Source of the DNA: Thermococcus eurythermalis
GTDB taxonomy: Archaea > Methanobacteriota_B > Thermococci > Thermococcales > Thermococcaceae
NCBI RefSeq assembly: GCF_000769655.1
Contig: NZ_CP008887.1
Coordinates: forward strand, 1,426,001 to 1,490,000
Direction: 5' to 3'
DNA: 64,000 nucleotides
Shown here: in pieces, positions 1 to 64,000 of the stretch
Layout of the letters: the number at the start of each line of letters is the position of its first letter
How positions within the stretch are numbered: the stretch's first letter is position 1
Made by a program: the position numbers and the translations under genes
The notes under the pieces: generated by a model
What the model was told of the DNA's origin: nothing
Database searches by the model: none
Seen by the model: the letters and a program-made list of their open reading frames with translations, nothing else

Positions 1-192
1 GACATTTATGGAGCTAAAAGGGTCGGAATGAAGACCATCTGGTTCCGTTATGGAAAATACCGCGATAAGGAGCTTGAATACCTCGATTACGCGGACTTCG
101 CCGTTGATAGTCTAGAAGAAGTGCCGAAAATCGTGAGGGGACTTAACAATGAGGAGAAAGAGCGTTCGGATTCGGAAGTTCATGCTGATTGA
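1..192 (+). CDS. HAD-superfamily hydrolase, C-terminal end (partial)
   Basis: The reading frame is open from the first base and stops at TGA 190-192, giving the last 63 residues of a protein whose start lies outside the window. It opens with D-I[12 protein letters not shown], the motif IV region of HAD subfamily IA phosphatases (the usual form is D-I-x-G-A-x-x-A-G-M), followed by the acidic and Leu-rich tail typical of these enzymes ([16 protein letters not shown]). The substrate cannot be judged from this fragment. Its 3' end overlaps the next gene by 44 bases in another frame, which suggests co-transcription. Confidence 0.75.
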
Positions 193-730
193 CAGCGCCT
201 ACAAGTCCAGAATCCTCAGGGGGGATAAAGTCACGACAATACGATATGGCCTCTACGAGGCGGAGCCGGGCAGTGAGGTCTATCTCGTGATAACCCCCAG
301 CGATACTGCGGTAGCGAAGGTAAGGATAACCCGCGTCGAGAGAAAGAAGGTGAAGGAGCTCACCAACGAAGACGCAAAGCTCGACGGCTTTTCCGACGTT
401 AGAGAGCTCCTACGTGAACTGAACAGGATTTACGGGGAGCTCTACGGGGACGACGAGGTAACGATTATAGGGTTTGAGGTCATCAAGCGCTTTGAGGACG
501 GGATTCCCCTCAAGTGGCTCAAGGGCCTCAACTACCGCGAGCCGGAGGAAATAGCGAGGCTCTACCTAGAAAACCAGGACAGGCTCAACTTCAACCGCGA
601 GACCGACTTCATAATGCGCCGCATCTACAACGAGGGGCTCGGGAGAGCGGTCAGAACCTTCGGGCCCAAGAAAGTCCAGGGGGCGCTCCTCAAGGTCTAC
701 CACGGCCTCTACGGGGCGGGACTGATTTAG
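149..730 (+). CDS. ASCH-domain protein
   Basis: A 193-residue protein. Residues about 12-110 resemble an ASCH fold: an early Lys-x-x-x-I-R-x-G-x-K-x-x-T-x-R pattern ([17 protein letters not shown]), then beta-strands with [19 protein letters not shown] and [17 protein letters not shown] domains are small beta-barrels related to PUA and thought to bind RNA or nucleotides; no specific role can be given. A helical tail of about 80 residues follows. I keep ATG 149 because GAGGGGAC lies 8 bases upstream; the internal ATG at 182 has no ribosome site, although the conserved domain begins about there. The gene overlaps the HAD gene by 44 bases. Confidence 0.65.
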
Positions 731-773
731 GGCAGGAAAAGCTTTTTTACGGCTTCTTCCTTCTTTAGACGCA

Positions 774-1403
774 ATGAAAAAAAGCAAGTTTGACACCCGG
801 TTTACAGCACTCACCGCGGGGGTTTTCTTTGTCCTGACCCTCCAGACGACGGGGCTACTCCGTGGGATAAACGAACTTGTCAATTCACGGCTTCCCCTCC
901 TCGATACCCCTTTGATGAACTTCCTCACGTGGCTTGGTGATGGCCTCTTTCTCGTCCTCTTCGTGATTTTTGCGGTTCTGCACGACTGGAAAAGAGAAAG
1001 ACGGCTTTCTGACAGAACCCTGGCCTTTGTAGCGTCGGCAGTGGTTGGACTTGCGGTGGTCGGGGTGCTGAAGTTCGCCTTCGCCGAACCGAGGCCGAGG
1101 CCACTCCCCGGAGCGCACGCACTTAGCGCCGGGGCCTTTCCCTCGGGGCATACCTTCAGGGCTTCGATAATAGCGGGCTACGTGGCCGACCGCTGGAAAA
1201 GGTTTGCCCCATTTGCATGGGCCTACGCAGTAGGAATAGCCCTCACAAGGCTGTTTCTTCACTACCACTGGCTTGGCGACGTCTTTTTCAGCCTCATCTT
1301 CGCCCCCTGGCTCTACCGCCTGTTAATTCTGACAGAGGACATCTGGCTTCCTTTTGCGAGAAGAATACTCGAAAAGTTCAAGGTGGGGGTCGTTGAGGTA
1401 TGA
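774..1403 (+). CDS. PAP2-family membrane phosphatase
   Basis: A 209-residue integral membrane protein with about five or six hydrophobic segments. It has all three PAP2 phosphatase motifs: K-x6-R-P (KFAFAEPRPRP), PSGH (FPSGHTFRA) and the S/T-R-x5-H-x3-D motif (TRLFLHYHWLGD), whose two His are the acid/base and nucleophile in this family. It probably removes phosphate from a lipid phosphate such as an undecaprenyl- or dolichyl-pyrophosphate or a phosphatidic acid; which one cannot be read from sequence. The stop overlaps the next start by 4 bases (ATGA), so the two membrane proteins are probably translated together. Confidence 0.85.
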   Translation: MKKSKFDTRFTALTAGVFFVLTLQTTGLLRGINELVNSRLPLLDTPLMNFLTWLGDGLFLVLFVIFAVLHDWKRERRLSDRTLAFVASAVVGLAVVGVLKFAFAEPRPRPLPGAHALSAGAFPSGHTFRASIIAGYVADRWKRFAPFAWAYAVGIALTRLFLHYHWLGDVFFSLIFAPWLYRLLILTEDIWLPFARRILEKFKVGVVEV

Positions 1404-1861
1404 ACGGCATCATCGAGGTCTTTCTGCTCTCGCTCGTCCCGACGTTCGAGGGGCGCTACGCCATAGTCTACGGCATCGGCGGGGGTTATCCCCTATGGGA
1501 GACGCTTTTGACGGCTGCCCTGGGTGTTTTGCTCCTCTCAATTGCCCTTCCAGCAGCCCTGCCGTACATAGACAGGATTATGCTGTGGCTGGAGAATACC
1601 CCCTTGAAGAAGCTCGCGCGCCTGTATCTCTACTACGTCGAGCGCGTGAGAAAGAAGGCCCGCCCCTACGTTGAGAAGTGGGGTTTCCTTGGACTGATAG
1701 TGTTTGTCGCGATACCCCTGCCAGGGACGGGAATATGGACGGGTAGCCTCGCGGCTTACCTCCTGGGAATCGGGAAGAAGCAGACGGTTCCCGCCCTGGT
1801 ACTCGGAGGACTCCTCAGTATGGCGATAACGGTACTCCCCGCGCTGGGGCTGTTTGGATAA
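1400..1861 (+). CDS. COG2426-type small membrane protein
   Basis: A 153-residue protein with about four hydrophobic segments and a basic cytosolic loop (VERVRKKARPYVEKWG). It matches the Sm_multidrug_ex/COG2426 family by its N-terminal LVPTFEGRYAIVYGI and the later IPLPGTGIWTGSLAAYL. The family name implies small-molecule export, but real function is poorly established. Its start overlaps the stop of the PAP2 phosphatase gene, which suggests a joint role in the membrane, for example in lipid-carrier handling; that is inference only. Confidence 0.75.
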   Translation: MNGIIEVFLLSLVPTFEGRYAIVYGIGGGYPLWETLLTAALGVLLLSIALPAALPYIDRIMLWLENTPLKKLARLYLYYVERVRKKARPYVEKWGFLGLIVFVAIPLPGTGIWTGSLAAYLLGIGKKQTVPALVLGGLLSMAITVLPALGLFG

Positions 1862-1939
1862 GGCAAAAAGGAAAGACTCAGGCGGGCTTCAACATACTAG
1901 CCTTCCTTGATGTCCACACCTTTTGGAGCTCAAATGTGC

Positions 1940-3025
1940 TTAGACCTCAAGCCTCCCAAGTTCCTTCTCAATGAGCCTCCACTGCTTCTCCAAGTACGTG
2001 GAGGGGTCTGTGGCCACTATTAAGGTGCCTCCCGCGTTGAGGACGTGGTCTTTCAGTGATAGCAGGAACTTGAAAGCGCGTTCAAAGCCGTTTTCCAGCG
2101 CGAGGTACTCAAAGCAGTCGAGCACGACGATTGAATGTCCCATTTCTAGGTGCCTTTTGACCAGGTCCACAAGTATCCCCATATCGGTTGGGGGTATTAT
2201 CGTCACGTTCTCAGAGGAAGCACTTGAAGAGACGTTGGTGACCCAGAAGACTGGAAACGTCGGTGTTCCGCCCTTAGGCGGGCTCCTGGTAATGAGAACA
2301 CCGTTCCCAGCGGACTCCATTTTCTGGAGTATTGCCTGCAGGTGCCTCGGGTTGTCCACGTAAAACGCTCCCTTGGGGATGTTTACCACCGTGGTTTTGG
2401 GGGGCGTGACCTGGAAAAGTGCGTATTTTGCCATGCCGATTAGCATCATCGTCCTGAACAGCGCCCCCGCTCCATAAAAATAAGAGGAAAGCGAAGTGTT
2501 TATCGTCACAGGGTACGTGAGGTTAATAACACCTAGAAGGAATGCGCCGAGGGGAAAGAGGACTGCAATGTTTTTGATTCCTATGCTTCTCTCAATCAGA
2601 ACATAGCTAAGGGTCATGAGGGACAGCCCAACAAACGACACGGGAAACGCCATCAGAACTGAGGGGGACAGACTGTATATCGTCGTGATAAGGACGTAAG
2701 CGGAGCCTCCTGCGACAATTGCAGTGAGCAAGACTTGAGCACGCAGACTTTCAAGCCGTTCAAGAATGGCAAGAGAAGTGACCAGTAAAAGTACCCCCTG
2801 GATCACGGCCAGCAGGGCCATGAGGGGCATTAATGCAGTTACTTCAGGGTTTACCCCCAGCTCTTCCAGTATCGGCCCCTGGGCAAGTGCGGCCAAGACA
2901 TCAATCCATAATGCTAGGCTCAAGAAGAGCATGAACTTCTCCTGCTTCCTGACCCACCTGTAGAGGGCAAACCCCCACGTAAAAAGCCTCATAATCACAT
3001 TTAGAATCTCCAGCACGCGCCTCAC
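1940..3025 (-). CDS. membrane protein with C-terminal DUF835 domain
   Basis: A 361-residue protein. Residues about 10-215 form roughly seven hydrophobic segments. Residues about 240-361 form a soluble DUF835 domain (GNGVLITRSPPK, SIVVLDCFEYLALENGF, GGTLIVATDPSTY), a fold common in Thermococcales and looking like a degenerate RecA/KaiC-type nucleotide fold without a Walker A. The layout is that of a membrane sensor with a cytosolic output domain, but no ligand is known. The frame opens at GTG 3025; a second GTG at 3016 sits just after GGTGAGG, and an ATG lies at 2992, so the exact start is uncertain. Confidence 0.75.
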   Translation of the reverse strand: MRRVLEILNVIMRLFTWGFALYRWVRKQEKFMLFLSLALWIDVLAALAQGPILEELGVNPEVTALMPLMALLAVIQGVLLLVTSLAILERLESLRAQVLLTAIVAGGSAYVLITTIYSLSPSVLMAFPVSFVGLSLMTLSYVLIERSIGIKNIAVLFPLGAFLLGVINLTYPVTINTSLSSYFYGAGALFRTMMLIGMAKYALFQVTPPKTTVVNIPKGAFYVDNPRHLQAILQKMESAGNGVLITRSPPKGGTPTFPVFWVTNVSSSASSENVTIIPPTDMGILVDLVKRHLEMGHSIVVLDCFEYLALENGFERAFKFLLSLKDHVLNAGGTLIVATDPSTYLEKQWRLIEKELGRLEV

Positions 3026-3245
3026 CCACTTAGTATTATTGCTTCGTGTGGGGGCTATTAACGTTTTGGTTTTTAGAGCTAGTTTAGAGGAAACTTTCGA
3101 CAGAATTTTGAGAAGATTTTTAAAAAATTACATTTTTCTTTCTTAAGTCTTGTCGTTCACGGCTGGGATGCAGTAAACTACTCAACGCCTTTCAATCAGG
3201 AAGGCAACACTTTTTTAAAGCCTAAAAATCCTACCATACTTTGAA

Positions 3246-4558
3246 ATGAAGCGCTCAGTAACAATAAAACTCCACCCCTCAAAAGAACAAGCGAAAATCC
3301 TCCACCAGTTAGCCGATTCAGGAGCCAAAGCCTGGAACCGAGTAAACTACTTGAGGCGACAACAATACTTCAAAGACCAAATCGTGGACTTTAACAGAAC
3401 CGAGAAAACCGTTTATGGGGAGTTTAAACGGGAAATCGGTTCAGCAACCGTCCAGCAAATAGCGAGGAAAAACGCCGAAGCTTGGCGGAGTTTCTTCTCC
3501 CTCCTCCGAAAAAAGCGGAATGGTGAACTTCCCTCTTGGCTTAAGCCCAAACCACCAAACTATCTCAAAGAAGGCTGGCAGAGAAAACCCTTAATCGTCC
3601 TGAGAAACGACCAGTACAAGATTGAAGGGAACAAACTAATCCTCAAGGGTCTTGGCAAGTTTAAACGCCTCGAAGTCCAGTTTAAGGGAAGAATTCACCT
3701 GAAGGGCAAGCAGGGGCGGTTAGAAATCACTTACGACCCCGTTAGGAGAAAATGGTATGCTCACGTGAGCTTTACAGTCGAGGAAAAACTCGAAGACGAA
3801 AAATGGGTAAGAGTTCCAAGAACTCCAAAGGGAAGCCTCTCGGCGGGCATAGACTTGGGAGTGAACAATCTCATGGCCGTCTATGTCGAGAATGGAGAAA
3901 GCTTTCTGGTCAATGGAAGACCGCCTAAAAGCATTGACTTCTACTGGAGGAAGAAGATTGCTGACTACCAGTCAAAACTCAATAAATCGGGAGCCAAGAC
4001 GAGTAGGAAACTCAGGAGAATGCACGAAAAGGCTAAGCTTCAGGCTAAACACTACATCAACACTGCCGTAAGAGGAACGGTTAGGAAGCTCTACGAGTTG
4101 GAGTTAATAGAATCGTCGTTGGTTATCCAAAGGGCATGGCTCGGAATTCTGACAAGGGTAAAAGGCAGAACTTCCTCCTCTCTCACGTTTGGAGGTTTAA
4201 TTACGTTATTAAACGCTTGATTGAAGTTGCGGAAGAGTATGGTATTCGTGTTGTGGTTGTTAATGAGGCTTTCACGTCTAAGGTTTGTCCCGTTTGCGGG
4301 AAGCCTCACGAGGGGGCTCGTTTCGTTCGTGGTTTGTTTGAGTGTCCCGCGACGGGGCTTGTCATGAATGCTGATCTCGTTGGTGCTTTTAACATTTTGA
4401 GGAAGGTTGTGAGGACCATAACCCCGAATCTGGGCAGGCTTTATGCTCAGAGGAGGGGTAACGGGGGGAAGGCCCGGCCAGAGGGGTTCGAAGAACCCTT
4501 TTCAAGGGTTGCCCTAATGAGAACCCCTCGAACCTCCCCATCACTGGCGAGGGGTTAA
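3246..4558 (+). pseudogene. tnpB: tnpB (RNA-guided nuclease family), frameshifted
   Basis: The first frame runs 3246-4220 and the second from before 4136 to 4558; together they match the intact 436-residue TnpB at 28247-29557 from end to end. The break is near 4099-4101, where the intact copy predicts one more G (…TAY-GAG-TTG-GGA-GTT-AAT…), so one base has been lost. The two frames still hold the family features: the first RuvC Asp (AGIDLGVNNLMAV), the zinc ribbon CPVCG of which only the first pair is Cys-x-x-Cys, and the last Asp (NADLVGAFNI). It looks recently inactivated because no other damage is seen. Confidence 0.85.
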
Positions 4559-4596
4559 GCCAAACCCTCGCCCTTCACGGCGGGAAGGAGGTCAGC
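4481..4596 (+). ncRNA. candidate TnpB guide (omega) RNA scaffold
   Basis: The 3' end of tnpB and the IS right end can fold into nested stems: 4481-4489 (GAGGGGTTC) with 4521-4529 (GAACCCCTC), inner hairpin 4494-4500 (AACCCTT) with 4504-4510 (AAGGGTT), then 4546-4556 with 4563-4572 (GGCGAGGGGTT/AACCCTCGCC). The second copy keeps each stem, with a changed pair set in the inner hairpin and a wobble in the outer one. TnpB proteins are known to use an RNA made from this end of the element. The guide would read into the flank after 4596. Not measured here; structure inferred by eye. Confidence 0.4.
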
Positions 4597-4609
4597 AAAG
4601 AACGGGGCG

Positions 4610-5932
4610 TCACTTCGTCGCCCTCGTTATCCCGACGTCCTCCACGAGGACGTAGGGCGTCGAGACCGGCGTGCTGACCTCCCACCAGTGGATGTGGTAG
4701 CTCTCCTTTCCGAGGGCCCTGATGCCCTCAAGGATTCTCTGCAGGTTGTCGCTGACGCGGACGTTCCTTATCGGCTTCAGCTCGCCGTTTTCAATGAGGA
4801 ATATCCCGTCCCTCGGTATCGTCGAGAAGTCCCCTGCAACGTAGTTCTGGAAGCGCGTGTACCAGACGTTGGTGATGTAGATGCCCCTCTTGACCTCGCT
4901 GAAGAGCTCCTCCTTCGACCAGTCGCCCGGTTCGAGGACTATGTTCCAGGCGTGGGGCATTATCAAGCCCGCGTTTGCCGTGGTCTCTGTGCCGTACTTC
5001 CTGGCAAGGCTCGTGTTAAGGAGGAACGTCTTGAAGGTTCCGTTCTCGATTATCGTCGTTTCCCTTGTCGGGACGCCCTCGTCGTCGAACTTTCTCGTTC
5101 CGTAGCCGTTGGGCATGTTGCCGACGTCCTTTATCGTGACGAGCTCACTCGCGACCTTCTGGCCGAGCTTGTCCACGAGGAAGCTGAAACCGGCCTCTGC
5201 CGCGTAAGCCGAGGTCATGAAGCTCATGTAGCTGAGCAGGTTCGCAAACGCCAGCGGGTCGAAGATGACGTCGAAGCGTCCCTCCGGTCCCTGCTCCGGG
5301 TTCTGCGCCATTCTTGCTATCTCTCCTGCTTTTCTTCCAGCGGATTCTGGGTCGAACTTCTTGAGGACGCGGACCGAGTTCGTCCCGTGGCCGCTCTCAA
5401 GGTCTCCGATGAAGGCCCTAACGCTTATCTCTATCCCCGTCCCCTCGTCGAAGGCCTCAACGCCGTTGCTCGTGGTGAGGTAAAGCTTGTTGTGGTCGGT
5501 GTAGAGGACACCTGCAACTCTCTTGGCGCCCTCCTCGAGGGCGGCGTTGATGGCTCTCTCCACGTACTCGTTCGGCTCGTCGAGCTCAACTATGGCCTTG
5601 TCAAAGGTCTCTGGAATGTCCCTGTACTCAAACGGACCCTCGGCGATTCCATAGTAGTCCTCCTTCGGCGCCATGCCCTTCATGTTGCTCAAGAGTGTCT
5701 TTAGAGTCCTCTCGATGTTCTCCTCGCTCAGCTCGGTTATGGTCGTGCTCGCTACCCTCTTGTCCTTCTCGACGAAGAGCTCCACCTTCCTCTCGTGCCA
5801 GTTCTTGGCGACGGTTATCTCGTTGTTGGCGAAGCGAACCTGTCTCCTGTCCATCTCGTAGCCCAGAACTACGACGTCACCGAAGCCGAGCTCCTTGGCC
5901 TTCTTAAGGATGAACTCATTAACGTCGAACAT
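4610..5932 (-). CDS. tldE: TldE/PmbA-family protein (TldD partner)
   Basis: A 440-residue member of the TldD/PmbA family. It lacks the HExxxH metal site, so it is the non-catalytic TldE-type subunit, which in known pairs forms a heterodimeric metalloprotease with TldD. Family features include RFANNEITVAKNW near the N terminus and NARAQ-region equivalents such as TANAGLIMPHAWNIVLEPG and GDFSTIPRDGIFLIENGEL. The start is set at ATG 5932, which follows GAGGTGGTGA; the longer frame would begin inside the tldD remnant. It sits 10 bases downstream of the tldD stop, as in an operon, yet tldD itself is broken, so this subunit is probably without its partner unless another TldD exists. Confidence 0.85.
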   Translation of the reverse strand: MFDVNEFILKKAKELGFGDVVVLGYEMDRRQVRFANNEITVAKNWHERKVELFVEKDKRVASTTITELSEENIERTLKTLLSNMKGMAPKEDYYGIAEGPFEYRDIPETFDKAIVELDEPNEYVERAINAALEEGAKRVAGVLYTDHNKLYLTTSNGVEAFDEGTGIEISVRAFIGDLESGHGTNSVRVLKKFDPESAGRKAGEIARMAQNPEQGPEGRFDVIFDPLAFANLLSYMSFMTSAYAAEAGFSFLVDKLGQKVASELVTIKDVGNMPNGYGTRKFDDEGVPTRETTIIENGTFKTFLLNTSLARKYGTETTANAGLIMPHAWNIVLEPGDWSKEELFSEVKRGIYITNVWYTRFQNYVAGDFSTIPRDGIFLIENGELKPIRNVRVSDNLQRILEGIRALGKESYHIHWWEVSTPVSTPYVLVEDVGITRATK

Positions 5933-5942
5933 CTTCACCACC

Positions 5943-6062
5943 TCACGGCCTCCTAAGCGGTATGTCCCTGAGCCTCGCGTGTGATCCACCCATCCACACC
6001 GGGACTCCCTGACTGGGCTCGCCCTTACCGCAGGTTCCAGGATAGAACTCGACGTCTTTACT
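5943..6062 (-). pseudogene. tldD: tldD, severed 3' end
   Basis: On the minus strand, the frame that ends at TGA 5943-5945 reads …KDVEFYPGTCGKG then EPSQGVPVWMGGSHARLRDI and LRRP. This is the conserved C-terminal end of TldD proteins (PGTCGKG-x-P-x-Q-x-x-P). It has no start and is separated from the 5' part of the gene (8803-9747) by the AT-rich radical SAM cassette. Recognisable similarity stops around 6060. The natural tldD-tldE junction (stop within the tldE ribosome site) is intact, which shows that the two genes formed an operon before the insertion. Confidence 0.85.
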
Positions 6063-6110
6063 GTGGAATTTATATTAACTGAAAGTTAATAACCTCTTGT
6101 CTTAAAAAAA

Positions 6111-6119
6111 TTTATAAAT
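6111..6119 (+). promoter_or_regulatory. TATA box of the RiPP cassette
   Basis: TTTATAAAT preceded by an A-rich stretch (CTTAAAAAAA), a standard archaeal BRE/TATA arrangement. It lies about 47 bases before the GTG of the peptide gene, so the transcript would start near 6140 and carry GGAGGTG at 6153-6159. It lies inside the inserted segment, so the cassette seems to bring its own promoter. Confidence 0.6.
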
Positions 6120-6165
6120 TCATGGTTTTGTAATTGTACTTGAAAAACACTTGGAGGTGTGAATT

Positions 6166-6285
6166 GTGAAAATAGAAACACTTTACACCACAAAGGAGGA
6201 GATAACCAGCGGATGTCAGGTACCTCCGAATTTTTACGGATGTCCAAATTTGTGCATAACAATAAATGACGAGGAGTCTGAGTGA
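6166..6285 (+). CDS. putative RiPP precursor peptide, 39 residues
   Basis: A short gene starting at GTG 6166, six bases after a strong GGAGGTG. The first half is charged and leader-like (MKIETLYTTKEEITSG) and the second is a compact Cys/Pro/Asn core with Cys at 17, 26 and 30 (GCQVPPNFYGCPNLC), ending in an acidic tail (NDEESE). It is followed at once by a radical SAM/SPASM enzyme and a transporter, the usual order for ribosomally made, modified peptides. Thioether cross-links (sacti- or ranthipeptide type) to one or more of the Cys are a reasonable guess. T-rich DNA at 6297-6315 after the stop may end part of the transcripts and raise peptide over enzyme. I know of no named family that it matches. 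Confidence 0.7.
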   Translation: MKIETLYTTKEEITSGCQVPPNFYGCPNLCITINDEESE

Positions 6286-6349
6286 GATTTTAGATTAGAA
6301 TTTTTTATTTTTTATATTTGATTTGAGGTAATATACAAGGTGATATACA

Positions 6350-7636
6350 ATGAGATTAAATAAACTTGTACACTTTATTAAAAACGATGATGGATACATT
6401 GTCATAAATCCCCTTATCGGAGAGATCGATGTCATTGACTCTGAACTATACAATATGCTAATATCAGCAAATTTCAATTTGATTCCCCAAAAAATATTTG
6501 AGGTGTTAAAAGATAAATTAATTATAGTCCAAGATAATTACAATGAATTTTATGCTTATGAAAATCTTTTGAAAAAATTGAAATTTGATGTATCCTTTCA
6601 AACATTCACAATACTTGTCACTAGATCGTGTAACTTTGAATGTGTATATTGTTATGAACATACTAATCAAATTTTACTCCAAGAAAGACACATGAACAGG
6701 CGCATTGCAGATGAAGTCATTGAGTTTATCAATAGGATGTCATATAACTCAAAAAAGATAAAGGTGATATTCTATGGTGGCGAGCCACTCCTAAATATTA
6801 ATGTACTCACATATCTTATGGACGAACTAGAAAGTCATCAGGGTCAAAAAATTACGTTTGAGCTGATAACTAATGGTTATCTTGTAAAGGATCTGTGGGA
6901 GAGGTATAAAAAATACTTCAAGAAATTTAAACAAATTCAAATAACGTTGGATGGTCCTCCAGAAATTCATAACAAGCTCCGCCCATTAAGAGGAGGGCTC
7001 CCTACATTTGAGACAATAATTACGGGAATCAAATTGCTGACAGATAATGGAGTTCATGTTGCTTTAAGATCTAACTTGTACCTAAAGTACATTAAGGAAT
7101 ATCCAAAACTGCTTGATGAGTTAGATAGATACGGGATAAACAAAAAGTATCTTCATATAGGAATAGGATTTGTTCACCCAGATGAAATTAAAAATTATCC
7201 TCTGATTTCAAAAAAATTTCTTAATTTATATTTGCAAATTAAGAGAAGAGGTTTTAGTATAACTCTCCCGTTCTATGTACAGAGAATACCCTGTGGAGCA
7301 ATAACAAACAATTCATTTGTTATTGATTATAATGGAGATATTTATAAATGTTGGGCTTTAGTGGGATTAAAACAATTTAAAGTTGGGACTGTACAAAAGG
7401 GCATCTCAGAAAAAACCCACAGAAAGTTCCTTAGTCTTAATCCGCTTAATAATTCAAAATGCAGGGATTGTCCAATGTTAATGTTTTGTGGTGGTGGATG
7501 TATATACAATAACTACTTGCATTCTGGCAAATTGGATCTTGGTTTTTGTCCCTTTCAAAAATACAGTTTCAGGGAGTACCTACAACTATTCATTAAGGAG
7601 TTAGGAGACAAATATGCAAGTAAGAAACAAATTTAG
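6350..7636 (+). CDS. radical SAM/SPASM peptide maturase
   Basis: A 428-residue enzyme. Residues 1-80 form a small beta/winged-helix region (DGYIVINPLIGEIDVID) like the peptide-binding RRE found at the front of such maturases. The radical SAM cluster is C94-x3-C98-x2-C101, followed by the GGEP motif (FYGGEPL, 142-147). The C-terminal SPASM domain has the classic spacing: C315, then G329-x4-C334, C371-x2-C374-x5-C380-x3-C384 and C400, enough to hold two auxiliary Fe-S clusters. Members of this family install thioether or carbon-carbon links in a peptide encoded next door; here that is the 39-residue gene 64 bases upstream. The ribosome site AAGGTGAT fits ATG 6350. Codon use is AT-rich, unlike the flanking tldDE genes. 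Confidence 0.9.
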   Translation: MRLNKLVHFIKNDDGYIVINPLIGEIDVIDSELYNMLISANFNLIPQKIFEVLKDKLIIVQDNYNEFYAYENLLKKLKFDVSFQTFTILVTRSCNFECVYCYEHTNQILLQERHMNRRIADEVIEFINRMSYNSKKIKVIFYGGEPLLNINVLTYLMDELESHQGQKITFELITNGYLVKDLWERYKKYFKKFKQIQITLDGPPEIHNKLRPLRGGLPTFETIITGIKLLTDNGVHVALRSNLYLKYIKEYPKLLDELDRYGINKKYLHIGIGFVHPDEIKNYPLISKKFLNLYLQIKRRGFSITLPFYVQRIPCGAITNNSFVIDYNGDIYKCWALVGLKQFKVGTVQKGISEKTHRKFLSLNPLNNSKCRDCPMLMFCGGGCIYNNYLHSGKLDLGFCPFQKYSFREYLQLFIKELGDKYASKKQI

Positions 7637-7655
7637 CGAGTTAGGAGGCGAGACC

Positions 7656-8789
7656 ATGAACTACGTTAATCGTTTCTACATTTCGAGTCTTCTTCATATA
7701 GTTTTCTATTCTGGTTTCTACTTAATCTATCTTCAGAGTCTTGGCCTTTCTAAAACCCAGATGGGATTTTTAATGAGTTTATCTCTAATTCTAGTTGCTT
7801 TACTTGAAGTCCCTACAGGAATCGTTGCTGACAAGATTTCAAAGAAGGTAAGTGTCTTACTTTCAAAGATCCTCACGATACCGAGCGTGCTTGCATTGTA
7901 CCTTGCGCATTCCTTTCCAGGGGTTCTCCTTGCGACACTCTTCGGCGCGCTTTCAGTTGCTCTCATGACCGGGGCAGAAACTGGGTGGATTTACGAACTT
8001 CTCAGCAAGAGTGGTAGAGCCAAGGATTATCCAAAGGTTTATGGTAGGCTTAGATCTTTCGAGATGATAGGAGGTTTCGTTGGAACCATGATGGGCGGAT
8101 TCCTCGCTGATTTTGTCGGCATGAGATTAACGATACTCTTAACTATACCCTTCGTCGTCGCATCCTTTCTTGTTCTCGCCACGATTCCTGGAGATGAAGC
8201 AAAGAGTGGGCTTTCTTATAGTCTCCACCTTCTTGAAAGCTTGAAATTCATAAAAAAACCTCCAGAAGTCATTTGGCTCTTCCTATATGCTAACATCATT
8301 GGACTTCCAGTTACAGCCTTCACAGCTTTTATGCAACTCTACTTTTATAGGTTCCTGGCATCCCTTATAGCAGTTTCGGCAATCTCTGCATTCCATACGG
8401 TCATCAACAGCGTCTCATGGTGCCTTGACGTTGGTAAGTACAGAGATGTTTTCTACCGTCATGCGGGAATAATACTACCCCTCCTTCTTCTCCTTGCAGG
8501 GCTTAATAAATGGCTCGGTTTTGTTACCCTAATCCTTGGCACTTTCACATTTGCCCAGGCCTTCAAGGAGTGGCAAGGGAAGTTCCAAGGTGCGATTCCT
8601 GACGAAAAGAGGGCAACATTAGGGTCTCTTTACTCACTCACTGCGGCGATAACCAATGGCATCCTAAACGCTCTCCTAGGATGGCTCTTTGACTGTATCG
8701 GTATAATGCACGGGCTTATTATTATAGCCTCATTCTTCCTTGGGATAGGCTTTTTATTCTCAATTATTAGTAGGAAGCACGGCTATTAA
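7656..8789 (+). CDS. MFS transporter, probable peptide exporter
   Basis: A 377-residue membrane protein of the major facilitator superfamily with about 11-12 hydrophobic segments. The A-motif-like loop after segment 2 reads GIVADKISKKVSVLLSK. I start it at ATG 7656, just after TTAGGAGGCGA; the longer frame at 7614 would overlap the radical SAM gene by 23 bases and lacks a ribosome site. It is the last gene of the cassette, 19 bases after the maturase, so the natural reading is export of (or self-protection from) the modified peptide. Similar MFS proteins are general drug/efflux transporters, so the substrate is inferred from position only. The gene stops 13 bases before the broken tldD frame. 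Confidence 0.8.
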   Translation: MNYVNRFYISSLLHIVFYSGFYLIYLQSLGLSKTQMGFLMSLSLILVALLEVPTGIVADKISKKVSVLLSKILTIPSVLALYLAHSFPGVLLATLFGALSVALMTGAETGWIYELLSKSGRAKDYPKVYGRLRSFEMIGGFVGTMMGGFLADFVGMRLTILLTIPFVVASFLVLATIPGDEAKSGLSYSLHLLESLKFIKKPPEVIWLFLYANIIGLPVTAFTAFMQLYFYRFLASLIAVSAISAFHTVINSVSWCLDVGKYRDVFYRHAGIILPLLLLLAGLNKWLGFVTLILGTFTFAQAFKEWQGKFQGAIPDEKRATLGSLYSLTAAITNGILNALLGWLFDCIGIMHGLIIIASFFLGIGFLFSIISRKHGY

Positions 8790-8802
8790 GGTCTTTTTGG
8801 CT

Positions 8803-9747
8803 TTATCCTTCGAAATGGGCTTTAACGCCCTCGTCATCGTAGAGGTAGAAGCCCCAGCTGTTCGGAATCGTCGGGTCGTCTATGACAGTGACTACCTCGC
8901 TCCCGATTCTCTCGCCGAGCATGTCGGGCTTGACAAAGCTCTCTCCCGCCTGGGCGGCTTCCCTACCAAAAATCCTGTCGGACTCGTAGGGGTGGCCGAC
9001 GCTCTCGTGAACCGCTATGCCAGCGACTTCAGGGCTTATGACGAGGTCAACCCTCCCTTCCGGTGGCTTCTTGCCCTCGGTTATGAGCCTCTTCAGGGCT
9101 TTGACGTCCTTCACCGCCCAGTTCCAGGGCTCGTCCTTCTCGATTAGCTCGAAACCACCGGAAAAGGCCCTCTGGACGAAGGGCGCCTGCTCCATCTGAC
9201 CGTTCTCGAAGACAACGAGGTTATAAGTTACCGAAACGCGCGGGATTTTGCTCTTTACGTAGGCCCCCTCGCTGTTTACGAAGACCTTCTTCCATAGCTG
9301 GTCGGAGTACATCAGGTAGCGCATGGGAACGTTCACGCCGGTGGCTTTAACCTCCTCCTCGATTTTCCGGAGGATTTCTAACTTCTCTTCCGGGGAAACG
9401 TCCCTGAAGTCCTTCTTCATCTTGACCTTGTAGGAAACGCGGTGGAAGTCCTCTTCTGAAAAGCGAATTGGCTCGTTTCTCACCTTGGAGGCCGCTCTGG
9501 CTAGCTTAACGGCCTTCTTGACGGCCTCAGCGACGCTCTCCTTCGTGAGGACGTTGGTGCTTGCGAAGCCCATGCCTCCCCCGACTAAAACCCTGATGCC
9601 AATCCCCCTGTCGGCGAGTATCTCAAGGCCTTCGGGATTGCCGTTCTTCATGGCCAGAGAAGTGCCGTTCTTCTCCTCAAAGCGAGCCTCGGCATAGCTT
9701 GCCCCCAGTTCGAGGGCTTTCTCAACGGCAAATTCCAGAAGTTCCAT
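8803..9747 (-). pseudogene. tldD: tldD, severed 5' part with the metal-binding motif
   Basis: 314 residues from ATG 9747 (after GAGGTGGTG) to a stop reached as soon as the frame leaves conserved TldD sequence. The metalloprotease motif HESVGH (HExxxH) is present in IAVHESVGHPYESDRIFG, and the frame ends at DDEGVKAHFEG, where family members continue for roughly 110-150 more residues. The last part of that missing stretch survives at 5943-6062, but about 115 residues in between are absent, so insertion of the cassette came with loss of tldD sequence. Known TldD pairs with TldE to cleave unfolded or leader peptides; the third conserved region carrying the remaining metal ligand is missing, so this product should be inactive. 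Confidence 0.88.
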
Positions 9748-9902
9748 GCACACCACCTCGGATTAATGCATATAATAGTCCATAGAAGAGTATAAAAGTC
9801 TTTCCGTTTAGATGGATATCGAAAAGAAGAGAAGGCTTAAGTGTTCTTCTCATCATTAAATTCGGAAAGAGAGAAAATGTGTACGAATGAGAGATGCCCA
9901 AG

Positions 9903-10196
9903 CTAAAACTTCTCCTCGCACTCGCACGGCTTCTTCCCGCAGTAGGGACAGACGCCGGGGTACTTCTTCTTAGCCGCTTCCTCAATATCGATGTCAAGCA
10001 GGTTGGCCAAGCTGGCGAGCCACGCTAAAACGTCGGCGAACTCTTCCTCCATCGCCTCGCGGTCTCTCTTCCTTATCGCCTCGCTCAGTTCACCGACTTC
10101 CTCCACGAACCAGAGAAAGGTTCTCTCAACGCCCCTCTTTGAGTCCTTGTGGAAGTAGATTTCCTTAATCATCTCCTGGAATTCCCTGAGCTCCAT
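9903..10196 (-). CDS. MazG-like nucleotide pyrophosphohydrolase with C-terminal Zn motif
   Basis: A 97-residue protein. The all-alpha NTP pyrophosphohydrolase signature is clear: W-x2-EEVGELSEAIRK (E-x-x-E pair) and then EEFADVLAWLASLAN (E-x-x-D), the four acids that bind Mg2+. Such enzymes hydrolyse (d)NTPs, often damaged ones, to the monophosphate. The tail holds CPYCGKKPCEC, a small Cys cluster likely to bind zinc. The start is ATG 10196, after GGTGGTGA; the frame further upstream has only a TTG. It lies next to the tRNA-Arg gene and apart from clear operon partners. Confidence 0.8.
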   Translation of the reverse strand: MELREFQEMIKEIYFHKDSKRGVERTFLWFVEEVGELSEAIRKRDREAMEEEFADVLAWLASLANLLDIDIEEAAKKKYPGVCPYCGKKPCECEEKF

Positions 10197-10217
10197 GTTC
10201 ACCACCAAAAAGAGTTC

Positions 10218-10294
<77 letters not shown>

Positions 10295-10356
10295 TCGCTC
10301 CTAAGGTTCCGGGGTGCTCTTATAAAAGTTGCGGTGGGGAGGAAAAAAGAGAAAGC

Positions 10357-12369
10357 TCAGCGCCTCCTCCTGAGGAGGAGTGGCACCACGGCCAGTCCAA
10401 CCACCGCGGCCGGGCCGCAGATTCCGCTCTCCTCTCCAGCGGTTGAGGTAGCGGTTGGGGGCTTGCTGGGGGTCACATTGAGCTCCTTGGTGACAACGGC
10501 CTTGTTTCCGTAGAAGTCCTCGGCCACTATCTCGAGCCTGTACTTGCCGGACTCAAGCCCGGGCAGCTGGACGATGTAGAACGTGTCGCCAGGCTTTCCG
10601 CTGGACGGCTCGGCCGGGAACCTGTCAACCTTGCCGTACTTGACAGGGTTTCCGTCGGAGTCATAGATGACCGCGTAGAGGTCCCTTATTCCGAGGTTGT
10701 CCTGGGCTGTGAAGTAGACGACAAAGTTTGAGTTGGGCCTGGGGTGGCTGGGCTGGAGGTAGGCAATCTGGACGACCGGCTTCTCGGTGTCCTTACCCGT
10801 GTCAATAACGAGCTGGGACACTCCCTGCGGAATCGTCACGTTGAGGAGCATGTAGTACCGGCCCGCTATCTCCCTGGAGGTGATGACCTTGTATGTGATG
10901 TTGGTGGCGTCGGGGTCGACCTCGGCGTTGGTCGGAACCTGGACGGCTATTGGGCCGGTGACGCTGTGGTCAAGGTCGTTGAAGAACTTGAGCGCCGTTC
11001 CAAAGTCAGTCTCGTGCTTGAATATTATGAACCTCTGGGGAACTGGGACGCTCATGAAGTCGCTCTTGACCTTGTTGTCTTCGATGTCCACGGAGACGTA
11101 GGGCATCTCAACGTTGCCGTTCTCGTCCACGACGACGAGGTTGCTTCCGTACCAGGTCGGGCTGTACCTCGGGTTGGCCGGTGGGTTGGGCTCCTTATCG
11201 GGGGCTCCAGTCGAGGTAAGGGTCAGGAAGTAGTGCTTGTTTCCGTTCTTGTCGGTGTAGAGCCAGTACATGTCATGGTGGATGTGGCCGCTCAGGGTGA
11301 GAACCACGTTGTACTTGACAACGTCCTCAAGGAAGCGCTTGGAGATTTCCTCCTGACTGGCCCAAGATGCCCTGAGGAGGCCCTTAATCTCGTCCCAGTC
11401 GGCGTTTGGGTCGAGGTTCTCTATAACGCCTCCGAGGTAGTTCCAGCGGGGGTTGAAGAAGTACGGGTGGTGGTAGAGGATTATCGGGATGTAGTCCCTG
11501 TGCTCCTCAAGAACTTTCTCCATCCACTCAATCTGCTCCATTGTCGGGTAGCCCTGGTCGCCTCCCGTGTCCAGGCCTATTATGAGGAACTTGCCGATGG
11601 TCACGTAGAAGTACCTCGGGCCGATGACCTGGGTGTAGATGGTCGGCGGGTCGTCGTGGTTGCCCTTGATTCCCACGATTGGAAGTCCCGATGCGGAGGT
11701 AAGCCTGGTGATGTCATAGATTATGTTGTACGCGGTCGCGTCACCGCTCGTGTCGACCTCGTCACCGGTGTTGACGAGGATTGTAGCGTCGTTCATGGCC
11801 CAGTACTGGTAGGCGCTGTAGGTCGCAACGACGCTGTGGAGCGGAATCGGGTTCGAACACATCTCTTCGAGCTTGTAGATGCTACTCTGGAAGTAGTTTT
11901 CGCAAACGTACCCGACCTTGGCACCGGTTGTAATGTGGGTGTCGCTGACCCACGCGATCTTGAGGGTCTTGGGCCACTCCTTGAAGACCTTGAGGCCGTT
12001 TGGGAGAACGAGGGTTCCCTTGTCCGTCTTTATAAGGAGGAAGTAATCGTCGGGAGCAACGTCGTTGGGGACACCGACAACAACCGTGCTCATGTCATTG
12101 CCTGCTGGTGCCGTGGCACTGAGTATTGGAAGCTGGTAGGGGCCATGAAGAATTGAGACGGCCTCTATACCTTTCACATCGAGGTCATTGCCTTTCATGT
12201 ATAGGGTGAAATTACCCCCGGGCACTGCAAACGCTGGAACGGCTGGAGCTGGTTGATAAAGGAACTCGCTATAGGTCGTAGAGTACTCCTCGGCAAGTGC
12301 TGGGACTCCCCCAAGCACAGAAACCGCAGTTGCAAAAGCCATCAGCAGGGCTAGTAATCTTTTAACCAT
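10357..12369 (-). CDS. secreted CGP-CTERM metallophosphoesterase
   Basis: A 670-residue surface protein. Residues 1-27 are a signal peptide (RLLALLMAFATAVSVLGG…ALA). The calcineurin-type phosphoesterase core has all metal-site motifs in order: VSDTH, NTGDEVD, GNHD, YHHPYF and SGHIHHD (roughly residues 145-350). Beyond about residue 540 is a beta-sandwich region (FVVYFTAQDNLGIRDLYAV). The end is a Thr/Ser-rich linker, then CGPAAVVGLAVVPLLLRRRR, the CGP-CTERM sorting tail of Thermococcales, so the protein is predicted to be anchored at the cell surface. It probably cleaves phosphoesters outside the cell; the true substrate is unknown. Confidence 0.88.
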   Translation of the reverse strand: MVKRLLALLMAFATAVSVLGGVPALAEEYSTTYSEFLYQPAPAVPAFAVPGGNFTLYMKGNDLDVKGIEAVSILHGPYQLPILSATAPAGNDMSTVVVGVPNDVAPDDYFLLIKTDKGTLVLPNGLKVFKEWPKTLKIAWVSDTHITTGAKVGYVCENYFQSSIYKLEEMCSNPIPLHSVVATYSAYQYWAMNDATILVNTGDEVDTSGDATAYNIIYDITRLTSASGLPIVGIKGNHDDPPTIYTQVIGPRYFYVTIGKFLIIGLDTGGDQGYPTMEQIEWMEKVLEEHRDYIPIILYHHPYFFNPRWNYLGGVIENLDPNADWDEIKGLLRASWASQEEISKRFLEDVVKYNVVLTLSGHIHHDMYWLYTDKNGNKHYFLTLTSTGAPDKEPNPPANPRYSPTWYGSNLVVVDENGNVEMPYVSVDIEDNKVKSDFMSVPVPQRFIIFKHETDFGTALKFFNDLDHSVTGPIAVQVPTNAEVDPDATNITYKVITSREIAGRYYMLLNVTIPQGVSQLVIDTGKDTEKPVVQIAYLQPSHPRPNSNFVVYFTAQDNLGIRDLYAVIYDSDGNPVKYGKVDRFPAEPSSGKPGDTFYIVQLPGLESGKYRLEIVAEDFYGNKAVVTKELNVTPSKPPTATSTAGEESGICGPAAVVGLAVVPLLLRRRR

Positions 12370-12442
12370 GCTATCACCGTCAAAATGGGGGAGAAAACGC
12401 TTAAAACATTTCCCGTTCGGAATCTGTTCAAGAGGACTTCCA

Positions 12443-13021
12443 TCACTTCCTGTTTTGAGCTTTTCCCGTCAAGAGCTCAACGATATATTGGGCTGTGGGG
12501 GAACTGCCACCAAGGTGGTTGTAAAGGGAGTGCATCTTAAGGATCTCTTCCCTCAGCGATTCCCCAGGTCTCACGCGGTAGCGGGTGAACAGGACGGCCA
12601 TCTCAACGAGTATGCAGTCCGCCCTGCTGAAAGGCCTCAGGGGAAGTTTCCCTTCGATTTCTCCCTCGGGAATAAGCTCGCAGAGCAGGACTTCGGTCTC
12701 GCCGAGTTCATCTTTCCAGCGCTTGACCCTGCTCTCAACCCGGCCGTAGAGGCCGGGCAGGCCCTCAATCCAGCGGTAGCCGTTTTTCTCGACGAACTCA
12801 AGCGTTACGGGCAGATTTAGTGCAGTCCTGACGAGCAGTTCCGGGTCGTTGGTGGACTGGATTGAGGCTTTACCGGTCTCAAGAACTTCTCGGAAGCTCC
12901 TCCCCGGAAAGAGCTTGAACCTGAGCTTCTCACCTTCTCTAACAACCCCCACCGGGGTGACGTTCGACTTGGTAACAAGGATAACCTCGTAAACTTTCCC
13001 TTCATCAAAGTAGCTCAGCAT
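12443..13021 (-). CDS. DUF447-family protein
   Basis: A 192-residue soluble protein of the archaeal DUF447 family: YEVILVTKSNVTPVGVVREGEKLRFKL at the front, then FREVLETGKASIQSTNDPELLVRTAL, which has the look of a split-barrel flavin-binding fold, and a helical C-terminal half. Its enzymatic role is not established. I start it at ATG 13021, preceded by GGTGGTAGGT, rather than GTG 13030. It follows the ABC ATPase gene by 46 bases on the same strand and could be co-transcribed with the iron-type importer. Confidence 0.65.
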   Translation of the reverse strand: MLSYFDEGKVYEVILVTKSNVTPVGVVREGEKLRFKLFPGRSFREVLETGKASIQSTNDPELLVRTALNLPVTLEFVEKNGYRWIEGLPGLYGRVESRVKRWKDELGETEVLLCELIPEGEIEGKLPLRPFSRADCILVEMAVLFTRYRVRPGESLREEILKMHSLYNHLGGSSPTAQYIVELLTGKAQNRK

Positions 13022-13066
13022 ACCTACCACCGGCCAGGTAAGGAAGAGAAAAGAGAGTTTAAAGGT

Positions 13067-14131
13067 TTAGAGGTTCTGCTTGGGCAGGACTATTATGTCG
13101 TCCCTGTCTATGTAGAACGTAACCGGCTGGGTGGGCCTGAGGTTGGCTATCTCCTTGTCGCTTATGGCCCTGGCTATGATTCTCGTCTCGCCGAAGAGGC
13201 CGACGACCTCGGTGAAGAAGCCGTAGTACTCAATGAGGTCTACGGTTCCCTCAAGCGAGACTGTGTTCTCGCCGGGCCTGAACTTTATGCGCTCCGGCCT
13301 TATGACGAGGACGACGTTGTCGCTCTTCTCGGTGTAGTGGAGGCCCTCAAGGCGGAAGCTCTCGAACTCAACCGTAACGCGGTCGCCGTCCCTCTCGACG
13401 ACTTTGGCCGGAATAACGTTGGTCTTGCCCATGAAGCTGGCAACGAACTCGGTCTTCGGCCTCTCGTAGATGTCCCTCGGGGTTCCGACCTGCTCGACGG
13501 TTCCGACGTTCATGACGGCAATCCTGTCGCTTATTGCCATTGCCTCTTCCTGGTCGTGGGTAACGTAGATGACTGTTATTCCGAGCTCGCGCTGAATCCT
13601 TCTGATTTCCGAACGCATCTCAAGCCTGAGCTTTGCGTCGAGGTTGCTGAGCGGCTCGTCAAGGAGGAGAACCTTCGGCTCGACAACGAGAGCCCTCGCG
13701 ATTGCGACACGCTGCTGCTGTCCGCCGGAAAGCTGGGTAGGATAGCGGTTCTCGAAGCCCTTGAGCTTGACGAGCTCAAGCGCCCACTCGACCCTCTTCT
13801 TGATTTCCTCTTTCGGAACCTTCCTTATCTTGAGGCCGTAAGCGACGTTGTCAAAGACCGTCATGTGGGGCCAGAGGGCGTAGTTCTGGAAGACGAGCAC
13901 GGCACCGCGCTGGTAGGAGGGGAGGTAAGTGACCTCCTCGTCGCCGAAGTAGACGTGTCCGCTGTCGGGGTAGTCGAGACCAGCTATGATTCTCAGCGTC
14001 GTGGATTTTCCACACCCGCTCGGGCCGAGCAGGGTGAAGAGCTCCTTGTGCTTTATGTGAAGGCTTATCCCCTTTAACGCGGTCGTTCCATCGAAGGTCT
14101 TCACGATGTTCTCAAGCTTAACGTCAACCAT
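13067..14131 (-). CDS. ABC transporter ATP-binding protein (FbpC-like)
   Basis: A 354-residue ATPase. It has Walker [10 protein letters not shown], signature [10 protein letters not shown], Walker [15 protein letters not shown] and the H-loop VTHDQEEA, followed by a TOBE-type regulatory region (IRPERIKF, about residue 265 onward). The start is ATG 14131 after GAGGTGGTGA; the longer frame begins inside the permease gene. It powers the import system formed with the fused permease (14145-15989) and the lipoprotein receptor (16152-17600). The closest known relatives by layout are Fe3+ (Fbp/Afu) importers, but putrescine or thiamine systems look similar. Confidence 0.85.
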
Positions 14132-14144
14132 CTCAATCACCACC

Positions 14145-15989
14145 TCAGGTAAGACCAATGAAGGAGTACCTCTGCTTGGTTATTACGTTGGCTATAACAA
14201 TCGCCGCTATCTGCACGAGCATGAGGAAAACGCCGAGTGCAGCTGCAAGGTTGGCACTTCCAACGGCGCCTATGATGAGCTCCCTCATCTTGGCCGTTAT
14301 CGGGTACCACGTTGAGTTGATGGAACCGAGGGTAATGCCGACGCTGGTTTCACTCATACAGTAGACGAAGCTTAGCATCGCTCCGCCGAGCAGGTTGAGT
14401 GAAATCATGGGCAGGAGTATGCTGGTGAGGGCCTTCCACCTGCCTGCTCCAAGGTTCATCGCGGCCTCTTCAAGCGAGACGTGAACCTGCTGGAGGCCGG
14501 CGGAGATTGAGCGTGCCGCGAAGGGCAGACGCCTGATGGAGTACGCCAGTATCAGCGCCGCTCCCGGGAAGAAGTACAGCAGGTTCGTTGGGTCGAAGAT
14601 GGTGCCCTTGAACGGCGGAACCGTCGAGAAGAAGAAGAAATAGCTCATTGCTATGACGATTCCGGGGACGGCTATAGGTATTGTGGCGAGGCTGTCGAGT
14701 ATCGGGGCGAGCTTGGCCTTCTTGAACCTACTCGAGGCGTAGGAGGCCGTCAGGGACAGGAGGATGATAATGATTATTGCGACCGTTGAGTACATCACGC
14801 TGTTGATGATGACGCGCTCTATGTCGGGCTGGGTCACTATGGCTTTCATGTTCTCAAGGGTGAACCCACTCGGCCAGGTGCCGTACCACGTCTTTGAGAA
14901 GGCAAGCAGGACAACACCAATCTGGGGGAAGATTGTTATCAGCAGGAGAGGAACGGCGACGAAGGCTATTATGAGGGCCTGCCACCACTTGGGCTTGGCG
15001 ACCCTCGGCTTCCACCTGCCGCCCTTGCTGAGCATCGCGTACTGCTTGAGGCCGACGTACCAGCGGACGGCGAGGAACATTACGACGGCTATAGTAAGCA
15101 TTATCAGGGCCAGGGCGGCCATCTGCGGGTTGCCGACTGCAAAGCCGGAGACGAAGGAGCTGTAAATCTGGTAGGACATGAGCTTCTTGGCTATGGCGCT
15201 TCCCTGGAAGACGATTGGGGCCGCGAGGTCTTCAAGGCTGAAGATTCCGACGAGGATTGCACCCGCCATTATTCCAGGCATTGCGAGCGGAAGGGTTACC
15301 GTCCTGAAGAGGTGGAAGCCCTTGCTGCCGAGGTTCTCGGCCTGCTCTTCGAGGCTGGGGTCTATGTTGATGAAGCTCGCGTAGGCGTTGAGGTAGACTA
15401 TCGGGTAGTAGGTTATCGTCTGGGCGATTATGACACCGACGAGACCGTCAATCCATATCGGCTTCGGGAAGAGGTGGAGGTGCTCGTGGAAAATCCAGTT
15501 GATGATTCCGTCTGGGAGGAACATCTTCTTGACAACGACGACGTTGACGAACGGGGTGACGAGGAGCGGGATGAAGAGGAGGACGCGCATTATGTTCTTG
15601 CCCGGAAAGTCATAGCGGGCCATTATGAACGCGAAGAACGTTCCGAGAAGCGTTGTCAGAATCATGACGCTTATTGAGACTATTATTGAGTTGAGGACAA
15701 CGCCGAAGTCCCAACCGTAGAAGTGGTAAACTTCTCTGCCGCCGTACTCGATGGTCTTTACCAGGTATCCCCCGGGATGGGGGTTGAAGTAGTAGTTTGA
15801 CTCGAAGATGCTCTTGAACCAGTAGAGGGAGAAGTGCTCGTTGTACTTGAAGGCAGTTCCGAGCATCACTAGAACCGGAATCACCAGAAAGCCCACCAGG
15901 TAGAGCAGCGGGAACAGGAATGACACTATGACAACTGGGTCCGGCAAAGGCGTTCCAAAAAACCTTTCACTCCACTTGCTGACCTTCAT
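14145..15989 (-). CDS. ABC transporter permease, two fused domains (FbpB-like)
   Basis: A 614-residue membrane protein made of two homologous permease halves of about six segments each. Both carry the EAA loop that contacts the ATPase: EEQAENLGSKGFHLFRTVTLP in the first half and EEAAMNLGAGRWKALTSILLP in the second. Such duplicated permeases are typical of Fe3+-type importers (FbpB). The start ATG 15989 follows GGGAGGTAACACTG. The gene lies between the receptor gene upstream and the ATPase downstream, with a 13-base gap to the latter. Confidence 0.88.
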   Translation of the reverse strand: MKVSKWSERFFGTPLPDPVVIVSFLFPLLYLVGFLVIPVLVMLGTAFKYNEHFSLYWFKSIFESNYYFNPHPGGYLVKTIEYGGREVYHFYGWDFGVVLNSIIVSISVMILTTLLGTFFAFIMARYDFPGKNIMRVLLFIPLLVTPFVNVVVVKKMFLPDGIINWIFHEHLHLFPKPIWIDGLVGVIIAQTITYYPIVYLNAYASFINIDPSLEEQAENLGSKGFHLFRTVTLPLAMPGIMAGAILVGIFSLEDLAAPIVFQGSAIAKKLMSYQIYSSFVSGFAVGNPQMAALALIMLTIAVVMFLAVRWYVGLKQYAMLSKGGRWKPRVAKPKWWQALIIAFVAVPLLLITIFPQIGVVLLAFSKTWYGTWPSGFTLENMKAIVTQPDIERVIINSVMYSTVAIIIIILLSLTASYASSRFKKAKLAPILDSLATIPIAVPGIVIAMSYFFFFSTVPPFKGTIFDPTNLLYFFPGAALILAYSIRRLPFAARSISAGLQQVHVSLEEAAMNLGAGRWKALTSILLPMISLNLLGGAMLSFVYCMSETSVGITLGSINSTWYPITAKMRELIIGAVGSANLAAALGVFLMLVQIAAIVIANVITKQRYSFIGLT

Positions 15990-16151
15990 CAGTGTTACCT
16001 CCCTGTGGTTTTTGAGTGTCCACAATTATCTTAAGGTTTGGCCACTTGTTTTAAAAGTTTCTGAAAAGATTTTGAAAATCCTTGGAAAATCTGGGAAGTT
16101 TTTCTTGACATGGCTCTGTTAAATCCAAAAAAATAGAATATGAAATTGGAG

Positions 16152-17600
16152 TCAGCCGGTTACTTTCTTGAGCTCATCGAGAACCTTCTGGTACTTATCC
16201 TGGGCGGCGTTCCTCCACTCCTGCATGAGCTGGCTCTGGAAGCCCGCGTCGGTGGCAATCCTGTCGTTTATCTTGGCGGCGTACTCTTCAGTGAAGGTGA
16301 CCATCTCGCCGGTATCCGGGTCCTTGAACTGAATTGGGGCGGTGAGCTCGTCCTTGAGCTTCTCGAACTGCTCCTCTGTTATCTTGCCGTCCTTGTAGGC
16401 CTTGACAAGTGCCATCCAGGCCTGGTGGAGCGGGCCGTTGACGTCAACGAGGGTGGCCTTGAAGTAGTACTGGAGGGAGTTAACGGTCTTGAGGGCCCTT
16501 GCATCGTCGAACGGGATTCCTTTGCTTGCAACGGAGATCTGATAGGCCTTGAGGAGGGCCGGGCGGGCCTCGGCGAAGGTCTTGCCCGCATATTCGCCGT
16601 TGAAGATAATCTTGGCCTCCTCCTCTGTGATGGTCTTGTTGAATATCTCGGCGTTAATCGGGAGCCTGTTTATGTCCTGGCTCATCCAGACAGCCTGTCC
16701 CTCGGTCAGAACCCAGTAAATGAAGGCCTGTGCCGCCTCAGGGTGCTGGGCGTTCTTGAGGAGGGCAATCGGGTCACCGTTGATAATACTTTCGCCTTCG
16801 GGGATGACGTACTCACAGTTCGGGTTCTGCCTCATGGCAGTGTAACCGTAGAAGTCGATGGTGTTTCCTGCGGCGATTTCACCGTTGATGACCGCATCTC
16901 TGACGGCGTCACTAGCCTCATAGACCTTGGAGTTCGCCGCGATGAGGGTCATAATCCTCCACCCTTCCTCCCAGCCGAAGGCCTGGAGGATAATCTGGTA
17001 AATCCTCGTGTTGGAGGTGCTCCTCGTCGGGTCTGCGATGCCGTACATCGGCGGGTCGCGGGCCCAGTCAGGGGAGGCTATGTCTTCCCACTTCTTGGGG
17101 AACGGGAGCCCCTGCTTTTCGAGAACTTCCTTGTTAACGGTGAAACCGAAGGACGAGAGCGCGGCGGCTATCCAGTAGACGTTACTCCCGTCTTTTCTAA
17201 CCATCTGCATTCCTGCGAGCTCCTCCGGAATCTGCTTGCCGATGAGCCCGAGTATCTTCTCGTCGGTTATCGGTGCGAGGTAGTCCATCTTGTACAGGTC
17301 ATCGAAAAGGGTCGGGCCTCCACCCCAGCCAACGTCGGCGCCCTTCTCTATGTAGCTCGGCCAGAGGGACTCCGGGACGCCTATGAACTTCAGGTCAACG
17401 ATGTTGTACTGCTTGGCTATGTCGCTCTTGAGGAAGAGTTGCTTGACCTTGTACTGGATGGTCGCGTCGTGCCTCGTGACGATTACAAGGGTTACTCCAC
17501 TGGTTCCGCTGCTTTCACTTCCACCGCTATTAATACAGCCGCTGGCCACAACGCTGAGGCCCAAAACGAGTATCAGGAAAATTCCAAGCGCGCGCCTCAT
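16152..17600 (-). CDS. ABC substrate-binding lipoprotein (Fe3+-type)
   Basis: A 482-residue receptor. Its N-terminal hydrophobic stretch ends in a lipobox-like VVASGC, followed by a Gly/Ser linker, so it is probably lipid-anchored outside the cell. The body resembles class II periplasmic-type iron-binding proteins (VIVTRHDATIQYKVKQLF; YGIADPTRSTSNTRIYQII). It is the first gene of the importer operon (receptor, fused permease, ATPase). GGTGGGGATT precedes ATG 17600, and a TTTTTTAAG box near 17630 may be its TATA. Metal specificity cannot be proven from sequence. Confidence 0.82.
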   Translation of the reverse strand: MRRALGIFLILVLGLSVVASGCINSGGSESSGTSGVTLVIVTRHDATIQYKVKQLFLKSDIAKQYNIVDLKFIGVPESLWPSYIEKGADVGWGGGPTLFDDLYKMDYLAPITDEKILGLIGKQIPEELAGMQMVRKDGSNVYWIAAALSSFGFTVNKEVLEKQGLPFPKKWEDIASPDWARDPPMYGIADPTRSTSNTRIYQIILQAFGWEEGWRIMTLIAANSKVYEASDAVRDAVINGEIAAGNTIDFYGYTAMRQNPNCEYVIPEGESIINGDPIALLKNAQHPEAAQAFIYWVLTEGQAVWMSQDINRLPINAEIFNKTITEEEAKIIFNGEYAGKTFAEARPALLKAYQISVASKGIPFDDARALKTVNSLQYYFKATLVDVNGPLHQAWMALVKAYKDGKITEEQFEKLKDELTAPIQFKDPDTGEMVTFTEEYAAKINDRIATDAGFQSQLMQEWRNAAQDKYQKVLDELKKVTG

Positions 17601-17671
17601 GGCAATCCCCACCCCAATTCGATACCCATCTTAAAAAAGGTGCTGGTGAAGAAGACTAAAAGAATGGAAAA

Positions 17672-18748
17672 TCACTTCCTCCTCCTGATGAGGAGCGGGA
17701 CGACTGCAAGGCCGACGAAGAGCGCCGGACCGCAGATTCCACCGCTCTCCTCAGCAGTGGTCATCTCAACGCTCCACTCGAGGATGTTGGAGACGACGGC
17801 CGGGCCGTCGAGCTTGACGTCGTAGTACTGGCTGGCCCACATTGGCTCGTGACCTCCAACGGGGGTCTCACCGCTGACTATGATGACGTTGTTCTTGTCG
17901 TTGACCTTGACAATCTGGGCGGCAACGATCGGGAACTCTCCCTGCTCACCAGCCTGGTAAGCGTTTGCAGCCGGGTCGCTGTTCTCCTTGATTATTGCAT
18001 TGGGGCTGGAGTGGACAAGGACGTAGGTCTTCTCAGGCTTGCTGTCGGGTGTGAGCTTGTGCCACTCACCGCTCCCGTCTTTGCCGTCAACCCAGGCAAT
18101 AAGACCCGGGCCGTGTTCAAGAACCTTACCATCGTACTTGAAGTTCTTAACGAGGATGTCTCTCTTGGGGGTGTCCTTCCACGGGTCGGCGAGTGCGACG
18201 ACACGGTACGGGGCCCCTGCGTTGCTGACCGGGTCTTCAACAGAGGCGAGCTCAAGGCGGAGGTTGGTAACGCCGAGCTGGTCAAGAAGGCTGTTGATGA
18301 ACTGCTGGGTTCTGTCACCGTTCGGGTAGTCAGAATCACCGGCGATCCAGAGAACCTTTCCACCCTCCTGGAGCCACTGCTTTATGGCCTCGATTTCCTC
18401 GGACGGGAGCGGGCTGGTCGGCTGGCCAAGGATGAGAATAGTAACGTCGTTATTCTTGAGCGCATCGTATGTGATTTTGTCACCAAGCCTCTTGATTCCA
18501 AGGTCGCTTTCATACTTGGGGTCACCGAAGTAGACGAACGTATAGTCCGTCAGAACCTTCAGCATTCCTTCAGTCAGTGTCTGGTTCTTGTACGTGACGT
18601 CTTCAAGACCGTTGGCGTTTTCGCCGTGGGCGAGGTCTATGGCTATGACAATCTTTCCGCTTTCGGCGGCGCTAACCGCTGGGCTGGCAACCACCCCAAA
18701 AACAGACAGCAGAACAACGGCTACCAGGAACATTGCGGCCTTCTTCAT
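17672..18748 (-). CDS. secreted CGP-CTERM protein (DUF4350/ThuA-like)
   Basis: A 358-residue surface protein with a signal peptide (MFLVAVVLLSVFGVVASPAVSA). The body reads like a flavodoxin/glutamine-amidotransferase-like Rossmann domain of the kind seen in DUF4350 and ThuA proteins: IVIAIDLAHGENA, YDALKNNDVTILILGQPTSPL, EEIEAIKQWLQEGGKVLWIAGDSD. The tail is CGPALFVGLAVVPLLIRRRK, the CGP-CTERM anchor. It lies directly upstream of the iron-type importer on the same strand (71 bases between), so a role linked to uptake at the surface is possible. Catalytic residues are not evident. Confidence 0.65.
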   Translation of the reverse strand: MKKAAMFLVAVVLLSVFGVVASPAVSAAESGKIVIAIDLAHGENANGLEDVTYKNQTLTEGMLKVLTDYTFVYFGDPKYESDLGIKRLGDKITYDALKNNDVTILILGQPTSPLPSEEIEAIKQWLQEGGKVLWIAGDSDYPNGDRTQQFINSLLDQLGVTNLRLELASVEDPVSNAGAPYRVVALADPWKDTPKRDILVKNFKYDGKVLEHGPGLIAWVDGKDGSGEWHKLTPDSKPEKTYVLVHSSPNAIIKENSDPAANAYQAGEQGEFPIVAAQIVKVNDKNNVIIVSGETPVGGHEPMWASQYYDVKLDGPAVVSNILEWSVEMTTAEESGGICGPALFVGLAVVPLLIRRRK

Positions 18749-18871
18749 GGTATCACCGTTTCATTTAGTCATAATAAAGTTATAAACCTTATCGCTCGAA
18801 AGTTTAACGGGCCAGAAAAACTTCCGCAAAGCCCTTAAAGTTTCCCACCCTTTCGGCCTTAGGTGGTGGAG

Positions 18872-19999
18872 ATGGACATTGAGGAGAAGATCCAGCTCAT
18901 AAAGCGCAAGCCCACGGAGGAGCTCCTGACGGAGGAGAACCTGAGGCACCTCTTCGAGGTTGGAATCCCAATGCAGCACTACATAGGATTCGAGATAAGC
19001 GGTTACATTCACCTCGGTACCGGTCTCATGGCCGGCGCAAAGATAGCAGACCTTCAGAAGGCTGGAATCAAGACGAGGATTTTCCTCGCCGACTGGCACA
19101 GCTGGATAAACGACAAGCTCGGCGGCGACCTTGAGACCATCCAGAAGGTCGCGCTCACCTACTTCAAGGAGGGCATGAAGCAGAGCATAAAGGTCATGGG
19201 CGGCGACCCGGACAAGGTCGAGTTCGTCCTCGCGAGTGAGATACTAGAGAAGGGCGACTACTGGCAGACGGTCATAGACATATCCAAGAACGTGACTTTA
19301 GCGAGGATGATGCGCTCCATAACGATAATGGGCCGCCAGATGGGAGAGGCCATAGACTTTGCCAAGCTCATATACCCGGCAATGCAGGTTGCGGACATAT
19401 TCTACCAGGGCGTCACCATAGCCCACGCAGGAATGGACCAGAGGAAGGCCCACGTCATAGCGATTGAGGTGGCTCCAAAGCTTAGATACCACCCGCTTGA
19501 GTGGAAGGGCGAGAAGCTCAAGCCGGTCGCTCTGCACCACCACCTCCTGCTCGGCCTGCAGGAACCGCCCGTCTGGCCCATTGAAAGCGAGGAGCAGTTC
19601 AAAGAGCTCAAGACCCAGATGAAGATGAGCAAGAGCAAGCCCTACTCGGCCGTGTTCATCCATGACAGTCCTGAAGAGATTAAGCAGAAGCTCAGGAAGG
19701 CCTTCTGCCCCGCGAGGGAAGTTAAGTACAACCCCGTTCTCGACTGGGCTGAGTACATAATCTTCCGCGAGGAGCCGACCGAGTTCACAATCCACCGCCC
19801 GGCCAAGTTCGGAGGCGACGTCACCTACACGACCTTCGAGGAGCTCAAGAGGGACTTCGCAGAGGGCAAGCTCCACCCGCTCGACCTCAAGAACGCCGTC
19901 GCCGAATACCTCATCGAGCTCCTCAAGCCTGTCCGGGACTACTTTGAGAAGCACCCGGAGCCGCTGGAGCTCATGAGGGAGATAAAGATTACCCGGTGA
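18872..19999 (+). CDS. tyrS: tyrosyl-tRNA synthetase
   Basis: A 375-residue class I synthetase charging tRNA-Tyr. The HIGH-like motif is GYIHLGTG and the KMSKS motif is KMSKSKPYSA. Other archaeal TyrRS landmarks are QHYIGFEISG near the N terminus, ADWHSWINDKLGGD, and the tyrosine pocket region YPAMQVADIFYQGVTIAHAG. Archaeal and eukaryotic TyrRS are of this short form without the bacterial C-terminal S4 domain. I start at ATG 18872 after AGGTGGTGG; the three codons before it are GTG GTG GAG. A TATA-like CCCTTAAAG lies near 18832. Confidence 0.95.
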   Translation: MDIEEKIQLIKRKPTEELLTEENLRHLFEVGIPMQHYIGFEISGYIHLGTGLMAGAKIADLQKAGIKTRIFLADWHSWINDKLGGDLETIQKVALTYFKEGMKQSIKVMGGDPDKVEFVLASEILEKGDYWQTVIDISKNVTLARMMRSITIMGRQMGEAIDFAKLIYPAMQVADIFYQGVTIAHAGMDQRKAHVIAIEVAPKLRYHPLEWKGEKLKPVALHHHLLLGLQEPPVWPIESEEQFKELKTQMKMSKSKPYSAVFIHDSPEEIKQKLRKAFCPAREVKYNPVLDWAEYIIFREEPTEFTIHRPAKFGGDVTYTTFEELKRDFAEGKLHPLDLKNAVAEYLIELLKPVRDYFEKHPEPLELMREIKITR

Positions 20000-20026
20000 T
20001 TTCCCTTTTCCTTTGTCGGTGATAGA

Positions 20027-20542
20027 ATGCCAGGGATTGATGAGAGGGACAGGGAGATTCTGAGAATCCTCCGCTCAAACGGCAGGATTACACTGACCGA
20101 GCTCGGAAAAAAGGTCAACCTCTCCCCCGCGAGCGTGAAGAGCAGGCTTGAGAAGCTCGAAAGGCTTGGGGCGGTTAAGGGCTACTCGGCGGTGATTGAC
20201 CCGGCTTTCCTCGGGAATCCCGTTACGGCCCTAATCTTCATCAGGCTCAAGGACGTTGACCCCTACACGAGGAGCATGCTCCGCGAGCTTGCCTCGCTCG
20301 ACAACGTCGAGTTCCTATACCTAAAAACCGGAGACCACAACGTACTGCTGAAGGGAGAATTCAGGGACATGGACGAGCTCAGAGAGTTCCTGAAAAGCTT
20401 AAAGAAGACCTTTGGAGTGAACGCGCTCTCAATCGAGGCGAACCTCGTCGTCGAGGAGCTCAAGAACTGCTGGCTCGCCGATACCCATTATGATAGCGAC
20501 TGTGGAAGGGAGAAAGATTATGGCAAGCGTCAAAGAAGCTAA
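20027..20542 (+). CDS. Lrp/AsnC-family transcription regulator
   Basis: A 171-residue regulator. Residues 1-60 are the helix-turn-helix (DERDREILRILRSNGRITLTELGKKV, then SPASVKSRLEKLERLGAVKGY); residues 65-145 are the RAM effector-binding and dimerisation domain. It follows tyrS by 27 bases and could share its transcript. The last 25 residues (from about NCWLADTHYD) go beyond the usual RAM end and are unlike it. A TnpB-type gene begins 29 bases after the stop, so the C terminus may have been altered by that element. Confidence 0.85.
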   Translation: MPGIDERDREILRILRSNGRITLTELGKKVNLSPASVKSRLEKLERLGAVKGYSAVIDPAFLGNPVTALIFIRLKDVDPYTRSMLRELASLDNVEFLYLKTGDHNVLLKGEFRDMDELREFLKSLKKTFGVNALSIEANLVVEELKNCWLADTHYDSDCGREKDYGKRQRS

Positions 20543-20571
20543 GGGACAGACTCAGTAAAACGGTGAAACAT

Positions 20572-21831
20572 ATGGGGACGTCATCTGGGAACTCATTGAA
20601 AAGGACAAAAAATGAAACCATTGTTAGAGCATACTCAATTCCAATACGAATTGACGAGGTTATTCTGGAGTTTATTGAAAAGTATCACGAAATAGCAAAG
20701 ACAGCTCTTCAAGAAATCCTCAATACCAAAAAATTTACAAAAGTCGAAAGAAAACGACTTCGAGACACACTTTTAGAGAACTGGAATTATGCAGCCCATT
20801 ACGTTGACTCCGCAATAAACCAAACGCTTGGGCTCGTAAAATCCTACAAGCGAAAACTCAAAAAGGGAAAGAAAGCTCGAGAACCAAAGCTGAAGAAGAA
20901 ATTCGTTTACGTGAAATCAACACTCTTTGGGCTAAAAGGCTCTATGTTGAAGATAACAATAATTCCGAGAGAGTATTACCTTGAAATAAACCTTGCTAAT
21001 TATCCATATATTCTGCTATTTTTGAAGGAGGTCTGGGGTGGGAAACTCAAACTCGGCGGATTATTCTTGTTCCCTAACAAACTCGTCCTAACCTTTGTGA
21101 AAACTGTAGAATACTTTGAGCCAAGAGACTGGATGAGCATTGATATAAACCTAACTAACGTTACAGTCCTCGCCGGTTTAACAGTCTACCGCTTCGACAC
21201 TCGTGAGTTGTACCACGTTCACAGGGTTTACGAGTTAAAGAGGCGAAAGATTCAGAAGATTTCAGCGTGGAACAAAAGATTGAGTAAAAAACTGCTGGAA
21301 AAGTATTCAAAAAGAGAAAGAAACAGGACAAAGAATTTTCTACACAAGTTGGCGAATAAAATCGTTGAAATTGCAAGGGAAAGGCGGATGGGTATAACTT
21401 TGGAGGATTTGAATAGCATAAAGGAGAGGGTTTTGAACGGTTCAAAAAAGATGAATAGAAAGCTTTCCAAGTGGAATGCTCGTGAATTACAAAGGCTAAT
21501 CGAGTACAAGGCGAAGTGGCTGGGTGTTCCTGTTGTTTACGTCAATCCAAGGAATTCTTCTCGTATTTGCCCCGTATGCGGGGGTCAGTTAATACCCCGA
21601 GAGGGGCGTTTAATGAAGTGCTCAAACTGTGGTTTGATTGAGGACAGGGATTTTGTCGCTGTGTTAAACCTTCGGATGTGGGGCTCAGGGGTTACCCCGA
21701 AAGGGTTGGAGGCTTCGAGGGCTTCAACGCCCGATGAAAGACCAATGAAGACCAATCCCTACGGGATTATGGCAGTAGAGAAACAGAGAATGGGAATGAA
21801 ACTCCACAAAATCACACTAACGCCCCCGTAG
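20572..21831 (+). CDS. tnpB: TnpB-family transposon nuclease, divergent type
   Basis: About 419 residues of IS605 OrfB/TnpB type but clearly different from the other two copies in this window. The RuvC-like triad is kept: D in SIDINLTNVTV, E in ITLEDLNSI and D in DRDFVAVLNL. The zinc ribbon is CPVCG…CSNCG. It therefore looks intact. The start is either GTG 20563 or ATG 20572. The right end may be marked by the hairpin CCCCCGTAGGGGG near 21824-21836, with further GC-rich repeats up to about 21852; a left end cannot be fixed without a second copy. No TnpA is nearby. Confidence 0.82.
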   Translation: MGTSSGNSLKRTKNETIVRAYSIPIRIDEVILEFIEKYHEIAKTALQEILNTKKFTKVERKRLRDTLLENWNYAAHYVDSAINQTLGLVKSYKRKLKKGKKAREPKLKKKFVYVKSTLFGLKGSMLKITIIPREYYLEINLANYPYILLFLKEVWGGKLKLGGLFLFPNKLVLTFVKTVEYFEPRDWMSIDINLTNVTVLAGLTVYRFDTRELYHVHRVYELKRRKIQKISAWNKRLSKKLLEKYSKRERNRTKNFLHKLANKIVEIARERRMGITLEDLNSIKERVLNGSKKMNRKLSKWNARELQRLIEYKAKWLGVPVVYVNPRNSSRICPVCGGQLIPREGRLMKCSNCGLIEDRDFVAVLNLRMWGSGVTPKGLEASRASTPDERPMKTNPYGIMAVEKQRMGMKLHKITLTPP

Positions 21832-21889
21832 GGGGAACCCCTCCCGACTCTGAGGTGTGGTGAGTGGACGGCTGGCCGAGGCGGTGACG

Positions 21890-24391
21890 ATGCTGTTCGT
21901 AATAAGGCCAGGAAGAAAGAAAAACGAGCTTGAAGCGTTTTTCATCGAGAACGAGCCGGAAAAGCTCAGCGAGATGAAGAACCTCAAGGCCGAGAGGATA
22001 TACCGCTTCATAATGCGGGAGGGAAGGCTCTTCAAGGTTCTGGAAGGAAGCCAGTACCGCAACCCGAAGGAGATTGAGAAGCTGTTGAGGCAGGCGAGAA
22101 TCGTTCTCGTCAACGCGGACGAGTGGGAGGACTACTTTAAGAGAAGGCTCCAGAACAAAAGGGTGGAAAAGGCCGAGCTGTGCCGTCTCTGCCTCCTTGA
22201 GGGTAGGATAACAGTCCTAACGCCAGGCAACAGGATAAAGTACCGCAACGAGTACATCTGCGAGCGTTGTGCGGAGGACGAGCTGAAGAGGGAGCTTAGA
22301 TTCAGGTTCAACAGCACAGCGATGTTCGAGCAGGCGAAGAAGCTCCTCGACAGGTTTAGGGACCTGGATAAGGTTCTCTACGCATTCGACCCGCGCTTTG
22401 ACCCGACCAAACATCCAGAAGTCACCAAATGGGACGAGCTGAAGGCCAAGCACATCAAACTTGAAAAAATCCGCGTTGACGAGCTCCCTCTACCCGAGAA
22501 GTTCAAGGAAGTTCTGAAGGGGGAGGGCGTGAAGGAGCTCCTCCCGGTTCAGAGCTTAGCCGTCAAGAACGGCCTCCTCGAGGGAGAGAACTTACTCGTC
22601 GTTTCCGCGACTGCGAGCGGTAAAACGCTGATAGGCGAATTAGCTGGAGTTCCCAAGGCGATGGAGGGCAAAAAGCTCCTCTTTTTAGTCCCGCTCGTTG
22701 CTTTAGCAAACCAGAAGTACGAGGACTTCAAAAGGCGCTACTCCAAACTCGGCCTCCGCGTGGCGATAAGGGTAGGTATGAGCAGGATTAAGACTAAGGA
22801 CGAGCTCGTTGTTGTTGACACCGGCATAGACGCGGACATCATAGTTGGAACCTACGAGGGAATAGACTACCTCCTGAGGGCCGGTCGGAAGATAGGCAAC
22901 GTTGGAACCATCGTGATAGACGAGATACACACCCTCGACGACGAGGAGCGCGGGCCCCGCCTTGACGGCCTTATAGCGAGGCTGAGGAAGCTCTACCCGA
23001 AGGCTCAGTTCATAGGCCTGAGCGCGACCGTCGGGAACCCCGAGGAGCTTGCCAAGGAACTCGGCCTCAAGCTCGTCCTCTACGACGAGAGGCCGGTTGA
23101 TTTGGAAAGACACATCATCATAGTGAGGAACGAGTCCGAGAAGTGGCGCCACATAGCAAACCTCTGCAGGGCGGAGGCGATGAGGAAGTCGAAGCAGGGC
23201 TATAGGGGCCAGACGATAGTCTTCACGTTCTCAAGAAAGCGGACGCACGAGCTTTCGGCTTATCTAACGAGCAAAGGCCTCCGCGCTAAGCCATACCACT
23301 CCGGGCTTCCATACAAGCAGAGAAAGCTCACCGAGATGGAGTTTCTGGCCCAGCGCCTGGACGTGGTGGTTACCACCTCCGCACTCGGAGCGGGCGTTGA
23401 TTTCCCCGCCAGTCAGGTCATCTTCGAGAGCCTCGCCATGGGCAACAAATGGCTAACCGTCCGCGAGTTCCACCAGATGCTTGGCCGTGCTGGAAGGCCC
23501 CTCTACCACGAGAAAGGTAAGGTTTACCTCATAGTCGAGCCCGGAAGGAAGTACTCCGCCCAGATGGAAAGCTCTGAGGACGAGGTTGCATTCAAGCTCC
23601 TGACTGCACCTATAGAGCCCGTAACGGTTGAGTGGAGCGATGAGCTTGAGGAGGACAACGTCCTGGCCCACTCCTGCGTCTTCAAGGGGCTTGACGTCAT
23701 TGAAGAAGTCCAGGCCAAATGCCTCGGCGCCAACCAGAGCGCCGAGAAAGTTCTTGAAAAGCTGGAGGGGTTTGACCTCGTGAGGCTCAAAAAGCCCATC
23801 GTTGAGGTCACCCCCTACGGAAGGGCCGTCAGCATGAGCTTTCTCCTGCCCAAGGAGGCGGAGTTCATAAGGAAGAACCTCCGCGAAAAGCCCGCCCGCT
23901 GGATTGCCCTAAAGCTCCACCCCTTCGAGAACCTCTACCTGAGCGGGACGCTCCAGAGGGAGCTTGAAGGGGCAGTAAGGGGAAGGCTGAGCGCCAACGT
24001 CTTCTCGCCGAGCTTTGCATCCATCTTAGAAGAGCTCGACAAGGTGATTCCCGAGCTCAGCCCCAACGCTGCCGAGAGGCTGTTCACAATCTACCAGGAG
24101 TTCTTCATGTGTGGGGAAGACGACTGCACCGAGTACGCGATGGAGTGCGTTGGGAACCTCATAATCGAGCTCCGCAGGAGCGGGAAGCACCCGACACAGA
24201 TAGCGGAGCACTTCAGGAAGCTTTATGGGCTGATAGTCTATCCTGGAGACGTCTTCACGTGGCTCGACGGCATCGTGCGGAAGCTTGAGGCGGTGGAGAG
24301 AATCGCGAGGGTCTTCAGGGTGAGGGGTGCCGAGGAGGAAGCCAAAGTTCTGAGGAAGGAGATAGAAGAGGGGAGAAAGCTGAAGCCTTAA
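21890..24391 (+). CDS. Ski2-like DEAD/DEAH helicase with N-terminal zinc motif (ASH-Ski2-like)
   Basis: An 833-residue helicase. Residues about 90-140 hold a C-x2-C … C-x2-C zinc motif (LCRLCLLEGR, ICERCAED) within an archaeal N-terminal domain. The helicase core follows: motif I ATASGKT, motif II DEIH, motif III SATVGN, motif IV IVFTFSRKR, motif V TSALGAGVDFP and motif VI QMLGRAGRP. A CGEDDC cluster and helical C terminus complete it. The layout matches the archaeal ASH-Ski2 helicase, known to work with the 5'-3' exonuclease aRNase J and the exosome in RNA decay. The start ATG 21890 follows GAGGCGGTGACG; upstream codons overlap the end of the IS. Confidence 0.8.
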   Translation: MLFVIRPGRKKNELEAFFIENEPEKLSEMKNLKAERIYRFIMREGRLFKVLEGSQYRNPKEIEKLLRQARIVLVNADEWEDYFKRRLQNKRVEKAELCRLCLLEGRITVLTPGNRIKYRNEYICERCAEDELKRELRFRFNSTAMFEQAKKLLDRFRDLDKVLYAFDPRFDPTKHPEVTKWDELKAKHIKLEKIRVDELPLPEKFKEVLKGEGVKELLPVQSLAVKNGLLEGENLLVVSATASGKTLIGELAGVPKAMEGKKLLFLVPLVALANQKYEDFKRRYSKLGLRVAIRVGMSRIKTKDELVVVDTGIDADIIVGTYEGIDYLLRAGRKIGNVGTIVIDEIHTLDDEERGPRLDGLIARLRKLYPKAQFIGLSATVGNPEELAKELGLKLVLYDERPVDLERHIIIVRNESEKWRHIANLCRAEAMRKSKQGYRGQTIVFTFSRKRTHELSAYLTSKGLRAKPYHSGLPYKQRKLTEMEFLAQRLDVVVTTSALGAGVDFPASQVIFESLAMGNKWLTVREFHQMLGRAGRPLYHEKGKVYLIVEPGRKYSAQMESSEDEVAFKLLTAPIEPVTVEWSDELEEDNVLAHSCVFKGLDVIEEVQAKCLGANQSAEKVLEKLEGFDLVRLKKPIVEVTPYGRAVSMSFLLPKEAEFIRKNLREKPARWIALKLHPFENLYLSGTLQRELEGAVRGRLSANVFSPSFASILEELDKVIPELSPNAAERLFTIYQEFFMCGEDDCTEYAMECVGNLIIELRRSGKHPTQIAEHFRKLYGLIVYPGDVFTWLDGIVRKLEAVERIARVFRVRGAEEEAKVLRKEIEEGRKLKP

Positions 24392-24494
24392 AACTCTCCG
24401 TTACCAACTCCGATTGCAGTGAAGACGATTCGGCTATAATCCCTCTTTTTGACCTTAGCTTTTAGCTTTCGTTTACAGGGAGGCGTCATAGACT

Positions 24495-26156
24495 TCACCT
24501 GGTGTACTGTTTATAGAACCCTAATTCTGTGTAGTTGTTTCCAAAGATTATATAGCCAGCTCCAAAGCCCGGGTTCCTAAGAATATTCCTTGTCCCATAT
24601 CTTGTTAAGCCTGCAAGTACTATAATAAAGTTCTTTTCATTCCACGGGTTCCTAATAGTCTGCAATGCTCCTATGGAGCCATCATAGGGAATCGTGCTGT
24701 CCAAAGGAATCTTCATAATGTCCCCATTCGCGACTAAGAAAGCATGAAAGTCTTTAACAGCCCCCGGATTCCGTTTTAGACTCCAACCGTTCTCATCCCG
24801 AACGAAAGTTATGGGGAGCTTATCATTAAGTTCTCTGGTGATTTTATTGGCCACAGGCCCGCCGATGAGAATCAGGTTTTCCTTCAAATCATTCTCTGTT
24901 AGGTTTACATCCGCCTTAACTATTATCTCCGGATCACTCCCATGGTACAGGATAAAGAATTTCTCAAGGTCTCTCTTATACTCCTCTGCAGTCTCCCTAT
25001 CGTATTCTGTTCCGCTCTTATCTGGGTTTTGAGTGCCGTAGACAATGATGACCTTTCCCATGTATTTTATCCTGTCCGCCGCCCAACCTCCCGTGATTGG
25101 AGTTCTCATTTTGAAGTATTCGCTGATGTTCTCCGGAGTCGCCCATTTTCCCATGTGTTCAGCCATGATTGGGGCGTAGTCAAACAGAGTTTCGTTCTCC
25201 TTCCTTGTTTCTTCAAAGTGCTCATACTCCCCTAGAAAATCTTGAATAGGGTATAACACTGTGGACATTTGAAGGCTTCTAAATTCAACAAAATCCTCTG
25301 GAACTCCACTTTTTAGAGCAAAGTATTCTGCAAGACTCTCTGTTAAAATCTCATCAAGATACATACTGAATGACCCAAAATGATCGTAATCGTATGAAGT
25401 GGTCACAGGCATCTGGTTTCTGACCTCATCTAGGTAATAGCTCTTGTTTTCGAAAAACTTGAAGTTTTCTCCAAGGAAATCCTCAACAGGTGGATGTGTA
25501 AACTCGTGGAATATTGTGGTGACCTGCTGGAACATTGGTTCCTTGTATTTACTCGGGAGGGCGTATCCAATGCAGTACGCTGTCTTCCCCTCAAGTACTG
25601 TATGGGGATGGATTCTAACTGAGTAAGACAGCTCAACACGGTATTCCTGATATGTAAACCCAAAGAACTTCCTGTGTAGTTCTGGAACATTTTCCAGGTA
25701 CGGCGTTACTCTCAAAGTGTATTCGAGGTAATCCTCCCTGTGGGCTTTGTAAAATTTCATAAAATTGCTCTCGTTGGCGAATTCCGCCAAGGGCTTTAAA
25801 TCTCCAAGGTTTGTTTCGTTGGGGAGGTAATCAAGCAGTGCCAGCCTGCCGCCCAAATCCATCATCGCGCTGTCTCGGGAATAATACTGAAGGGACTCGT
25901 CCAGAACTTCTCTAATGTATTTAACTGCCTCATGCTCTTTGTAGGGAGCGAAGTACGTTAGAACGTCCTGAATGTAATCTTGAGGAGCGACTATAAAGGG
26001 GTCGCTCCCGTTAAATGCTAGAATATAAATCACTGAAAAGAGCTCTAAATTAGGATTTACCTCCACTACCACCTGGGGTTCTTGGGCTTGGGTTGTTCCT
26101 AAGGGGAGTGAGGAGAGAAATATCAGCGTGATAATGAATGCCCCAACTTTTTTCAT
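24495..26156 (-). CDS. secreted DUF4932-like putative metallopeptidase
   Basis: A 553-residue protein with a signal peptide (FIITLIFLSSLPLGTTQA). Residues about 30-300 resemble DUF4932 proteins and hold H217-E-F-T-H221, an HExxH zinc motif in TTIFHEFTHPPVE; a downstream Glu candidate is in DEILTESLAEYF. The C-terminal part (about 370-553) has IVYGTQNPDKSGTEYDR and LILIGGPVANKITREL, a pattern seen in S-layer-like and cell-surface proteins of Thermococcales. It lacks the CGP-CTERM tail. Base composition is more AT-rich than its neighbours. The peptidase function is inferred from the motif alone. Confidence 0.55.
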   Translation of the reverse strand: MKKVGAFIITLIFLSSLPLGTTQAQEPQVVVEVNPNLELFSVIYILAFNGSDPFIVAPQDYIQDVLTYFAPYKEHEAVKYIREVLDESLQYYSRDSAMMDLGGRLALLDYLPNETNLGDLKPLAEFANESNFMKFYKAHREDYLEYTLRVTPYLENVPELHRKFFGFTYQEYRVELSYSVRIHPHTVLEGKTAYCIGYALPSKYKEPMFQQVTTIFHEFTHPPVEDFLGENFKFFENKSYYLDEVRNQMPVTTSYDYDHFGSFSMYLDEILTESLAEYFALKSGVPEDFVEFRSLQMSTVLYPIQDFLGEYEHFEETRKENETLFDYAPIMAEHMGKWATPENISEYFKMRTPITGGWAADRIKYMGKVIIVYGTQNPDKSGTEYDRETAEEYKRDLEKFFILYHGSDPEIIVKADVNLTENDLKENLILIGGPVANKITRELNDKLPITFVRDENGWSLKRNPGAVKDFHAFLVANGDIMKIPLDSTIPYDGSIGALQTIRNPWNEKNFIIVLAGLTRYGTRNILRNPGFGAGYIIFGNNYTELGFYKQYTR

Positions 26157-26302
26157 ATCCTTCCCCCACTATTTCCCTAGACTCCTCGGTGTATTTTTAG
26201 CAAGACAATATATAAGAGTTTTTTATCATATTTACCACGCCAATTTGTATTTCTTGGGCTGGAGTTTGAACTAAAACACAGTATTGCACAATTCGGCGTT
26301 AG

Positions 26303-26321
26303 CTCAGAGAAAAAAGCTGAG
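26303..26321 (-). terminator. possible hairpin after the DUF63 gene
   Basis: CTCAG (26303-26307) pairs with CTGAG (26317-26321) and the loop on the minus strand holds a run of six T. It lies just downstream of the DUF63 stop (26327). Archaeal termination mostly needs T runs, so this is only a weak candidate. Confidence 0.25.
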
Positions 26322-26326
26322 AGAGA

Positions 26327-27127
26327 TTAACCCCCTATCTGCAGTATCATCTGCGCCGGGTCCCTTATTGCCGGGCCCAGCCCGAGGATGTAGATGGCTA
26401 GGTACCAGAAGTGCCTCTCTTCCTCGTCCGGGACGAGCTCCCGAAGGGCGTAGTAGACCGCTATGAGAATTAGGGTTATCCAGGGGTAGTAGATGTAGGC
26501 TCCGAACCACTGGACGAGGTGGTGCTCAATCCAGTGCACCTCGCGGTAGCCGTAGAAGTGAATGGCCACAACCGTCGAGGCAACATCGAAATAGTGGGCC
26601 AGAGCCGGATACAGGTAGAGCCTGTCAAAGGGCTTCCACTTGTAGAACGCCAGAACGACTGCAAACGAGACAACGGTGTGAACCATCGTCAGCATGTAGG
26701 GCTCCCAGCTCTTGGCGTGGGTGATGAGGAGGTAGTTTGCCCAGGCCGCCAAAACGGTTCCCCAGGCTATTGTTATTTTGGGATACGTCTTCAGCCTGGC
26801 ATCCGCGACGAGGGAGGGAAGTATGAGGAAGAACGCCGTGAAGAATATGCCCGGCGTCAGTATGAGGGGGTGCTTCGGGAGAACTCCGCCGTCAACGAGC
26901 GCCCTAACGGTAGACCCGAAGATTACCATCGGAGTCACGGCCCAGAAGAGCCTCTCATCGACCTTGATTTTCAGCGGCTTGATTATGTAGCGGTAGGAAT
27001 ATATGACACCGAGACCGAAGAGCAGTGCGTAGACAAAGGTATTGACAGCGTTGTAACCGCTCCTCGTGAACATCGGCTCCCAGAAATACCTGTAAAAGAA
27101 GTCCCACAGTGCCTCACCAGCGCCCAT
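26327..27127 (-). CDS. DUF63-family membrane protein
   Basis: A 266-residue integral membrane protein with about seven or eight hydrophobic segments. It matches the archaeal DUF63 family: YNAVNTFVYALLFGLGV, FWAVTPMVIFGSTVRALVD, and HYFDVASTVVAIHFYGYREVHW with conserved His residues, then LGLGPAIRDPAQM near the end. Function is not known. ATG 27127 follows GGTGGTTA; the frame continues upstream without a better start. Conserved polar residues inside membrane segments hint at an enzyme or carrier. Confidence 0.78.
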   Translation of the reverse strand: MGAGEALWDFFYRYFWEPMFTRSGYNAVNTFVYALLFGLGVIYSYRYIIKPLKIKVDERLFWAVTPMVIFGSTVRALVDGGVLPKHPLILTPGIFFTAFFLILPSLVADARLKTYPKITIAWGTVLAAWANYLLITHAKSWEPYMLTMVHTVVSFAVVLAFYKWKPFDRLYLYPALAHYFDVASTVVAIHFYGYREVHWIEHHLVQWFGAYIYYPWITLILIAVYYALRELVPDEEERHFWYLAIYILGLGPAIRDPAQMILQIGG

Positions 27128-27180
27128 TTTAACCACCATGGTTCGTTTGAGTCCCCCCTTATAGGCCTTTTGGGACAACC

Positions 27181-27540
27181 TTGGTGTGGACTCCTCTCTG
27201 TTATCTTCGTGGGAGGGTTAGTCTAGCTCTCAGCGCAAAGCTCGTCGGGATAAAGGATACCTCCATAGTCGGCGCAATGGTGGCAATAGTCGGTGGAGGG
27301 ATCCTCGGGGCGATAGTTGGGGGAACAGTGGCGCTGGTATTCTCAATAGTGGGTCCGATGGGAATAATGCTCGGCTGGCTCGCCTTTATGATCACATACA
27401 TCTGGGTAATCAAAGTAGTGTTCCATACTGATTGGCTCAGGGCGTTCATGGCATGGCTGATAGCGATAGTCGTTGAGATGTTTATAGCGGGTCTGCTTGC
27501 CCTCGCGGGGGCTGTGACTAGGGAGGTTCTCCTCCCCTGA
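27181..27540 (+). CDS. small hydrophobic membrane protein, 5' end uncertain
   Basis: Up to 119 residues with three or four hydrophobic segments (VGAMVAIVGGGILGAIVGG…, LGWLAFMITYIWVIKVVF, WLIAIVVEMFIAGLLALAG). The convincing part begins at LALSAKLVGIKD. Before it, the frame from TTG 27181 gives an unlikely non-hydrophobic stretch, while the overlapping frame (to a stop at about 27226) reads CGLLSVIFVGGLV, which would make a good first membrane segment. A small frameshift near 27220 is therefore possible. I do not recognise the family and no function is assigned. Confidence 0.5.
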   Translation: MVWTPLCYLRGRVSLALSAKLVGIKDTSIVGAMVAIVGGGILGAIVGGTVALVFSIVGPMGIMLGWLAFMITYIWVIKVVFHTDWLRAFMAWLIAIVVEMFIAGLLALAGAVTREVLLP

Positions 27541-27578
27541 TGGAAAAGGATAAATAGAACTTCCGCCAAGGATGAACG

Positions 27579-28250
27579 ATGCCAGGCTTTTTCCAGCCAG
27601 TCGAAGAAATCAGCGGGATAAAACCCTTTGAGGGCTTCCCGGTCGAGTTCAGCCGGGGCTCTCTATCTGCCCTAGTCTCGACGGACGAGCTAGCCGGTTC
27701 TATCCTCGCCCACACCCTCCTCAGCGAGGCCCTCCGCAGCGGAAAAGCCTACCATGTCGGGCCTAAGAGGATCTTTTCGCCTTCCATACTCAGGACGTTT
27801 GGGGTTGAGCCTTCGAGCCTGCTCTCAGCAAACGTTTACAGCGCCGAAGACCTGGTGAAGGCCCTCGACTATGTCGAAGAAGGCTCCACCGTCCTCGTGT
27901 CCCAGTTTCCCACCCTTACGGGAGTATCCCAGGAGACCCTCCTTGAGCTGAGAAAGAGGGCCGACGAGGGCTCGCTCACCCTGGTTCTCCACCACGGGAC
28001 GCTGAGCTTCAACGAGCTCGACCTGCCAGGGGAGTTCGCTAGGTTCTTCCTAGTCCCAGAGCTTTTCGATTCCCTCATCGTCCTCAGGACTAACTCCTAC
28101 CGCGGCCACTACAAGCTAAACGTCACAGTTCTCAAAGCCCCCCCTGAACAGATAGCCAGCCTCGGCGACCACTCAATCCCAGTGGACTCAATAGTCAAGA
28201 CGATCACCGCTGACCTCCCCCCAGCCAAGGCGAGGGTTTCAACGGGTTAA
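27579..28250 (+). CDS. hypothetical protein whose 3' end is supplied by the IS
   Basis: A 223-residue soluble protein. An alternation of strands and helices (SGKAYHVGPKRIF, VEEGSTVLVSQFPTLTG, EGSLTLVLHHGTLSFNEL, FDSLIVLRTNSYRGHYKLNV) suggests a RecA/KaiC-like alpha/beta fold without a Walker A; I cannot name a family. The last 13 or so residues (after about IVKTIT) lie inside the right end of the IS at 28209-29650, so the original C terminus was replaced or cut by the insertion. RBS-like AAGGATGA precedes ATG 27579. Confidence 0.6.
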   Translation: MPGFFQPVEEISGIKPFEGFPVEFSRGSLSALVSTDELAGSILAHTLLSEALRSGKAYHVGPKRIFSPSILRTFGVEPSSLLSANVYSAEDLVKALDYVEEGSTVLVSQFPTLTGVSQETLLELRKRADEGSLTLVLHHGTLSFNELDLPGEFARFFLVPELFDSLIVLRTNSYRGHYKLNVTVLKAPPEQIASLGDHSIPVDSIVKTITADLPPAKARVSTG

Positions 28251-28324
28251 CCCCTCGCCACGGACGGAGAGGTTCGAGGAGTTCTCATTAGGGAACCTGT
28301 TAGAACGGGTTTTTCGAACCCCTC
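28209..28324 (-). ncRNA. candidate TnpB guide (omega) RNA scaffold
   Basis: The minus strand folds as in the other copy: outer stem 28316-28324 (GAGGGGTTC) with 28276-28284 (GAACTCCTC, one G-U pair), inner hairpin 28304-28311 with 28294-28301 (AACCCGTT/AACAGGTT, with a mismatch but pairs differing from the first copy), then the GGCGAGGG/CCCTCGCC stem 28251-28259 with 28229-28236. Stem retention despite base changes supports an RNA structure, although the same bases also encode the end of TnpB. Confidence 0.4.
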
Positions 28325-29557
28325 TGGCCGGGTCTCCGGCCAGTTACCCCTACCCGCCGTCAAACCCGGCAGGCTCGGGGTTATGGTTTTAACCGCCTTC
28401 TTCAAAATGTTAAACGCTCCAACCAAATCCGCGTTAAAGACAAGCCCCGTCGCGGGACACTTAAACAAACCACGAACAAAACGAGCCCCCTCGTGAGGCT
28501 TCCCGCAGACAGGGCAAGTTTTTGAAGTGAAAGCCTCATTCACAACCACAACCCGAATACCATACTCTTCCGAGACTTCCTTCAAGCGTTTAATGACTGT
28601 ATTGAACCGCCAAACGTGAGAGAGGATAAAATTCTGCTTTTTACCTCTGTCGGAGTTTCTGGCAATCCCCTTCGGGTAGCCGACCACAATCCTTGAAACT
28701 CCTAAATTGTAAAGTCTTCTAACAGTCTGTCTTACAGCAGTATTAATGTAGTGTCTCGCCTGAAGTTTAGCCTTCTCGTGCATTCTCCTGAGTTTCCTAC
28801 TCGTTTTAGCTCCGCTCTTGTTGAGTTTCGACTGGTAATCAGCAATCCTCTTCCGCCAGTAGAAGTCAATACTCTTCAAGGGTCTACCATTGACCAGAAA
28901 ACTCTCCCCATTCTCGACATAGACGGCCATCAAATTGTTCACTCCCAAGTCAATTCCCGCTGAAAGGTTTCCTTTAGGTTCTCTCGGAACTTTAACCCAA
29001 GAATTGCCTTCGAGTTTTTCCTCGGCTGTGTAGCCAATGTGAGCATACCACTTCCGTCTTACTTCGTCATAAGTTATTTCTAAGCGTCCCTGCTTGCCCT
29101 TAAAGTGTATTCTGCCCTTGAACTGGACTTCCAGCTTTTTGAATTTGCCAAGGCCTTTTAGAATTAACTTATTCCCCTCAATCCTGTACTGGTCGTTCCG
29201 GAGAACGATTAATGGTTTTCTCCCCCCATCTTCCTTCAAGTAGTTTGGTGGTTTTGGCTTAAGCCAGTTGGGGAGTTCTCCGTTCCGCTTTTTCCGAAGG
29301 AGGGAGAAGAATGAACGCCACGCCTCAGCGTTCTTCCTCGCTATCTGCTGGACGGTTGCAGAGCCTATTTCACGCTTAAACTCCTCATAAACGGTTTTCT
29401 CAGTTTTATTGAAGTCCATGATTTGCCCTTGGAAGTATTGTTGGCGCCTCAAATAGTTTACTCGGTTCCAAGCTTTAGCTCCGAGCCCGGCTAACTCGGA
29501 AAGGGTTTTCCCTTGCTCTTTTGAGGGCTGGAGTTTAAGGGTTACTGCCCGCTTCAT
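28247..29557 (-). CDS. tnpB: TnpB RNA-guided nuclease, IS605/IS1341 type
   Basis: A 436-residue TnpB. It has an N-terminal helix-turn-helix-like region (MKRAVTLKLQPSKEQ, WNRVNYLRRQQYF), the RuvC catalytic Asp in SAGIDLGVNNLMAV, Glu in VVVNEAFTSK, the zinc ribbon CPVCGKPHEG with a second half KCPATG that has lost the usual Cys pair, and Asp in FNADLVGAFNI. TnpB proteins cut DNA next to a short TAM under guidance by an RNA copied from the element's right end, helping the element persist. It is the functional-looking relative of the frameshifted copy at 3246-4558. Confidence 0.9.
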   Translation of the reverse strand: MKRAVTLKLQPSKEQGKTLSELAGLGAKAWNRVNYLRRQQYFQGQIMDFNKTEKTVYEEFKREIGSATVQQIARKNAEAWRSFFSLLRKKRNGELPNWLKPKPPNYLKEDGGRKPLIVLRNDQYRIEGNKLILKGLGKFKKLEVQFKGRIHFKGKQGRLEITYDEVRRKWYAHIGYTAEEKLEGNSWVKVPREPKGNLSAGIDLGVNNLMAVYVENGESFLVNGRPLKSIDFYWRKRIADYQSKLNKSGAKTSRKLRRMHEKAKLQARHYINTAVRQTVRRLYNLGVSRIVVGYPKGIARNSDRGKKQNFILSHVWRFNTVIKRLKEVSEEYGIRVVVVNEAFTSKTCPVCGKPHEGARFVRGLFKCPATGLVFNADLVGAFNILKKAVKTITPSLPGLTAGRGNWPETRPEGFEKPVLTGSLMRTPRTSPSVARG

Positions 29558-29627
29558 TTCAATTAATGGTATGAATTTTAGGATTTAAAATAGTTTTGCT
29601 TTCCTGTTTGATTGCTCGTCGGGTGGT

Positions 29628-30425
29628 TTACCGCATCCCCGCCGTGAACGGCGAGGCTTCCAAAAGAGAAATGTAAATGACCACGTGCCCGATGCCGAGG
29701 ACAAAGCGGAGGTAAACAAGCACCGCGAATGAAACCAGAACGGCTCCAAGTGCCACGTAGTCCCTTCCGGTCATCCCTATGTCCCGGTAGAATGTTCTCT
29801 TCCTGCTCGCCCCGAAGGCCCTGCTCTCAAGGGCTATGCTGAGCTCGTGGGCTGTCTTAAGGGCGGCAACAATGAGCGGTATCAGGATTGGGACGGTCTT
29901 TCTGGCCCTCTCCAGGAAGTTTCCTTTGTCGAGCTCAAGCCCCCTGCTTTTTTGGGCGTCCATTATCGTGCCCGCGATGATGTAGAGAGTCGGGATGTAG
30001 CGGAGAGCTATCGTGAGGGTCAGGCCGAGCTCGTAGGGGAGGCCCAGCTTAACGAAGCCGAGTATGAGCTCCCTCTGTTTTGTCGTCATGAGGAGCTGGA
30101 AGGTTATCAAGCCAAAGCCGAGCAGGCGGAGGGAAAACGAGAGGCCGAAAACAAGGCCCATAAGCCGGGGCCTGTAGATAATGGGCCAGGCTATGACCGT
30201 CAGCACGACTATGAACATAAGGGGCTTCAGGAGCCTGAGCTGTTCACCGATTCCAAGCTTTCCGAGGAGTTTTCCAGAGAGGAGGACGAGCAGAAAGAAC
30301 GGTACAAGGACTTTCGGGTCGTTGAAGAACATCAGAGAGACTATCCCGGCCAGCATCCCGATTATCTTGACACGCGGGTCGAGCGAGTGGAGAACCGAGT
30401 CCCTCTCAACGTAGAACTGGTACAT
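29628..30425 (-). CDS. ecfT: ECF transporter transmembrane subunit EcfT (BioN-like)
   Basis: A 265-residue membrane protein of the CbiQ/EcfT family that couples the ATPase to the vitamin-binding subunit. The coupling helices carry the Ala-Arg-Gly-type motifs: AQKSRGLEL and ESRAFGAS. About five or six membrane segments. It is translationally coupled to the ATPase gene (TGATG overlap at 30425). With BioY across the divergent promoter it should form a biotin importer. The last nine residues come from the left end of the IS, so the natural C terminus has been exchanged; this is probably harmless because the conserved helices are complete. Confidence 0.88.
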   Translation of the reverse strand: MYQFYVERDSVLHSLDPRVKIIGMLAGIVSLMFFNDPKVLVPFFLLVLLSGKLLGKLGIGEQLRLLKPLMFIVVLTVIAWPIIYRPRLMGLVFGLSFSLRLLGFGLITFQLLMTTKQRELILGFVKLGLPYELGLTLTIALRYIPTLYIIAGTIMDAQKSRGLELDKGNFLERARKTVPILIPLIVAALKTAHELSIALESRAFGASRKRTFYRDIGMTGRDYVALGAVLVSFAVLVYLRFVLGIGHVVIYISLLEASPFTAGMR

Positions 30426-31204
30426 CACGGCCGGACCCTCCGCACGATTTCATCAACCGTCCTCACGAAGCCTACGTTAAGCCTCTCCGCGAGTAAAAGC
30501 ACCTCCGGCTTTTCGAGGCCGTACTCCTCAAGGTTTAGGGCAAAGAAGTCCTCAACGGGGCCATCAAAGACCTTTCTGCCTCCCCGCAGGAGGACGACGC
30601 GGTCGGCAAGCTCAAGCACCAGATCCATATCGTGGGTTATGAGCAGAATCCCGTGGCCCCTCTCCCTCAGGGACTTTATGACCTCCACGACGCTCCGCTC
30701 GGCCTTCCAGTCGAGGCCAGTCGTTGGCTCGTCGAGCACGAGGTACTTGGGCCTCATGGCCAGGACGCAGGCTATTGCGAGCCTCTGCTTCTCGCCTCCG
30801 CTCAGGGAGTAGGGCGTCCTCTCCTCAAATCCCCCAAGGCCGACTGCCCCGAGGGCCCAGCGAACCCGCTCTTCGACTTCTGCCTCGCTGAGGCCCAGGT
30901 TTTTCGGGCCAAAGGCGACCTCCTTGAAGACGGTCTCCTCGAAGAACATGTGCTCGGGGTTCTGGAAGACGTAGCCGACCTTCCTGCTGAGTTCGGCAAC
31001 GGTGTGCTCTCTCGTGTCCATCCCGTCCACGAGGACTCTGCCCCGCGTCGGCTTGAGGAGCCCGTTTAGGTGCTTAGCCAGCGTCGTTTTCCCGCTCCCG
31101 TTTGGGCCGACTAGGGCGAGGATTTCCTGGTCGAGGGTCAGGCTTACCCCCCTGAGAACCTCGCGCCCGCCGTAGGAAAAGTGAACGTCTTCGACCGTTA
31201 TCAT
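30425..31204 (-). CDS. ecfA: ECF transporter ATPase (BioM-like)
   Basis: A 259-residue ABC ATPase with Walker A GPNGSGKTT, Q-loop in YVFQNPEHMFFEETV (the FQNP form common in ECF ATPases), signature LSGGEKQRLAIA, Walker B YLVLDEPTTGLD and H-loop LLITHDMDLV. It drives the biotin ECF importer with EcfT (downstream, overlapping) and BioY (31999-32517). Starting at ATG 31204 it overlaps the birA stop (TGATG). Only one ATPase gene is seen, so it probably works as a homodimer. Confidence 0.9.
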   Translation of the reverse strand: MITVEDVHFSYGGREVLRGVSLTLDQEILALVGPNGSGKTTLAKHLNGLLKPTRGRVLVDGMDTREHTVAELSRKVGYVFQNPEHMFFEETVFKEVAFGPKNLGLSEAEVEERVRWALGAVGLGGFEERTPYSLSGGEKQRLAIACVLAMRPKYLVLDEPTTGLDWKAERSVVEVIKSLRERGHGILLITHDMDLVLELADRVVLLRGGRKVFDGPVEDFFALNLEEYGLEKPEVLLLAERLNVGFVRTVDEIVRRVRP

Positions 31205-31926
31205 CAACCGGAATTTCCCGAGGTCTTTAAAAGTCTTCTCAGGCCCTCCTCGACGGCGGGGAGTGTTTTCCTCGCAACCTCAAGGAGCGAAACCTTGCCG
31301 AGGAGCATCTGAAGGGACACCGCGCCCTCCGGGACGGGGTTGTTCACGTTAATGCCAACCCCCACGACGGCGCGCTTTATTCTCTCCATCTCTCCAGATA
31401 TCTCGACGAGAACTCCCCCAAGCTTTCTGTCCCCTACGTAAAGCGCGTTCTCCCTTGGCTCTGCCTCGACACCGAGGTCGTGAAGGACTTCCACGATGCT
31501 AGAGAGTACGGAACTTAAGATTGAGTCCGTCTCGGATAGTGGGAGGTTCGGGGAAACGGCCACCGAGAAGTACAGGCCGCCGGGCGGTGAGAACCAGCGC
31601 CGACCGCCCCTCCCGCGTCCCGAGCGCTGCGTCCCCGCTATGACGAAGGTCCAGTCCTCAAGCTTCCACGCGACGTCCATTGTGGAAGCCGTCTCTGGAA
31701 GATAAACCGCCCTGACGTCCAGCTCCCAGGGGTATGGGACGTCCGGCCTCCCTTCAAGGAGGTAGCCCTTTCCTGTTGAGCGTATTGAATAGCCCAGCCT
31801 TCTCAGCTCCCTGACGTGCTTCCAGACCACCACCCGCGAGATTCCAAACCTTTTTGCCAGCTCTTCTCCAGAGATTGGGAACGGCCCTTGGAGTATGGCC
31901 CTCTTTACAGGACTGTCGTGGAGCAT
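31204..31926 (-). CDS. birA: BirA biotin-protein ligase/repressor
   Basis: About 240 residues. The N-terminal 60 residues form a helix-turn-helix (PISGEELAKRFGISRVVVWKHV), and the remainder is the biotin ligase: the biotinyl-AMP loop GTQRSGRGRGGRRWFSPPGGLYFS, KLGGVLVEI and VVGVGINVN. It activates biotin, attaches it to carboxylases and, in the two-domain form, represses biotin genes. Two starts are possible: ATG 31941 (leaderless) and ATG 31926 with AGGAGAAG before it; I prefer the latter. A palindrome just upstream (31948-31978) is a likely target for its own DNA-binding domain. Confidence 0.9.
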   Translation of the reverse strand: MLHDSPVKRAILQGPFPISGEELAKRFGISRVVVWKHVRELRRLGYSIRSTGKGYLLEGRPDVPYPWELDVRAVYLPETASTMDVAWKLEDWTFVIAGTQRSGRGRGGRRWFSPPGGLYFSVAVSPNLPLSETDSILSSVLSSIVEVLHDLGVEAEPRENALYVGDRKLGGVLVEISGEMERIKRAVVGVGINVNNPVPEGAVSLQMLLGKVSLLEVARKTLPAVEEGLRRLLKTSGNSG

Positions 31927-31947
31927 TCTTCTCCTGGGCATGGAGTT

Positions 31948-31978
31948 TTGTTAACCTAAACCATTTAAAGATTAACTA
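31948..31978. promoter_or_regulatory. probable BirA operator between birA and bioY
   Basis: TTGTTAACC, a 13-base spacer, then GATTAACTA: an inverted repeat close to the known BirA box (TTGTaAACC-N14-16-GGTTtACAA). The spacer contains CATTTAAAG, which can serve as TATA for both divergent genes (about 25 bases to each inferred start). Bound BirA would block both the birA-ecfA-ecfT operon and bioY when biotin is plentiful. Confidence 0.65.
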
Positions 31979-31998
31979 AAGCGCCCTCTGGTGGTGGC

Positions 31999-32517
31999 AT
32001 GAAGGCTAGGGAAGTGGCACTTGCGGGCCTGTTCGTGGCTTTAACGGCGGTAAGCGCCCAGGTTCAAATCCCCCTTGGGCCGGTTCCGTTCACGCTCCAG
32101 GTTCTGGTGGTTCTCCTTTCGGGCCTTATCCTGGGCCCCAAACTGGGCTTCGTGAGCCAGGCCCTCTACGTCCTGGCGGGCGCCATCGGGCTCCCCGTCT
32201 TCGCGGGTTTTACCGGCGGGTTCGTCCACCTCTACGGGCCGACTGGAGGCTACCTGCTCGCGTTCCCGGTGGCGGCCCTCGTGGCGGGCGTCTTCTCAAA
32301 GGGTTGGGAAAATCCGGTTATGTGGGCCGCCGGCAGTCTGCTCGGGCTGGGGGTAATCTACCTCCTCGGCTGGCTGAGGCTCGGCCTCTACCTTGGGGGG
32401 GACTTCGGTAAGGCCTTTGCTGTCGGCGTGCTTCCCTTTGTGCCCGTGGACGTGGCAAAGGCTGTCCTGGCCGTCGGAATAGCAAGGGCCGTTAGAATGG
32501 CTCTCCCCTGGCTCTGA
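31999..32517 (+). CDS. bioY: BioY biotin-binding ECF subunit
   Basis: A 172-residue membrane protein with about six segments. BioY features: FVALTAVSAQVQIPLGPVPFTLQ near the front, LGFVSQALYVLAGAIGLPVFAGFTGG, GPTGGYLLAFPVAA and the C-terminal LPFVPVDVAKAVLAV. It binds biotin in the membrane and docks on EcfT/EcfA encoded on the other strand. The start ATG 31999 follows GGTGGTGG. Its 3' end overlaps the convergent MobA-like gene by 26 bases. Confidence 0.92.
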   Translation: MKAREVALAGLFVALTAVSAQVQIPLGPVPFTLQVLVVLLSGLILGPKLGFVSQALYVLAGAIGLPVFAGFTGGFVHLYGPTGGYLLAFPVAALVAGVFSKGWENPVMWAAGSLLGLGVIYLLGWLRLGLYLGGDFGKAFAVGVLPFVPVDVAKAVLAVGIARAVRMALPWL

Positions 32518-33100
32518 GCTCTTCAATTGTTTTTTCTGCAAAGGCAACGTCCATGGAGCTCCTGACGCGGAAGAAGCTCAGCGTGACCTTCGGGTTCTTC
32601 TTCGCGAGCTCCTCTATCGAGACAGGTTCGTAGTCAAGGAACTCGGCAATCCTTGAAAAGCTCTTGTAACCCTCCGCGAGGGCCGATTCTATCGCATCCC
32701 TCAGCGCGTCCGGCTCATAAACCGCGTGAAATACCTCGGCGCTTCCGTCGTTCCAGACGGGGATTAGCGCCTCAGGCTCGTTCTCGTAAAAGAGACCCAC
32801 AAGGTAGTTCACGAGGAACGGCATTACCAGCGGCATGTTGCCCTCGACCAGGAAGAAGGGTTCGTCGGGGAGGGCTTTGAGGAGCGCCTCCATCTTGCCC
32901 CTTGCCGTTACTGGAATGGGCTTGGAAACGTGGAGAGAGTAAGTCTTCAGCTTGTCCTTTCTGACGATTGTGTTGACCTCGTGGATTCTTTTGGCGGTTA
33001 AGAGCCTCCTCTCCGTGAGCCTGACGATGGGTTCTCCGTTCATGGGCAGGGTGTAGTTTTCCCACCTCTTCTCCGGAAACGCAAGTATAACGCCGAGCAT
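32492..33100 (-). CDS. MobA-like nucleotidyltransferase, divergent
   Basis: A 202-residue protein that looks like a MobA/GT-A type nucleotidyltransferase (MLGVILAFPEKRWENYTLPMN then EPIVRLTERRLLTA, and FFLVEGNMPLVMPFLVNYLVGLF in place of the usual GD-x-P region; AEVFHAVYEPDALRDAIESAL is typical). The canonical L-A-G-G-x-S-x-R-x-G loop is missing, so catalysis or substrate may differ from molybdopterin guanylyltransferase. ATG 33100 after TCTGGTGA is the preferred start. No other cofactor genes are nearby. Confidence 0.6.
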   Translation of the reverse strand: MLGVILAFPEKRWENYTLPMNGEPIVRLTERRLLTAKRIHEVNTIVRKDKLKTYSLHVSKPIPVTARGKMEALLKALPDEPFFLVEGNMPLVMPFLVNYLVGLFYENEPEALIPVWNDGSAEVFHAVYEPDALRDAIESALAEGYKSFSRIAEFLDYEPVSIEELAKKNPKVTLSFFRVRSSMDVAFAEKTIEELRARGEPF

Positions 33101-33216
33101 GTTCACCAGAACGACAACGGCGTTAAAAAAGCTTTTGGCAAATTTCAACACTTTTACAGTTTTTCCGAGAAAAATCTTAAAGTCCCAGCAGGGTTTTAAT
33201 GTTAGGGGGACGAATC

Positions 33217-33537
33217 ATGCTCGCGGAGGCACTCTTCGGGTTCCTCTTCACGGTCGCCTGGGCGCTATCCTACGCCCTCGTTATCAAGCAGAAAAGCACG
33301 GTAAAGGCTCTTCTCGGCGTTTTTCTGCTTTTCGGAGCGATGCTCGCCTTCAACTCCCTCCGGTTTAAAGGAAGCCTCCTTGGCTGGTTCATTGGTATAG
33401 TTTTGGGTTTCTTCGCCGGCCTGTGGCTCGTCCAGAAGTACGGCCCGGAAAAGCCCACAGAGGAGTCGGCGGTGGCGGTTCTCCTTTTCGGCCCCCTGAT
33501 TATGGTCGGACTGCTCGTGGCTCTCCTGCTCCTCTGA
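33217..33537 (+). CDS. small membrane protein, unknown
   Basis: A 106-residue protein with about four hydrophobic segments (LFGFLFTVAWALSYALVIK, ALLGVFLLFGAMLAFN, WFIGIVLGFFAGLWLVQK, AVLLFGPLIMVGLLVALLLL). Start at ATG 33217 after TTAGGGGGACG. I do not recognise a family and the neighbours do not suggest a role. Confidence 0.6.
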   Translation: MLAEALFGFLFTVAWALSYALVIKQKSTVKALLGVFLLFGAMLAFNSLRFKGSLLGWFIGIVLGFFAGLWLVQKYGPEKPTEESAVAVLLFGPLIMVGLLVALLLL

Positions 33538-33544
33538 GCGAAAG

Positions 33545-33553
33545 TTTTATATA
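33545..33553 (+). promoter_or_regulatory. TATA box of the DUF1931 gene
   Basis: TTTTATATA with a purine-rich BRE (GCGAAAG) just upstream. It lies about 50 bases before ATG 33601, whose ribosome site is GGAGGTGATGGGAG, so the promoter looks strong. Confidence 0.55.
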
Positions 33554-33600
33554 CCCTGGGTTACTAAAAAATCACGGCAAGAACGCGGAGGTGATGGGAG

Positions 33601-34062
33601 ATGGCAGAGATGATAATACCCTATCCACAGCTCCAGAAGATTCTGGAGAGAACCTGCGAGCTCGCGGTCATCAAGCCGAGAGCGGAGGAGATGATGGAGA
33701 TAGTCGAGAAGAAGCTCGCTGACCTCTTCGAGGTCGCCTACGAGAACGCCAAGGCCGAGCGCTCCAGCACGATAAAGATGCGCCACATACCGATTACCAA
33801 GGGCTTCAAGAACAGCCTGAACCTCTTTAGAGCGGTCATCGAGGACGAGAAGGTCGAGATTGAGCCCATCAGGAAGTACGTCCTCAAAAAGATACCGGGC
33901 GACATTCCGCTCGAGGAGGACGTCGTCAACGAGCTCCCGATTATCGCGGGAACCCTCTTCGTGCTCGTTGGAAGGGTCATCAAAGCCCTCCACCCCGAGA
34001 TTAAGAACGTCTACCCCGAGCACATCGAGGAGGCCAAGAAGGTTCTGGATTATACGCTCTGA
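33601..34062 (+). CDS. DUF1931-family protein (double histone fold)
   Basis: A 153-residue, all-helical, charged protein matching DUF1931: [42 protein letters not shown]-like region ([20 protein letters not shown]) and the second half [29 protein letters not shown]. Family structures show two histone-fold units in one chain. Whether it binds DNA like a histone is not established. The gene is alone with its own strong promoter and good ribosome site, consistent with high expression. Confidence 0.8.
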
Positions 34063-34081
34063 AGTTTCAGCCCCTGAACTC

Positions 34082-34375
34082 TTATTTTATCCACTCGAAG
34101 TGTTCCTCCCTCGTAACAAGCGTTAGCTCTCTGTTAACCGCGACCGCGGCAACTACCGCATCGACCGCCGGAGCGGGCGTTCCTCTTTTGACCATTACCT
34201 GCGATATCCTGACCGCGAGCGGGTAGTCTTCGAGGCTCGGCGTTATCACGGTCAGGCCAAGCTCAAGCGCCCTCAGGAACTCCACGATGTTGAGAACCGT
34301 TGTGTACTCTTCGAGCTTCCTGCGGGATTCTACGGCCTCAATCAGGACGGTGGTGTCGTAGAGAGTCTTTTTCAT
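34082..34375 (-). CDS. vapC: VapC-type PIN-domain toxin
   Basis: A 97-residue PIN-domain protein, short for the family (often about 130). The acidic residues are present: D7 in LYDTTVLIEA, E in LNIVEFLRAL, D in APAVDAVVAAVA, then LTLVTREEHFEWI at the end. PIN toxins cut RNA; tRNA is the usual target. Its start overlaps the stop of the antitoxin gene (ATGC…TGA, 4 bases), the usual toxin-antitoxin coupling. Confidence 0.82.
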   Translation of the reverse strand: MKKTLYDTTVLIEAVESRRKLEEYTTVLNIVEFLRALELGLTVITPSLEDYPLAVRISQVMVKRGTPAPAVDAVVAAVAVNRELTLVTREEHFEWIK

Positions 34376-34614
34376 TCGGCATCCCTCGTTTTCTTGAGCG
34401 CCTTCTCATACTCCTCAACGGGCGTGCTCTCAAGCTCTTTCCTGAATTCCTCGCCGAGAAGCGAGAGTAACTCGTCTGAGCTGAGTTCCTCAGCCTCTAT
34501 TTTGGCCAGATACTCCGCTATAGCCTTTCTCGCCACCTCGCTCCACTTTATCTCTGGGTGTTTCTTCATACGCCTGTAGAGGTCAGGCGGGACTGAGAGG
34601 GTTATGTTCGGCAT
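34372..34614 (-). CDS. vapB: VapB-type antitoxin
   Basis: An 80-residue protein with a ribbon-helix-helix-like front (MPNITLSVPPDLYRRMKKHPEIKWSEV in two pieces: strand NITLSVP, then helices) and an acidic, flexible tail (LSSDELLSLLGEEF…EYEKALKKTRDAE) that would plug the VapC active site. ATG 34614 follows GGGGATGAC; the longer frame would overlap the ABC permease gene. It likely represses its own promoter as part of the VapBC complex. Confidence 0.8.
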   Translation of the reverse strand: MPNITLSVPPDLYRRMKKHPEIKWSEVARKAIAEYLAKIEAEELSSDELLSLLGEEFRKELESTPVEEYEKALKKTRDAE

Positions 34615-34646
34615 GTCATCCCCACACAGGATTCCAATGACTTTCA

Positions 34647-35330
34647 TTACTCCTTCCACTCAGCGATTAAGAGAACCAAAAAGCCCACTGCCAGCCAAGA
34701 CGCCAAGGAGATGATTGCAATTTCAGTTACATTACCGCTCATGACGCTTGAAGCACTAACAGTTGGAATCAGGAGCAGGAGTTTTCTTAGCTGATATGGG
34801 ACAATGTCTAGGGGGTAGTAAACGGGTGGAAAAACCGTTAAGAGAGTTGTCAGGATGGTGGAGATTCTCATGACAGTGAGAGGTTCCTTTATCTTGGTTC
34901 CAAGGTATGTCCCAAGTGAAATGCTCCAGAGCCAGAGGGCACTCAAAGCAAGGACTACACCAAATAAACGCTGAAAACCACCGTTAATGATAAGGATAGT
35001 TGTTAAAACTGCAATATAAGGGAACGCAGGAAGACTTATACCAATTGAGATGCCCAGAGTTTTTTCGATTCCTCTTCCGGGGAGGGCCATAAAAATGTCG
35101 TAGAACTTTGAACGAACTTTCATACCTACGAGCTCTATCGAGAGGTCAGCTATACCCACACCAACGACAAAACTAACTACCGCACCAGATAAAGCAGAAT
35201 CAAGGAACTTCCCACCGCTGATTACATAGACTATAAAAATAAATGATATTGGCTGTATTGCGAAGCTGAGCATCGAGGCTTTGCTCTTCATCAGTGCGTT
35301 GTAGTAGTACTCAACTATAGCCCAAATCAT
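34647..35330 (-). CDS. ABC-2-type permease of the second RiPP locus
   Basis: A 227-residue membrane protein with about six hydrophobic segments, in the manner of ABC-2 exporters (MIWAIVEYYYNALMKSKASM front; SIELVGMKVRSKFYDIFMALP, the amphipathic coupling region before GRGIEKTLGISIGISLP). It overlaps the ATPase gene upstream by 4 bases, so the two are translated together. With that ATPase it would form an exporter for the peptide made by the radical SAM enzyme of the same operon. The AT-rich composition matches the rest of the locus. Confidence 0.82.
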   Translation of the reverse strand: MIWAIVEYYYNALMKSKASMLSFAIQPISFIFIVYVISGGKFLDSALSGAVVSFVVGVGIADLSIELVGMKVRSKFYDIFMALPGRGIEKTLGISIGISLPAFPYIAVLTTILIINGGFQRLFGVVLALSALWLWSISLGTYLGTKIKEPLTVMRISTILTTLLTVFPPVYYPLDIVPYQLRKLLLLIPTVSASSVMSGNVTEIAIISLASWLAVGFLVLLIAEWKE

Positions 35331-36202
35331 TCCAGCTCCCCCACCAGAAAGACGTCCTCAATTGTAAGCTCCTCTCTCCTGAATGGGATCCCAAGTTCTT
35401 CCAGGAGTGTTATTGCCTCCCTTTCCTCGGCCTTTGATCGAAAGTAAAGGATAGTGTTCCTACCAGCCTTTTTGGAAATAAATTCTCCACCAAAGTCCCC
35501 AAAGACGACCAGCTTTGAGACAAAATCTGATAGGTAGCGTTTTGCTATCTCCTCAGGCGGGCCAAAGGCGAGAACTTTATTCTTAAGGAGAAGTACTAAA
35601 TCAGATACCGTTGATATCTCATTAAGGTAATGGCTTGTTAGGATTATCGTTGAATCCTCAGCTCTTTCCCTTAGCACTTCCCATAGCTTTAACCTACTCT
35701 CAACGTCAAGGCCAACAGTGGGTTCATCGAGGAAGTAAAGTTCTGCATTGGCTGATAAAACCATTGCAAGCAACGTTTTCCTAACCATTCCTCCAGAGAG
35801 CGTTGACATTATTCTATTATGATACTCGATTCCAAACTTCTCCATAGCACGATTTGCACGATTCTTGGCTTCATTCCTTGACAGACCACGCATTCTGAGA
35901 TAATGATAAACATACTCAAAGGGTGTCAGCGTGTAGAAGTGGGCCCTCACCTCTTGGGGAAGAATTGCAATTTTCCTCTTTATCTTATTTCCACACCTTT
36001 TTACTTCCATACCAAAGAGCCTAACTGTCCCACTGTCATAACTCAGCAGACAACTCAAAATCCTGATAAGTGTTGTTTTTCCTGCTCCATTTGGTCCAAT
36101 AACCCCTAAAATGACTCCATCAGGAATCGAGAAGGTTATTGCGTCAAGGGCTTTAATTGCTCCATAAGTCTTTGTAAGGTCTTTGACTTCGATAACGTTC
36201 AT
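35327..36202 (-). CDS. ABC-2-type ATPase of the second RiPP locus
   Basis: A 291-residue ATPase with Walker A GPNGAGKTT, signature LSGGMVRKTLLA, Walker B LYFLDEPTVGLD and H-loop ILTSHYLNEIS. These are features of drug/bacteriocin-type exporters (CcmA-like). The extra C-terminal 70 residues form a small domain common in these ATPases. The start overlaps the stop of the radical SAM gene (ATGA) and the end overlaps the permease start. Probable job: export of, or immunity to, the modified peptide. Confidence 0.88.
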   Translation of the reverse strand: MNVIEVKDLTKTYGAIKALDAITFSIPDGVILGVIGPNGAGKTTLIRILSCLLSYDSGTVRLFGMEVKRCGNKIKRKIAILPQEVRAHFYTLTPFEYVYHYLRMRGLSRNEAKNRANRAMEKFGIEYHNRIMSTLSGGMVRKTLLAMVLSANAELYFLDEPTVGLDVESRLKLWEVLRERAEDSTIILTSHYLNEISTVSDLVLLLKNKVLAFGPPEEIAKRYLSDFVSKLVVFGDFGGEFISKKAGRNTILYFRSKAEEREAITLLEELGIPFRREELTIEDVFLVGELE

Positions 36203-37617
36203 AGTTTTCTGCCCCCACTCAATGAGATGTACATCTCATTCAAGGGGGAGCCAGCTATGTCTCTAGTGCAATACTTATCTCTGGGAATAGCTTTGCAAAA
36301 TGTGTTACAGTATCCTTTCTGATACAGAATGCAGTTGCGACATTTTGGATCAACCAAGTTATACTTATCTTGCTCTGGATTGTCTATTCCCACTCTAAAG
36401 TACTCTGCTAACGGTGAGGATAATATATCCCTTAAAGACTGTTGGAATATATTACCCAATTTGAATCTTTTTTCTCTGAGAAATACACAGGGATACACAT
36501 CCCCATTGGTATGGATTTGAATTTGAAAGTTAACCGCACCACAACGGGCCGTTGGTTTGCTTAATGGAGGATTTAGGGGGGTTACTCCTGCTAAAGATTT
36601 TAATACTGTGACATTCTTTGCGAACTTGGAGCCGTTGAGTATCAATTTATATGCTTTTACTAGATCCTCCGGGGAAAGTCCCTCCCACTGGATAAACTTT
36701 CCTCTGCCTATTGGAATTAGTGCACCATAAACCCAATAATCAGCTCCAAGTGAATCTACTAATCTAATTATCTCGGGTATCTCATTTAAGTTTCGTTTAC
36801 CAAGAGTTGTGCCAACAGCAACCATTGTTCTGTGCTTATCTTTGTCTTTTGTTAAATTCTTAATAGACCATATTACTTTTTCATATGTTCCAGGTCCTCG
36901 ATAGAATTCATGAGTTTCTTTCCTTGCACCGTCTAAATCAATTTGAATTTCATCGACATAGTTTTTGACTATAGACAGCAATCTTTCATTCTTATAAAGA
37001 GGAGTCCCGTTAGTAGCCACAATGACGTAAAAACCTCTATTCTGAGCCTCTTTGAGTATTTTCTCAATTTCTGGATGAAGAAGGGGCTCACCTCCGGTAA
37101 TCCAAAGGATTGGTATTTCCATGACTTCAAGCTCATCAAATACATGTTTAATTTGTTCTAGGTTCATATACATTTGAGAATGTGGGCCAGAATTTGCGTA
37201 ACAATAATTACAGCTTAAGTTACAATGGGTTGTTATCTCCACAGCTGCAAGATGGGGGGCTGAGTATGAGTAGGGGTGCCCCAGAGGGTATGGGGATATG
37301 ATTTTAGTATTGAACTCCAGAAGTTTATGCAGGCGTTCATGAAGAACAGATTCCGCTTCTTCTGAACTCATACCAAATGTGTTCTCCATAATGGCTACAA
37401 GTTGTTCATATGGAACATGTAATTTTACAAGAACATGTAATTTTACAAGCTCTAGTAGTGCTATAGTTCCCATGTCAGTATAGACCTCGAATCCTTTTGT
37501 ATCCTTTTTGTTGTTGATTTTATGCAATATCAAGCCTCTACCATTTTCTTTTCTCCAGTAGAAGACCTTCGAATCAACAAGCTCCTGGAGTTTAAGGTAC
37601 ATTTCTTTAGTGTTCAT
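36199..37617 (-). CDS. radical SAM/SPASM peptide maturase of the second RiPP locus
   Basis: A 472-residue enzyme. The N-terminal 110 residues include a PqqD/RRE-like winged-helix region, then the radical SAM cluster C132-x3-C136-x2-C139 (THCNLSCNYCYA), GGEP, and a C-terminal SPASM-like domain (ARCGAVN, GDVYPC with G-x4-C, then C-x2-C-x7-C-x3-C and a last DKYC). The C-x7-C gap is longer than the usual C-x5-C. Start chosen at ATG 37617 after GGGGGGTG; ATG 37632 is the alternative. It follows a 51-residue Cys-containing gene by 52 bases. An exact 18-base tandem repeat at 37413-37448 doubles LVKLHV. AT-rich and unrelated in detail to the 6350-7636 enzyme. Confidence 0.88.
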   Translation of the reverse strand: MNTKEMYLKLQELVDSKVFYWRKENGRGLILHKINNKKDTKGFEVYTDMGTIALLELVKLHVLVKLHVPYEQLVAIMENTFGMSSEEAESVLHERLHKLLEFNTKIISPYPLGHPYSYSAPHLAAVEITTHCNLSCNYCYANSGPHSQMYMNLEQIKHVFDELEVMEIPILWITGGEPLLHPEIEKILKEAQNRGFYVIVATNGTPLYKNERLLSIVKNYVDEIQIDLDGARKETHEFYRGPGTYEKVIWSIKNLTKDKDKHRTMVAVGTTLGKRNLNEIPEIIRLVDSLGADYWVYGALIPIGRGKFIQWEGLSPEDLVKAYKLILNGSKFAKNVTVLKSLAGVTPLNPPLSKPTARCGAVNFQIQIHTNGDVYPCVFLREKRFKLGNIFQQSLRDILSSPLAEYFRVGIDNPEQDKYNLVDPKCRNCILYQKGYCNTFCKAIPRDKYCTRDIAGSPLNEMYISLSGGRKL

Positions 37618-37669
37618 CAATACACCCCCCATTGCACTGCAGACTTAAGTACAAACAAAGATAAAAACA

Positions 37670-37825
37670 TCAAAACCCAAAAATTGCCCATGCTGAGGAA
37701 TTACACTCCCTGCCCGCACAAAGGGGTGGAAGCTGTGACTGATAGAACTCCATACGACTCTCAGCAAGATCTCTAACTAACTTTACTATGTATTTTTCAT
37801 TTTCTGTTGTAGGTCCACGATCCAT
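37670..37825 (-). CDS. putative RiPP precursor peptide, 51 residues
   Basis: A short minus-strand gene from ATG 37825 to TGA 37670. The front is a charged amphipathic leader (TTENEKYIVKLVRDLAESRM); the end is core-like: LPPLCAGRECNSSAWAIFGF, with Cys 36 and 41, Trp 46 and an aromatic C terminus. GGTGGTC lies just before the ATG, and a TATA-like CTTTTTAAATTC sits about 35-45 bases upstream. It directly precedes the radical SAM/SPASM gene and ABC exporter genes in the same direction. The T-rich DNA after the stop (GTTTTTATCTTTGTTTG) could reduce read-through, giving more peptide than enzyme. I infer a modified, exported peptide; no known family recognised. Confidence 0.68.
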   Translation of the reverse strand: MDRGPTTENEKYIVKLVRDLAESRMEFYQSQLPPLCAGRECNSSAWAIFGF

Positions 37826-37857
37826 GACGACCACCAATAGTTTTTTTTTTTCAACAA

Positions 37858-37869
37858 GAATTTAAAAAG
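37858..37869 (-). promoter_or_regulatory. TATA box of the second RiPP locus
   Basis: Minus-strand CTTTTTAAATTC. Its place fits a transcript start about 12 bases before ATG 37825, leaving room only for the GGTGGTC ribosome site. It overlaps the 3' end of the S9 peptidase gene. Confidence 0.45.
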
Positions 37870-39772
37870 TTTGTGGTGCTTTCAGCCACCTCTCCATCCA
37901 CCCTGCTATCAGCTCAAGCCTCTTAACCCTGTGCTTCGGCTTTCCGCTCCTGCTGAGGTCGTGGTTTTCACCCGGAAAGAGCGCCAGCTCAACGGTCTTG
38001 CCGAGGTATTTGAGTGCCGTGTAGAACTGAAGGGCCTCCGGAAGCCAGCAACGGTAGTCCTCCATCGAATGGATTATCAGGAGTGGCGTTTCAACGTTCG
38101 GCGCGTACTTAAGCGGGCTTTTCTTCCAGTAGCCCTCGGTGTTGCTCCACGGGTCGCCGCCTATCTGGTCGGGAGCGAAGTAGTAGCCTATGTCCGTCGT
38201 GCCAAAGAAGCTCACCCAGTTGGAGATTGAGCGCTGGGTAACGGCCGCCTTGAACCTGTTCGTGTGGCCGACTATCCAGTTGGTCATGAAGCCGCCGTAG
38301 GAACCGCCGGTGAGGCCGAGTCTCTCCCCGTCGATGAACTCGAAGCGCTTCAATGCTTCATCAACGACCTCCATGAGGTCCTGATAATCCCTCTCCCCAT
38401 AGTGACCCCTTATATCGGCGAACTCCTCACCGTAGCCGTCGCTACCGCGCGGGTTGGAGAATATTACCACGAAGCCCTTGGCCGTCAAAACGTGAAACTC
38501 GTGCATGAAGGCGTAGCCGTAGGCCGTCTTCGGCCCGCCGTGGATTTCGAGAACCGCTGGATATTTCTTTCCAGGCTCGAAGTCAACGGGCTTCATAATC
38601 CAGGCGTCTATTTCAACGCCGTCGCTGGCCTCGACCTTGAAGTGCTCCGGCCTGGAGAGCCTGTAATCCTTAATCCAGCCGTTGAAGTCCGTGATTTTCT
38701 TCTCATTGCCGTCGCGGAGGACGTAAAGCTCCAGTGGAGTGACCGCGTCCTGGGCGGTGAAGGCTATGTAGTCACCGATTGCGAAACTCTCAACGCTTCT
38801 ATCTCCTCCGATGACGCGCTCTATCTTCCCCTCAAGGTTTACCCTGAAGAGGTTCGCCCTTGGACCGTCGGTCGCGACGTAGTAGACCCAGCCGTCCCTG
38901 AAAACCAGCTCGGCCCTCTGACTTCCGCGGACGTCGCTGTTGAGGGAGTTGTAGGCTGAGCGGTCAAGCTTAGCTGTGAGCTTCCTCAGCTCGCCCGTCT
39001 CGGGGTTGTAGTGGTAGATGTGAGTGTTCGTAGGAATGCCCCTCTCCCTCGTGTTGGCCTTTAGAATGAAAGTCCCGTCGTCGAGCGGAATGAAGTCGCT
39101 CACGCTCCACTTTCCGGGAGTCAAACGCTTGGCCTTCCTGCCTTCAAGGACGTAGAGATCGCTCACCATCGGCTTCCGCTCGCGGTCTTCTTGAGCTATA
39201 AAGTAGAGCTTCCCGTCGTGGAAGCGGACCCCCGAGACGTCGAGGTTCTTAGGCGTTACACGCTTTTTCCTGCCGGTTTCAACGTCCACCAGATAGACGA
39301 CGCTCCTCTTCCCGTAGACCCAGCCGACACCGTTGAACCAGAAGGGGAGCTCCTTGATGATGTGCACGTCGTCCTTGGGCTTCTTCTCGATGTCTATCGG
39401 CGTTATAACTGCTACACTCTTGCCGTCCTCGGTGAAGCGAAGGTTTTTAATCCCGTACTTGAACTTCGCTAAGAGTCTCGCCTCACCGCCGTCGGTTGGA
39501 ATAACGTAGAGCTCGGACTCTTTGCTCTCCTTATCACGCTTGGAGGTGAAGGCTATCAGCTTCCCGTCCGGGGAGAAGCGCGGGTTTGAGTCCTTCTTTC
39601 CGGAGGTGAAGGGCTTAACTCTTCTGCCGTCGTAGAGGTAGAGCCTTGAGAAGTAATCGTCCTTCTCGACGCTTATCTCGGTAACCTGGAAAACGACCTT
39701 CCGCCTGAAGGCGTCGAGGTTTCCAACGAGCTTGAATTTTTCGAGGTCTTTAATACTCAGCCCTTTGGCCAT
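37862..39772 (-). CDS. S9-family peptidase (acylaminoacyl-peptidase type)
   Basis: A 636-residue serine peptidase. Residues about 1-370 are a beta-propeller of WD/Kelch-like strands (NPRFSPDGKLIAFTSKRD is the repeated S-P-D-G type). Residues about 380-636 are the alpha/beta-hydrolase: nucleophile in TGGSYGGFMTNW (G-x-S-x-G-G), Asp in HSMEDYRC and His in GENHDLSRSGKPKHR. This is the APEH/prolyl-oligopeptidase group, which cleaves short peptides, often from blocked N termini. ATG 39772 follows GGTGGTTTCT. It is of core GC content and not part of the AT-rich blocks on either side. Confidence 0.92.
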   Translation of the reverse strand: MAKGLSIKDLEKFKLVGNLDAFRRKVVFQVTEISVEKDDYFSRLYLYDGRRVKPFTSGKKDSNPRFSPDGKLIAFTSKRDKESKESELYVIPTDGGEARLLAKFKYGIKNLRFTEDGKSVAVITPIDIEKKPKDDVHIIKELPFWFNGVGWVYGKRSVVYLVDVETGRKKRVTPKNLDVSGVRFHDGKLYFIAQEDRERKPMVSDLYVLEGRKAKRLTPGKWSVSDFIPLDDGTFILKANTRERGIPTNTHIYHYNPETGELRKLTAKLDRSAYNSLNSDVRGSQRAELVFRDGWVYYVATDGPRANLFRVNLEGKIERVIGGDRSVESFAIGDYIAFTAQDAVTPLELYVLRDGNEKKITDFNGWIKDYRLSRPEHFKVEASDGVEIDAWIMKPVDFEPGKKYPAVLEIHGGPKTAYGYAFMHEFHVLTAKGFVVIFSNPRGSDGYGEEFADIRGHYGERDYQDLMEVVDEALKRFEFIDGERLGLTGGSYGGFMTNWIVGHTNRFKAAVTQRSISNWVSFFGTTDIGYYFAPDQIGGDPWSNTEGYWKKSPLKYAPNVETPLLIIHSMEDYRCWLPEALQFYTALKYLGKTVELALFPGENHDLSRSGKPKHRVKRLELIAGWMERWLKAPQTF

Positions 39773-39838
39773 AGAAACCACCAAATCTGGATTGGCCTTT
39801 TCGTATAAAAGCTTAGCGTTTCGACAAGCATCTAAAAA

Positions 39839-42800
39839 TCATGGACTCTTAGGCCATTCGTTTATTCCAAAGACTTCCATGTTAATAGCCTTGTATTTAT
39901 TGAGTATTCTTTGATATATATCCGCACTGGTATCTAACTCTCCAACAAATTCCTCCAGAGTTCCACTCCATAATTTTTCTCCATACGCCCGTATCTTTCT
40001 GAATAGGGTTCTCCAGGGTTCTATTAGTTCTTCAAATTTCTGGATATCTTTAGTTGTTGCATTAAACACTTCCTGGGATCCAATCAGTATGAGTTTCTCT
40101 TTCATTCTACTCATAGCAACATTGAGCCTATTGGGGTTAAATAGAAACTCTAAAACTGCACTTATATATGAGGGGTCACTTGCCGTGAGGGAGATAATTA
40201 TAATGTCCTTTTCTCCTCCTTGGAATCTTTCCACGGTATCAACTTGAACGTGCTCTAACCCAAGCTCTCTAAGAAGGCTTTTAATCTGAGCTCTCTGCGC
40301 CTTGAATGGCACAACAATTCCTAACTTATCCTCAGATGTGTATTCTTTTGGAAGCTTTTTGACAATTTCACTAATGATAATTTTTTCAACTTCGTTGACT
40401 TTAGTTGATCTGTTCTCATCGTGAAGTACTAAGGTTACAGGATATTCGGGATCGATTATGCTTGCTATGGGAATTGTATCATGATTATCCCTTAATCTCT
40501 CAATGTGTTTTAATAGTCCTTCTTTGAATTTCTCCGATTTCTCTTTTAGTTTTTCTATTTCGTGTTTCTTGCTCTTAAGTTTAATATTGTCATGTATATA
40601 GAACAAATCTGTGAGCATATCAGCGACAATCTGAGGCAATCGGTATGTCTCATTGAGTCTATGGAACGGTAGAATATCTTTTTTCAGGTTGTTATCTTTC
40701 CACAAAGGAGGGTTCCTATAAAGAACTCTCTTGAAATCTTCTCTTTCCGATTCTGAGAGTTCTCCACGTAAAAATCTTATGAAATTGATAGCAGACAGGA
40801 ATGGTGTATGCTGTTCAATTGTTTCACGATCTTCATGTTCCCAGTCATGTTGCTGAATAGGCTGCATTTGTCTATGATCACCAACTAGTAAGACTTGTCC
40901 ATTTTCTTTGAGAAATGAAGTTGCTAAGAGAAACATGGGCAAATCCATCATACTTGCCTCATCAATTACAATTAAATCTGCGGCTATGTTGATTTTATCT
41001 CTATTGGGGAGTTTCTTATTAGATAGCCCTGAGATTGCACCGGTAGTTCCAAATATTATAAATGCTTGTGGCTGCTGTATAAGTTCTGTTAAAGACTTAT
41101 TGCCCTTCTTGGGGGAGCTAAAGGGGATTGAGTCTTTATTGTAGTTAAGGAATTTGACTTTACTAAGCAATTCTTCTGGAAGTTTGTTTTTTTCATTTTT
41201 AACATCCTTTTGTATTTTGTCTCTTTGCTCGGAGCTGTTTACAAGCCGATATATGTTAATGTTCTTACCTTCAAACTCCCCTTTCAGGGAGCTAAATAGC
41301 CTTAGGAAACTAGTTAGTGCCTCATTAACTGCCCGGTGGGAAATTCCTGTTACCAAAACTAAAATATCATGCCCCTGTTTTAAAGACGAATACACCCTGC
41401 TCAGAATGGCAGGTGATACGGCCCACGATGTTTTTCCTGTTCCTGGAGGTCCTTGGAGAGTTACTAAACTCTTATCCCAATTTAGTATAAAACTCCTTTG
41501 TTCATCGTTTACTTTTTCAATCAAAAAGGTATTAACGAATTCTTCAATATCATTCTTAGTCCATGGAGGTTTAATCTTCATTAAATCAATTTTGTCCTGT
41601 GTTATTCTTTGGGACTTGTATAAGGAGTCTAGTTTAGAATAGAATGGGTGTGTACCTGCATTTTCCCGTAATGTGTTTAAGGTATCATAAGCTCTTGAGG
41701 AATTTATGTCATCAATAGTCTCGTCTATTACCAAGTACCCCTCGGGCTGTAACGTTATATCCCCATTTCCCAATCTTCTTACCTTATTTTCTTCCACATA
41801 TAAATGCCCCTCTACAACAAATTCATAGTTCTCAATACCGAATGGTTGTAGCAGTCTTATAGATACTTTACCAGAACTTTCATCAAAGAATTGAATAGTT
41901 GCAGGTATTGAGTACTGTATTGATTTGGGATCCTTATACTTTGTTATCTGTCTAAATCCGCCATTTTCTTCAATTACTGGAGTAACAACAACAAAGGAGT
42001 CTTCAGAAAGAGAAATTGGTGGGGCACTCTCCAAGTCCCATCTTTGCCCATCAGGGAGGAGTGCATAACCGTGTATTATTGTGGTATCATTATCTGGTCT
42101 TTCTATTGATTCGATTTTAATTAGGAGAGACTTCCCAGTACTGCAGCGTTCTTTAAGCGGGAGTCTGTAGTATTCTTCCATAAGCTCTTTTTTAGTATGA
42201 TGCTCTAGCTTCTGATACTCCATCAACACCTCCGCAAGGGGTATTTCCTCAAATCCTTGGTCTTCTAAATCATCTATCGGGATTGGTTCCTTTCTCACGG
42301 TGGCATCTTTGTACCATTCAGGAACGCTCCTCTCTAGATGTCGGAGTGCAAGTGCAAAATATTTTGCAAGTTCGGCTAATTTAAACCGACCTTTTTCATC
42401 CTTGATGTCTTTCCACAGATGTTCTAATGGTATTTGCTCTAAGTCTCGGTTAATAACTGGATAAATCTCACCCGAGAACTCTAATCCACTAGCAACAATC
42501 AACCGATTTAGATTTATATGCACACTTTGATCTTCTCTAATTTCTTTCTTTGCGGCAATCTTGAAGATGTTTTCGAATCTACTCGTTAGGGAGCTGTCCC
42601 ACCGGAACCATAAATCGTCTCCACGACCTGGAATACGGTGTTGGGCAGTTGTAACAATTATGCCGAGTCCGGGAAACCTTAAAGCTTTTCTTCGTTTTAT
42701 ATCCTCTTGTATTATAGAAACCGTGTCTTGCTCACGGGGCTTAAAATCAATAGCCGATCTTAATCCAAGTATCCATCTAATTCCCTTATAGTATTTTAGC

Positions 42801-44398
42801 TTGTTAGAATGCCGCTTTATAGCGTCCATTAGTGAATCCCTTTGGAATCTGCTATAAAAATAGAGGTGTACATAACCATATTTTTGGGATTCTTCAGGGG
42901 ATTTCCAAGGCTTCTTATCGGGTTCTCTATTCTTAAAGAATTCATCAAGGTTCAATTCCTGTGGTTTTACTTCTTTTATTGCTCGGAACAGTTCTTCAAA
43001 GAACTCATCAAGTAGCTGTCTTTCGAACACGTCCATTTTATCTTCATCTTCAGAGAACTCTTGAATAATCTTGACAATCACTTTCTGCTTATTGGAGAGA
43101 GTGTTTTCCACGACTGCACTCAAGATTGCTATTCTGTCGTAAATCGGGTCATGCTGGACAAATATATACGTCCGAATAAGGGATCCTGATGGATAGTTAG
43201 GGGTTATAATATCATCTTCTCTGTAAGTGTCTTTAGGTAAGTTAAATCCGGAACCTTGTAGCCAGTCTGGAAAGTAATCTGGCTCTCCAGCTCTGCGATT
43301 TATCTCCCTTAGAAGCCTGTATGCACCTTGGGAAAGTTTCTGGAGGTTTGTTATGTTCAGGCGTTTTAAGATAGCATTTACTTTTTCGCTATCCTTAGGT
43401 TTAAGAGGTTCAAAATTTTTTGGGCTTAATTTTTCCGGATAGTCATATAGATTCGCTAAGTCCTCTAATGTTTTAATATCCATTTCTTCAAGAAGCTCTT
43501 GGTCTCCAGGCAGGATACCCAATAATCCTAGACTCCGTTCTTCCACAGCTTCTTTGATACACAGGGCTTCATATGGGCAATTTTGACATCTCTTACTGAT
43601 CCAAAACCTTGGGATTTCTTTCCCTTCTATTAGTTTACTAAATGTCCCATCTTTTTTTAGGTGTTGTTTTAAAATCTCAATATATGTTCTCGTTTCTTCG
43701 GGAAATTTAAGAGCTTTTAGGCAGCCTTGTTCTCGGAGTTCATTTAAAATATCAGCATTTGGTCTAATTTCTTCTGAAAATCCACGTTTTTCCAAACAAT
43801 CGTATGCAGAGTTGAGATTGTTCTTTTTTGTGAGAACTGCAACATAGACATTAATGTCCCGATTTTTTATTGAAGTCCTGACTGCATTGTAAATTAACAT
43901 TGCATATGCTACTGCTTGGATTCTATGATGGAACTTTTCTTGATTGGTAAACTTTGCTTCAAAAATCCAGATTTCGACCTTGTGGGGCAAATGCCTTACT
44001 AAGATGATATCGGCCTTGCCTTCAAGTTTGTATATTCCAATTTGACTCTCTATGTGTGGCTGGAAGAAAATACGTTGCTTCTCTTTGTAGAACTGAGGAT
44101 TCAATATATACCAGATTAAGTTTGCAAATTTTTTCTCAGACTTAATTATGTCATTTTCAGGAATACCAGTCATTTGACTCAAGATATTCAATTGTGCTAA
44201 TTCGAAGTTTTCTCCCTGTTCTCTCAATATCTCGTCAATTTTTCCTTTTAATTTGTTTTGTATCTTTTCGTCTAACTGAGAAAGCTCACTTTTAAGTTCC
44301 TCTTTCTTACTCAGCCAGTAAATATATCTCGGACATTTATCAAGCTCAAAATATTTGGCAATCTCACTTGGATGTAGCGTTAAGCTTACTCTATTCAT
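39839..44398 (-). CDS. Dna2/TM0106-like nuclease-helicase
   Basis: A 1519-residue protein. Numbered from ATG 44416 for ease, C28 and C277-x2-C280-x5-C286 form a Cas4/Dna2-type Fe-S cluster around a RecB-like nuclease (D136 in EGKADIIL, E153-A-K155, Q167-x3-Y171). A middle region (YIFVQHDPIYDRIAILSAVV … YVHLYFYSRFQRDSL) resembles the RNase H-like part of TM0106 proteins. The C-terminal third is an SF1B helicase: GPPGTGKT (about 985), VIDEAS (about 1150), VGDHRQMQP, TVERFQGGEKD and NRLNVAMSRMK. Start ATG 44398 follows AAGGTGGC. It is AT-rich and diverges from a DpdA-like gene, which suggests a defence or DNA-modification-linked role. Confidence 0.85.
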   Translation of the reverse strand: MNRVSLTLHPSEIAKYFELDKCPRYIYWLSKKEELKSELSQLDEKIQNKLKGKIDEILREQGENFELAQLNILSQMTGIPENDIIKSEKKFANLIWYILNPQFYKEKQRIFFQPHIESQIGIYKLEGKADIILVRHLPHKVEIWIFEAKFTNQEKFHHRIQAVAYAMLIYNAVRTSIKNRDINVYVAVLTKKNNLNSAYDCLEKRGFSEEIRPNADILNELREQGCLKALKFPEETRTYIEILKQHLKKDGTFSKLIEGKEIPRFWISKRCQNCPYEALCIKEAVEERSLGLLGILPGDQELLEEMDIKTLEDLANLYDYPEKLSPKNFEPLKPKDSEKVNAILKRLNITNLQKLSQGAYRLLREINRRAGEPDYFPDWLQGSGFNLPKDTYREDDIITPNYPSGSLIRTYIFVQHDPIYDRIAILSAVVENTLSNKQKVIVKIIQEFSEDEDKMDVFERQLLDEFFEELFRAIKEVKPQELNLDEFFKNREPDKKPWKSPEESQKYGYVHLYFYSRFQRDSLMDAIKRHSNKLKYYKGIRWILGLRSAIDFKPREQDTVSIIQEDIKRRKALRFPGLGIIVTTAQHRIPGRGDDLWFRWDSSLTSRFENIFKIAAKKEIREDQSVHINLNRLIVASGLEFSGEIYPVINRDLEQIPLEHLWKDIKDEKGRFKLAELAKYFALALRHLERSVPEWYKDATVRKEPIPIDDLEDQGFEEIPLAEVLMEYQKLEHHTKKELMEEYYRLPLKERCSTGKSLLIKIESIERPDNDTTIIHGYALLPDGQRWDLESAPPISLSEDSFVVVTPVIEENGGFRQITKYKDPKSIQYSIPATIQFFDESSGKVSIRLLQPFGIENYEFVVEGHLYVEENKVRRLGNGDITLQPEGYLVIDETIDDINSSRAYDTLNTLRENAGTHPFYSKLDSLYKSQRITQDKIDLMKIKPPWTKNDIEEFVNTFLIEKVNDEQRSFILNWDKSLVTLQGPPGTGKTSWAVSPAILSRVYSSLKQGHDILVLVTGISHRAVNEALTSFLRLFSSLKGEFEGKNINIYRLVNSSEQRDKIQKDVKNEKNKLPEELLSKVKFLNYNKDSIPFSSPKKGNKSLTELIQQPQAFIIFGTTGAISGLSNKKLPNRDKINIAADLIVIDEASMMDLPMFLLATSFLKENGQVLLVGDHRQMQPIQQHDWEHEDRETIEQHTPFLSAINFIRFLRGELSESEREDFKRVLYRNPPLWKDNNLKKDILPFHRLNETYRLPQIVADMLTDLFYIHDNIKLKSKKHEIEKLKEKSEKFKEGLLKHIERLRDNHDTIPIASIIDPEYPVTLVLHDENRSTKVNEVEKIIISEIVKKLPKEYTSEDKLGIVVPFKAQRAQIKSLLRELGLEHVQVDTVERFQGGEKDIIIISLTASDPSYISAVLEFLFNPNRLNVAMSRMKEKLILIGSQEVFNATTKDIQKFEELIEPWRTLFRKIRAYGEKLWSGTLEEFVGELDTSADIYQRILNKYKAINMEVFGINEWPKSP

Positions 44399-44434
44399 AA
44401 TAACTGCCACCTTCATTTTATGAGAAAGTACTAA

Positions 44435-44446
44435 ATATTTTTAAAT
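44435..44446. promoter_or_regulatory. shared divergent promoter region
   Basis: ATATTTTTAAAT lies in the 80-base gap between the two divergent genes of the island. It can be read as a TATA box on either strand (plus TATTTTTAAAT, minus ATTTAAAAATAT), each about 35-45 bases from its start codon. The two genes are thus likely controlled together. Confidence 0.45.
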
Positions 44447-44478
44447 CTAACGTGATGCTTGGAGATTAGGGATTAAAC

Positions 44479-46302
44479 ATGTCTGCCCGTCCAAAGCCAC
44501 CACGAGAATTCACATTTTTTCCCGTAGTCAATTTCATAACAGGCCCTCCGGGAGTTCTCCGAAATGGGGGTATATGGAAATCGATTAAAAGAGGAATAAT
44601 ACACGAGCTAAAATTGTCTACAATAATGACTCAAGTTCTTCACTTTGTGGATTTTAATCTCAATGAAAAGAGCTTTAATGAATGGTTTAAGGATGGAAAG
44701 ACATTAAAAGACTGGATTATACAAGAGAATCCAACTTATTCCCCTATTCTTTTCGCAGATAGTGGTGGTTTTAAACTTCTGTATAACCGGGAGTATGATT
44801 TGTCAAAGTACCAACTTAAAGCAACACCCGAAAGCGTTTTGGATTTGCAACTTAAACTTGGTGCTGACTACGTTGCATCTTTGGATTATCCAATACCCCC
44901 CGGACTAAATAAGAAAGAAACTAATGAAAGAATGGAAAAGAGCATTATGAATGCTGTACGCCTGATGGAATTAGTATATGATTCACATGATGTGGATGTT
45001 TTTCCGTATCTTGCTGTCCATGGCAGATCCTACGAAGAAATTCAGTATTATGTCAAAAGATTGTTCAATCTCCTTGAGGAAACCGGATTTAATGAGTATT
45101 CCCACTATCCTTTTGGGTTGGCCATTGGTTCAATGGTTCCAATAAAGAACCATTATGAGCTAATCGTTGAGATAATAAAAGCTCTCAAGGACACATTACT
45201 TGAGATACATTCTGACCCAGAAAAAATTCCCATACATGTTTTTGGAATTTCTGGAAGGATAACTCCTTTCATGTATTATTTGGGAGTAAACAGTTTTGAC
45301 AGTAATACATATGTCAAAGCTGCCCAAAATCTTCAGTTTTTTGTTTCATACACTCAAAAAAAGAAATTTTACACGATAACCAACAGAGATTTGGATTTAT
45401 GCCCATTTTGTGATTGCATCAGAGGACGAAATCTTCAGAAAGCAAAAAAGATACTAAAGAGCAAAAGTTACTCTCGATATATCCTCAATGGGAAAGAAGT
45501 AATCAAGTCGGATATCTATGGTATAATTGCACTTCATAATCTATCTGTTCAATTGAATCTTATAGGAGAACTGAAAAAGTACAATCCTAAATCTCGCGAG
45601 TTTAAAGAGTGGCTTGTTAGATATGCAAATAGTGACAACAAGCTTTTGAAAGTAGTTGCTAAGTTATCAACGATTGACGAAGACTTCATCGATATTGCCA
45701 CTAAATTTAAGTTGAAACTTCCAAAACTCTCCAAGGGCCAGTTTTATGCCCAGAGAATTTCCTTAAAGCGTGATCCCACCAAGTTTGACATAACAAAAAC
45801 ACCGTATAGTGTCTCCCCAGAGAAGAGAGTTATTTTAATCTTATCCTGCACTCCAAAAAAACCATACTCAAAATCTACAACACACAAGCTTATTTTTAGA
45901 TATCTTCAGGAGCATGGTGTTGATATTAAAAAAATTGAAAAGGTTACTCTCTCTGGAATGTATGGTCCGGTTCCCCAGGATTTTGAAAAAGAAACTTCGA
46001 TATTGGAATACGACTTTGTACTATCTTCTCGTACTCCAGAAGAACAAATAACTCTTGTATCCACTAGGCTGAAAGAGTTTTTGGAGGTTCATGCAAAAGA
46101 TAAATGGGTCATTGCATACATCGGGGGTGGACCATACAGGAAAATTGTCCAGAGAGTTCAAAAAGAGCTGAACGGGAAAGTTTCTATAATCCTTCTTCCA
46201 GATGAAACTCAACTAAAAAGAAGAGTTAATTCAGAAGTCAGGAAAAAGACTCATTTAAAGACTCTCGTAGCGACACTAAAGGGACTATTAAAAAATTATT
46301 AA
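44479..46302 (+). CDS. TGT/DpdA-like transglycosylase with ArcS-type domain
   Basis: A 607-residue protein in two parts. Residues about 1-370 are a tRNA-guanine transglycosylase barrel with key residues kept: D94 in FADSGGFKLL, D274 in NSFDSNTYVKAA (nucleophile position), and the zinc site C308-x2-C311-x-C313 with H353 (ALHNLSVQ). Residues about 450-607 are DUF5591-like and carry C457-x3-K461-P-Y-x2-S466-x2-H469, the signature of archaeosine synthase ArcS, which adds lysine to preQ0. No PUA RNA-binding domain is seen. It is diverged from housekeeping TGT and resembles DpdA proteins, which insert 7-deazaguanines into DNA. I infer preQ0 insertion into DNA with further conversion by the same chain. 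AT-rich. Confidence 0.75.
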   Translation: MSARPKPPREFTFFPVVNFITGPPGVLRNGGIWKSIKRGIIHELKLSTIMTQVLHFVDFNLNEKSFNEWFKDGKTLKDWIIQENPTYSPILFADSGGFKLLYNREYDLSKYQLKATPESVLDLQLKLGADYVASLDYPIPPGLNKKETNERMEKSIMNAVRLMELVYDSHDVDVFPYLAVHGRSYEEIQYYVKRLFNLLEETGFNEYSHYPFGLAIGSMVPIKNHYELIVEIIKALKDTLLEIHSDPEKIPIHVFGISGRITPFMYYLGVNSFDSNTYVKAAQNLQFFVSYTQKKKFYTITNRDLDLCPFCDCIRGRNLQKAKKILKSKSYSRYILNGKEVIKSDIYGIIALHNLSVQLNLIGELKKYNPKSREFKEWLVRYANSDNKLLKVVAKLSTIDEDFIDIATKFKLKLPKLSKGQFYAQRISLKRDPTKFDITKTPYSVSPEKRVILILSCTPKKPYSKSTTHKLIFRYLQEHGVDIKKIEKVTLSGMYGPVPQDFEKETSILEYDFVLSSRTPEEQITLVSTRLKEFLEVHAKDKWVIAYIGGGPYRKIVQRVQKELNGKVSIILLPDETQLKRRVNSEVRKKTHLKTLVATLKGLLKNY

Positions 46303-46361
46303 ACACAAGTACTGAACCTTTTTAAATCCCTCTTCTCCCTTTCTTCCGGGGGGTGACGGCC

Positions 46362-48791
46362 GTGACCGTCAAGGTCCGCTTTGACAAGGAAGTGAGAGAG
46401 TACGCGAAGGGCGAGAAGGTTAAGGACTCGGTTCTCAAGCTCACTGAGACCGCTTTAGCCCAGGCCCTTGAGAACTTCCACAGGAGAATGATCCTAATCG
46501 AGGGCGATACCCTGAGGAAGGCCGAGCTGGCCGGAATACTCGCGGGGGCCTCCGCGAGGGTTTTGAGTGGAGTTCTCGACGAGCTGATGAAGAAACGCCT
46601 CCGCGACGAGAGCGAGGACAAAATCGAGGTTCTCTACGCCACCGACGCCCTTGGCGAGGAGACATTCGGCAGGAAGCGCTACGAGGCCTTCAGAAAGCAC
46701 TTCGACGTTCTGGCCGGCTCGAACGTCGAGGTAAAGGCCGTGACCTTCAAGCACACCCGTGACATCCTTGGAAGGACTTACGACCTGCTGGTTCTCGACA
46801 TGAGCTACGACTACTCGCCGAACGACCTCGGAAGGATCATCGAGACCGTGCGCGGTGGTGGGCTAATATTCATACTCGCCCACCCGTTTGAGAAGTGGAA
46901 GGACATGTGGACGGGCTTCCACAAGAGCCTCGTAACGCCACCTTACACCATAGACGACGTCAAGAAGCGCTTCAACAGGCGCCTTATCAGAAAGTTTACG
47001 GAGCATGACGGTATCTACATCATCACCGAGAACGGAAAGGCCAGGAAAAAGCCGAAGAGACACAAGAGCCAGGCCAAGATAAAGGGCCGAAAGGGCGTGC
47101 CGATTCCCGAGGAGACCCTCTTCCCGAGGGAGCTCTACGAGATGGCCTTAACCGAGGGCCAGGTTGAGGTCTTGAAGGCCTTCGAGGAGCTCGTTGATGG
47201 CGGAATGCTCGTTCTGACTGCAGACAGGGGAAGGGGCAAGAGCGTTTCCGTTGGAATAGGCGCAATAGGTCTGGCCTTGGCTCTAAAGAAGAGGACGAGA
47301 ATCGTTGTTACAGCTCCAGAGCTTGAGAACGTCCAGGCTCTCTTCCGCTTCGCCAAGAGGGCCCTTGAAAAGCTTGGCTTTAAGCCCCACGTCGTTGAGG
47401 AGAGGGGCCTGATAAAGGAGCTCTACGCGAGGAAAATCGGCCTCCGCTATTACCCACCGGCCGAGGGCTACAGGAAGAGCGCCGACCTCTACATTCTCGA
47501 CGAGGCCGCGGGAATTCACGTGCCCATACTCCACAAGTACCTCAACAAGGAGAGAGTCGTCTACTCCTCAACAATCCACGGCTACGAGGGAGCGGGAAGG
47601 GGCTTCTCGGTCAAGTTCCTCAAGAGGGCGAGAGAGAAGAGGGAGTTTAAGGAGCTCCACATGGATGAGCCAATCCGCTACGCTGAAAACGACCCGATTG
47701 AGCGGTGGCTCTTTGACGTCCTGCTCCTTGATGCTGAACCAGTGGAGCTCACAGAGGAGGACTTCGAGCTGATCAAGAAGAAGGAAGTCTGCCTTGAGGA
47801 GCCAGACCTCGACGACTGGTTCGAAAACGACAGGGAAGACCTCAGGCACTTCGTTGGGATCTACATCCTCGCCCACTACCGCAACAGGCCAAGCGACGTT
47901 GCCCTGCTGGCCGATGCGCCCCACCACGAGGCCCGCGTGCTCAGGCTGAAAAACGGCAAGATTGTTACGGCAGTCCAGATAGCCAAAGAGGGCGGAATTC
48001 CCAAGAACGTCATCGAGAAAATGGCCAAGGGCTACAAGCCGAGGGGCAACATAATCCCCGATATGATGGTCAAGCACCACTACCTGAAGGAGTTCGCCAA
48101 GCTGAAGGGCTACCGCATAGTCAGAATTGCGACGCACCCGGACGCGATGGACATGGGGCTCGGAAGCAAGGCCCTTGAGCTCCTTGAGAAGGAAGCGAGG
48201 GAGAAGGGCCTCGACTGGATAGGCTCCGGCTTCGGTGCGAGCGAAGAGCTCGTCCGCTTCTGGGTCAGGAACGGCTTTGCGGTGGTACACCTCAGCCCTG
48301 CCCGAAACCCGGTCAGCGGCGAGTACACTGCGATAGTCCTCAAGCCAATAAGCGAGAGAGCGAGGAAGCTCATCAAGAAGGCCAACGACGAGTTCAGGAT
48401 AAGGTTCACGGAGTGGCTCGGGGACACCCACAGGGAGCTCGAGCCCGAGATAGCGCGCTGGCTCTTTGAGACACCTTTCGGCGAAGCCGTTGAATACCCT
48501 GTTCACCTCACGGACATCCAGAAGAAGAGGCTGGATGCGTTCACGGGCAAGGTTCTCACCTACGACACCGTGGTTGACGCAGTCAGGCCAATCGTCAAGC
48601 TCTACTTCCTCGACGGCTGGATGAAGCCCTACCTCGATGAGAGGCAGATACAACTCCTAATCTACCGCGTCCTTCAAGCTCATAGCTGGGAGGAGACGGC
48701 GAAGCTCATAGACAGGACAGAGACCTTTACCATGATAGAGGTAAGGGACATCATAAGGGGCCTCTGGTACTACTACAAGAGGCTCCTTTGA
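46362..48791 (+). CDS. tmcA: tRNA(Met) cytidine acetyltransferase TmcA
   Basis: An approximately 809-residue RNA acetyltransferase. Order of domains: N-terminal DUF1726-like part, RNA-helicase-like ATPase with Walker A ADRGRGKSVSVG and DEAAG, then a GNAT acetyl-CoA domain (IVRIATHPDAMDMGLGSKALELLE) and a C-terminal tRNA-binding part. TmcA/Kre33-type enzymes make N4-acetylcytidine; in Thermococcales this mark is widespread in rRNA and tRNA and helps heat tolerance. GTG 46362 fits the GGGGGTGA site best; GTG 46353 is in the same frame but lies inside that site. High GC, so it marks the right border of the AT-rich island. Confidence 0.92.
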   Translation: MTVKVRFDKEVREYAKGEKVKDSVLKLTETALAQALENFHRRMILIEGDTLRKAELAGILAGASARVLSGVLDELMKKRLRDESEDKIEVLYATDALGEETFGRKRYEAFRKHFDVLAGSNVEVKAVTFKHTRDILGRTYDLLVLDMSYDYSPNDLGRIIETVRGGGLIFILAHPFEKWKDMWTGFHKSLVTPPYTIDDVKKRFNRRLIRKFTEHDGIYIITENGKARKKPKRHKSQAKIKGRKGVPIPEETLFPRELYEMALTEGQVEVLKAFEELVDGGMLVLTADRGRGKSVSVGIGAIGLALALKKRTRIVVTAPELENVQALFRFAKRALEKLGFKPHVVEERGLIKELYARKIGLRYYPPAEGYRKSADLYILDEAAGIHVPILHKYLNKERVVYSSTIHGYEGAGRGFSVKFLKRAREKREFKELHMDEPIRYAENDPIERWLFDVLLLDAEPVELTEEDFELIKKKEVCLEEPDLDDWFENDREDLRHFVGIYILAHYRNRPSDVALLADAPHHEARVLRLKNGKIVTAVQIAKEGGIPKNVIEKMAKGYKPRGNIIPDMMVKHHYLKEFAKLKGYRIVRIATHPDAMDMGLGSKALELLEKEAREKGLDWIGSGFGASEELVRFWVRNGFAVVHLSPARNPVSGEYTAIVLKPISERARKLIKKANDEFRIRFTEWLGDTHRELEPEIARWLFETPFGEAVEYPVHLTDIQKKRLDAFTGKVLTYDTVVDAVRPIVKLYFLDGWMKPYLDERQIQLLIYRVLQAHSWEETAKLIDRTETFTMIEVRDIIRGLWYYYKRLL

Positions 48792-48856
48792 CAAATATTT
48801 TTATAGCATTATCTCGTAAAGGGTCCTTGATTTTAGCAGTTTCAATGGTGACACTT

Positions 48857-49393
48857 ATGCCCGGGGGAAGCTGGGAAAGGATAATTTCGATGACAAAGGA
48901 TGGAATCAGAAGCATAGGGATGATAAAGAAAAAGGTCAAGCGGGGGAAGAGGATAGCCCTCCTCATCGACGGCCCAAACATCCTTCGAAAGGAGTTCGGG
49001 ATAAAGCTCGAAGACATCGTCGAGGCCCTCGAGAGGATAGGGGATATCCGTGTCGCTAAAGTCGTTCTCAACCAGTACGCTCCCCAGGGGCTCATCGAGG
49101 CCGTCTCGAATCAGGGCTTCGAGGCGATTGTTGTCTCGGGGGAAACAGGAGTCAAGCTCGCCGTTGAGGCCATGCGTGAGATTTACAACCCGAACATAGA
49201 CGTCATAGCGCTCGCGACGCGAAACGCGGAGTTTCTACCGGTAATTCTGAAGGCCAAAGAAAAAGGAAAAGAAACAGCAGTCATCGGCGTTGAGCCGGGT
49301 TTCTCGGCCGCATTGAAGCACGCGGCGGACTACACCATTACCCTTGAGCCGAAGAAAGAGGGAGGGACAAAGAATGAAGGAAACGCTCATTAA
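48857..49393 (+). CDS. NYN/LabA-like protein, catalytic acids lost
   Basis: A 178-residue NYN-domain protein, closely related to the next gene (long identical DNA stretches, e.g. around 48983-49030 and 49490-49540). NYN domains are PIN-like RNases with three or four acidic residues. The first is kept (LLIDGPNIL), but the partner positions differ from the next gene: SGETGVKL in place of AGDTDVRI and ATRNAEFLP in place of ATRDADFLP. Three Asp are thus lost or changed, so it is probably a non-catalytic partner. ATG 48857 follows GGTGAC; a TATA-like ATTTTTATAG lies near 48794. Confidence 0.72.
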   Translation: MPGGSWERIISMTKDGIRSIGMIKKKVKRGKRIALLIDGPNILRKEFGIKLEDIVEALERIGDIRVAKVVLNQYAPQGLIEAVSNQGFEAIVVSGETGVKLAVEAMREIYNPNIDVIALATRNAEFLPVILKAKEKGKETAVIGVEPGFSAALKHAADYTITLEPKKEGGTKNEGNAH

Positions 49394-49877
49394 GGTGCTC
49401 AGGCGCGAGAAGGAACAACCGGAGCAGGAAGTTGAGAAAGTTGAAATAAAAGGCAAGAGCATCGGGCTTATCGTCGACGGGCCCAACATTCTTCGAAAGG
49501 AGTTCGGGATAAAGCTCGAAGACATCGTCGAGGCGCTTGAGAGAATTGGTAAAATAAGGGTCGCGAAGGTCGTTCTCAACCAGTACGCTCCCCAGGGGCT
49601 CATCGAGGCCGTTGTCAACCAGGGGCTTGAGCCCGTGATAGTCGCGGGGGATACCGATGTTAGAATCGCCATCGAGGCCATGGAGCTGATTTACAACTCC
49701 GACGTCGATGTCATAGCCCTTGCCACGAGGGACGCAGACTTCCTCCCCATAATCCAGGAGGCCAAGAGGAAGGGGAAGGAAACGATAATCATAGGTGTTG
49801 AACCCGGCTTTTCTGTGGCCCTCCAGAACGCGGCGGACTACGTCATCAAGATGGTCGGCAGGGAAGAGCAGACCTGA
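49374..49877 (+). CDS. NYN/LabA-like putative RNase
   Basis: A 167-residue NYN-domain protein with the full acidic set: D in GLIVDGPNIL, DTD in VAGDTDVRIAIEAM and DAD in LATRDADFLPII. Such proteins are predicted metal-dependent RNases. It starts at ATG 49374 (after GGGAGGGACAAAG), 20 bases inside the end of its paralogue, so the two are expressed together and could form a heterodimer of active and inactive chains. A charged N-terminal helix (LIKVLRREKEQPEQEVEKVE) differs from the paralogue. Target RNA unknown. Confidence 0.78.
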   Translation: MKETLIKVLRREKEQPEQEVEKVEIKGKSIGLIVDGPNILRKEFGIKLEDIVEALERIGKIRVAKVVLNQYAPQGLIEAVVNQGLEPVIVAGDTDVRIAIEAMELIYNSDVDVIALATRDADFLPIIQEAKRKGKETIIIGVEPGFSVALQNAADYVIKMVGREEQT

Positions 49878-49961
49878 GGGCCAAATTTAGGAAGCAAACT
49901 TTTTTTACCCTCCCAATTATCGAGTTATGGAGCAAAACAACTTGTTAATGGGGGTGGTCTG

Positions 49962-51137
49962 ATGAAAAGGCTAGCGTCACTGCTGATTGTGGCAGTCTTT
50001 GCCCTCTCGCTCTTTGGGGCTGTGCCCGCTACGGCGAAGGAAACCCCAACGCTGACCGTCTACTCCTACGAGAGCATTGAGCCCTGGATGAAGGAAATCA
50101 TACCCATCTTTGAGAACGAATACGGGGCCAAAGTGCGCCTCGTAACGTTCGGCGACGCCGGTGAGGTGCTCAGCAAGTTGATACTGGAGAAGGACAACCC
50201 CCAGGCGGACGTCGTCATCGGAATTGACAACAGCTACCTCCAGAAGGCCATTCAGGCGGAGGTTCTGATACCTTACAGGCCCGAGAACGCTGGCTACATC
50301 CCGGAGTGGATTATAGAGGACTTCGACCCGACGTTCCACCTCACTCCCTACGACTACGGTGCAATAGCCATCGTCTACAAGAAGGACGTCGTGAAGAACC
50401 CGCCGAAGACCTTTGAAGACCTTACGAAGCCCGAGTGGAAGGGCAAGCTCATTGTCGAGAACCCGCTCACGAGCTCAACGGGAATGGCGTTCTTCCTCTG
50501 GACTATCGGCGTTTACGGGGACATGTGGCCCTACTACTGGGAGAAGCTGAAGCAGAACGATGTAATAATCGTCAAGGGCTGGGGAGAAGGCTGGGAGATG
50601 TGGGACAAGAACCAGGCCCCGCTATTCGTCAGCTACGCCACAGACCCCGCTTACTCTGCCTGCAACTACAATGACACCAGCATAGGGGTCGTGTTCCTCA
50701 ACAACACCGCCTACGTCCAGATTGAGGGCGCCGGAATCGTTAAGGGCACCAAGAACCTTGAACTCGCCAAGAAGTTCATAAACTTCCTGATAAGCAAGGA
50801 GGCCCAGGAGAAGCTCCCGCTCAACCAGTGGATGTACCCGGTGAACAAGGAAGTTGAGCTTCCGCCCTGCTTCAGCTATGCCCTCGACGTCAGCTCTGCC
50901 AAGGTTATCTCAATCACCTCGGAGGAGCTCGCCAAGAACACGGACAAGTGGCTCAGGGAGTGGAGGGCCCTCATGGTGGAGGGCAAGAAGCCGGAGGAAA
51001 TCTCACCGACGCAGACCGCAACCGCATCAAACACGGGCGAGACTGAGAGCCAGGGCGGTGAGGGGTCTGGAATCTGCGGCCCGGGCGCTGTAATTGGCCT
51101 CGCGGTTCTCCCCCTCGCTCTGAGGAGGAGGCTCTGA
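49962..51137 (+). CDS. thiamine-type ABC substrate-binding protein, CGP-CTERM
   Basis: A 391-residue surface receptor. It has a signal peptide (LLIVAVFALSLFGAVPATA), then a binding protein of the TbpA/ThiB group: TLTVYSYESIEPWMKEI, FGDAGEVLSKLILEKDNPQADVVIGIDNS cut into strand-helix units, PYDYGAIAIVYKKD and SYATDPAYSA, where aromatic residues stack on thiamine in known structures. The end is a Thr/Ser linker and CGPGAVIGLAVLPLALRRRL, the CGP-CTERM tail. No permease or ATPase gene follows within the window, so its partners must be elsewhere. The start ATG 49962 follows GGGGGTGGTCTG. Confidence 0.85.
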   Translation: MKRLASLLIVAVFALSLFGAVPATAKETPTLTVYSYESIEPWMKEIIPIFENEYGAKVRLVTFGDAGEVLSKLILEKDNPQADVVIGIDNSYLQKAIQAEVLIPYRPENAGYIPEWIIEDFDPTFHLTPYDYGAIAIVYKKDVVKNPPKTFEDLTKPEWKGKLIVENPLTSSTGMAFFLWTIGVYGDMWPYYWEKLKQNDVIIVKGWGEGWEMWDKNQAPLFVSYATDPAYSACNYNDTSIGVVFLNNTAYVQIEGAGIVKGTKNLELAKKFINFLISKEAQEKLPLNQWMYPVNKEVELPPCFSYALDVSSAKVISITSEELAKNTDKWLREWRALMVEGKKPEEISPTQTATASNTGETESQGGEGSGICGPGAVIGLAVLPLALRRRL

Positions 51138-51443
51138 TTTTTCTATTTTTCTTTAGCTCTTGTGCAGACCCTCCGAATCTTGAAGGGGTGAAAGCCGACA
51201 ATCACCGCAAGCTCCACACTATACTGCATGCAGGGAGCAAATTAGCGGGTTTTTGCATATGGACGAGAGTTGACCTCCGATTATCTCGTCGGTACCTGGA
51301 GGCTTCAATCCTGCCGCTTACTGTCTGCAGAGCTTTAGGGTGGAAAATGCAAACCAGTGGTGCAAAGGTAGCTGTTTTTGACTGTACCTCGGTATTCTCT
51401 TGTTGCGACAATCACAGCTTAGAGAGCTGGAAAAAATAAAATG
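51138..51443. other. intergenic stretch, nothing recognised
   Basis: About 306 bases between the thiamine-type receptor gene and the convergent bactofilin-like gene. Mid GC. I see no convincing reading frame, tRNA, repeat array or C/D box motif pair. It may hold the transcription ends of both genes (T-rich TTTTTCTATTTTTCTTT at 51138-51155). Confidence 0.4.
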
Positions 51444-52598
51444 TCACACCTTAAGCAGTTTGTTGTAAGCCGCATCTAAAAGCGAAATCAAAACCTCCTT
51501 CAACTCTTCGTTGGCCACGGTTACCCCGCCCCTTATTCTGTTTTTAATGATACTCAGGGCCTCTTCGAGCTCTTCCGGCACGTTGCCTTGCTTTAAAGCA
51601 ATTTCCCTAATAGAAACCAGCTTGGAGTAAGCTTTTGGTAGGCTTCCCTCCATGATGCTATTCTTGGCCTTCTGGAAGAGCTCTAGGAGGTTCACAGTTA
51701 GATGCTTGTCACCTTGGCCAGCGGCGACCGAGACAACGTTATTGTTGCCAACTGTTATCGTTACCGGGGCGTTCGCGTTGGTTATTGTAATGCTTGGAGA
51801 AGCGAGTGAAAGAGTCTGGGCTACTTCAGAGAGTGCTTTCTTAATGGTGTCATAAAGGGGTTTGCTCTGGAACTCTTTTTCCAATTCTCCTATGTCTACG
51901 TTATGCTTCTTGAGATACGACTTAATGTCCATGATAGAATTTAAATTGTCCTTCAGGTACTTCAAAGAAGCCTTTGGGTTATACTGTGTGAGCACCAAAA
52001 CTGAGAGCAGATTTAGGGAGTTCTTGAACATTATCTCCTCGGGAGAATTAATAGAGTACTCTCCGAGTGATATTTTTCCTTTGACATTAACCCCCCCAGT
52101 GCCTCCGTACACTGAATAGTCCATTATATGAACGTCCTGCCCGAGGGATATCCCCGAATTTCCGAATATATCAAAAACTTCCACGTTATCATCTGCTTTC
52201 ACTGTTCCATGTATTGACGCTGCGTACCCTCCGATTTTTGAGCCCGTTCCAATAACCACTTTATTCACAGCAATTATGTTTCCCAACACATTAACGTTGG
52301 TTCTGACAGTTACTTCTCTGCCGACCACGTTCCCAAATACCACAGAACCATCTCCAATCGTAATCTTTCCATTACTCTGAACATTCCCTACAATTGCTAC
52401 GTTTCTACCCACGACCACTCTGTCTTTCCCGAAGAGGGAAGATGTTATTACCCTATCATCATCTGTGGCATCGTCCACTTCTATGCTATTGGCCAGAACA
52501 AAGTCCAAAACTATTGCTGGCCTTTCAATTCTGACGCTTTCTTCAAGGTGACTATTTTGAGGAAAAATCGGCTCTCTCACTACCCCCCTGAGTAACAT
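51444..52598 (-). CDS. bactofilin-like beta-helix protein
   Basis: A 384-residue protein. Residues about 50-180 are short strands ending in Gly/Asn with V-x-V/I-x-G repeats (VVVGRNVAIVGNVQSNGKI, TIGDGSVVFGNVVGREV, NVLGNIIAVNKVVIGTGSKI, GTVKADDNVEVFDIFG), the right-handed beta-helix pattern of bactofilins and other polymer-forming proteins. A helical part follows, then a second strand-rich block (SITITNANAPVTITVGNNN) and a helical tail. No signal peptide. Bactofilins polymerise into filaments near membranes. The gene is downstream of, and one base from, the membrane coiled-coil gene, so the two should act together. Start ATG 52598. Confidence 0.6.
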   Translation of the reverse strand: MLLRGVVREPIFPQNSHLEESVRIERPAIVLDFVLANSIEVDDATDDDRVITSSLFGKDRVVVGRNVAIVGNVQSNGKITIGDGSVVFGNVVGREVTVRTNVNVLGNIIAVNKVVIGTGSKIGGYAASIHGTVKADDNVEVFDIFGNSGISLGQDVHIMDYSVYGGTGGVNVKGKISLGEYSINSPEEIMFKNSLNLLSVLVLTQYNPKASLKYLKDNLNSIMDIKSYLKKHNVDIGELEKEFQSKPLYDTIKKALSEVAQTLSLASPSITITNANAPVTITVGNNNVVSVAAGQGDKHLTVNLLELFQKAKNSIMEGSLPKAYSKLVSIREIALKQGNVPEELEEALSIIKNRIRGGVTVANEELKEVLISLLDAAYNKLLKV

Positions 52599-52599
52599 A

Positions 52600-54702
52600 T
52601 CAACCACCCAGCACCTTCCTTATTTTTGCGACATCTTTCTCGGTCAGGAGGCCCCTCTCCACGAGCTTGTCCAAATTTTTCAGTCCTTCCCTTATTGCCT
52701 TGGTTGGATTGTCCCCCTCCGCTTCTATAAGAATATCGAGCCTGAGAGCTGTTACGATGTCCTTAAATGCTGGGTCTAGAGCTGGGTGTGGGCTCAGTAA
52801 TTCGTTTCTCTTGCCTCTGTTGACAATCGATGGGGGAATTAGTTTCTCTTCTCCCTTCTCGGAAACTATAGCCCACACTGGGATATAGACTACTGTTGGT
52901 TTATTTACCTGCAGGTTTAGAGCCAGACCTCTAATGGTGTTTAGGAAAGCTGTGTGCCTGTTTCTCAGGGCATTAATCGCATCGAGAACACTGGAATACG
53001 CGTCTTGGAGTGCTTTGAGGCGGTTTTCAATAGGTGCCTTTTGATAATTCAGTTCGGACTCAATAACTGTTTCATAGAAGGCATCAATGATGCTCAAATG
53101 TTCATCTCTGATATTAATAAATCTGTCCAAATCCTCGCGAACCCTTTGTATTTGCTTCGTGTAATATTCCTGAATTTCCCGGACTTTCTGGTCGCCTTCA
53201 AGTTTTAATCTTCTAATCTCCGTCTCCATTTCGTTTTCCAGCTCCTCTTTTTCCATCTTAAGCTCTTCGAGTCTCTCAATGTTTGCCTCATACTCTGCTT
53301 TTATTTTCATACCCCGTTCGTAGAGTTTTAGAACATTGTTGTGCAACCGGTCTGCCTGTTTTCTAATCTGATTTGCCCGGCTTAAATAGCTCCGTCTCTC
53401 AGAAGCTGTTTCTGCCCATTGGGCGCGTGATTCATACTCTTCTGCTTCGGATTGATAATTCTTAATTTGGGCTGAGAGGGCCTGGATCTGATTGTTGATA
53501 GATATTAACATCTGTTTTTGTTTTTCTATTTCATGGTTTAATTTCTTAATCTGGTCTTCTTTTCGCATTATTTTCCGTTTGTAGTCCCTTTCTGTTCTCT
53601 CTATACGCCGCTGGGTCTCTTCCCTGGCGGTTCTGATCTCTCTGTTCATCTCAAGGACGTACTCTGAAATTTTGCTCCGGAGTTTTTCTTCAGTGGCATC
53701 AATGTGTCTCTGAAAGATTGCTATCAACGATGTGGTCGGGTACTTCGAATGCAACCTTATGTGATATTTATGATTCACATACGCGTACCCGTATTTTTCG
53801 AGCTCCTCTTTTGTGGGCTTTGCATTAATGTTAACACCGCCAAGAAGGTTCTTTTTCAGAAGTTTTCGTATCTCTGAGAAGTACTTCTCTATTCCCTCCA
53901 GCATAGCTTGTAGCCCGCTGACAAACAAACTGGTGCTCCTGTTCACGCTCCTTTCAATGTCATCAAGAATCCCAATCTCGGTCTCCGCCCGGGTATCGAG
54001 GTTCTCAAGTGTTTTGACAACAGAAATGCCCTCCTTAATCTGCTCCGTCTCAAAAGGCAAACTCCTCGAGGGTCTGTCGTTGACGAAGACGGGGCCAAAT
54101 GCAACGAGGAGGGGCTCCATAACGTTACTACTGACTGCAACCACATTAAAATTCAGCGCAGATTTTGGAGTTAGGGAATTTTTAATCTCGTTAAGTTTGT
54201 TTTGAAAGTCTATCTCGGCGTCTAGGGACTCGTGAGTGGTGGGTAGTTGCCGGGAAATCTCGAAGGCAGTTTGAATATTAGCATCATAAAATGTCAGAGC
54301 TTGCGTTATCACTCCCGGAACGTTTTTTTCGGAGAAGTATGGTGGTACTATGGCCAAGCTGTCTCCCTTGTACGGAACCAGCAAAGTTGGAATGTGGACT
54401 TTTGAGAAGAGTTTTATTGGATGTGGCCTTATCGTCAATTGGGCCAACACTGCGGTTCCTATTCCAGCCCCCACTAGGCCCACACCCAACATGGGGTTGG
54501 CCGTTTGCAAGAGCGCGATAAGTCCCACACCTGCTGTGGTTATTCCAGCTAACGTTGCTAATTTTTTCTTTTTCAACGAGCTTTCCGCGGATATCCTGTA
54601 TGCTTCAACGGTTAAAAGGGCCTTTTCTTCCTCTTCGTCTAGTGGAAAGTCATCAATAAAAACACTGGATTTAAGGGTTAGATGGTGTAATTCTTCTCCC
54701 AT
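52600..54702 (-). CDS. membrane-anchored coiled-coil protein
   Basis: A 700-residue protein. Residues about 47-92 form one or two membrane segments (LATLAGITTAGVGLIALLQ, GVGLVGAGIGTAVLAQL). A soluble N-terminal half follows, then a long coiled coil at about 345-545 (REETQRRIERTERDYKRKI, MEKEELENEMETEIRRL) and a helical C terminus ending KNLDKLVERGLLTEKDVAKI. I recognise no family. The arrangement (membrane anchor plus long rod) suits a scaffold tying a filament to the membrane, and its operon partner is the bactofilin-like protein. ATG 54702 follows GGGAGGGGGC. It is divergent from the ESCRT-like operon. Confidence 0.65.
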   Translation of the reverse strand: MGEELHHLTLKSSVFIDDFPLDEEEEKALLTVEAYRISAESSLKKKKLATLAGITTAGVGLIALLQTANPMLGVGLVGAGIGTAVLAQLTIRPHPIKLFSKVHIPTLLVPYKGDSLAIVPPYFSEKNVPGVITQALTFYDANIQTAFEISRQLPTTHESLDAEIDFQNKLNEIKNSLTPKSALNFNVVAVSSNVMEPLLVAFGPVFVNDRPSRSLPFETEQIKEGISVVKTLENLDTRAETEIGILDDIERSVNRSTSLFVSGLQAMLEGIEKYFSEIRKLLKKNLLGGVNINAKPTKEELEKYGYAYVNHKYHIRLHSKYPTTSLIAIFQRHIDATEEKLRSKISEYVLEMNREIRTAREETQRRIERTERDYKRKIMRKEDQIKKLNHEIEKQKQMLISINNQIQALSAQIKNYQSEAEEYESRAQWAETASERRSYLSRANQIRKQADRLHNNVLKLYERGMKIKAEYEANIERLEELKMEKEELENEMETEIRRLKLEGDQKVREIQEYYTKQIQRVREDLDRFINIRDEHLSIIDAFYETVIESELNYQKAPIENRLKALQDAYSSVLDAINALRNRHTAFLNTIRGLALNLQVNKPTVVYIPVWAIVSEKGEEKLIPPSIVNRGKRNELLSPHPALDPAFKDIVTALRLDILIEAEGDNPTKAIREGLKNLDKLVERGLLTEKDVAKIRKVLGG

Positions 54703-54746
54703 TTTGCCCCCTCCCGTTGCAGAATCTAATTAACAAACCTGCTTGA

Positions 54747-54765
54747 GGATAAATAAATTTTATCC
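54747..54765 (-). promoter_or_regulatory. palindrome over the TATA region of the coiled-coil gene
   Basis: GGATAAA-TAAAT-TTTATCC is a perfect 7-base inverted repeat about 45-60 bases before ATG 54702, overlapping an AAATTTATTTATCC stretch that could be the TATA box. A repressor binding here would block the promoter. Candidate only. Confidence 0.35.
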
Positions 54766-55100
54766 TTTGTTTCTCCTAACGTTTTACAAATTTCTTAATT
54801 GTATGTACCGTATTGCCCAGCTGAGAAGAATACAATTATGGAACTCCAACCGGGGGCTACTTCTGAAAAGTACAACCTACTGTATCTTCCAAAAGAGGCA
54901 TTTACCATTTTTAAGGCGCTGATAGGAGGCACCCTTAACCAAACGAAAATAATTTATTCCATAACCTCACTGCTCATATGTAGCGCAATTGTACCACAAA
55001 AATATTCAGCGTAATCGGGGGTATCACATGTCCACTGTGTGGGACACAAAAATTCAGTGAGGATTGTAGAGAGACTTAACATCTCTCCATATTGGAGAAA
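54766..55100. other. divergent intergenic region of the ESCRT-like locus
   Basis: This stretch holds no convincing gene; a plus-strand frame of 71 codons at 54799-55014 has no ribosome site and unusual composition. Two inverted repeats lie near the right promoter: TGTCCAC…GTGGGACA (about 55029-55046) and AGAGA-x8-TCTCT (about 55068-55087). They are possible regulator sites, about 15-70 bases before the TATA box at 55101. Confidence 0.35.
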
Positions 55101-55110
55101 ACTTTAAATA
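55101..55110 (+). promoter_or_regulatory. TATA box of the ESCRT-like operon
   Basis: ACTTTAAATA after GGAGAAA (BRE-like). The expected transcript start is near 55130, 13 bases before ATG 55143. This should drive the plus-strand operon that begins with 55143-55673. Confidence 0.5.
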
Positions 55111-55142
55111 AGATAGACGACTAATCCCCGGCAGTGGTACGT

Positions 55143-55673
55143 ATGGGATATATAATCTTTGTCACGTATGATAATGATGCGGAGAGAAAAAGGATAGACT
55201 ATCTTCTTGATAAGTGGTCCTCCCAGGCCACCCTGAAAAAGCCCCGGGGAACAGTATTCTACATCGAAACGGATAATACCCGGGATTTTCTGGAGGAGCT
55301 GTTCTCAAGGCTTGAGGGCAATGCAGAGGAGAAAGTGGAAGTTTATTATGCAAAGAAAGTCGAGAGTAACGTCAAGGCAAGGAGGAGGGTTCTTGAATAC
55401 ACTATAAACGAGGAGAAGAAAGTTGTTGAGAAATTCATTGACTATCTGCTATCTAAGATAAACTCCAGTTATTCCCATTCGGAAGACGACACCAAAATAT
55501 ACAACGTGTACACTAGGAAGGGCAGGGCCACGATAAGGGCCACCATTCATGGAGACAGGAGAACCAGGACAAGTTTGGAGATTGAGGGTTACGGTGATGT
55601 GGTAGATTTTCTAGCTGAACGGATAGACGAAGAGCTTAAACTGTTTGCAGGTGGTGGAGATGGGAATATTTGA
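55143..55673 (+). CDS. uncharacterised protein, first gene of the ESCRT-like operon
   Basis: A 176-residue soluble protein of mixed strands and helices: GYIIFVTYDNDAERKRIDYL, a strand-rich middle (GTVFYIETDNTRDF, KVEVYYAKKVES), a long helix (EEKKVVEKFIDYLLSKIN) and a strand pair (GRATIRATIHGDRRTRTSLEI). I do not recognise a family. It is the promoter-proximal gene and overlaps the next gene by 14 bases, so it belongs to the operon. The start is ATG 55143; the frame begins three codons earlier without a better ribosome site. Confidence 0.62.
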   Translation: MGYIIFVTYDNDAERKRIDYLLDKWSSQATLKKPRGTVFYIETDNTRDFLEELFSRLEGNAEEKVEVYYAKKVESNVKARRRVLEYTINEEKKVVEKFIDYLLSKINSSYSHSEDDTKIYNVYTRKGRATIRATIHGDRRTRTSLEIEGYGDVVDFLAERIDEELKLFAGGGDGNI

Positions 55674-57486
55674 GGAAGGAAAAACTGACTGTGTTAAGGA
55701 ACTGCTCCGCCCCGCAGAGAGTGTCCTGAACGAAGGCCTTGACATTGCAGTGGAAGATTTCAGGATGAGAGAAAAACTCTGGCAGTCAATAGAAGAGAAC
55801 TACTACCGCTACCGCAGGGGGGATTGCGGCACCTTCCTGAAAGACCTGGACGTTCACTTTAGAAGCAAGTTCGAGGGGGCTCTAGCTATACTTGCTTGGA
55901 GCTTCTGGCAGAACGGAGAGACTTATCCACCCGCCACCAGAAGGTACAGCAACAGGGAGCTTACGGCCATTGAGCGGATTCTGCGCTACAACGTCTTTGA
56001 GCTGTACTCCAAGGAAGACATACTAAAGAATATAATGCACAGAGACACCAATGTTCTTACCCTGCTGAGGGACTACTACCGGGGAACTGACCGCTGGATA
56101 GACGAGTTCCTCAACGATTCAAACGTGAAGCTCTACCTGAGGTACTTCCTCAAGACTAAGTGGGACTCATACAAGGAAAAATTAAACTCGGCGATAGCTG
56201 AGGCAATAATCCGCTTTGACTGGATAAGGGACTACCTCTTAATGGAAGACGAGAGAACTGAGGCCGTAGCAGAGGCATACCGGCACCAAGTTGAGAACCT
56301 GAGGCGGCAGATGGTGGAGCTGAGAAGGAACTTTGAACGGGAGAAAGAAGAGCTTAGGAGAAGACTTGAAACCGCCAAGGAAGCTGAAATATCCCGGCTT
56401 CTTCGTGAGAAAGAAGAAATGAAGAAACAGTTCGAGGAAGAAAGACAGAGACTAATAGACGAAATCAGCAAGATGAAGGACGAGGAAGCAAGACAAATGC
56501 TTGAGGAAGAGCTCAGCAAGATGCAGAGAGAGATGATGGCAAACATAAAGGCAATGGAAGAGGAGATACGGAGGAAGGAGCTTGAACTTCAGCAAAAAGA
56601 AATGGAGCTTCGCAGAAAAGAGCTGAAACTGAAGGAGAAAGAAGATGAAGTTTCAAAGCGGATCAAACAGGTAATGGAACTTGCAGGCAAAGTCGAGAAG
56701 GGTTCGCGCTTCGTTAAGCTTGATGAGGCGAGAATGCTCGAGATAAACTTTGTTGGAAGGATGAAGAGCAAGTTCAAAGACGAAATTAAGCTCTTAAGCA
56801 GGAACTTCAAGGCCACCAGCGTTGAGGAAAAGGGAACATTTGATAAGAGCGGTTACGCTGGCAAGCTGAGTGAAAGAGACCTCAAGAACGTCCCGGACAA
56901 CAGGATGGTGGAAGTCAGGCTCAAGGAAAAGAAGCTCTTCGGAAAGAAGGAAGAAATAACAGTGCGGGCACTCTTCTATGGAAGGCCCGAGCGCTACGCT
57001 GAAGCCGGCTTTGATACCGACCCCCTCGAACTGGCTGACATCAACGCTCTCTTGGTCGATGCCCGCGACGAAGCAAAGAACGGCAGGATAGTCCTTCTGG
57101 TTGCATCTCCGACTGGCTTCGAGAAGAGAATAGCAAACTACGTTAATTCGAACGACTTCCACAGAAACTTCATTTCTGAGAACGTCTCCTTGGCCCTCCT
57201 TGACCTTGAGAGTGGCGAGCTTATCTACAACCCACATGACGAATACGCGAAGGCCTTCGAACCCATACTCCGCCTTGAGCGGGACAACGAGCTCATCTCC
57301 AAGGTCAAGAACTTCCTTGAGGAAAGGATACTGCAGAAAGGATACGTCCGTCTGGAAGAGGCCGCTGAGGAATTCACGGAGGACATGGTGAAGCAGGCCT
57401 TCCACGAGCTCTCGAAAGAGAGAGGGTACATAACCAAGTTTGTCGATGGCGTGGGTTACGTCCTCGTTAGGGAGGGGTTCCTCTGA
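55660..57486 (+). CDS. coiled-coil protein with C-terminal winged helix
   Basis: A 608-residue protein. Residues about 1-190 are a helical, charged domain (DRWIDEFLNDSNVKLYLRYFL). Residues about 200-350 are a long coiled coil (RQMVELRRNFEREKEELRRR; EKEMELRRKELKLKEKEDEV-like heptads). Residues about 370-520 are a mixed domain (VRALFYGRPERYAEAGFD; ADINALLVDARDEAKNGRIV, an alpha/beta fold). The end looks like a winged helix (YVRLEEAAEEFTEDMVKQAF, GYITKFVDGVGYVLV). No known family. ATG 55660 follows GGTGGTGGAG. Winged helices and coiled coils are common in ESCRT and Cdv adaptors, which makes it a candidate adaptor; this is inference. Confidence 0.65.
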   Translation: MGIFEEGKTDCVKELLRPAESVLNEGLDIAVEDFRMREKLWQSIEENYYRYRRGDCGTFLKDLDVHFRSKFEGALAILAWSFWQNGETYPPATRRYSNRELTAIERILRYNVFELYSKEDILKNIMHRDTNVLTLLRDYYRGTDRWIDEFLNDSNVKLYLRYFLKTKWDSYKEKLNSAIAEAIIRFDWIRDYLLMEDERTEAVAEAYRHQVENLRRQMVELRRNFEREKEELRRRLETAKEAEISRLLREKEEMKKQFEEERQRLIDEISKMKDEEARQMLEEELSKMQREMMANIKAMEEEIRRKELELQQKEMELRRKELKLKEKEDEVSKRIKQVMELAGKVEKGSRFVKLDEARMLEINFVGRMKSKFKDEIKLLSRNFKATSVEEKGTFDKSGYAGKLSERDLKNVPDNRMVEVRLKEKKLFGKKEEITVRALFYGRPERYAEAGFDTDPLELADINALLVDARDEAKNGRIVLLVASPTGFEKRIANYVNSNDFHRNFISENVSLALLDLESGELIYNPHDEYAKAFEPILRLERDNELISKVKNFLEERILQKGYVRLEEAAEEFTEDMVKQAFHELSKERGYITKFVDGVGYVLVREGFL

Positions 57487-57519
57487 CTTGGTCCTCTTAC
57501 GTATTTGGAGGTGTATGGT

Positions 57520-58119
57520 ATGAAAATACGTGATATATTCGGAAGGAAGAACACCATCGAGAAGCTCTCCCTTAGGGAGCTTCAGGCCGAGGAGATAAGG
57601 TTGAGGAACAGGCTGGAGAGGCTCAAGAGGGAACTCAACCAGATAGAGAAGAAAAAGAAGCAGCTCTTCCAAGAGGGAATCGGGGCTGACAAGCTCAAGA
57701 AGAAGATGCTTGCCCAGGAGATAAAGAGCCTCGATATGGAGCAGAAGCTCAAGCTCAAGGACTTTACGACCGCACAGAGGCAATACACCCTCATAAAGAA
57801 CCTCATTATCGTAAAGAGGTACGAGAAGGAACTTCGGAAAGTTGGCATCTGGGAGAAGCTCAGCAATGTCGAACCCGAGCAGCTCGAACAGGCTCTGATA
57901 AAGATAAACCTCGACGGCAAGGAATTCGATGAGATGGTCGAGGGCTTGAACAGGGTCTTTGAGATGGAGATTGCCGAGTTCGAGGAGACTGAAGACCAGA
58001 CCGAGAGGGAACTCATGAAGGCCTGGAGCCAAGTCGAATCGGGGGAGGCCGATGTGGAAGACGTAGCCGAGAAAGTTGTCTCCATCGACCGCAGACTTGA
58101 GGAGGACGAGGAACTATGA
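57520..58119 (+). CDS. ESCRT-III/Snf7-like protein A
   Basis: A 199-residue, highly charged helical protein. After a short N terminus with IFGRKNTIEKLSLRELQ comes a long helical hairpin (residues about 18-105; RLRNRLERLKRELNQIEKKK, then QKLKLKDFTTAQRQYTLIKN), a break at W111-E-K-L-S-N-V-E-P-E, shorter helices, an acidic region (EFEETEDQTERELMKAW) and the tail SIDRRLEEDEEL. This order (FFG-K-like start, basic hairpin, acidic C half, RL-type terminal helix) is that of Snf7/CHMP and CdvB proteins; the terminal helix recalls an MIM1 motif that binds MIT domains. It is a paralogue of the next gene. ATG 57520 follows GGAGGTG. A similarity search is needed to confirm. Confidence 0.6.
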   Translation: MKIRDIFGRKNTIEKLSLRELQAEEIRLRNRLERLKRELNQIEKKKKQLFQEGIGADKLKKKMLAQEIKSLDMEQKLKLKDFTTAQRQYTLIKNLIIVKRYEKELRKVGIWEKLSNVEPEQLEQALIKINLDGKEFDEMVEGLNRVFEMEIAEFEETEDQTERELMKAWSQVESGEADVEDVAEKVVSIDRRLEEDEEL

Positions 58120-58730
58120 CAATTCTCTCCCGCTTTTTTGGAAGGAAGAACCCCCTTGACATCCCCCTCTCGAAGCTCAGGGAGAGCCAGATAAAGCTGG
58201 AATATCAAATTGAGAGGATAGAAAAGGAATTAGTTTCCACAGATCAGGAAATAGCGAGACTCTTTGAGCAGGCAAGGAGAGCCAGAAGCAAGAGCGAGGA
58301 GCTCACGATAGCCACCAAGATAAAGACCCTCAACCAGCGCAAGAAGAACCTCCAAAAGACCCACGTGCAGCTCAACAAGCAGCTTATGCTCATAAGCAAC
58401 CTCGTGATAATCAAGGAGAATGAGGCTTTTCTGAAAGGGACACCGACATGGAACCTTCTCAAGAATATGTCGCCGGAGGAGCTTGAAAGGCACCTCACGG
58501 AGATGCAGCTTGACGCTCAGAACTTCAACGAGAACCTCAACCAGATGCTTGGCATGACTGACCAGACAATCGGTACTGGTGTGGACTTTGAGGAAGATGA
58601 GGAGCTGGCGGAGATTATGAAGACAATACACGCGGTCAAGGAGGGCGAGCTTGAGCCGGAGGTCGCTGCTGAGAAGGTGGCAGGGGAGAAACACGAGAAG
58701 AAAAAGGAGGACTGGCTGGAGGAGCTGTGA
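58116..58730 (+). CDS. ESCRT-III/Snf7-like protein B
   Basis: A 204-residue paralogue of protein A, starting within its stop codon (ATGA). Residues 6-11 read RFFGRK, as in the N terminus of Snf7/CHMP4 (FFG-x-K). Helical hairpin at about 17-105 (LRESQIKLEYQIERIEKEL), then T111-WNLLKNMSPEELERHLTEM, an acidic stretch FEEDEELAEIMKTI at 158-171 close to the CHMP4 pattern, and the C-terminal KKEDWLEEL. Both paralogues share N-L-x-I-I-K, W-x-x-L and the -WLEEL/-RLEEDEEL ends. Together with the Vps4-like ATPase two genes on, it argues for polymer assembly and ATP-driven disassembly on membranes. Confidence 0.62.
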   Translation: MTILSRFFGRKNPLDIPLSKLRESQIKLEYQIERIEKELVSTDQEIARLFEQARRARSKSEELTIATKIKTLNQRKKNLQKTHVQLNKQLMLISNLVIIKENEAFLKGTPTWNLLKNMSPEELERHLTEMQLDAQNFNENLNQMLGMTDQTIGTGVDFEEDEELAEIMKTIHAVKEGELEPEVAAEKVAGEKHEKKKEDWLEEL

Positions 58731-58878
58731 GCCCGGGGGTTTGATCTTTTTCTTTTAAATTCTCACACGGTTAGAATACACCAAGCCGGCATGCAGTACA
58801 CCCCGCTGAAGTCAATGGCAGGGCCTTCGGAGTGAAAAGATATCCTGCCCGTTGGGAAGACCCAAGCAGGAAAAGAAA

Positions 58879-60819
58879 ATGGTAACCCTATGTGAGCCGA
58901 AAAGCCCGTCAAGGGGTGTGATTGACTTGGACAAACTCGTTGCCAAGATAAACTGGTCTTTTAACCGCTGGAAGGGTTTTGACTGGGAGGCGTTTAGGAG
59001 AAGGCATGAATCCGGGTTTGAATTTGTCAGAAGGACAGGATATGCCCATGAATGGTGGAATTTCTACGAAAAATTTTCGCGGGATAATTATTACGGTTCC
59101 ATCATCACGAGGCCTCAAAAGTTCGGCAGAGGGTTTGTGTTTTTCATAAGCAGAAATCCCTTAGATGGCAAATGGTATTTTGTTGGATTTTACAGCGACG
59201 CGGTAATGCCTCCTGATTACGTTTCCACGGGGGTACCCATGAGGGACCTTCTTCCAGAGGTCGTCGTAAAAGACATTGAAACACTAGTTAAATCCTCCAA
59301 CTGGAAGGATAGACACCTGGCCTATTTATCGCGGGTACTTTCTGGAGAGGAATATCGCACAGTGTTTGTTGCTCCAAAGGAGTGTTCTGCCTCCTTCTTG
59401 CCCGAAGCCTATATCGAAGTGCACCCCGAGGACATAGGCGTTGGACGGGTCGAGGGTCAGTGGAAGATAACGTACAAAATAACAAGAAGCCAAATTGAAA
59501 GGCTATTAACTGAAACGAAGAGGAGACACGAAGCAATTGGCAGCGAGGAAGCAAAAGAAATAGTGCGGAGAATAGACAGGGCATTGGCGAAGCTAAGGGT
59601 TCTTGGCCCAAAAGGTGAAGAGAAAAAGAAGAGAGAAACCCAGATAAAAACCATTTCAGACGTCTCCACTGTGCCCATGAGCTTTCCAGAAGAATTGCTC
59701 GAGAGCTATGAACCAGTCGAGTTTCTTGGCGAAGGTGGCTTCGCAAAGGTCTTCAGGGCCAGAAGAAAGGACGACGGCACCATCGTTGCCATCAAAATAC
59801 CGCACATTGACAGGAAAACGAGCGCACTCTTCATCAAGGAGGTCGCCGCCTGGTACAATCTCAACCACGAGAACATAGTCAGGCTTTACAAAGCTGATAT
59901 CCTGCCCAGGCCATACCTGGAGATGGAGCTCGTTGAGGGTGCTGAAGTAAATGGAAAGCTCATTAGAAATCTCGACGAGTATCCAAAGCCTGTTGATGAA
60001 AAAACCGCTTTAAGTATTGTTAGAGGTATCGCCAAGGGTTTAGCCCATGCCCACTCAAAGGGAATTTACCACCTTGACCTCAAGCCTCTGAATATTCTTC
60101 TCAAGGCCAACTTGACTCCGAAGATAACCGACTGGGGCCTGGCGAAGATAAGCGCTAGGAGCTCGCTGAGCAGGCACTACGGCTACTCGCCGCTCTATGC
60201 GGCCCCAGAACAGCTCGACGAGGAAACATTTGGGACTCCCGACCACCGGACAGACATCTACCAGCTTGGCCTAATCTTCTACGAGCTCCTGACCGGTAAG
60301 TCCCCGTATGAAGCAACGTCCCCGGCTTCCCTCTTCGGGAAAATCCTCCAAGCAAAACCAATGCCTCCCTCAAGGGTTAATCCAGCCCTTGCCAAGTACG
60401 ACGGTATTTTCGAGAGGCTTCTGGCAAAGCAAAAGGAGGAGCGTTACCAGAGTGTAGATGAGTTCATAGAAGCACTGGACTCCCTTGAAGAGCTGAACAA
60501 CGAACTCGATGAGTTAAAGAGAACAAAGGAAACCCTCAAGCGGAGCCGCTCTGGAAAGGAAATACAGAGGCTCCGGAGAGAGATAATCGAAAAAACCGCC
60601 GAAATAGCGGTTCTAAGGGCCAGGCTTAACGATAAGGCAGGGTTGCTGAATGCTTTGGAAGACTTGAAGTTCTACACGTGGAAGAACCTTGACGACCTGC
60701 TCAATGCCATCGCCCAGGTGGAGATGCTGCTGGAGGAAGGAATTCCTGTTGGCAATGACCTAATTGAACGGCTTACAGTCTTACTGCATAGGATTCAGAG
60801 AGAAAATGATGTATTTTAG
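58879..60819 (+). CDS. Ser/Thr protein kinase with novel N-terminal domain
   Basis: A 646-residue protein. Residues about 25-210 form a domain with WWNFYEKFSRDNYYGSI and FVFFISRNPLDGKWYFVGFY, which looks like an EVE/YTH-type barrel (weak). The kinase spans about 278-540: glycine loop LGEGGFAKVF, K306 in VAIKIP, H398-L-D400-LKPLN, D418-WG (DWG in place of DFG), YAAPEQL and DIYQLGLIFYELLTG. All catalytic residues are present; HLD replaces HRD, so activation may not need loop phosphorylation. A coiled coil and helical tail follow and match the tail of the second kinase (LNDKAGLLNALEDLK). Start at ATG 58879 has only a weak AGGAAAAG site. A promoter may lie near 58750-58765. Confidence 0.82.
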   Translation: MVTLCEPKSPSRGVIDLDKLVAKINWSFNRWKGFDWEAFRRRHESGFEFVRRTGYAHEWWNFYEKFSRDNYYGSIITRPQKFGRGFVFFISRNPLDGKWYFVGFYSDAVMPPDYVSTGVPMRDLLPEVVVKDIETLVKSSNWKDRHLAYLSRVLSGEEYRTVFVAPKECSASFLPEAYIEVHPEDIGVGRVEGQWKITYKITRSQIERLLTETKRRHEAIGSEEAKEIVRRIDRALAKLRVLGPKGEEKKKRETQIKTISDVSTVPMSFPEELLESYEPVEFLGEGGFAKVFRARRKDDGTIVAIKIPHIDRKTSALFIKEVAAWYNLNHENIVRLYKADILPRPYLEMELVEGAEVNGKLIRNLDEYPKPVDEKTALSIVRGIAKGLAHAHSKGIYHLDLKPLNILLKANLTPKITDWGLAKISARSSLSRHYGYSPLYAAPEQLDEETFGTPDHRTDIYQLGLIFYELLTGKSPYEATSPASLFGKILQAKPMPPSRVNPALAKYDGIFERLLAKQKEERYQSVDEFIEALDSLEELNNELDELKRTKETLKRSRSGKEIQRLRREIIEKTAEIAVLRARLNDKAGLLNALEDLKFYTWKNLDDLLNAIAQVEMLLEEGIPVGNDLIERLTVLLHRIQRENDVF

Positions 60820-60838
60820 ATGGTAGGAGGTGTTTAAA

Positions 60839-62032
60839 ATGTCCGTCGACCTTTCCGGCCCCCTGATGTCCGCCTTTAGAAAGGCCAAGAGGGAGTTTGA
60901 GGATGCCATAAAGAAGGGGGATAAGGAAACCGCCAGAAAGAAAGCCCTCGAATGCTCACGCATACTGAAACAGCTCTCAAAGTATGATGAGTTCAACCGC
61001 GAGAGCTACCTTCAAAAGTCCAAAAAGTGGAAAGCCATAGCCAAGGACATTGAGGCTGGTCGCTACGGAGTGAGACAGAAGCACCGGCCGATGAAGGAGG
61101 GCGGAAACGGAAGAAACGAAGATGGTGTCGAGGAGGAAGACAAGTTTAAACAGTACGTTGAGAACCTTATAGTGAAGTCAAAAGTCAGGTGGAGTGACAT
61201 AGGCGGCCTGGAAGACGTAAAGATGCTGATGATGGAAACGATAGTAATCTCCGCTCTGCAGAGGCCAGAATCAATCCAGCCCTGGAAGGGCATCCTCCTC
61301 TTTGGTCCTCCGGGAACGGGTAAGACCCTCCTGGCGAGTGCCGCCGCCGGCAGTTTGAACGCGACTTTCTTCAGCGTCAAAGCCAGCAACGTGCTGAGCA
61401 AGTACTTCGGCGAGTCCACCAAGATAATCTCGGCCCTCTATGAGGTGGCGAGGGAGAGGGCTCCGAGCATAGTGTTCCTGGACGAGATAGACGCGCTGAC
61501 GACGAAGCGCTCCGGAGACCAGAGTGAGGCGAGCAGGAGAATGCTTGCAACACTCCTCACCGAGCTTGACGGCTTTCAGGACAAGAAGAGCGACCTGCTC
61601 GTTTTAACGCTTGCCGCCACTAACACGCCATGGGATCTGGACGAGGCCGTTCTCTCGCGCTTCCCGCGCAGAATTTACATCCCACTGCCTGACAAGAGGG
61701 CCACAAAGGAGATTATCAAGATAAACACGCGCGGGCTCGACATAAGCAGACTTGACCTTGACGCCATAGCGGAGGAGAGCGTCAGGAGGCTGTACTCAGG
61801 CAGGGACATCAAAAACCTCTGCCAGGAGGCAATATGGAACATGATAAGGGAAGAGAACAGAGACCTGCACAAGCTCGCTGAGCTCCCGTTCCAAGAGCTC
61901 AGGAAGCGCTCCCTTAAAACCAGACCGCTTGAGATGAGGGACTTTGAGGCCGCTTTCAAGAGGATTAAGAGCCCGCTGACGAGGAAGGACATCGAGCGCT
62001 ATGAAAAGTGGGCGGAGGAGTTCGGGGGATAA
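60839..62032 (+). CDS. cdvC: MIT-AAA ATPase, Vps4/CdvC-like
   Basis: A 397-residue ATPase. Residues about 10-75 form an MIT-like three-helix bundle (AFRKAKREFEDAIKKGDKE, SYLQKSKKWKAIAKDIEAG). The AAA domain has I-G-G-L-E-D, Walker A G156-PPGTGKT, Walker B FLDEID, sensor N262 and Arg fingers in SRFPRR. The stretch ATNTPWDLDEAVLSRFPRR and then IYIPLP is the Vps4-clade form. The end, DFEAAFKRIKSPLTRKDIER then YEKWAEEFGG, matches the Vps4/CdvC C-terminal helix. Vps4 takes apart ESCRT-III polymers after binding their tails through MIT. Two Snf7-like genes lie just upstream. ATG 60839 follows GGAGGTG. Confidence 0.85.
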   Translation: MSVDLSGPLMSAFRKAKREFEDAIKKGDKETARKKALECSRILKQLSKYDEFNRESYLQKSKKWKAIAKDIEAGRYGVRQKHRPMKEGGNGRNEDGVEEEDKFKQYVENLIVKSKVRWSDIGGLEDVKMLMMETIVISALQRPESIQPWKGILLFGPPGTGKTLLASAAAGSLNATFFSVKASNVLSKYFGESTKIISALYEVARERAPSIVFLDEIDALTTKRSGDQSEASRRMLATLLTELDGFQDKKSDLLVLTLAATNTPWDLDEAVLSRFPRRIYIPLPDKRATKEIIKINTRGLDISRLDLDAIAEESVRRLYSGRDIKNLCQEAIWNMIREENRDLHKLAELPFQELRKRSLKTRPLEMRDFEAAFKRIKSPLTRKDIERYEKWAEEFGG

Positions 62033-62070
62033 ATTTTTGATGAGAATTTGAGTTTAGGGAGGAACGTGAT

Positions 62071-63531
62071 GTGAGTGCCGCTGAATTTATCTTGGTTGGG
62101 GTGTTTTATCTGGGATACTTGTTCTCAATCATTATAACAATAAGAGACATTGCACAGCGAAAGGATATGGGATTAATAAGAAAGGTTGTATGGGGTTTCT
62201 TTTCAGTACAACCCCCTATATTTGGCGCGGTTGGATATTGGTTGTTTACCGGGGCACTTGAGCGAAAACTAAAACACAAAAAAGGCAACAAAAAGGGGTA
62301 TGAAAAATCTACAACTTCTATTGGTACTAAGGCAAAAAAGCCCAAACTAGAGAAACACACAAGACCTCCATTAAACTTTCCACCCGAGCTCTTGAATAAG
62401 TACGAGCCCTTAGAATTCCTCGGTGAGGGCGGTTTCGCCAAGGTCTTCAAAGTCAAGAGAAAATCCGACGGAAAAATCATAGCCCTCAAGGTCTCCAGAC
62501 TGGATGAAAAGGCGAAGAGGTTCTTTCTCAAGGAGGTCCAGGCCTGGCGCCTGCTCAATCATAAAAACATTGTCAAGCTCTACAACGCCTACGACGAGCC
62601 ATTACCGCACCTCGAAATCGAGTTCGTGGACGGAATCCAGCTCGACGGTGAAACCATCAGGGACCTCGGTAAATACCCGAAGCCAGCCAACGAGGAGACC
62701 GCCCTAAAGCTTGTTAGGGGCATCGCCGAGGGTCTTAAGCACGCCCACAGCAAGCAGGTCTACCACCGCGACCTTAAGCCACAAAACGTTCTTATTACCT
62801 CAGACCTAACGCCCAAGATAACCGACTGGGGTTTAGCGAAGGTTGGAGCCGTCTCAACTACTGCCACCACAACCAAGGGATTAACTCTGCTTTACGCTAC
62901 TCCTGAACAGCTTGATGATGAAACTTACGGCCACACCGACCAGAGGACGGACATCTACCAGCTCGGCCTCATCTTCTACGAACTTCTAACGGGCAAACTC
63001 CCATATCAGGGGACTTCACCGGCGGTTGTGATGGCTAAGGTGATCAACCCCGCCGTGAAGCCAAAGCCGCCGAGCCACTTCAACAAGGCTTTGGCAAAAT
63101 ACGACGGCATCTTTGAGAAGCTTCTCGCGAAGAGGAAGGAAGACCGCTACCAGAGTGTCGAGGAGTTCCTCAGGGATTTAGGACTGGTGAAGAAGCTCGA
63201 AGAGGAGAAAAAGGCCCTTGGGAAGGAGATAGAGAAGACAAAGACTACGATGAGTATAACCACCGACAGCAAGGAGCTCAAGAAGCTCATGAGCCAGCTC
63301 GTGGAACAGCTGAGCAGGAACGCCCTTCTCCACGCCCAGCTAAACGACAAGGCCGGACTCATCAATGCACTGGAGGATCTGAAGGCCTTCTCTAAGGAGC
63401 ACAGGGAGGAGCTAGAGAGCGCAATACGGCAGTTCAAGCTCATGATGCGCGAGAGCGTGCCGATAAGCAAGTCCACGCTGGACGAGCTTAGGGTTCTCCT
63501 CCACAGGGTGGAGAAGGAGGCCGAGGGATGA
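62071..63531 (+). CDS. membrane-anchored Ser/Thr protein kinase
   Basis: A 486-residue kinase. Two hydrophobic segments at about 5-24 and 40-62 anchor it; a basic linker (KLKHKKGNKKG) follows. Kinase at about 112-370: LGEGGFAKVF, K140 in IALKV, H232-R-D234-LKPQN, D252-WG, YATPEQL and DIYQLGLIFYELLTG. It is active by motif. The tail (TMSITTDSKELKKL; LNDKAGLINALEDLK) matches that of the other kinase, so the tails may bind a common partner. Start GTG 62071 after GGGAGGAACGTGAT. With the kinase at 58879 it flanks the Vps4-like gene, suggesting phosphorylation controls the ESCRT-like proteins. Confidence 0.85.
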   Translation: MSAAEFILVGVFYLGYLFSIIITIRDIAQRKDMGLIRKVVWGFFSVQPPIFGAVGYWLFTGALERKLKHKKGNKKGYEKSTTSIGTKAKKPKLEKHTRPPLNFPPELLNKYEPLEFLGEGGFAKVFKVKRKSDGKIIALKVSRLDEKAKRFFLKEVQAWRLLNHKNIVKLYNAYDEPLPHLEIEFVDGIQLDGETIRDLGKYPKPANEETALKLVRGIAEGLKHAHSKQVYHRDLKPQNVLITSDLTPKITDWGLAKVGAVSTTATTTKGLTLLYATPEQLDDETYGHTDQRTDIYQLGLIFYELLTGKLPYQGTSPAVVMAKVINPAVKPKPPSHFNKALAKYDGIFEKLLAKRKEDRYQSVEEFLRDLGLVKKLEEEKKALGKEIEKTKTTMSITTDSKELKKLMSQLVEQLSRNALLHAQLNDKAGLINALEDLKAFSKEHREELESAIRQFKLMMRESVPISKSTLDELRVLLHRVEKEAEG

Positions 63532-64000
63532 AGAGGGTCTTGCTCGCCTTTTTTCTTACCCTCCTCTTGGTGATTCCCGTGAAAGCCTGGGAGTTCAGTT
63601 TCCCTCCTCAGGAGCACCACGCAGGGAAGCTCAGCGACGCTGCAGTGCTCGATGGGTTCATATACGCAATCGGCGTTGAGACTTACGTAAGCACCTTTGA
63701 AACGGTCCATTTAGGCCAATGGGTCGGCAACACCACCCTCTTCAAGATAGGTTCGGATGGGACTCCGCTGGCAAAATACACGATTCTCGGTGGGTTCTGT
63801 GACGAGGAAACCTGGCCGAGCTACGGAGTTGAGTCATTCGGCGATGAGGTAATCGTGTCCGGGATGTCATGCGTTCCGAGGTTTAAGAACATGACCTCAT
63901 GGGTTATGGCCCTCGACGGGGATGGAGATTACAGATGGGGAACCTCACTTCCTGGCTACATAACCCATGTAAAAGTTTGGAACGGCTCCGTTGTGGTTGC
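63528..64000 (+). CDS. secreted protein, 3' end outside the window
   Basis: ATG 63528 overlaps the stop of the kinase gene (ATGA) and the frame stays open to the window end (157 residues seen). Residues 1-20 are a signal peptide (LLAFFLTLLLVIPVKAW). The body shows repeated strand patterns (DAAVLDGFIYAIGVETYV, VESFGDEVIVSGMSC, HVKVWNGSVVVA) like beta-propeller blades. It is co-translated with the membrane kinase and could be a surface sensor or partner. Paired Cys (FCDEETW, MSCVPRF) may form a disulfide. Confidence 0.65.
   Translation, partial: MKRVLLAFFLTLLLVIPVKAWEFSFPPQEHHAGKLSDAAVLDGFIYAIGVETYVSTFETVHLGQWVGNTTLFKIGSDGTPLAKYTILGGFCDEETWPSYGVESFGDEVIVSGMSCVPRFKNMTSWVMALDGDGDYRWGTSLPGYITHVKVWNGSVVV

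Follow-up and report, generated by a model that had tools for sequence, protein, structure and literature searches.

The best explanation for the locus described here, and one in which we have fairly good confidence, is a mobile RiPP cassette that encodes a peptide, a radical SAM maturase, and an MFS transporter and that has recently moved into the tldD gene of Thermococcus eurythermalis. The cassette was found in a stretch of 64,000 nucleotides, which we refer to as the window (Table 1). Judged from its sequence, this RiPP cassette with a radical SAM enzyme represents a new subfamily within a known kind of system, and the best reading of the three genes is that they are probably ranthipeptide-like. 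A preliminary description of this DNA had proposed a peptide, a maturase, and a transporter behind their own TATA box in an AT-rich block. All three genes and the BRE/TATA element are present in the sequence, but only the peptide and maturase genes are strongly AT-rich (28–35% GC, about 32%); the MFS gene has about 44–46% GC, and the host about 55–58%. That description overlooked the setting, namely that the cassette lies inside tldD, that its transporter belongs to a tldD-neighboring family, and that the unit has recently moved between species.

The sequence CTTTA is present at either junction of the cassette (6056–6060 and 8819–8823). Apart from these 5 bp we found no long terminal repeats in 6060–8817, and none of the ORFs in this interval is a recombinase gene; the cassette thus lacks the recombinase and terminal repeats of an autonomous transposon or integrative element. 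It has neither a dedicated peptidase gene nor an immunity gene. The T-rich run that follows the peptide gene is likely a partial archaeal terminator, which would favor peptide mRNA over maturase mRNA.

Table 1. Features of the cassette and of the interrupted tldDE locus, with positions in the window.
Feature	Position	Strand	Basis or remark
tldE, open frame intact	4610–5932	-	Downstream of broken tldD
tldD C-terminal fragment, 38 codons, TCGKG motif kept	5943–6059	-	Sequence and alignment
Inserted cassette	6060–8817		Substitutes for 372 bp of tldD; aligned with intact tldD from G033 and about 26 other genomes
Short palindrome TTAACTGAAAGTTAA	6076–6090		Close to left end of cassette; inversion breakpoint of G042 inside (6080/6081)
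BRE and TATA box AAAAAAATTTATAAA, putative promoter	about 6104–6118	+	Sequence; identical in G042
Shine–Dalgarno sequence of peptide gene, GGAGGTG	6153–6159	+	Sequence; six bases ahead of GTG start
Precursor peptide gene, 39 aa, MKIETLYTTKEEITSGCQVPPNFYGCPNLCITINDEESE	6166–6285	+	ORF; 38 of 39 residues same in G042; shuffle test
T-rich run	6301–6319	+	Sequence; separates peptide gene from maturase gene
Radical SAM/SPASM peptide maturase, 428 aa	6350–7636	+	Pfam/NCBIfam, motifs, structure model
MFS transporter, 377 aa	7656–8789	+	MFS_1 match; start from Shine–Dalgarno GGAGGC (7644–7649) and homologue alignment
tldD N-terminal fragment, about 313 codons, HESVGH kept	8818–9756	-	ORF continues to 8803 in cassette sequence

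The small peptide of the preliminary description, with Cys at positions 17, 26, and 30, is confirmed as an ORF with a Shine–Dalgarno sequence and a putative promoter. It starts with GTG and its product contains no Trp. A comparable ORF (30–80 aa, at least three Cys, and a Shine–Dalgarno sequence) arose in 41 of 20,000 dinucleotide shuffles of 6061–6349 (0.2%). The sole difference between this peptide and that of G042, the other genome with the cassette, is the substitution N34D, by which C30-x3-N34 becomes C30-x3-D34. CX3D is the acceptor motif of ranthipeptides, and the C30-x3-N34/D34 arrangement resembles it. We detected no relatives of the peptide outside the window genome and G042. Weak matches in nearly all family genomes were rejected as homologues; they fall in the ferredoxin-like part of a conserved protein of roughly 650 aa. 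Other weak matches, to conserved sequence interrupted by a stop codon, were rejected as well. In eight Thermococcus genomes (L113–L120, near 2.0–2.1 kb) a conserved stretch reads EPLYSTARFIGC.QPPNFFRA..*INLCIT with an internal stop, and it is perhaps a conserved non-coding element.

The maturase gene has its own Shine–Dalgarno sequence (GGTGAT, 6339–6344), and both Pfam and NCBIfam identify its product as a radical SAM enzyme carrying a SPASM domain. The radical SAM CxxxCxxC motif of the protein consists of C94, C98, and C101, and all seven SPASM cysteines claimed earlier are present (C315, C334, C371, C374, C380, C384, and C400). These motif cysteines, which mark radical SAM/SPASM RiPP systems in general, are invariant or nearly so across 29 relatives. 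The best-scoring NCBIfam families are all peptide maturases, with CefB at 222 bits followed by TIGR04463 and geopeptide (177 each), Clo7bot (161), and PapB (151). There are weaker matches to cyclophane and sactipeptide maturases too. None of the curated family (equivalog) cut-offs was passed, the scores being 222 of 600 bits for CefB, 123 of 425 for SCIFF, 151 of 340 for PapB, and 96 of 349 for the anaerobic sulfatase maturase. We also searched solved structures with an AlphaFold model of the maturase (pLDDT 87). Results from this placed CteB first and TigE second, followed by anSMEcpe, SuiB, and ChlB, and a sequence search of solved structures also put CteB first. CteB, a SCIFF-peptide maturase, matches by sequence and fold (5wgg/5why; E 3e-24 and 1e-21). 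Residues 8–78 form three strands and three helices in the model, which would fit an N-terminal leader-binding RRE domain; the fold match to CteB and TigE is that of the whole model. Of the 94 family genomes, 28 (the window genome counted) have a maturase relative at E ≤ 1e-20. In a tree of relatives the maturase stands alone on a long branch, and its identity to the others does not exceed 31%. The earlier reading of the locus is partly supported. Gene order, peptide-maturase families, and Cys ORFs favor a RiPP cassette; the thioether bonds, with their linked carbon, and a role as archaeocin or signal are conjectural.

Small Cys ORFs are common beside relatives of the maturase. At least one such ORF with a Shine–Dalgarno sequence adjoins 25 of 37 maturase-relative loci, near-duplicate loci among them, compared with 1 of 27 control genes (ORFs with at least two Cys and a Shine–Dalgarno sequence, on the same strand, within 700 bp). 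A short precursor gene conserved beside the maturase, the general mark of radical SAM/SPASM RiPP systems, is thus seen here. The preliminary description had named absence of the small gene from all maturase-bearing relatives as evidence against its proposal. However, the peptide is present in G042, the only close relative with the maturase (99% identical), and the 25 loci just mentioned are distant ones. Peptide starts at several loci look similar by eye (MEFEVV.., MEFEII.., MKIEIL.., MKCEKV..; MKIETL.. in the window), as if the leaders were of one type. At two Thermococcus loci with CefB-like maturases (L010, 1441–2766; L011, 1471–2796) every fifth residue of the peptides is a Cys, and L011 has several such peptides in tandem. 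In another family of the class (L130 of G113) the maturase is flanked by at least three look-alike short peptides running from MKCEKVE... to CPPYPCGCINI or similar. At the second maturase locus of the host (L002, 2657–2803; C1, about 472 kb), the peptide MEFEVVNPGDNTKSGNRPCPLFDHGGCPFPKDMECWWPEDICYRPEPI overlaps the end of the maturase gene, and loci resembling this one are also found in G016, G017, and G022.

The transporter of the preliminary description is an MFS_1 protein. Its true start is almost surely the ATG at 7656 rather than 7614 because homologues align only from residue 10–14 (mostly 12–14) of the longer ORF. Relatives with 59–79% identity occur in 15 cassette-free genomes. In 13 of these, from three genera, the gene lies head-to-head with an intact tldD, and the nearest copy (78–79% identical) adjoins the tldD of another genus. 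These comparisons assign the cassette MFS to a tldD-linked subfamily that may have joined the unit separately.

Intact tldD frames of 477–478 codons occur in nearly all other genomes of the genus, and alignment of relatives places the two junction points 372 bp apart in the intact gene. Through the insertion, HExxxH and the third zinc ligand, which the TCGKG motif of the C-terminal fragment should hold, come to lie on separate fragments. A search of the window genome for a second tldD gave nothing at E ≤ 1e-60. The E. coli enzyme binds zinc via HExxxH and a remote Cys454 and is active only as TldD/E (PMC5810440), and because of these needs the split tldD should be inactive. Beside tldE lies a TnpB-like gene (3246–4558, plus strand) that is spread over two reading frames (3246–4220 and 4136–4558) and is therefore probably frameshifted; this stretch has no match in the G042 locus. 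The sole tRNA gene of the window, tRNA-Arg (TCT) at 10218–10294 on the minus strand, is 1.4 kb from the cassette and is not the insertion point. When 4610–9756 was compared with G033 and G021, the tldD of the window genome was closest to that of G033 (92%), whereas the exosome marker groups this genome with G021. This suggests an exchange of the tldDE locus itself between clades.

G042 is the only other genome among the 94 of the family to have the cassette, and the peptide and maturase occur together in these two genomes alone. Both junctions are the same in the two. The cassette copies are 99.6% identical (99.2–99.7% for the genes), differing at 11 positions in the peptide, maturase, and MFS genes and at three in the 5' region. 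By comparison, identity is 86.8% for the flanking tldD and 87% for the flanking tldE, and dS is 0.008 for the maturase versus 0.70 for the tldD fragment. Identity between the copies drops within 17–19 bp beyond each junction. No long shared tract lies next to the junctions, which argues against transfer with long homologous flanks, and we ruled that route out. With the exosome operon as species marker, the window genome (G000) groups with G021 and G042 groups with G036/G071, the two clades being distinct and well supported; a single clade of G000 and G042 was rejected (p-AU 2.2e-5). Because the cassettes are nearly identical while the flanks have diverged and the hosts belong to separate clades, the unit has moved recently to one exact site. 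On this sequence evidence, its arrival is recent, and the simplest account is that it reached the same place in tldD more than once. Searches of plasmid and phage records gave no cassette DNA, and viral contigs contained neither the peptide core nor any maturase relative. In G042, a 1.43-kb piece with tldE and the tldD C-terminal fragment is inverted (L042, 6579–8009), with breakpoints at window positions 4648 and 6080, the latter in the left-end palindrome, and with the last tldE codons altered. The inversion is possibly an assembly error because G042 is a draft genome.

Several other readings of the genes have to be weighed. It is highly improbable that the maturase modifies proteins, as the anaerobic sulfatase maturases do, and that the small ORF upstream of it is there by chance. 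Even though anSMEcpe comes after CteB and TigE in the structure searches, the maturase does not group with the anaerobic sulfatase maturases, and such a grouping is what the preliminary description had set against its own proposal: it scores 96 bits there versus 222 for CefB, and CteB is best by both sequence and fold. No sulfatase was found among ORFs near the cassette (judged from their sequences, only some of which were run against the family library), and the peptide is conserved, led by a Shine–Dalgarno sequence, and of a kind that shuffling seldom yields. Less easily set aside, yet still unlikely, is that the enzyme makes another radical modification (a C–C cyclophane, an epimerization, or a sactipeptide alpha-thioether), so that the product would be a RiPP but not a ranthipeptide. 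The weaker matches to cyclophane and sactipeptide maturases and the presence of ChlB and SuiB among the structural matches point this way, but most of the families with higher scores have Cys-rich peptides as substrates, and the peptide here contains three Cys while lacking Trp.

Whether all three genes belong together, and how they reached tldD, can also be read differently. The MFS could be a passenger, originally an exporter of drugs or metabolites linked to tldD, that was caught up in the unit as it formed close to a tldD gene. We regard this as a real possibility, albeit a doubtful one. The family's own history at the side of intact tldD genes, with the nearest copy in another genus, means that it may have another substrate and another origin than the AT-rich peptide and maturase part, from which it differs in GC content. 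On the other hand, the gene begins 20 bases past the maturase stop, on the same strand and with its own Shine–Dalgarno sequence, and it moved with the unit nearly unchanged. Moreover, TldD/E is a RiPP leader peptidase that matures a RiPP in E. coli (PMC5810440), so by analogy peptide export by a tldD-linked MFS subfamily is reasonable. Somewhat unlikely is a single insertion into tldD after which the cassette alone was homogenized between two lineages by recombination. Identical junctions and an identical 372-bp loss are easiest to obtain once, but many species with intact tldD stand between the hosts in their separate clades, tldD shows normal purifying selection without decay (omega 0.06, the same as in intact pairs), and identity between copies reaches only 17–19 bp into the diverged flanks. 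We consider it improbable that the cassette is a mobile but non-autonomous unit whose precise target is tldD. In that reading, recombination machinery acting in trans would replace the same 372 bp at every insertion, and the loss of TldD/E proteolysis would be part of the cassette's function, for example by protecting the modified peptide from the host protease.

For the recently moved, ranthipeptide-like cassette that we favor, the following mechanism is proposed. The archaeal promoter would drive the 39-aa precursor, and the RRE-like domain of the maturase would bind its leader (about residues 1–15). With SAM and two SPASM auxiliary clusters, the maturase would then make thioether links from Cys17, Cys26, and Cys30 to nearby core residues (TSGCQVPPNFYGCPNLCITINDEESE). 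A host protease would cut off the leader, and the MFS would export the product and may confer self-protection. Two or more Thermococcus lineages gained the cassette recently, each at the identical position in tldD and with the loss of TldD. The sequences show the genes and their conservation, the family of the maturase, and the insertion with its recent horizontal spread and identical junctions. The cross-link type, export, and insertion mechanism are ones that we infer, and the ecological role would most likely be competition between related strains.

Among known systems, CefA/CefB (NF038107) likewise pairs a radical SAM/SPASM maturase with a small Cys peptide encoded upstream, and the CefB match is nearly full length (maturase residues 5–416). 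However, the Cys spacing in the window is 9 and 4 rather than 5, the peptide is unrelated, the score is far from the cut-off, and the CefB-like maturases of L010 and L011 are 31–32% identical to that of the window. CteB is the closest solved structure, with the same domain order and a putative N-terminal RRE-like part, and the G042 peptide has a CX3D-like motif as in the SCIFF and PapB systems. Unlike SCIFF (maturase TIGR03974), the window peptide has three Cys in 39 residues rather than six in forty-five, and for both systems the cut-offs are missed. Similarity to the geopeptide (TIGR04280), TIGR04463, and Clo7bot maturases is near full length (160–177 bits) but below cut-offs, and the peptides are not alike by eye. 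As in microcin B17 maturation by TldD/E, a RiPP locus is physically joined to tldDE, and in relatives the MFS lies beside tldD; the window cassette, however, destroys tldD rather than using it. In the open-licence literature we found no paper on radical SAM RiPPs of Thermococcus-type archaea and nothing on sacti- or ranthipeptides of Thermococcus or Thermococcales, and a wider search gave nothing closer than predictions. Archaeal ranthi- and sactipeptide loci have only been predicted so far (PMC12144867).

With only three genes, the cassette offers a compact test case in a hyperthermophile. What is unexpected is that it was inserted into tldD recently, exactly, and apparently repeatedly. Its spread between distant relatives at one exact site suggests a trait under selection and an as yet unexplained mode of gene movement in these archaea. 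The host provides, in addition, a natural tldD-null background for testing the elusive role of archaeal TldD/E.

Follow-up and report, generated by a model that had tools for sequence, protein, structure and literature searches.

Bactofilin-like proteins have been studied mostly in the context of bacterial cell shape. A bactofilin is defined by a core of ~110 residues between unstructured tails (PMC12448750), and members of the family, the halofilins of Haloferax volcanii, have a role in archaeal shape control (PMC12186497). The ESCRT "Main" loci of euryarchaea are viewed as systems for vesicle formation and protein sorting; the helical domain at the C-terminus of their kinases was assigned a PCI/winged-helix fold by HHpred, and a winged-helix protein was suggested as the partner of this domain (Makarova et al., 2024, PMC10936438).

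Here we describe two genes that adjoin an operon of the "Main" type in Thermococcus eurythermalis, within a window of 64,000 nucleotides (the whole stretch of DNA analyzed; contig NZ_CP008887.1, positions 1,426,001–1,490,000). One encodes a predicted β-solenoid protein, termed BACT, and the other a predicted coiled-coil protein, termed CC700.

Organization of the Locus

Both genes of the pair are ORFs on the minus strand, BACT at 51444–52598 (384 aa) and CC700 at 52600–54702 (700 aa), and diverge from the ESCRT "Main"-type operon on the plus strand (55134–63531). If BACT starts at its ATG (52598), a single base separates it from CC700, whose stop codon occupies 52600–52602; an in-frame GTG farther upstream (52604–52607) would lengthen BACT to 386–387 aa and, read from 52607, make the two genes overlap instead. 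The intergenic region (54703–55133; 39% G+C) measures 431 bases to a GTG at 55134, or 440 to an ATG at 55143. The first-pass annotation had given these two reading frames, a one-base spacing and a 440-base divergent region; its positions are confirmed, with the spacing tied to the BACT ATG and the distance to the second operon start. Orthologs of BACT and CC700 occur in two further genomes, at 62 and 59% identity, respectively, in G063 and at 58 and 48–49% in G077, in whose assembly CC700 is interrupted by a frameshift. Against G063, dN is far below dS for both genes (0.26 vs. 1.38 for BACT; 0.28 vs. 2.17 for CC700), thus both ORFs are real genes.

The operon begins with a 179-aa protein (55134–55673) which, by its place in the operon and its length, fits arCOG08177 as described for "Main" systems, followed by a 613-aa helical/coiled-coil protein (55645–57486) that fits arCOG09748 by order, size and description and was used as the operon marker. 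Downstream are ESCRT-III-like proteins a (57505–58119) and b (58116–58730), a Ser/Thr kinase with a C-terminal helical domain at residues 521–655 (58852–60819), a Vps4-like AAA ATPase (60830–62032; Vps4_C 36.7 bits, cut-off 21.3), and a second Ser/Thr kinase with an N-terminal hydrophobic stretch and a C-terminal helical domain (62071–63531). The Pfam Snf7 profile scores 18.5 bits on ESCRT-III-like protein b (E = 0.0016; cut-off 27.3), and 2 of 12 rows of ESCRT-III-like proteins match it at E ≤ 0.1; a comparison of the ESCRT-III-like proteins with the PDB gave no match.

A palindrome, TCTCCATATTGGAGA (55084–55098), lies directly upstream of the operon's AACTTTAAATA TATA region. Its pattern, TCTCCA-N3-TGGAGA, has its sole exact site in the genome at this promoter and is kept in the operon promoters of relatives. 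Upstream of the pair the best candidates carry four to five mismatches, which is background level; co-regulation of the pair with the operon is thus not supported. A possible TATA element for a CC700-BACT transcript, picked out by eye, lies at 54746–54764 (minus strand).

The Predicted β-Solenoid of BACT

The AF2 model of BACT places a β-solenoid at residues 23–193 (strands mostly at pLDDT 70–91), a low-confidence linker at 194–302 and a helical bundle at 300–385; whole-model mean pLDDT, with three aligned sequences, is 64.3. The solenoid is probably right-handed, as is suggested by the fit of the tapirin C-terminal domain (4wa0; 2.9 Å over 149 residues), whereas the left-handed LpxD, LpxA and GlmU reach a distance-matrix Z of ~13 yet fit only at 10.5–11 Å rmsd. 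Structure prediction thus returns the β-helix that had been anticipated, with its right-handedness probable from these comparisons.

The nearest Pfam family is FapA (PF03961; 30.7 bits, E = 3.2e-7, residues 68–265; cut-off 31), which is matched at E ≤ 0.01 by one of the three BACT orthologs. The Bactofilin profile (PF04519; cut-off 27.9) scores 14.2 bits on the window protein, 22.1 on the G063 ortholog and 24.1 on that of G077; since all three are below the cut-off, BACT is, judged by sequence profiles, not a canonical bactofilin, and the original assignment to the "bactofilin type" was too specific, although its β-helix is retained in the model. No bactofilin structure is among the best 50 structural matches listed for the model, an absence that does not exclude likeness, and Foldseek searches of the PDB and BFVD returned no match at E ≤ 0.001. 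The N-terminus of the window and G063 proteins, MLLRGV-R-E, is hydrophobic and basic. Among the 115 Thermococci genomes, 11 contain a PF04519 match above the cut-off, as does Haloferax volcanii, the organism of the halofilins (PMC12186497); the remark that euryarchaeal bactofilins are seldom discussed no longer holds.

The C-Terminal Domain of BACT

By profile comparison, the last ~60 residues of BACT (approximately 51459–51644, minus strand) probably share ancestry with the helical domain that ends the operon Ser/Thr kinases, an observation that is new to the present analysis. Alignment of a 64-row kinase-only profile with four BACT rows (hhalign) gave a probability of 79.9% and a score of 33.25 over 57 columns at 19% identity; none of 200 column shuffles or 100 seven-column block shuffles reached this score, and reversed-profile controls gave 13.5–13.9. 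Among 112 gene families from the same loci, STK alone stands out against the BACT C-terminus (32.3; next non-self family, 18.5), and when 2261 ORFs were searched with a BACT-only profile the sole non-BACT matches were two ORFs that encode kinases (E = 0.0014 and 0.0076). A smaller, 10-row kinase alignment gave a probability of only 44, and plain HMMER matched the BACT proteins to the kinase-only profile at E = 5e-4 to 0.43, with the window protein the weakest. A search for other domains common to the pair and neighboring families (111 families) yielded nothing comparable, the best scores being 28.7 over 21 columns for the BACT linker and 26.5 over 23 for the CC700 C-terminus.

The kinase-type domain tracks the operon: of the 40 genomes that carry the operon marker 39 have it, as against 8 of the other 75. 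Within the searched loci the domain is joined to a kinase in 62 of the 64 proteins that contain it, the exceptions being the BACT fragment of genome G087 and a 259-aa ORF; BACT itself lacks a kinase domain. AF2 models the BACT C-terminus as a helical bundle. Its resemblance to the Vps28 C-terminus (2j9w; Z 11.2, 2.4 Å) was rejected as a link to ESCRT-I because CheA HPt and designed bundles score equally.

Predicted Structure of CC700

AF2 models residues 323–594 of CC700 as a helical coiled-coil hairpin (pLDDT 80–93 over about 340–520; whole-model mean 55.2, both AF2 models having been built on 3–4 aligned rows), which is longer than the 200-residue coiled coil of the first-pass annotation. 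Two adjacent hydrophobic stretches (48–66 and 71–89), found in all three orthologs and modeled with low confidence, may form an N-terminal hairpin that anchors the protein in the membrane, in keeping with the membrane anchor that had been proposed. The coiled coil, too, recurs in orthologs. Its hairpin superposes on two members of the bacterial ESCRT-III superfamily, PspA (4whe; Z 13.1, 1.9 Å, 119 residues) and Vipp1 (7o3w; Z 11.9, 1.8 Å, 116 residues), but the hairpins of p85 inter-SH2 and the dynein stalk give fits just as good (1.7–2.2 Å), and the resemblance was set aside as a widespread shape that does not bear on kinship. Also discarded were matches to SMC/Rad50 and tape-measure proteins, taken to reflect generic coiled coil, and a SHOCT-like C-terminus that is weak (E = 0.12) and confined to one ortholog.

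Distribution of the Pair and Its Linkage to the Operon

The complete pair is present in 3 of 115 Thermococci genomes (a phylum-level search covered the same number), in each case directly beside the operon and divergent from it; BACT is present in 3–4 genomes. With 40 of the 115 genomes carrying the operon marker, the pair is an optional accessory of the operon; only 3 of the 39 upstream regions read contain it, and it therefore cannot be a general requirement for positioning the machinery. In other genomes the slot upstream of the operon holds pentapeptide-repeat channel-like genes, extra kinases, a 187-aa protein family, or nothing. The pair occurs in two chromosomal settings, adjoined by a substrate-binding-protein gene here and by a PAPS-reductase-like gene in the other two genomes (G063 and G077). 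Across these genomes the pair is not widespread apart from the operon, as its proposed co-occurrence with the Vps4-like genes had implied.

This count omits weak BACT matches in six other Thermococci genomes (E = 1e-6 to 1e-3; L005–L010), of which the four read (L005, L006, L008, and L009) are single proteins that join a coiled coil to a β-solenoid and lack the BACT C-terminus; further weak matches from the profile search (E = 1e-4 to 1e-9) were likewise omitted. A scan of wider genome contigs for BACT found one locus, on the same contig as G077. A mobile-element origin was set aside: neither protein has a match in plasmids or viral contigs, nor CC700 in phages.

Discussion

We tentatively read the pair, with a probability of about 0.45, as an accessory module of the ESCRT "Main" locus that is optional and restricted to Thermococcus, made up of an anchored CC700 and a BACT scaffold that displays the kinase-type domain. 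CC700 would sit in the membrane by its N-terminal hydrophobic hairpin and extend a long coiled-coil hairpin; BACT, with its predicted FapA/bactofilin-like β-solenoid, flexible linker and helical domain common to the operon Ser/Thr kinases, may self-assemble or stack near the membrane with CC700 as its anchor. Such an assembly would present many copies of the kinase-type domain, which could dock on or cluster the kinases' own partner, for which the kinases and the winged-helix protein are the candidates, and thereby concentrate or restrain kinase signaling and the assembly of ESCRT at selected places on the membrane. Membership of the pair in the ESCRT machinery, as an optional scaffold, is probable, and the kinase-type C-terminal domain in BACT strengthens the association. 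It is more doubtful that BACT-CC700 is a dedicated cytoskeletal scaffold, in which a membrane-tethered β-solenoid polymer displaying a kinase-type docking domain would set the sites of ESCRT assembly and phosphorylation. The first-pass annotation had proposed that the pair places the remodeling machinery at the membrane; this idea gains from the constant position of the pair and from the BACT domain, and loses from the many operons without the pair, from a palindrome that is not common to both promoters, and from profile scores that leave BACT below the Bactofilin cut-off.

The pair might instead be a passenger with a function of its own, one of several unrelated insertions into a variable slot. 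The species-dependent content of that slot and the separate operator of the operon favor this reading, as does a GC3 of 0.49 in the pair against 0.78–0.79 in core genes (TmcA or SBP), though the first operon gene is also at 0.50; we nevertheless regard it as rather unlikely, given that all three complete pairs adjoin the operon, whichever of the two chromosomal settings they occupy, and that the probable kinase-type domain tracks the operon. BACT could also be a competitive regulator, its kinase-less domain serving as a decoy that draws the docking partner away and so weakens kinase signaling; nearly all other carriers of the domain do have a kinase, but a large β-solenoid and CC700 would be superfluous for a simple decoy, and this is less probable again.

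Two broader alternatives appear more remote. The operon, kinases and pair together could form a conflict or membrane-damage response with the pair as variable sensor or effector, an improbable reading to which the strong variation among species in kinase number, length and flanking genes lends something, as do PADLOC matches of the first kinase (PD-T4-6, mad6) and Vps4 (IetA), generic as such matches are for kinases and AAA ATPases; BACT and CC700 are without a PADLOC match, and the published role of the "Main" systems is a different one (PMC10936438, in part). Least probable is a bactofilin-like cytoskeleton that shapes the cell independently of ESCRT, comparable to halofilins or bacterial bactofilins. 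The β-solenoid with its sub-threshold Bactofilin and FapA scores would suit it, as would the use of bactofilin-family proteins in archaeal shape control (PMC12186497, in part), but the complete pair occurs solely beside the ESCRT operon, BACT has a probable ESCRT-kinase-type domain, and BACT is confined to so few genomes.

If the dedicated-scaffold reading is right, a bactofilin-like filament would be wired to ESCRT. BACT, with its probable kinase C-terminal domain, offers a testable handle on the connection between kinases and ESCRT and on the placement of the machinery, and suggests that bactofilin-like proteins can be recruited into ESCRT systems in archaea. If the homology of the domain does not hold, or the pair proves not to be a scaffold, the two genes would be an ordinary accessory pair in a variable slot.

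In the portions of Makarova et al. (2024; PMC10936438) considered here, the pair is not described and the terms "bactofilin" and "beta-helix" do not occur (0 each); a publication found by joining "bactofilin" and "ESCRT" (PMC12284271) concerns, in the part considered, neither in this system. Compared with the FapA domain (PF03961), its nearest Pfam family, BACT lacks a flagellar context, has a different C-terminal domain and falls just below the cut-off. With bactofilins (PF04519, including the archaeal halofilins) it shares a β-solenoid with short G/V/I repeats and sub-threshold ortholog matches, whereas its modeled core spans ~170 residues rather than ~110 and its C-terminus is structured in the model and probably of kinase type rather than an unstructured tail (PMC12448750, in part). 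The adjoining operon, with Vps4, ESCRT-III-like, arCOG08177- and arCOG09748-like genes and membrane-associated STKs that carry a C-terminal helical domain, resembles the ESCRT "Main" loci of euryarchaea as described in those portions of Makarova et al. (2024; PMC10936438).

Organization and Distribution of the Gene Pair

The genome of T. eurythermalis (class Thermococci; 2.13 Mb in two contigs) carries two adjoining minus-strand genes, BACT (51444–52598), for a beta-solenoid protein, and CC700 (52600–54702), for a 700-residue coiled-coil protein, which lie one base apart if BACT starts at its ATG and point away from an ESCRT-like operon (55134–63531) that reads in the opposite direction, as the first-pass annotation had described. 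Ortholog identities of 58–62% (BACT) and 48–59% (CC700), with dN well below dS for each, show that the two are genuine genes kept by purifying selection. GC3 is 0.49 in both, compared with 0.78–0.79 in conserved neighbors such as TmcA and the substrate-binding protein (SBP); within the operon it is as low as in the pair in the first gene (0.50) and reaches 0.71 in Vps4. Elsewhere in the window, a 1525-aa gene (39839–44416) has 37.5% G+C vs. 49.7% for the window; we take its product to be nuclease/helicase-like, and with the adjoining 607-aa gene (44479–46302), presumably TGT-like, it may form an acquired DNA-modification or defense unit.

Full-length BACT occurs in three of the 115 Thermococci genomes (this one, G000; G063; and G077, a MAG of a Thermococcus sp.), and a fourth, G087, has a copy truncated where its contig ends. 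CC700 occurs in the same three, split in G077 into two frames by a frameshift (L024:10381–12478) that reflects either an assembly error or a pseudogene. A check of co-occurrence with the operon, proposed in the first-pass annotation, bore out the link: the pair adjoins the operon divergently in 3/3 genomes, and this adjacency is the stronger support, the association of presence (Fisher's p 0.04) being weak alone. In the 39 operon upstream regions compared (38 fetched plus the window; two from G070), the pair is present in three; the others hold a gene for a channel-like protein with pentapeptide repeats, additional kinases, a member of a 187-aa family, or a 241–244-aa gene, or else the flanking gene joins directly. 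In G042, G045, G083, and one G070 locus, TmcA-NYN-NYN-SBP joins the operon directly, which is the window's arrangement minus the pair, whereas the flank in G063 and G077 is PAPS-reductase-like; two chromosomal settings thus share the arrangement of pair and operon.

The pentapeptide-repeat protein, whose C-terminus resembles an ion channel by eye, is divergent from the operon at the pair's position (L028:18725–19864, L036:17748–18887, L055, L056, L081), and its relatives also occur inside the operon. In another lineage (L040:16934–17659, L072, L083), the operon begins with the 241–244-aa gene, whose 21-column match to the BACT linker (hhalign, 33.6%) may be chance.

Operon Promoter

A sequence search located the palindrome TCTCCA-N3-TGGAGA (55084–55098) directly before the operon's TATA region, the sole exact site in the genome when spacings of N2–5 were scanned. 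It recurs with at most two mismatches upstream of 33/39 operons, against 267/4000 random stretches of the same loci (a background inflated by the operator itself), and with up to three upstream of 36/39, including G106, where by eye the site is not before the TATA region and the contig has a partial ORF upstream of the operon. The misfits (G097, G102, G110) have the 241–244-aa gene immediately upstream. The palindrome is a putative operator of a dedicated regulator for the ESCRT operon, kept in most relatives' promoters. In the three pair genomes, the closest match in the 200 bases before CC700 differs at 4–5 positions, so the pair is probably not under this operator's control.

Structure of the Two Proteins

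The AF2 model of BACT, built from three sequences (mean pLDDT 64.3), comprises a beta-solenoid (residues 23–193), as the first-pass annotation expected, an unconfident middle (194–302), and a helical bundle (300–385). By profile, BACT lies nearest to FapA, a beta-solenoid family, at 30.7 bits against a cut-off of 31; among the three orthologs scanned, FapA matches at E ≤ 0.01 in one, Bactofilin in two, and an eIF2B left-handed-helix model in all three. DALI-scale Z rests on internal distances and is blind to handedness, and LpxD-type helices are left-handed. Among solved structures, LpxD, LpxA, and GlmU match the model at Z ~11–13 but with rmsd 10.5–11 Å over ~150–170 residues, whereas the tapirin C-terminal domain matches at Z 12.2 and 2.9 Å over 149 residues, the pattern that a right-handed solenoid would give; we infer that handedness for the modeled BACT.

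The CC700 model (mean pLDDT 55.2) is confident in a coiled-coil hairpin alone (helices 323–428 and 433–594). Hydrophobic stretches at 48–66 and 71–89, kept in 3/3 orthologs, are consistent with a predicted membrane hairpin; a Pfam search with CC700 gave no convincing family match.

A Domain Probably Shared with the Operon's Kinases

An iterative profile of the helical C-terminal region of the operon's Ser/Thr kinases recovered BACT. Because an iterated profile can reinforce its own matches, a second one was built from 64 kinase rows alone; outside the kinases, BACT rows ranked among its top matches, but at weak E-values (5e-4, 0.01, 0.051, 0.43; best decoy 0.16). Profile-profile comparison of the 64-row kinases with BACT gave probability 79.9 and a score of 33.25, the match covering 57 columns with 19% identity, and a smaller 10-row kinase alignment gave probability 44.2 and E 2.3e-4. 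As controls, the kinase family alone stood out (32.3; next non-self 18.5) among 112 gene families of the same loci, BACT included; reversed profiles scored 13.5 and 13.9; 16 segments of CC700 and ESCRT-III scored at most 13.6; and 33.25 was reached by 0/200 column and 0/100 seven-column block shuffles (best 21.6). A BACT-only profile against 2261 ORFs found, besides BACT, two kinase ORFs only (E 0.0014, 0.0076). These comparisons make it probable that the BACT C-terminus is homologous to the kinase C-terminal domain.

A kinase is attached in 62/64 domain-bearing ORFs of the fetched loci. The domain tracks the operon, occurring in 39/40 genomes with the operon's 613-aa coiled-coil gene and 8/75 without, counts that ignore kinship; the eight include several incomplete assemblies, and G071 and G084 with operon-type Vps4, and the sole exception among the 40, G040, has a weak, partial match to the 613-aa gene. 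Extra copies of the kinase C-terminal domain lie downstream of the window (G000:C1:1491918–1497285) and ~140 kb away (1625905–1626285). The kinase domain has been proposed to mediate oligomerization or contact with the winged-helix protein (passages of Makarova et al., PMC10936438), and by analogy the simplest reading is that the BACT C-terminus may do likewise.

The best reading, to which we give a probability of roughly 0.45, is that the pair would be an optional addition to the kinase-ESCRT machinery, a scaffold at the membrane that connects to it by way of the shared docking domain. That the two are passenger genes is unlikely, and a role as a decoy regulator, using the kinase-like C-terminus, is less likely still. 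Membership of a conflict system is improbable, and an independent cytoskeleton is the least probable.

Comparison with Known Systems

On the scaffold reading, the pair would act in outline as a bactofilin-type scaffold does, but BACT does not belong among the bactofilins, where the first-pass annotation had placed it, because it fails on profile score (14.2 bits, cut-off 27.9; orthologs 22.1 and 24.1) and on core size. Nor are such proteins as rarely discussed in euryarchaea as supposed there: archaeal bactofilin-like proteins, the halofilins, are described in passages of PMC12186497, and PF04519 is above cut-off in 11/115 Thermococci genomes. In other Thermococci families, single proteins (L005, L006, L008, L009, L051, L086) combine a coiled coil and a bactofilin-like beta-solenoid, some passing the PF04519 cut-off. 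In PMC12284271, which mentions both bactofilin and ESCRT, the passages concern chromosome segregation.

A second Vps4-like paralog, 58–61% identical and ~7–22 kb from the first, occurs in G038, G039, G043, G050, G053, G054, G062, G065, G070, G076, and G088, several copies having one in-frame TGA. The operon encodes a 179-aa protein, the 613-aa coiled-coil protein, two ESCRT-III-like proteins (Snf7, 18.5 bits in the second, under the cut-off of 27.3), Vps4 (Vps4_C, 36.7 bits, above cut-off), and membrane-linked Ser/Thr kinases. Its gene order and sizes agree with the “Main” euryarchaeal ESCRT systems in passages of Makarova et al. (2024; PMC10936438), the arCOG identities of its genes being putative. 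The ESCRT operon is already known, and the pair alone is new to the “Main” picture as those passages present it.
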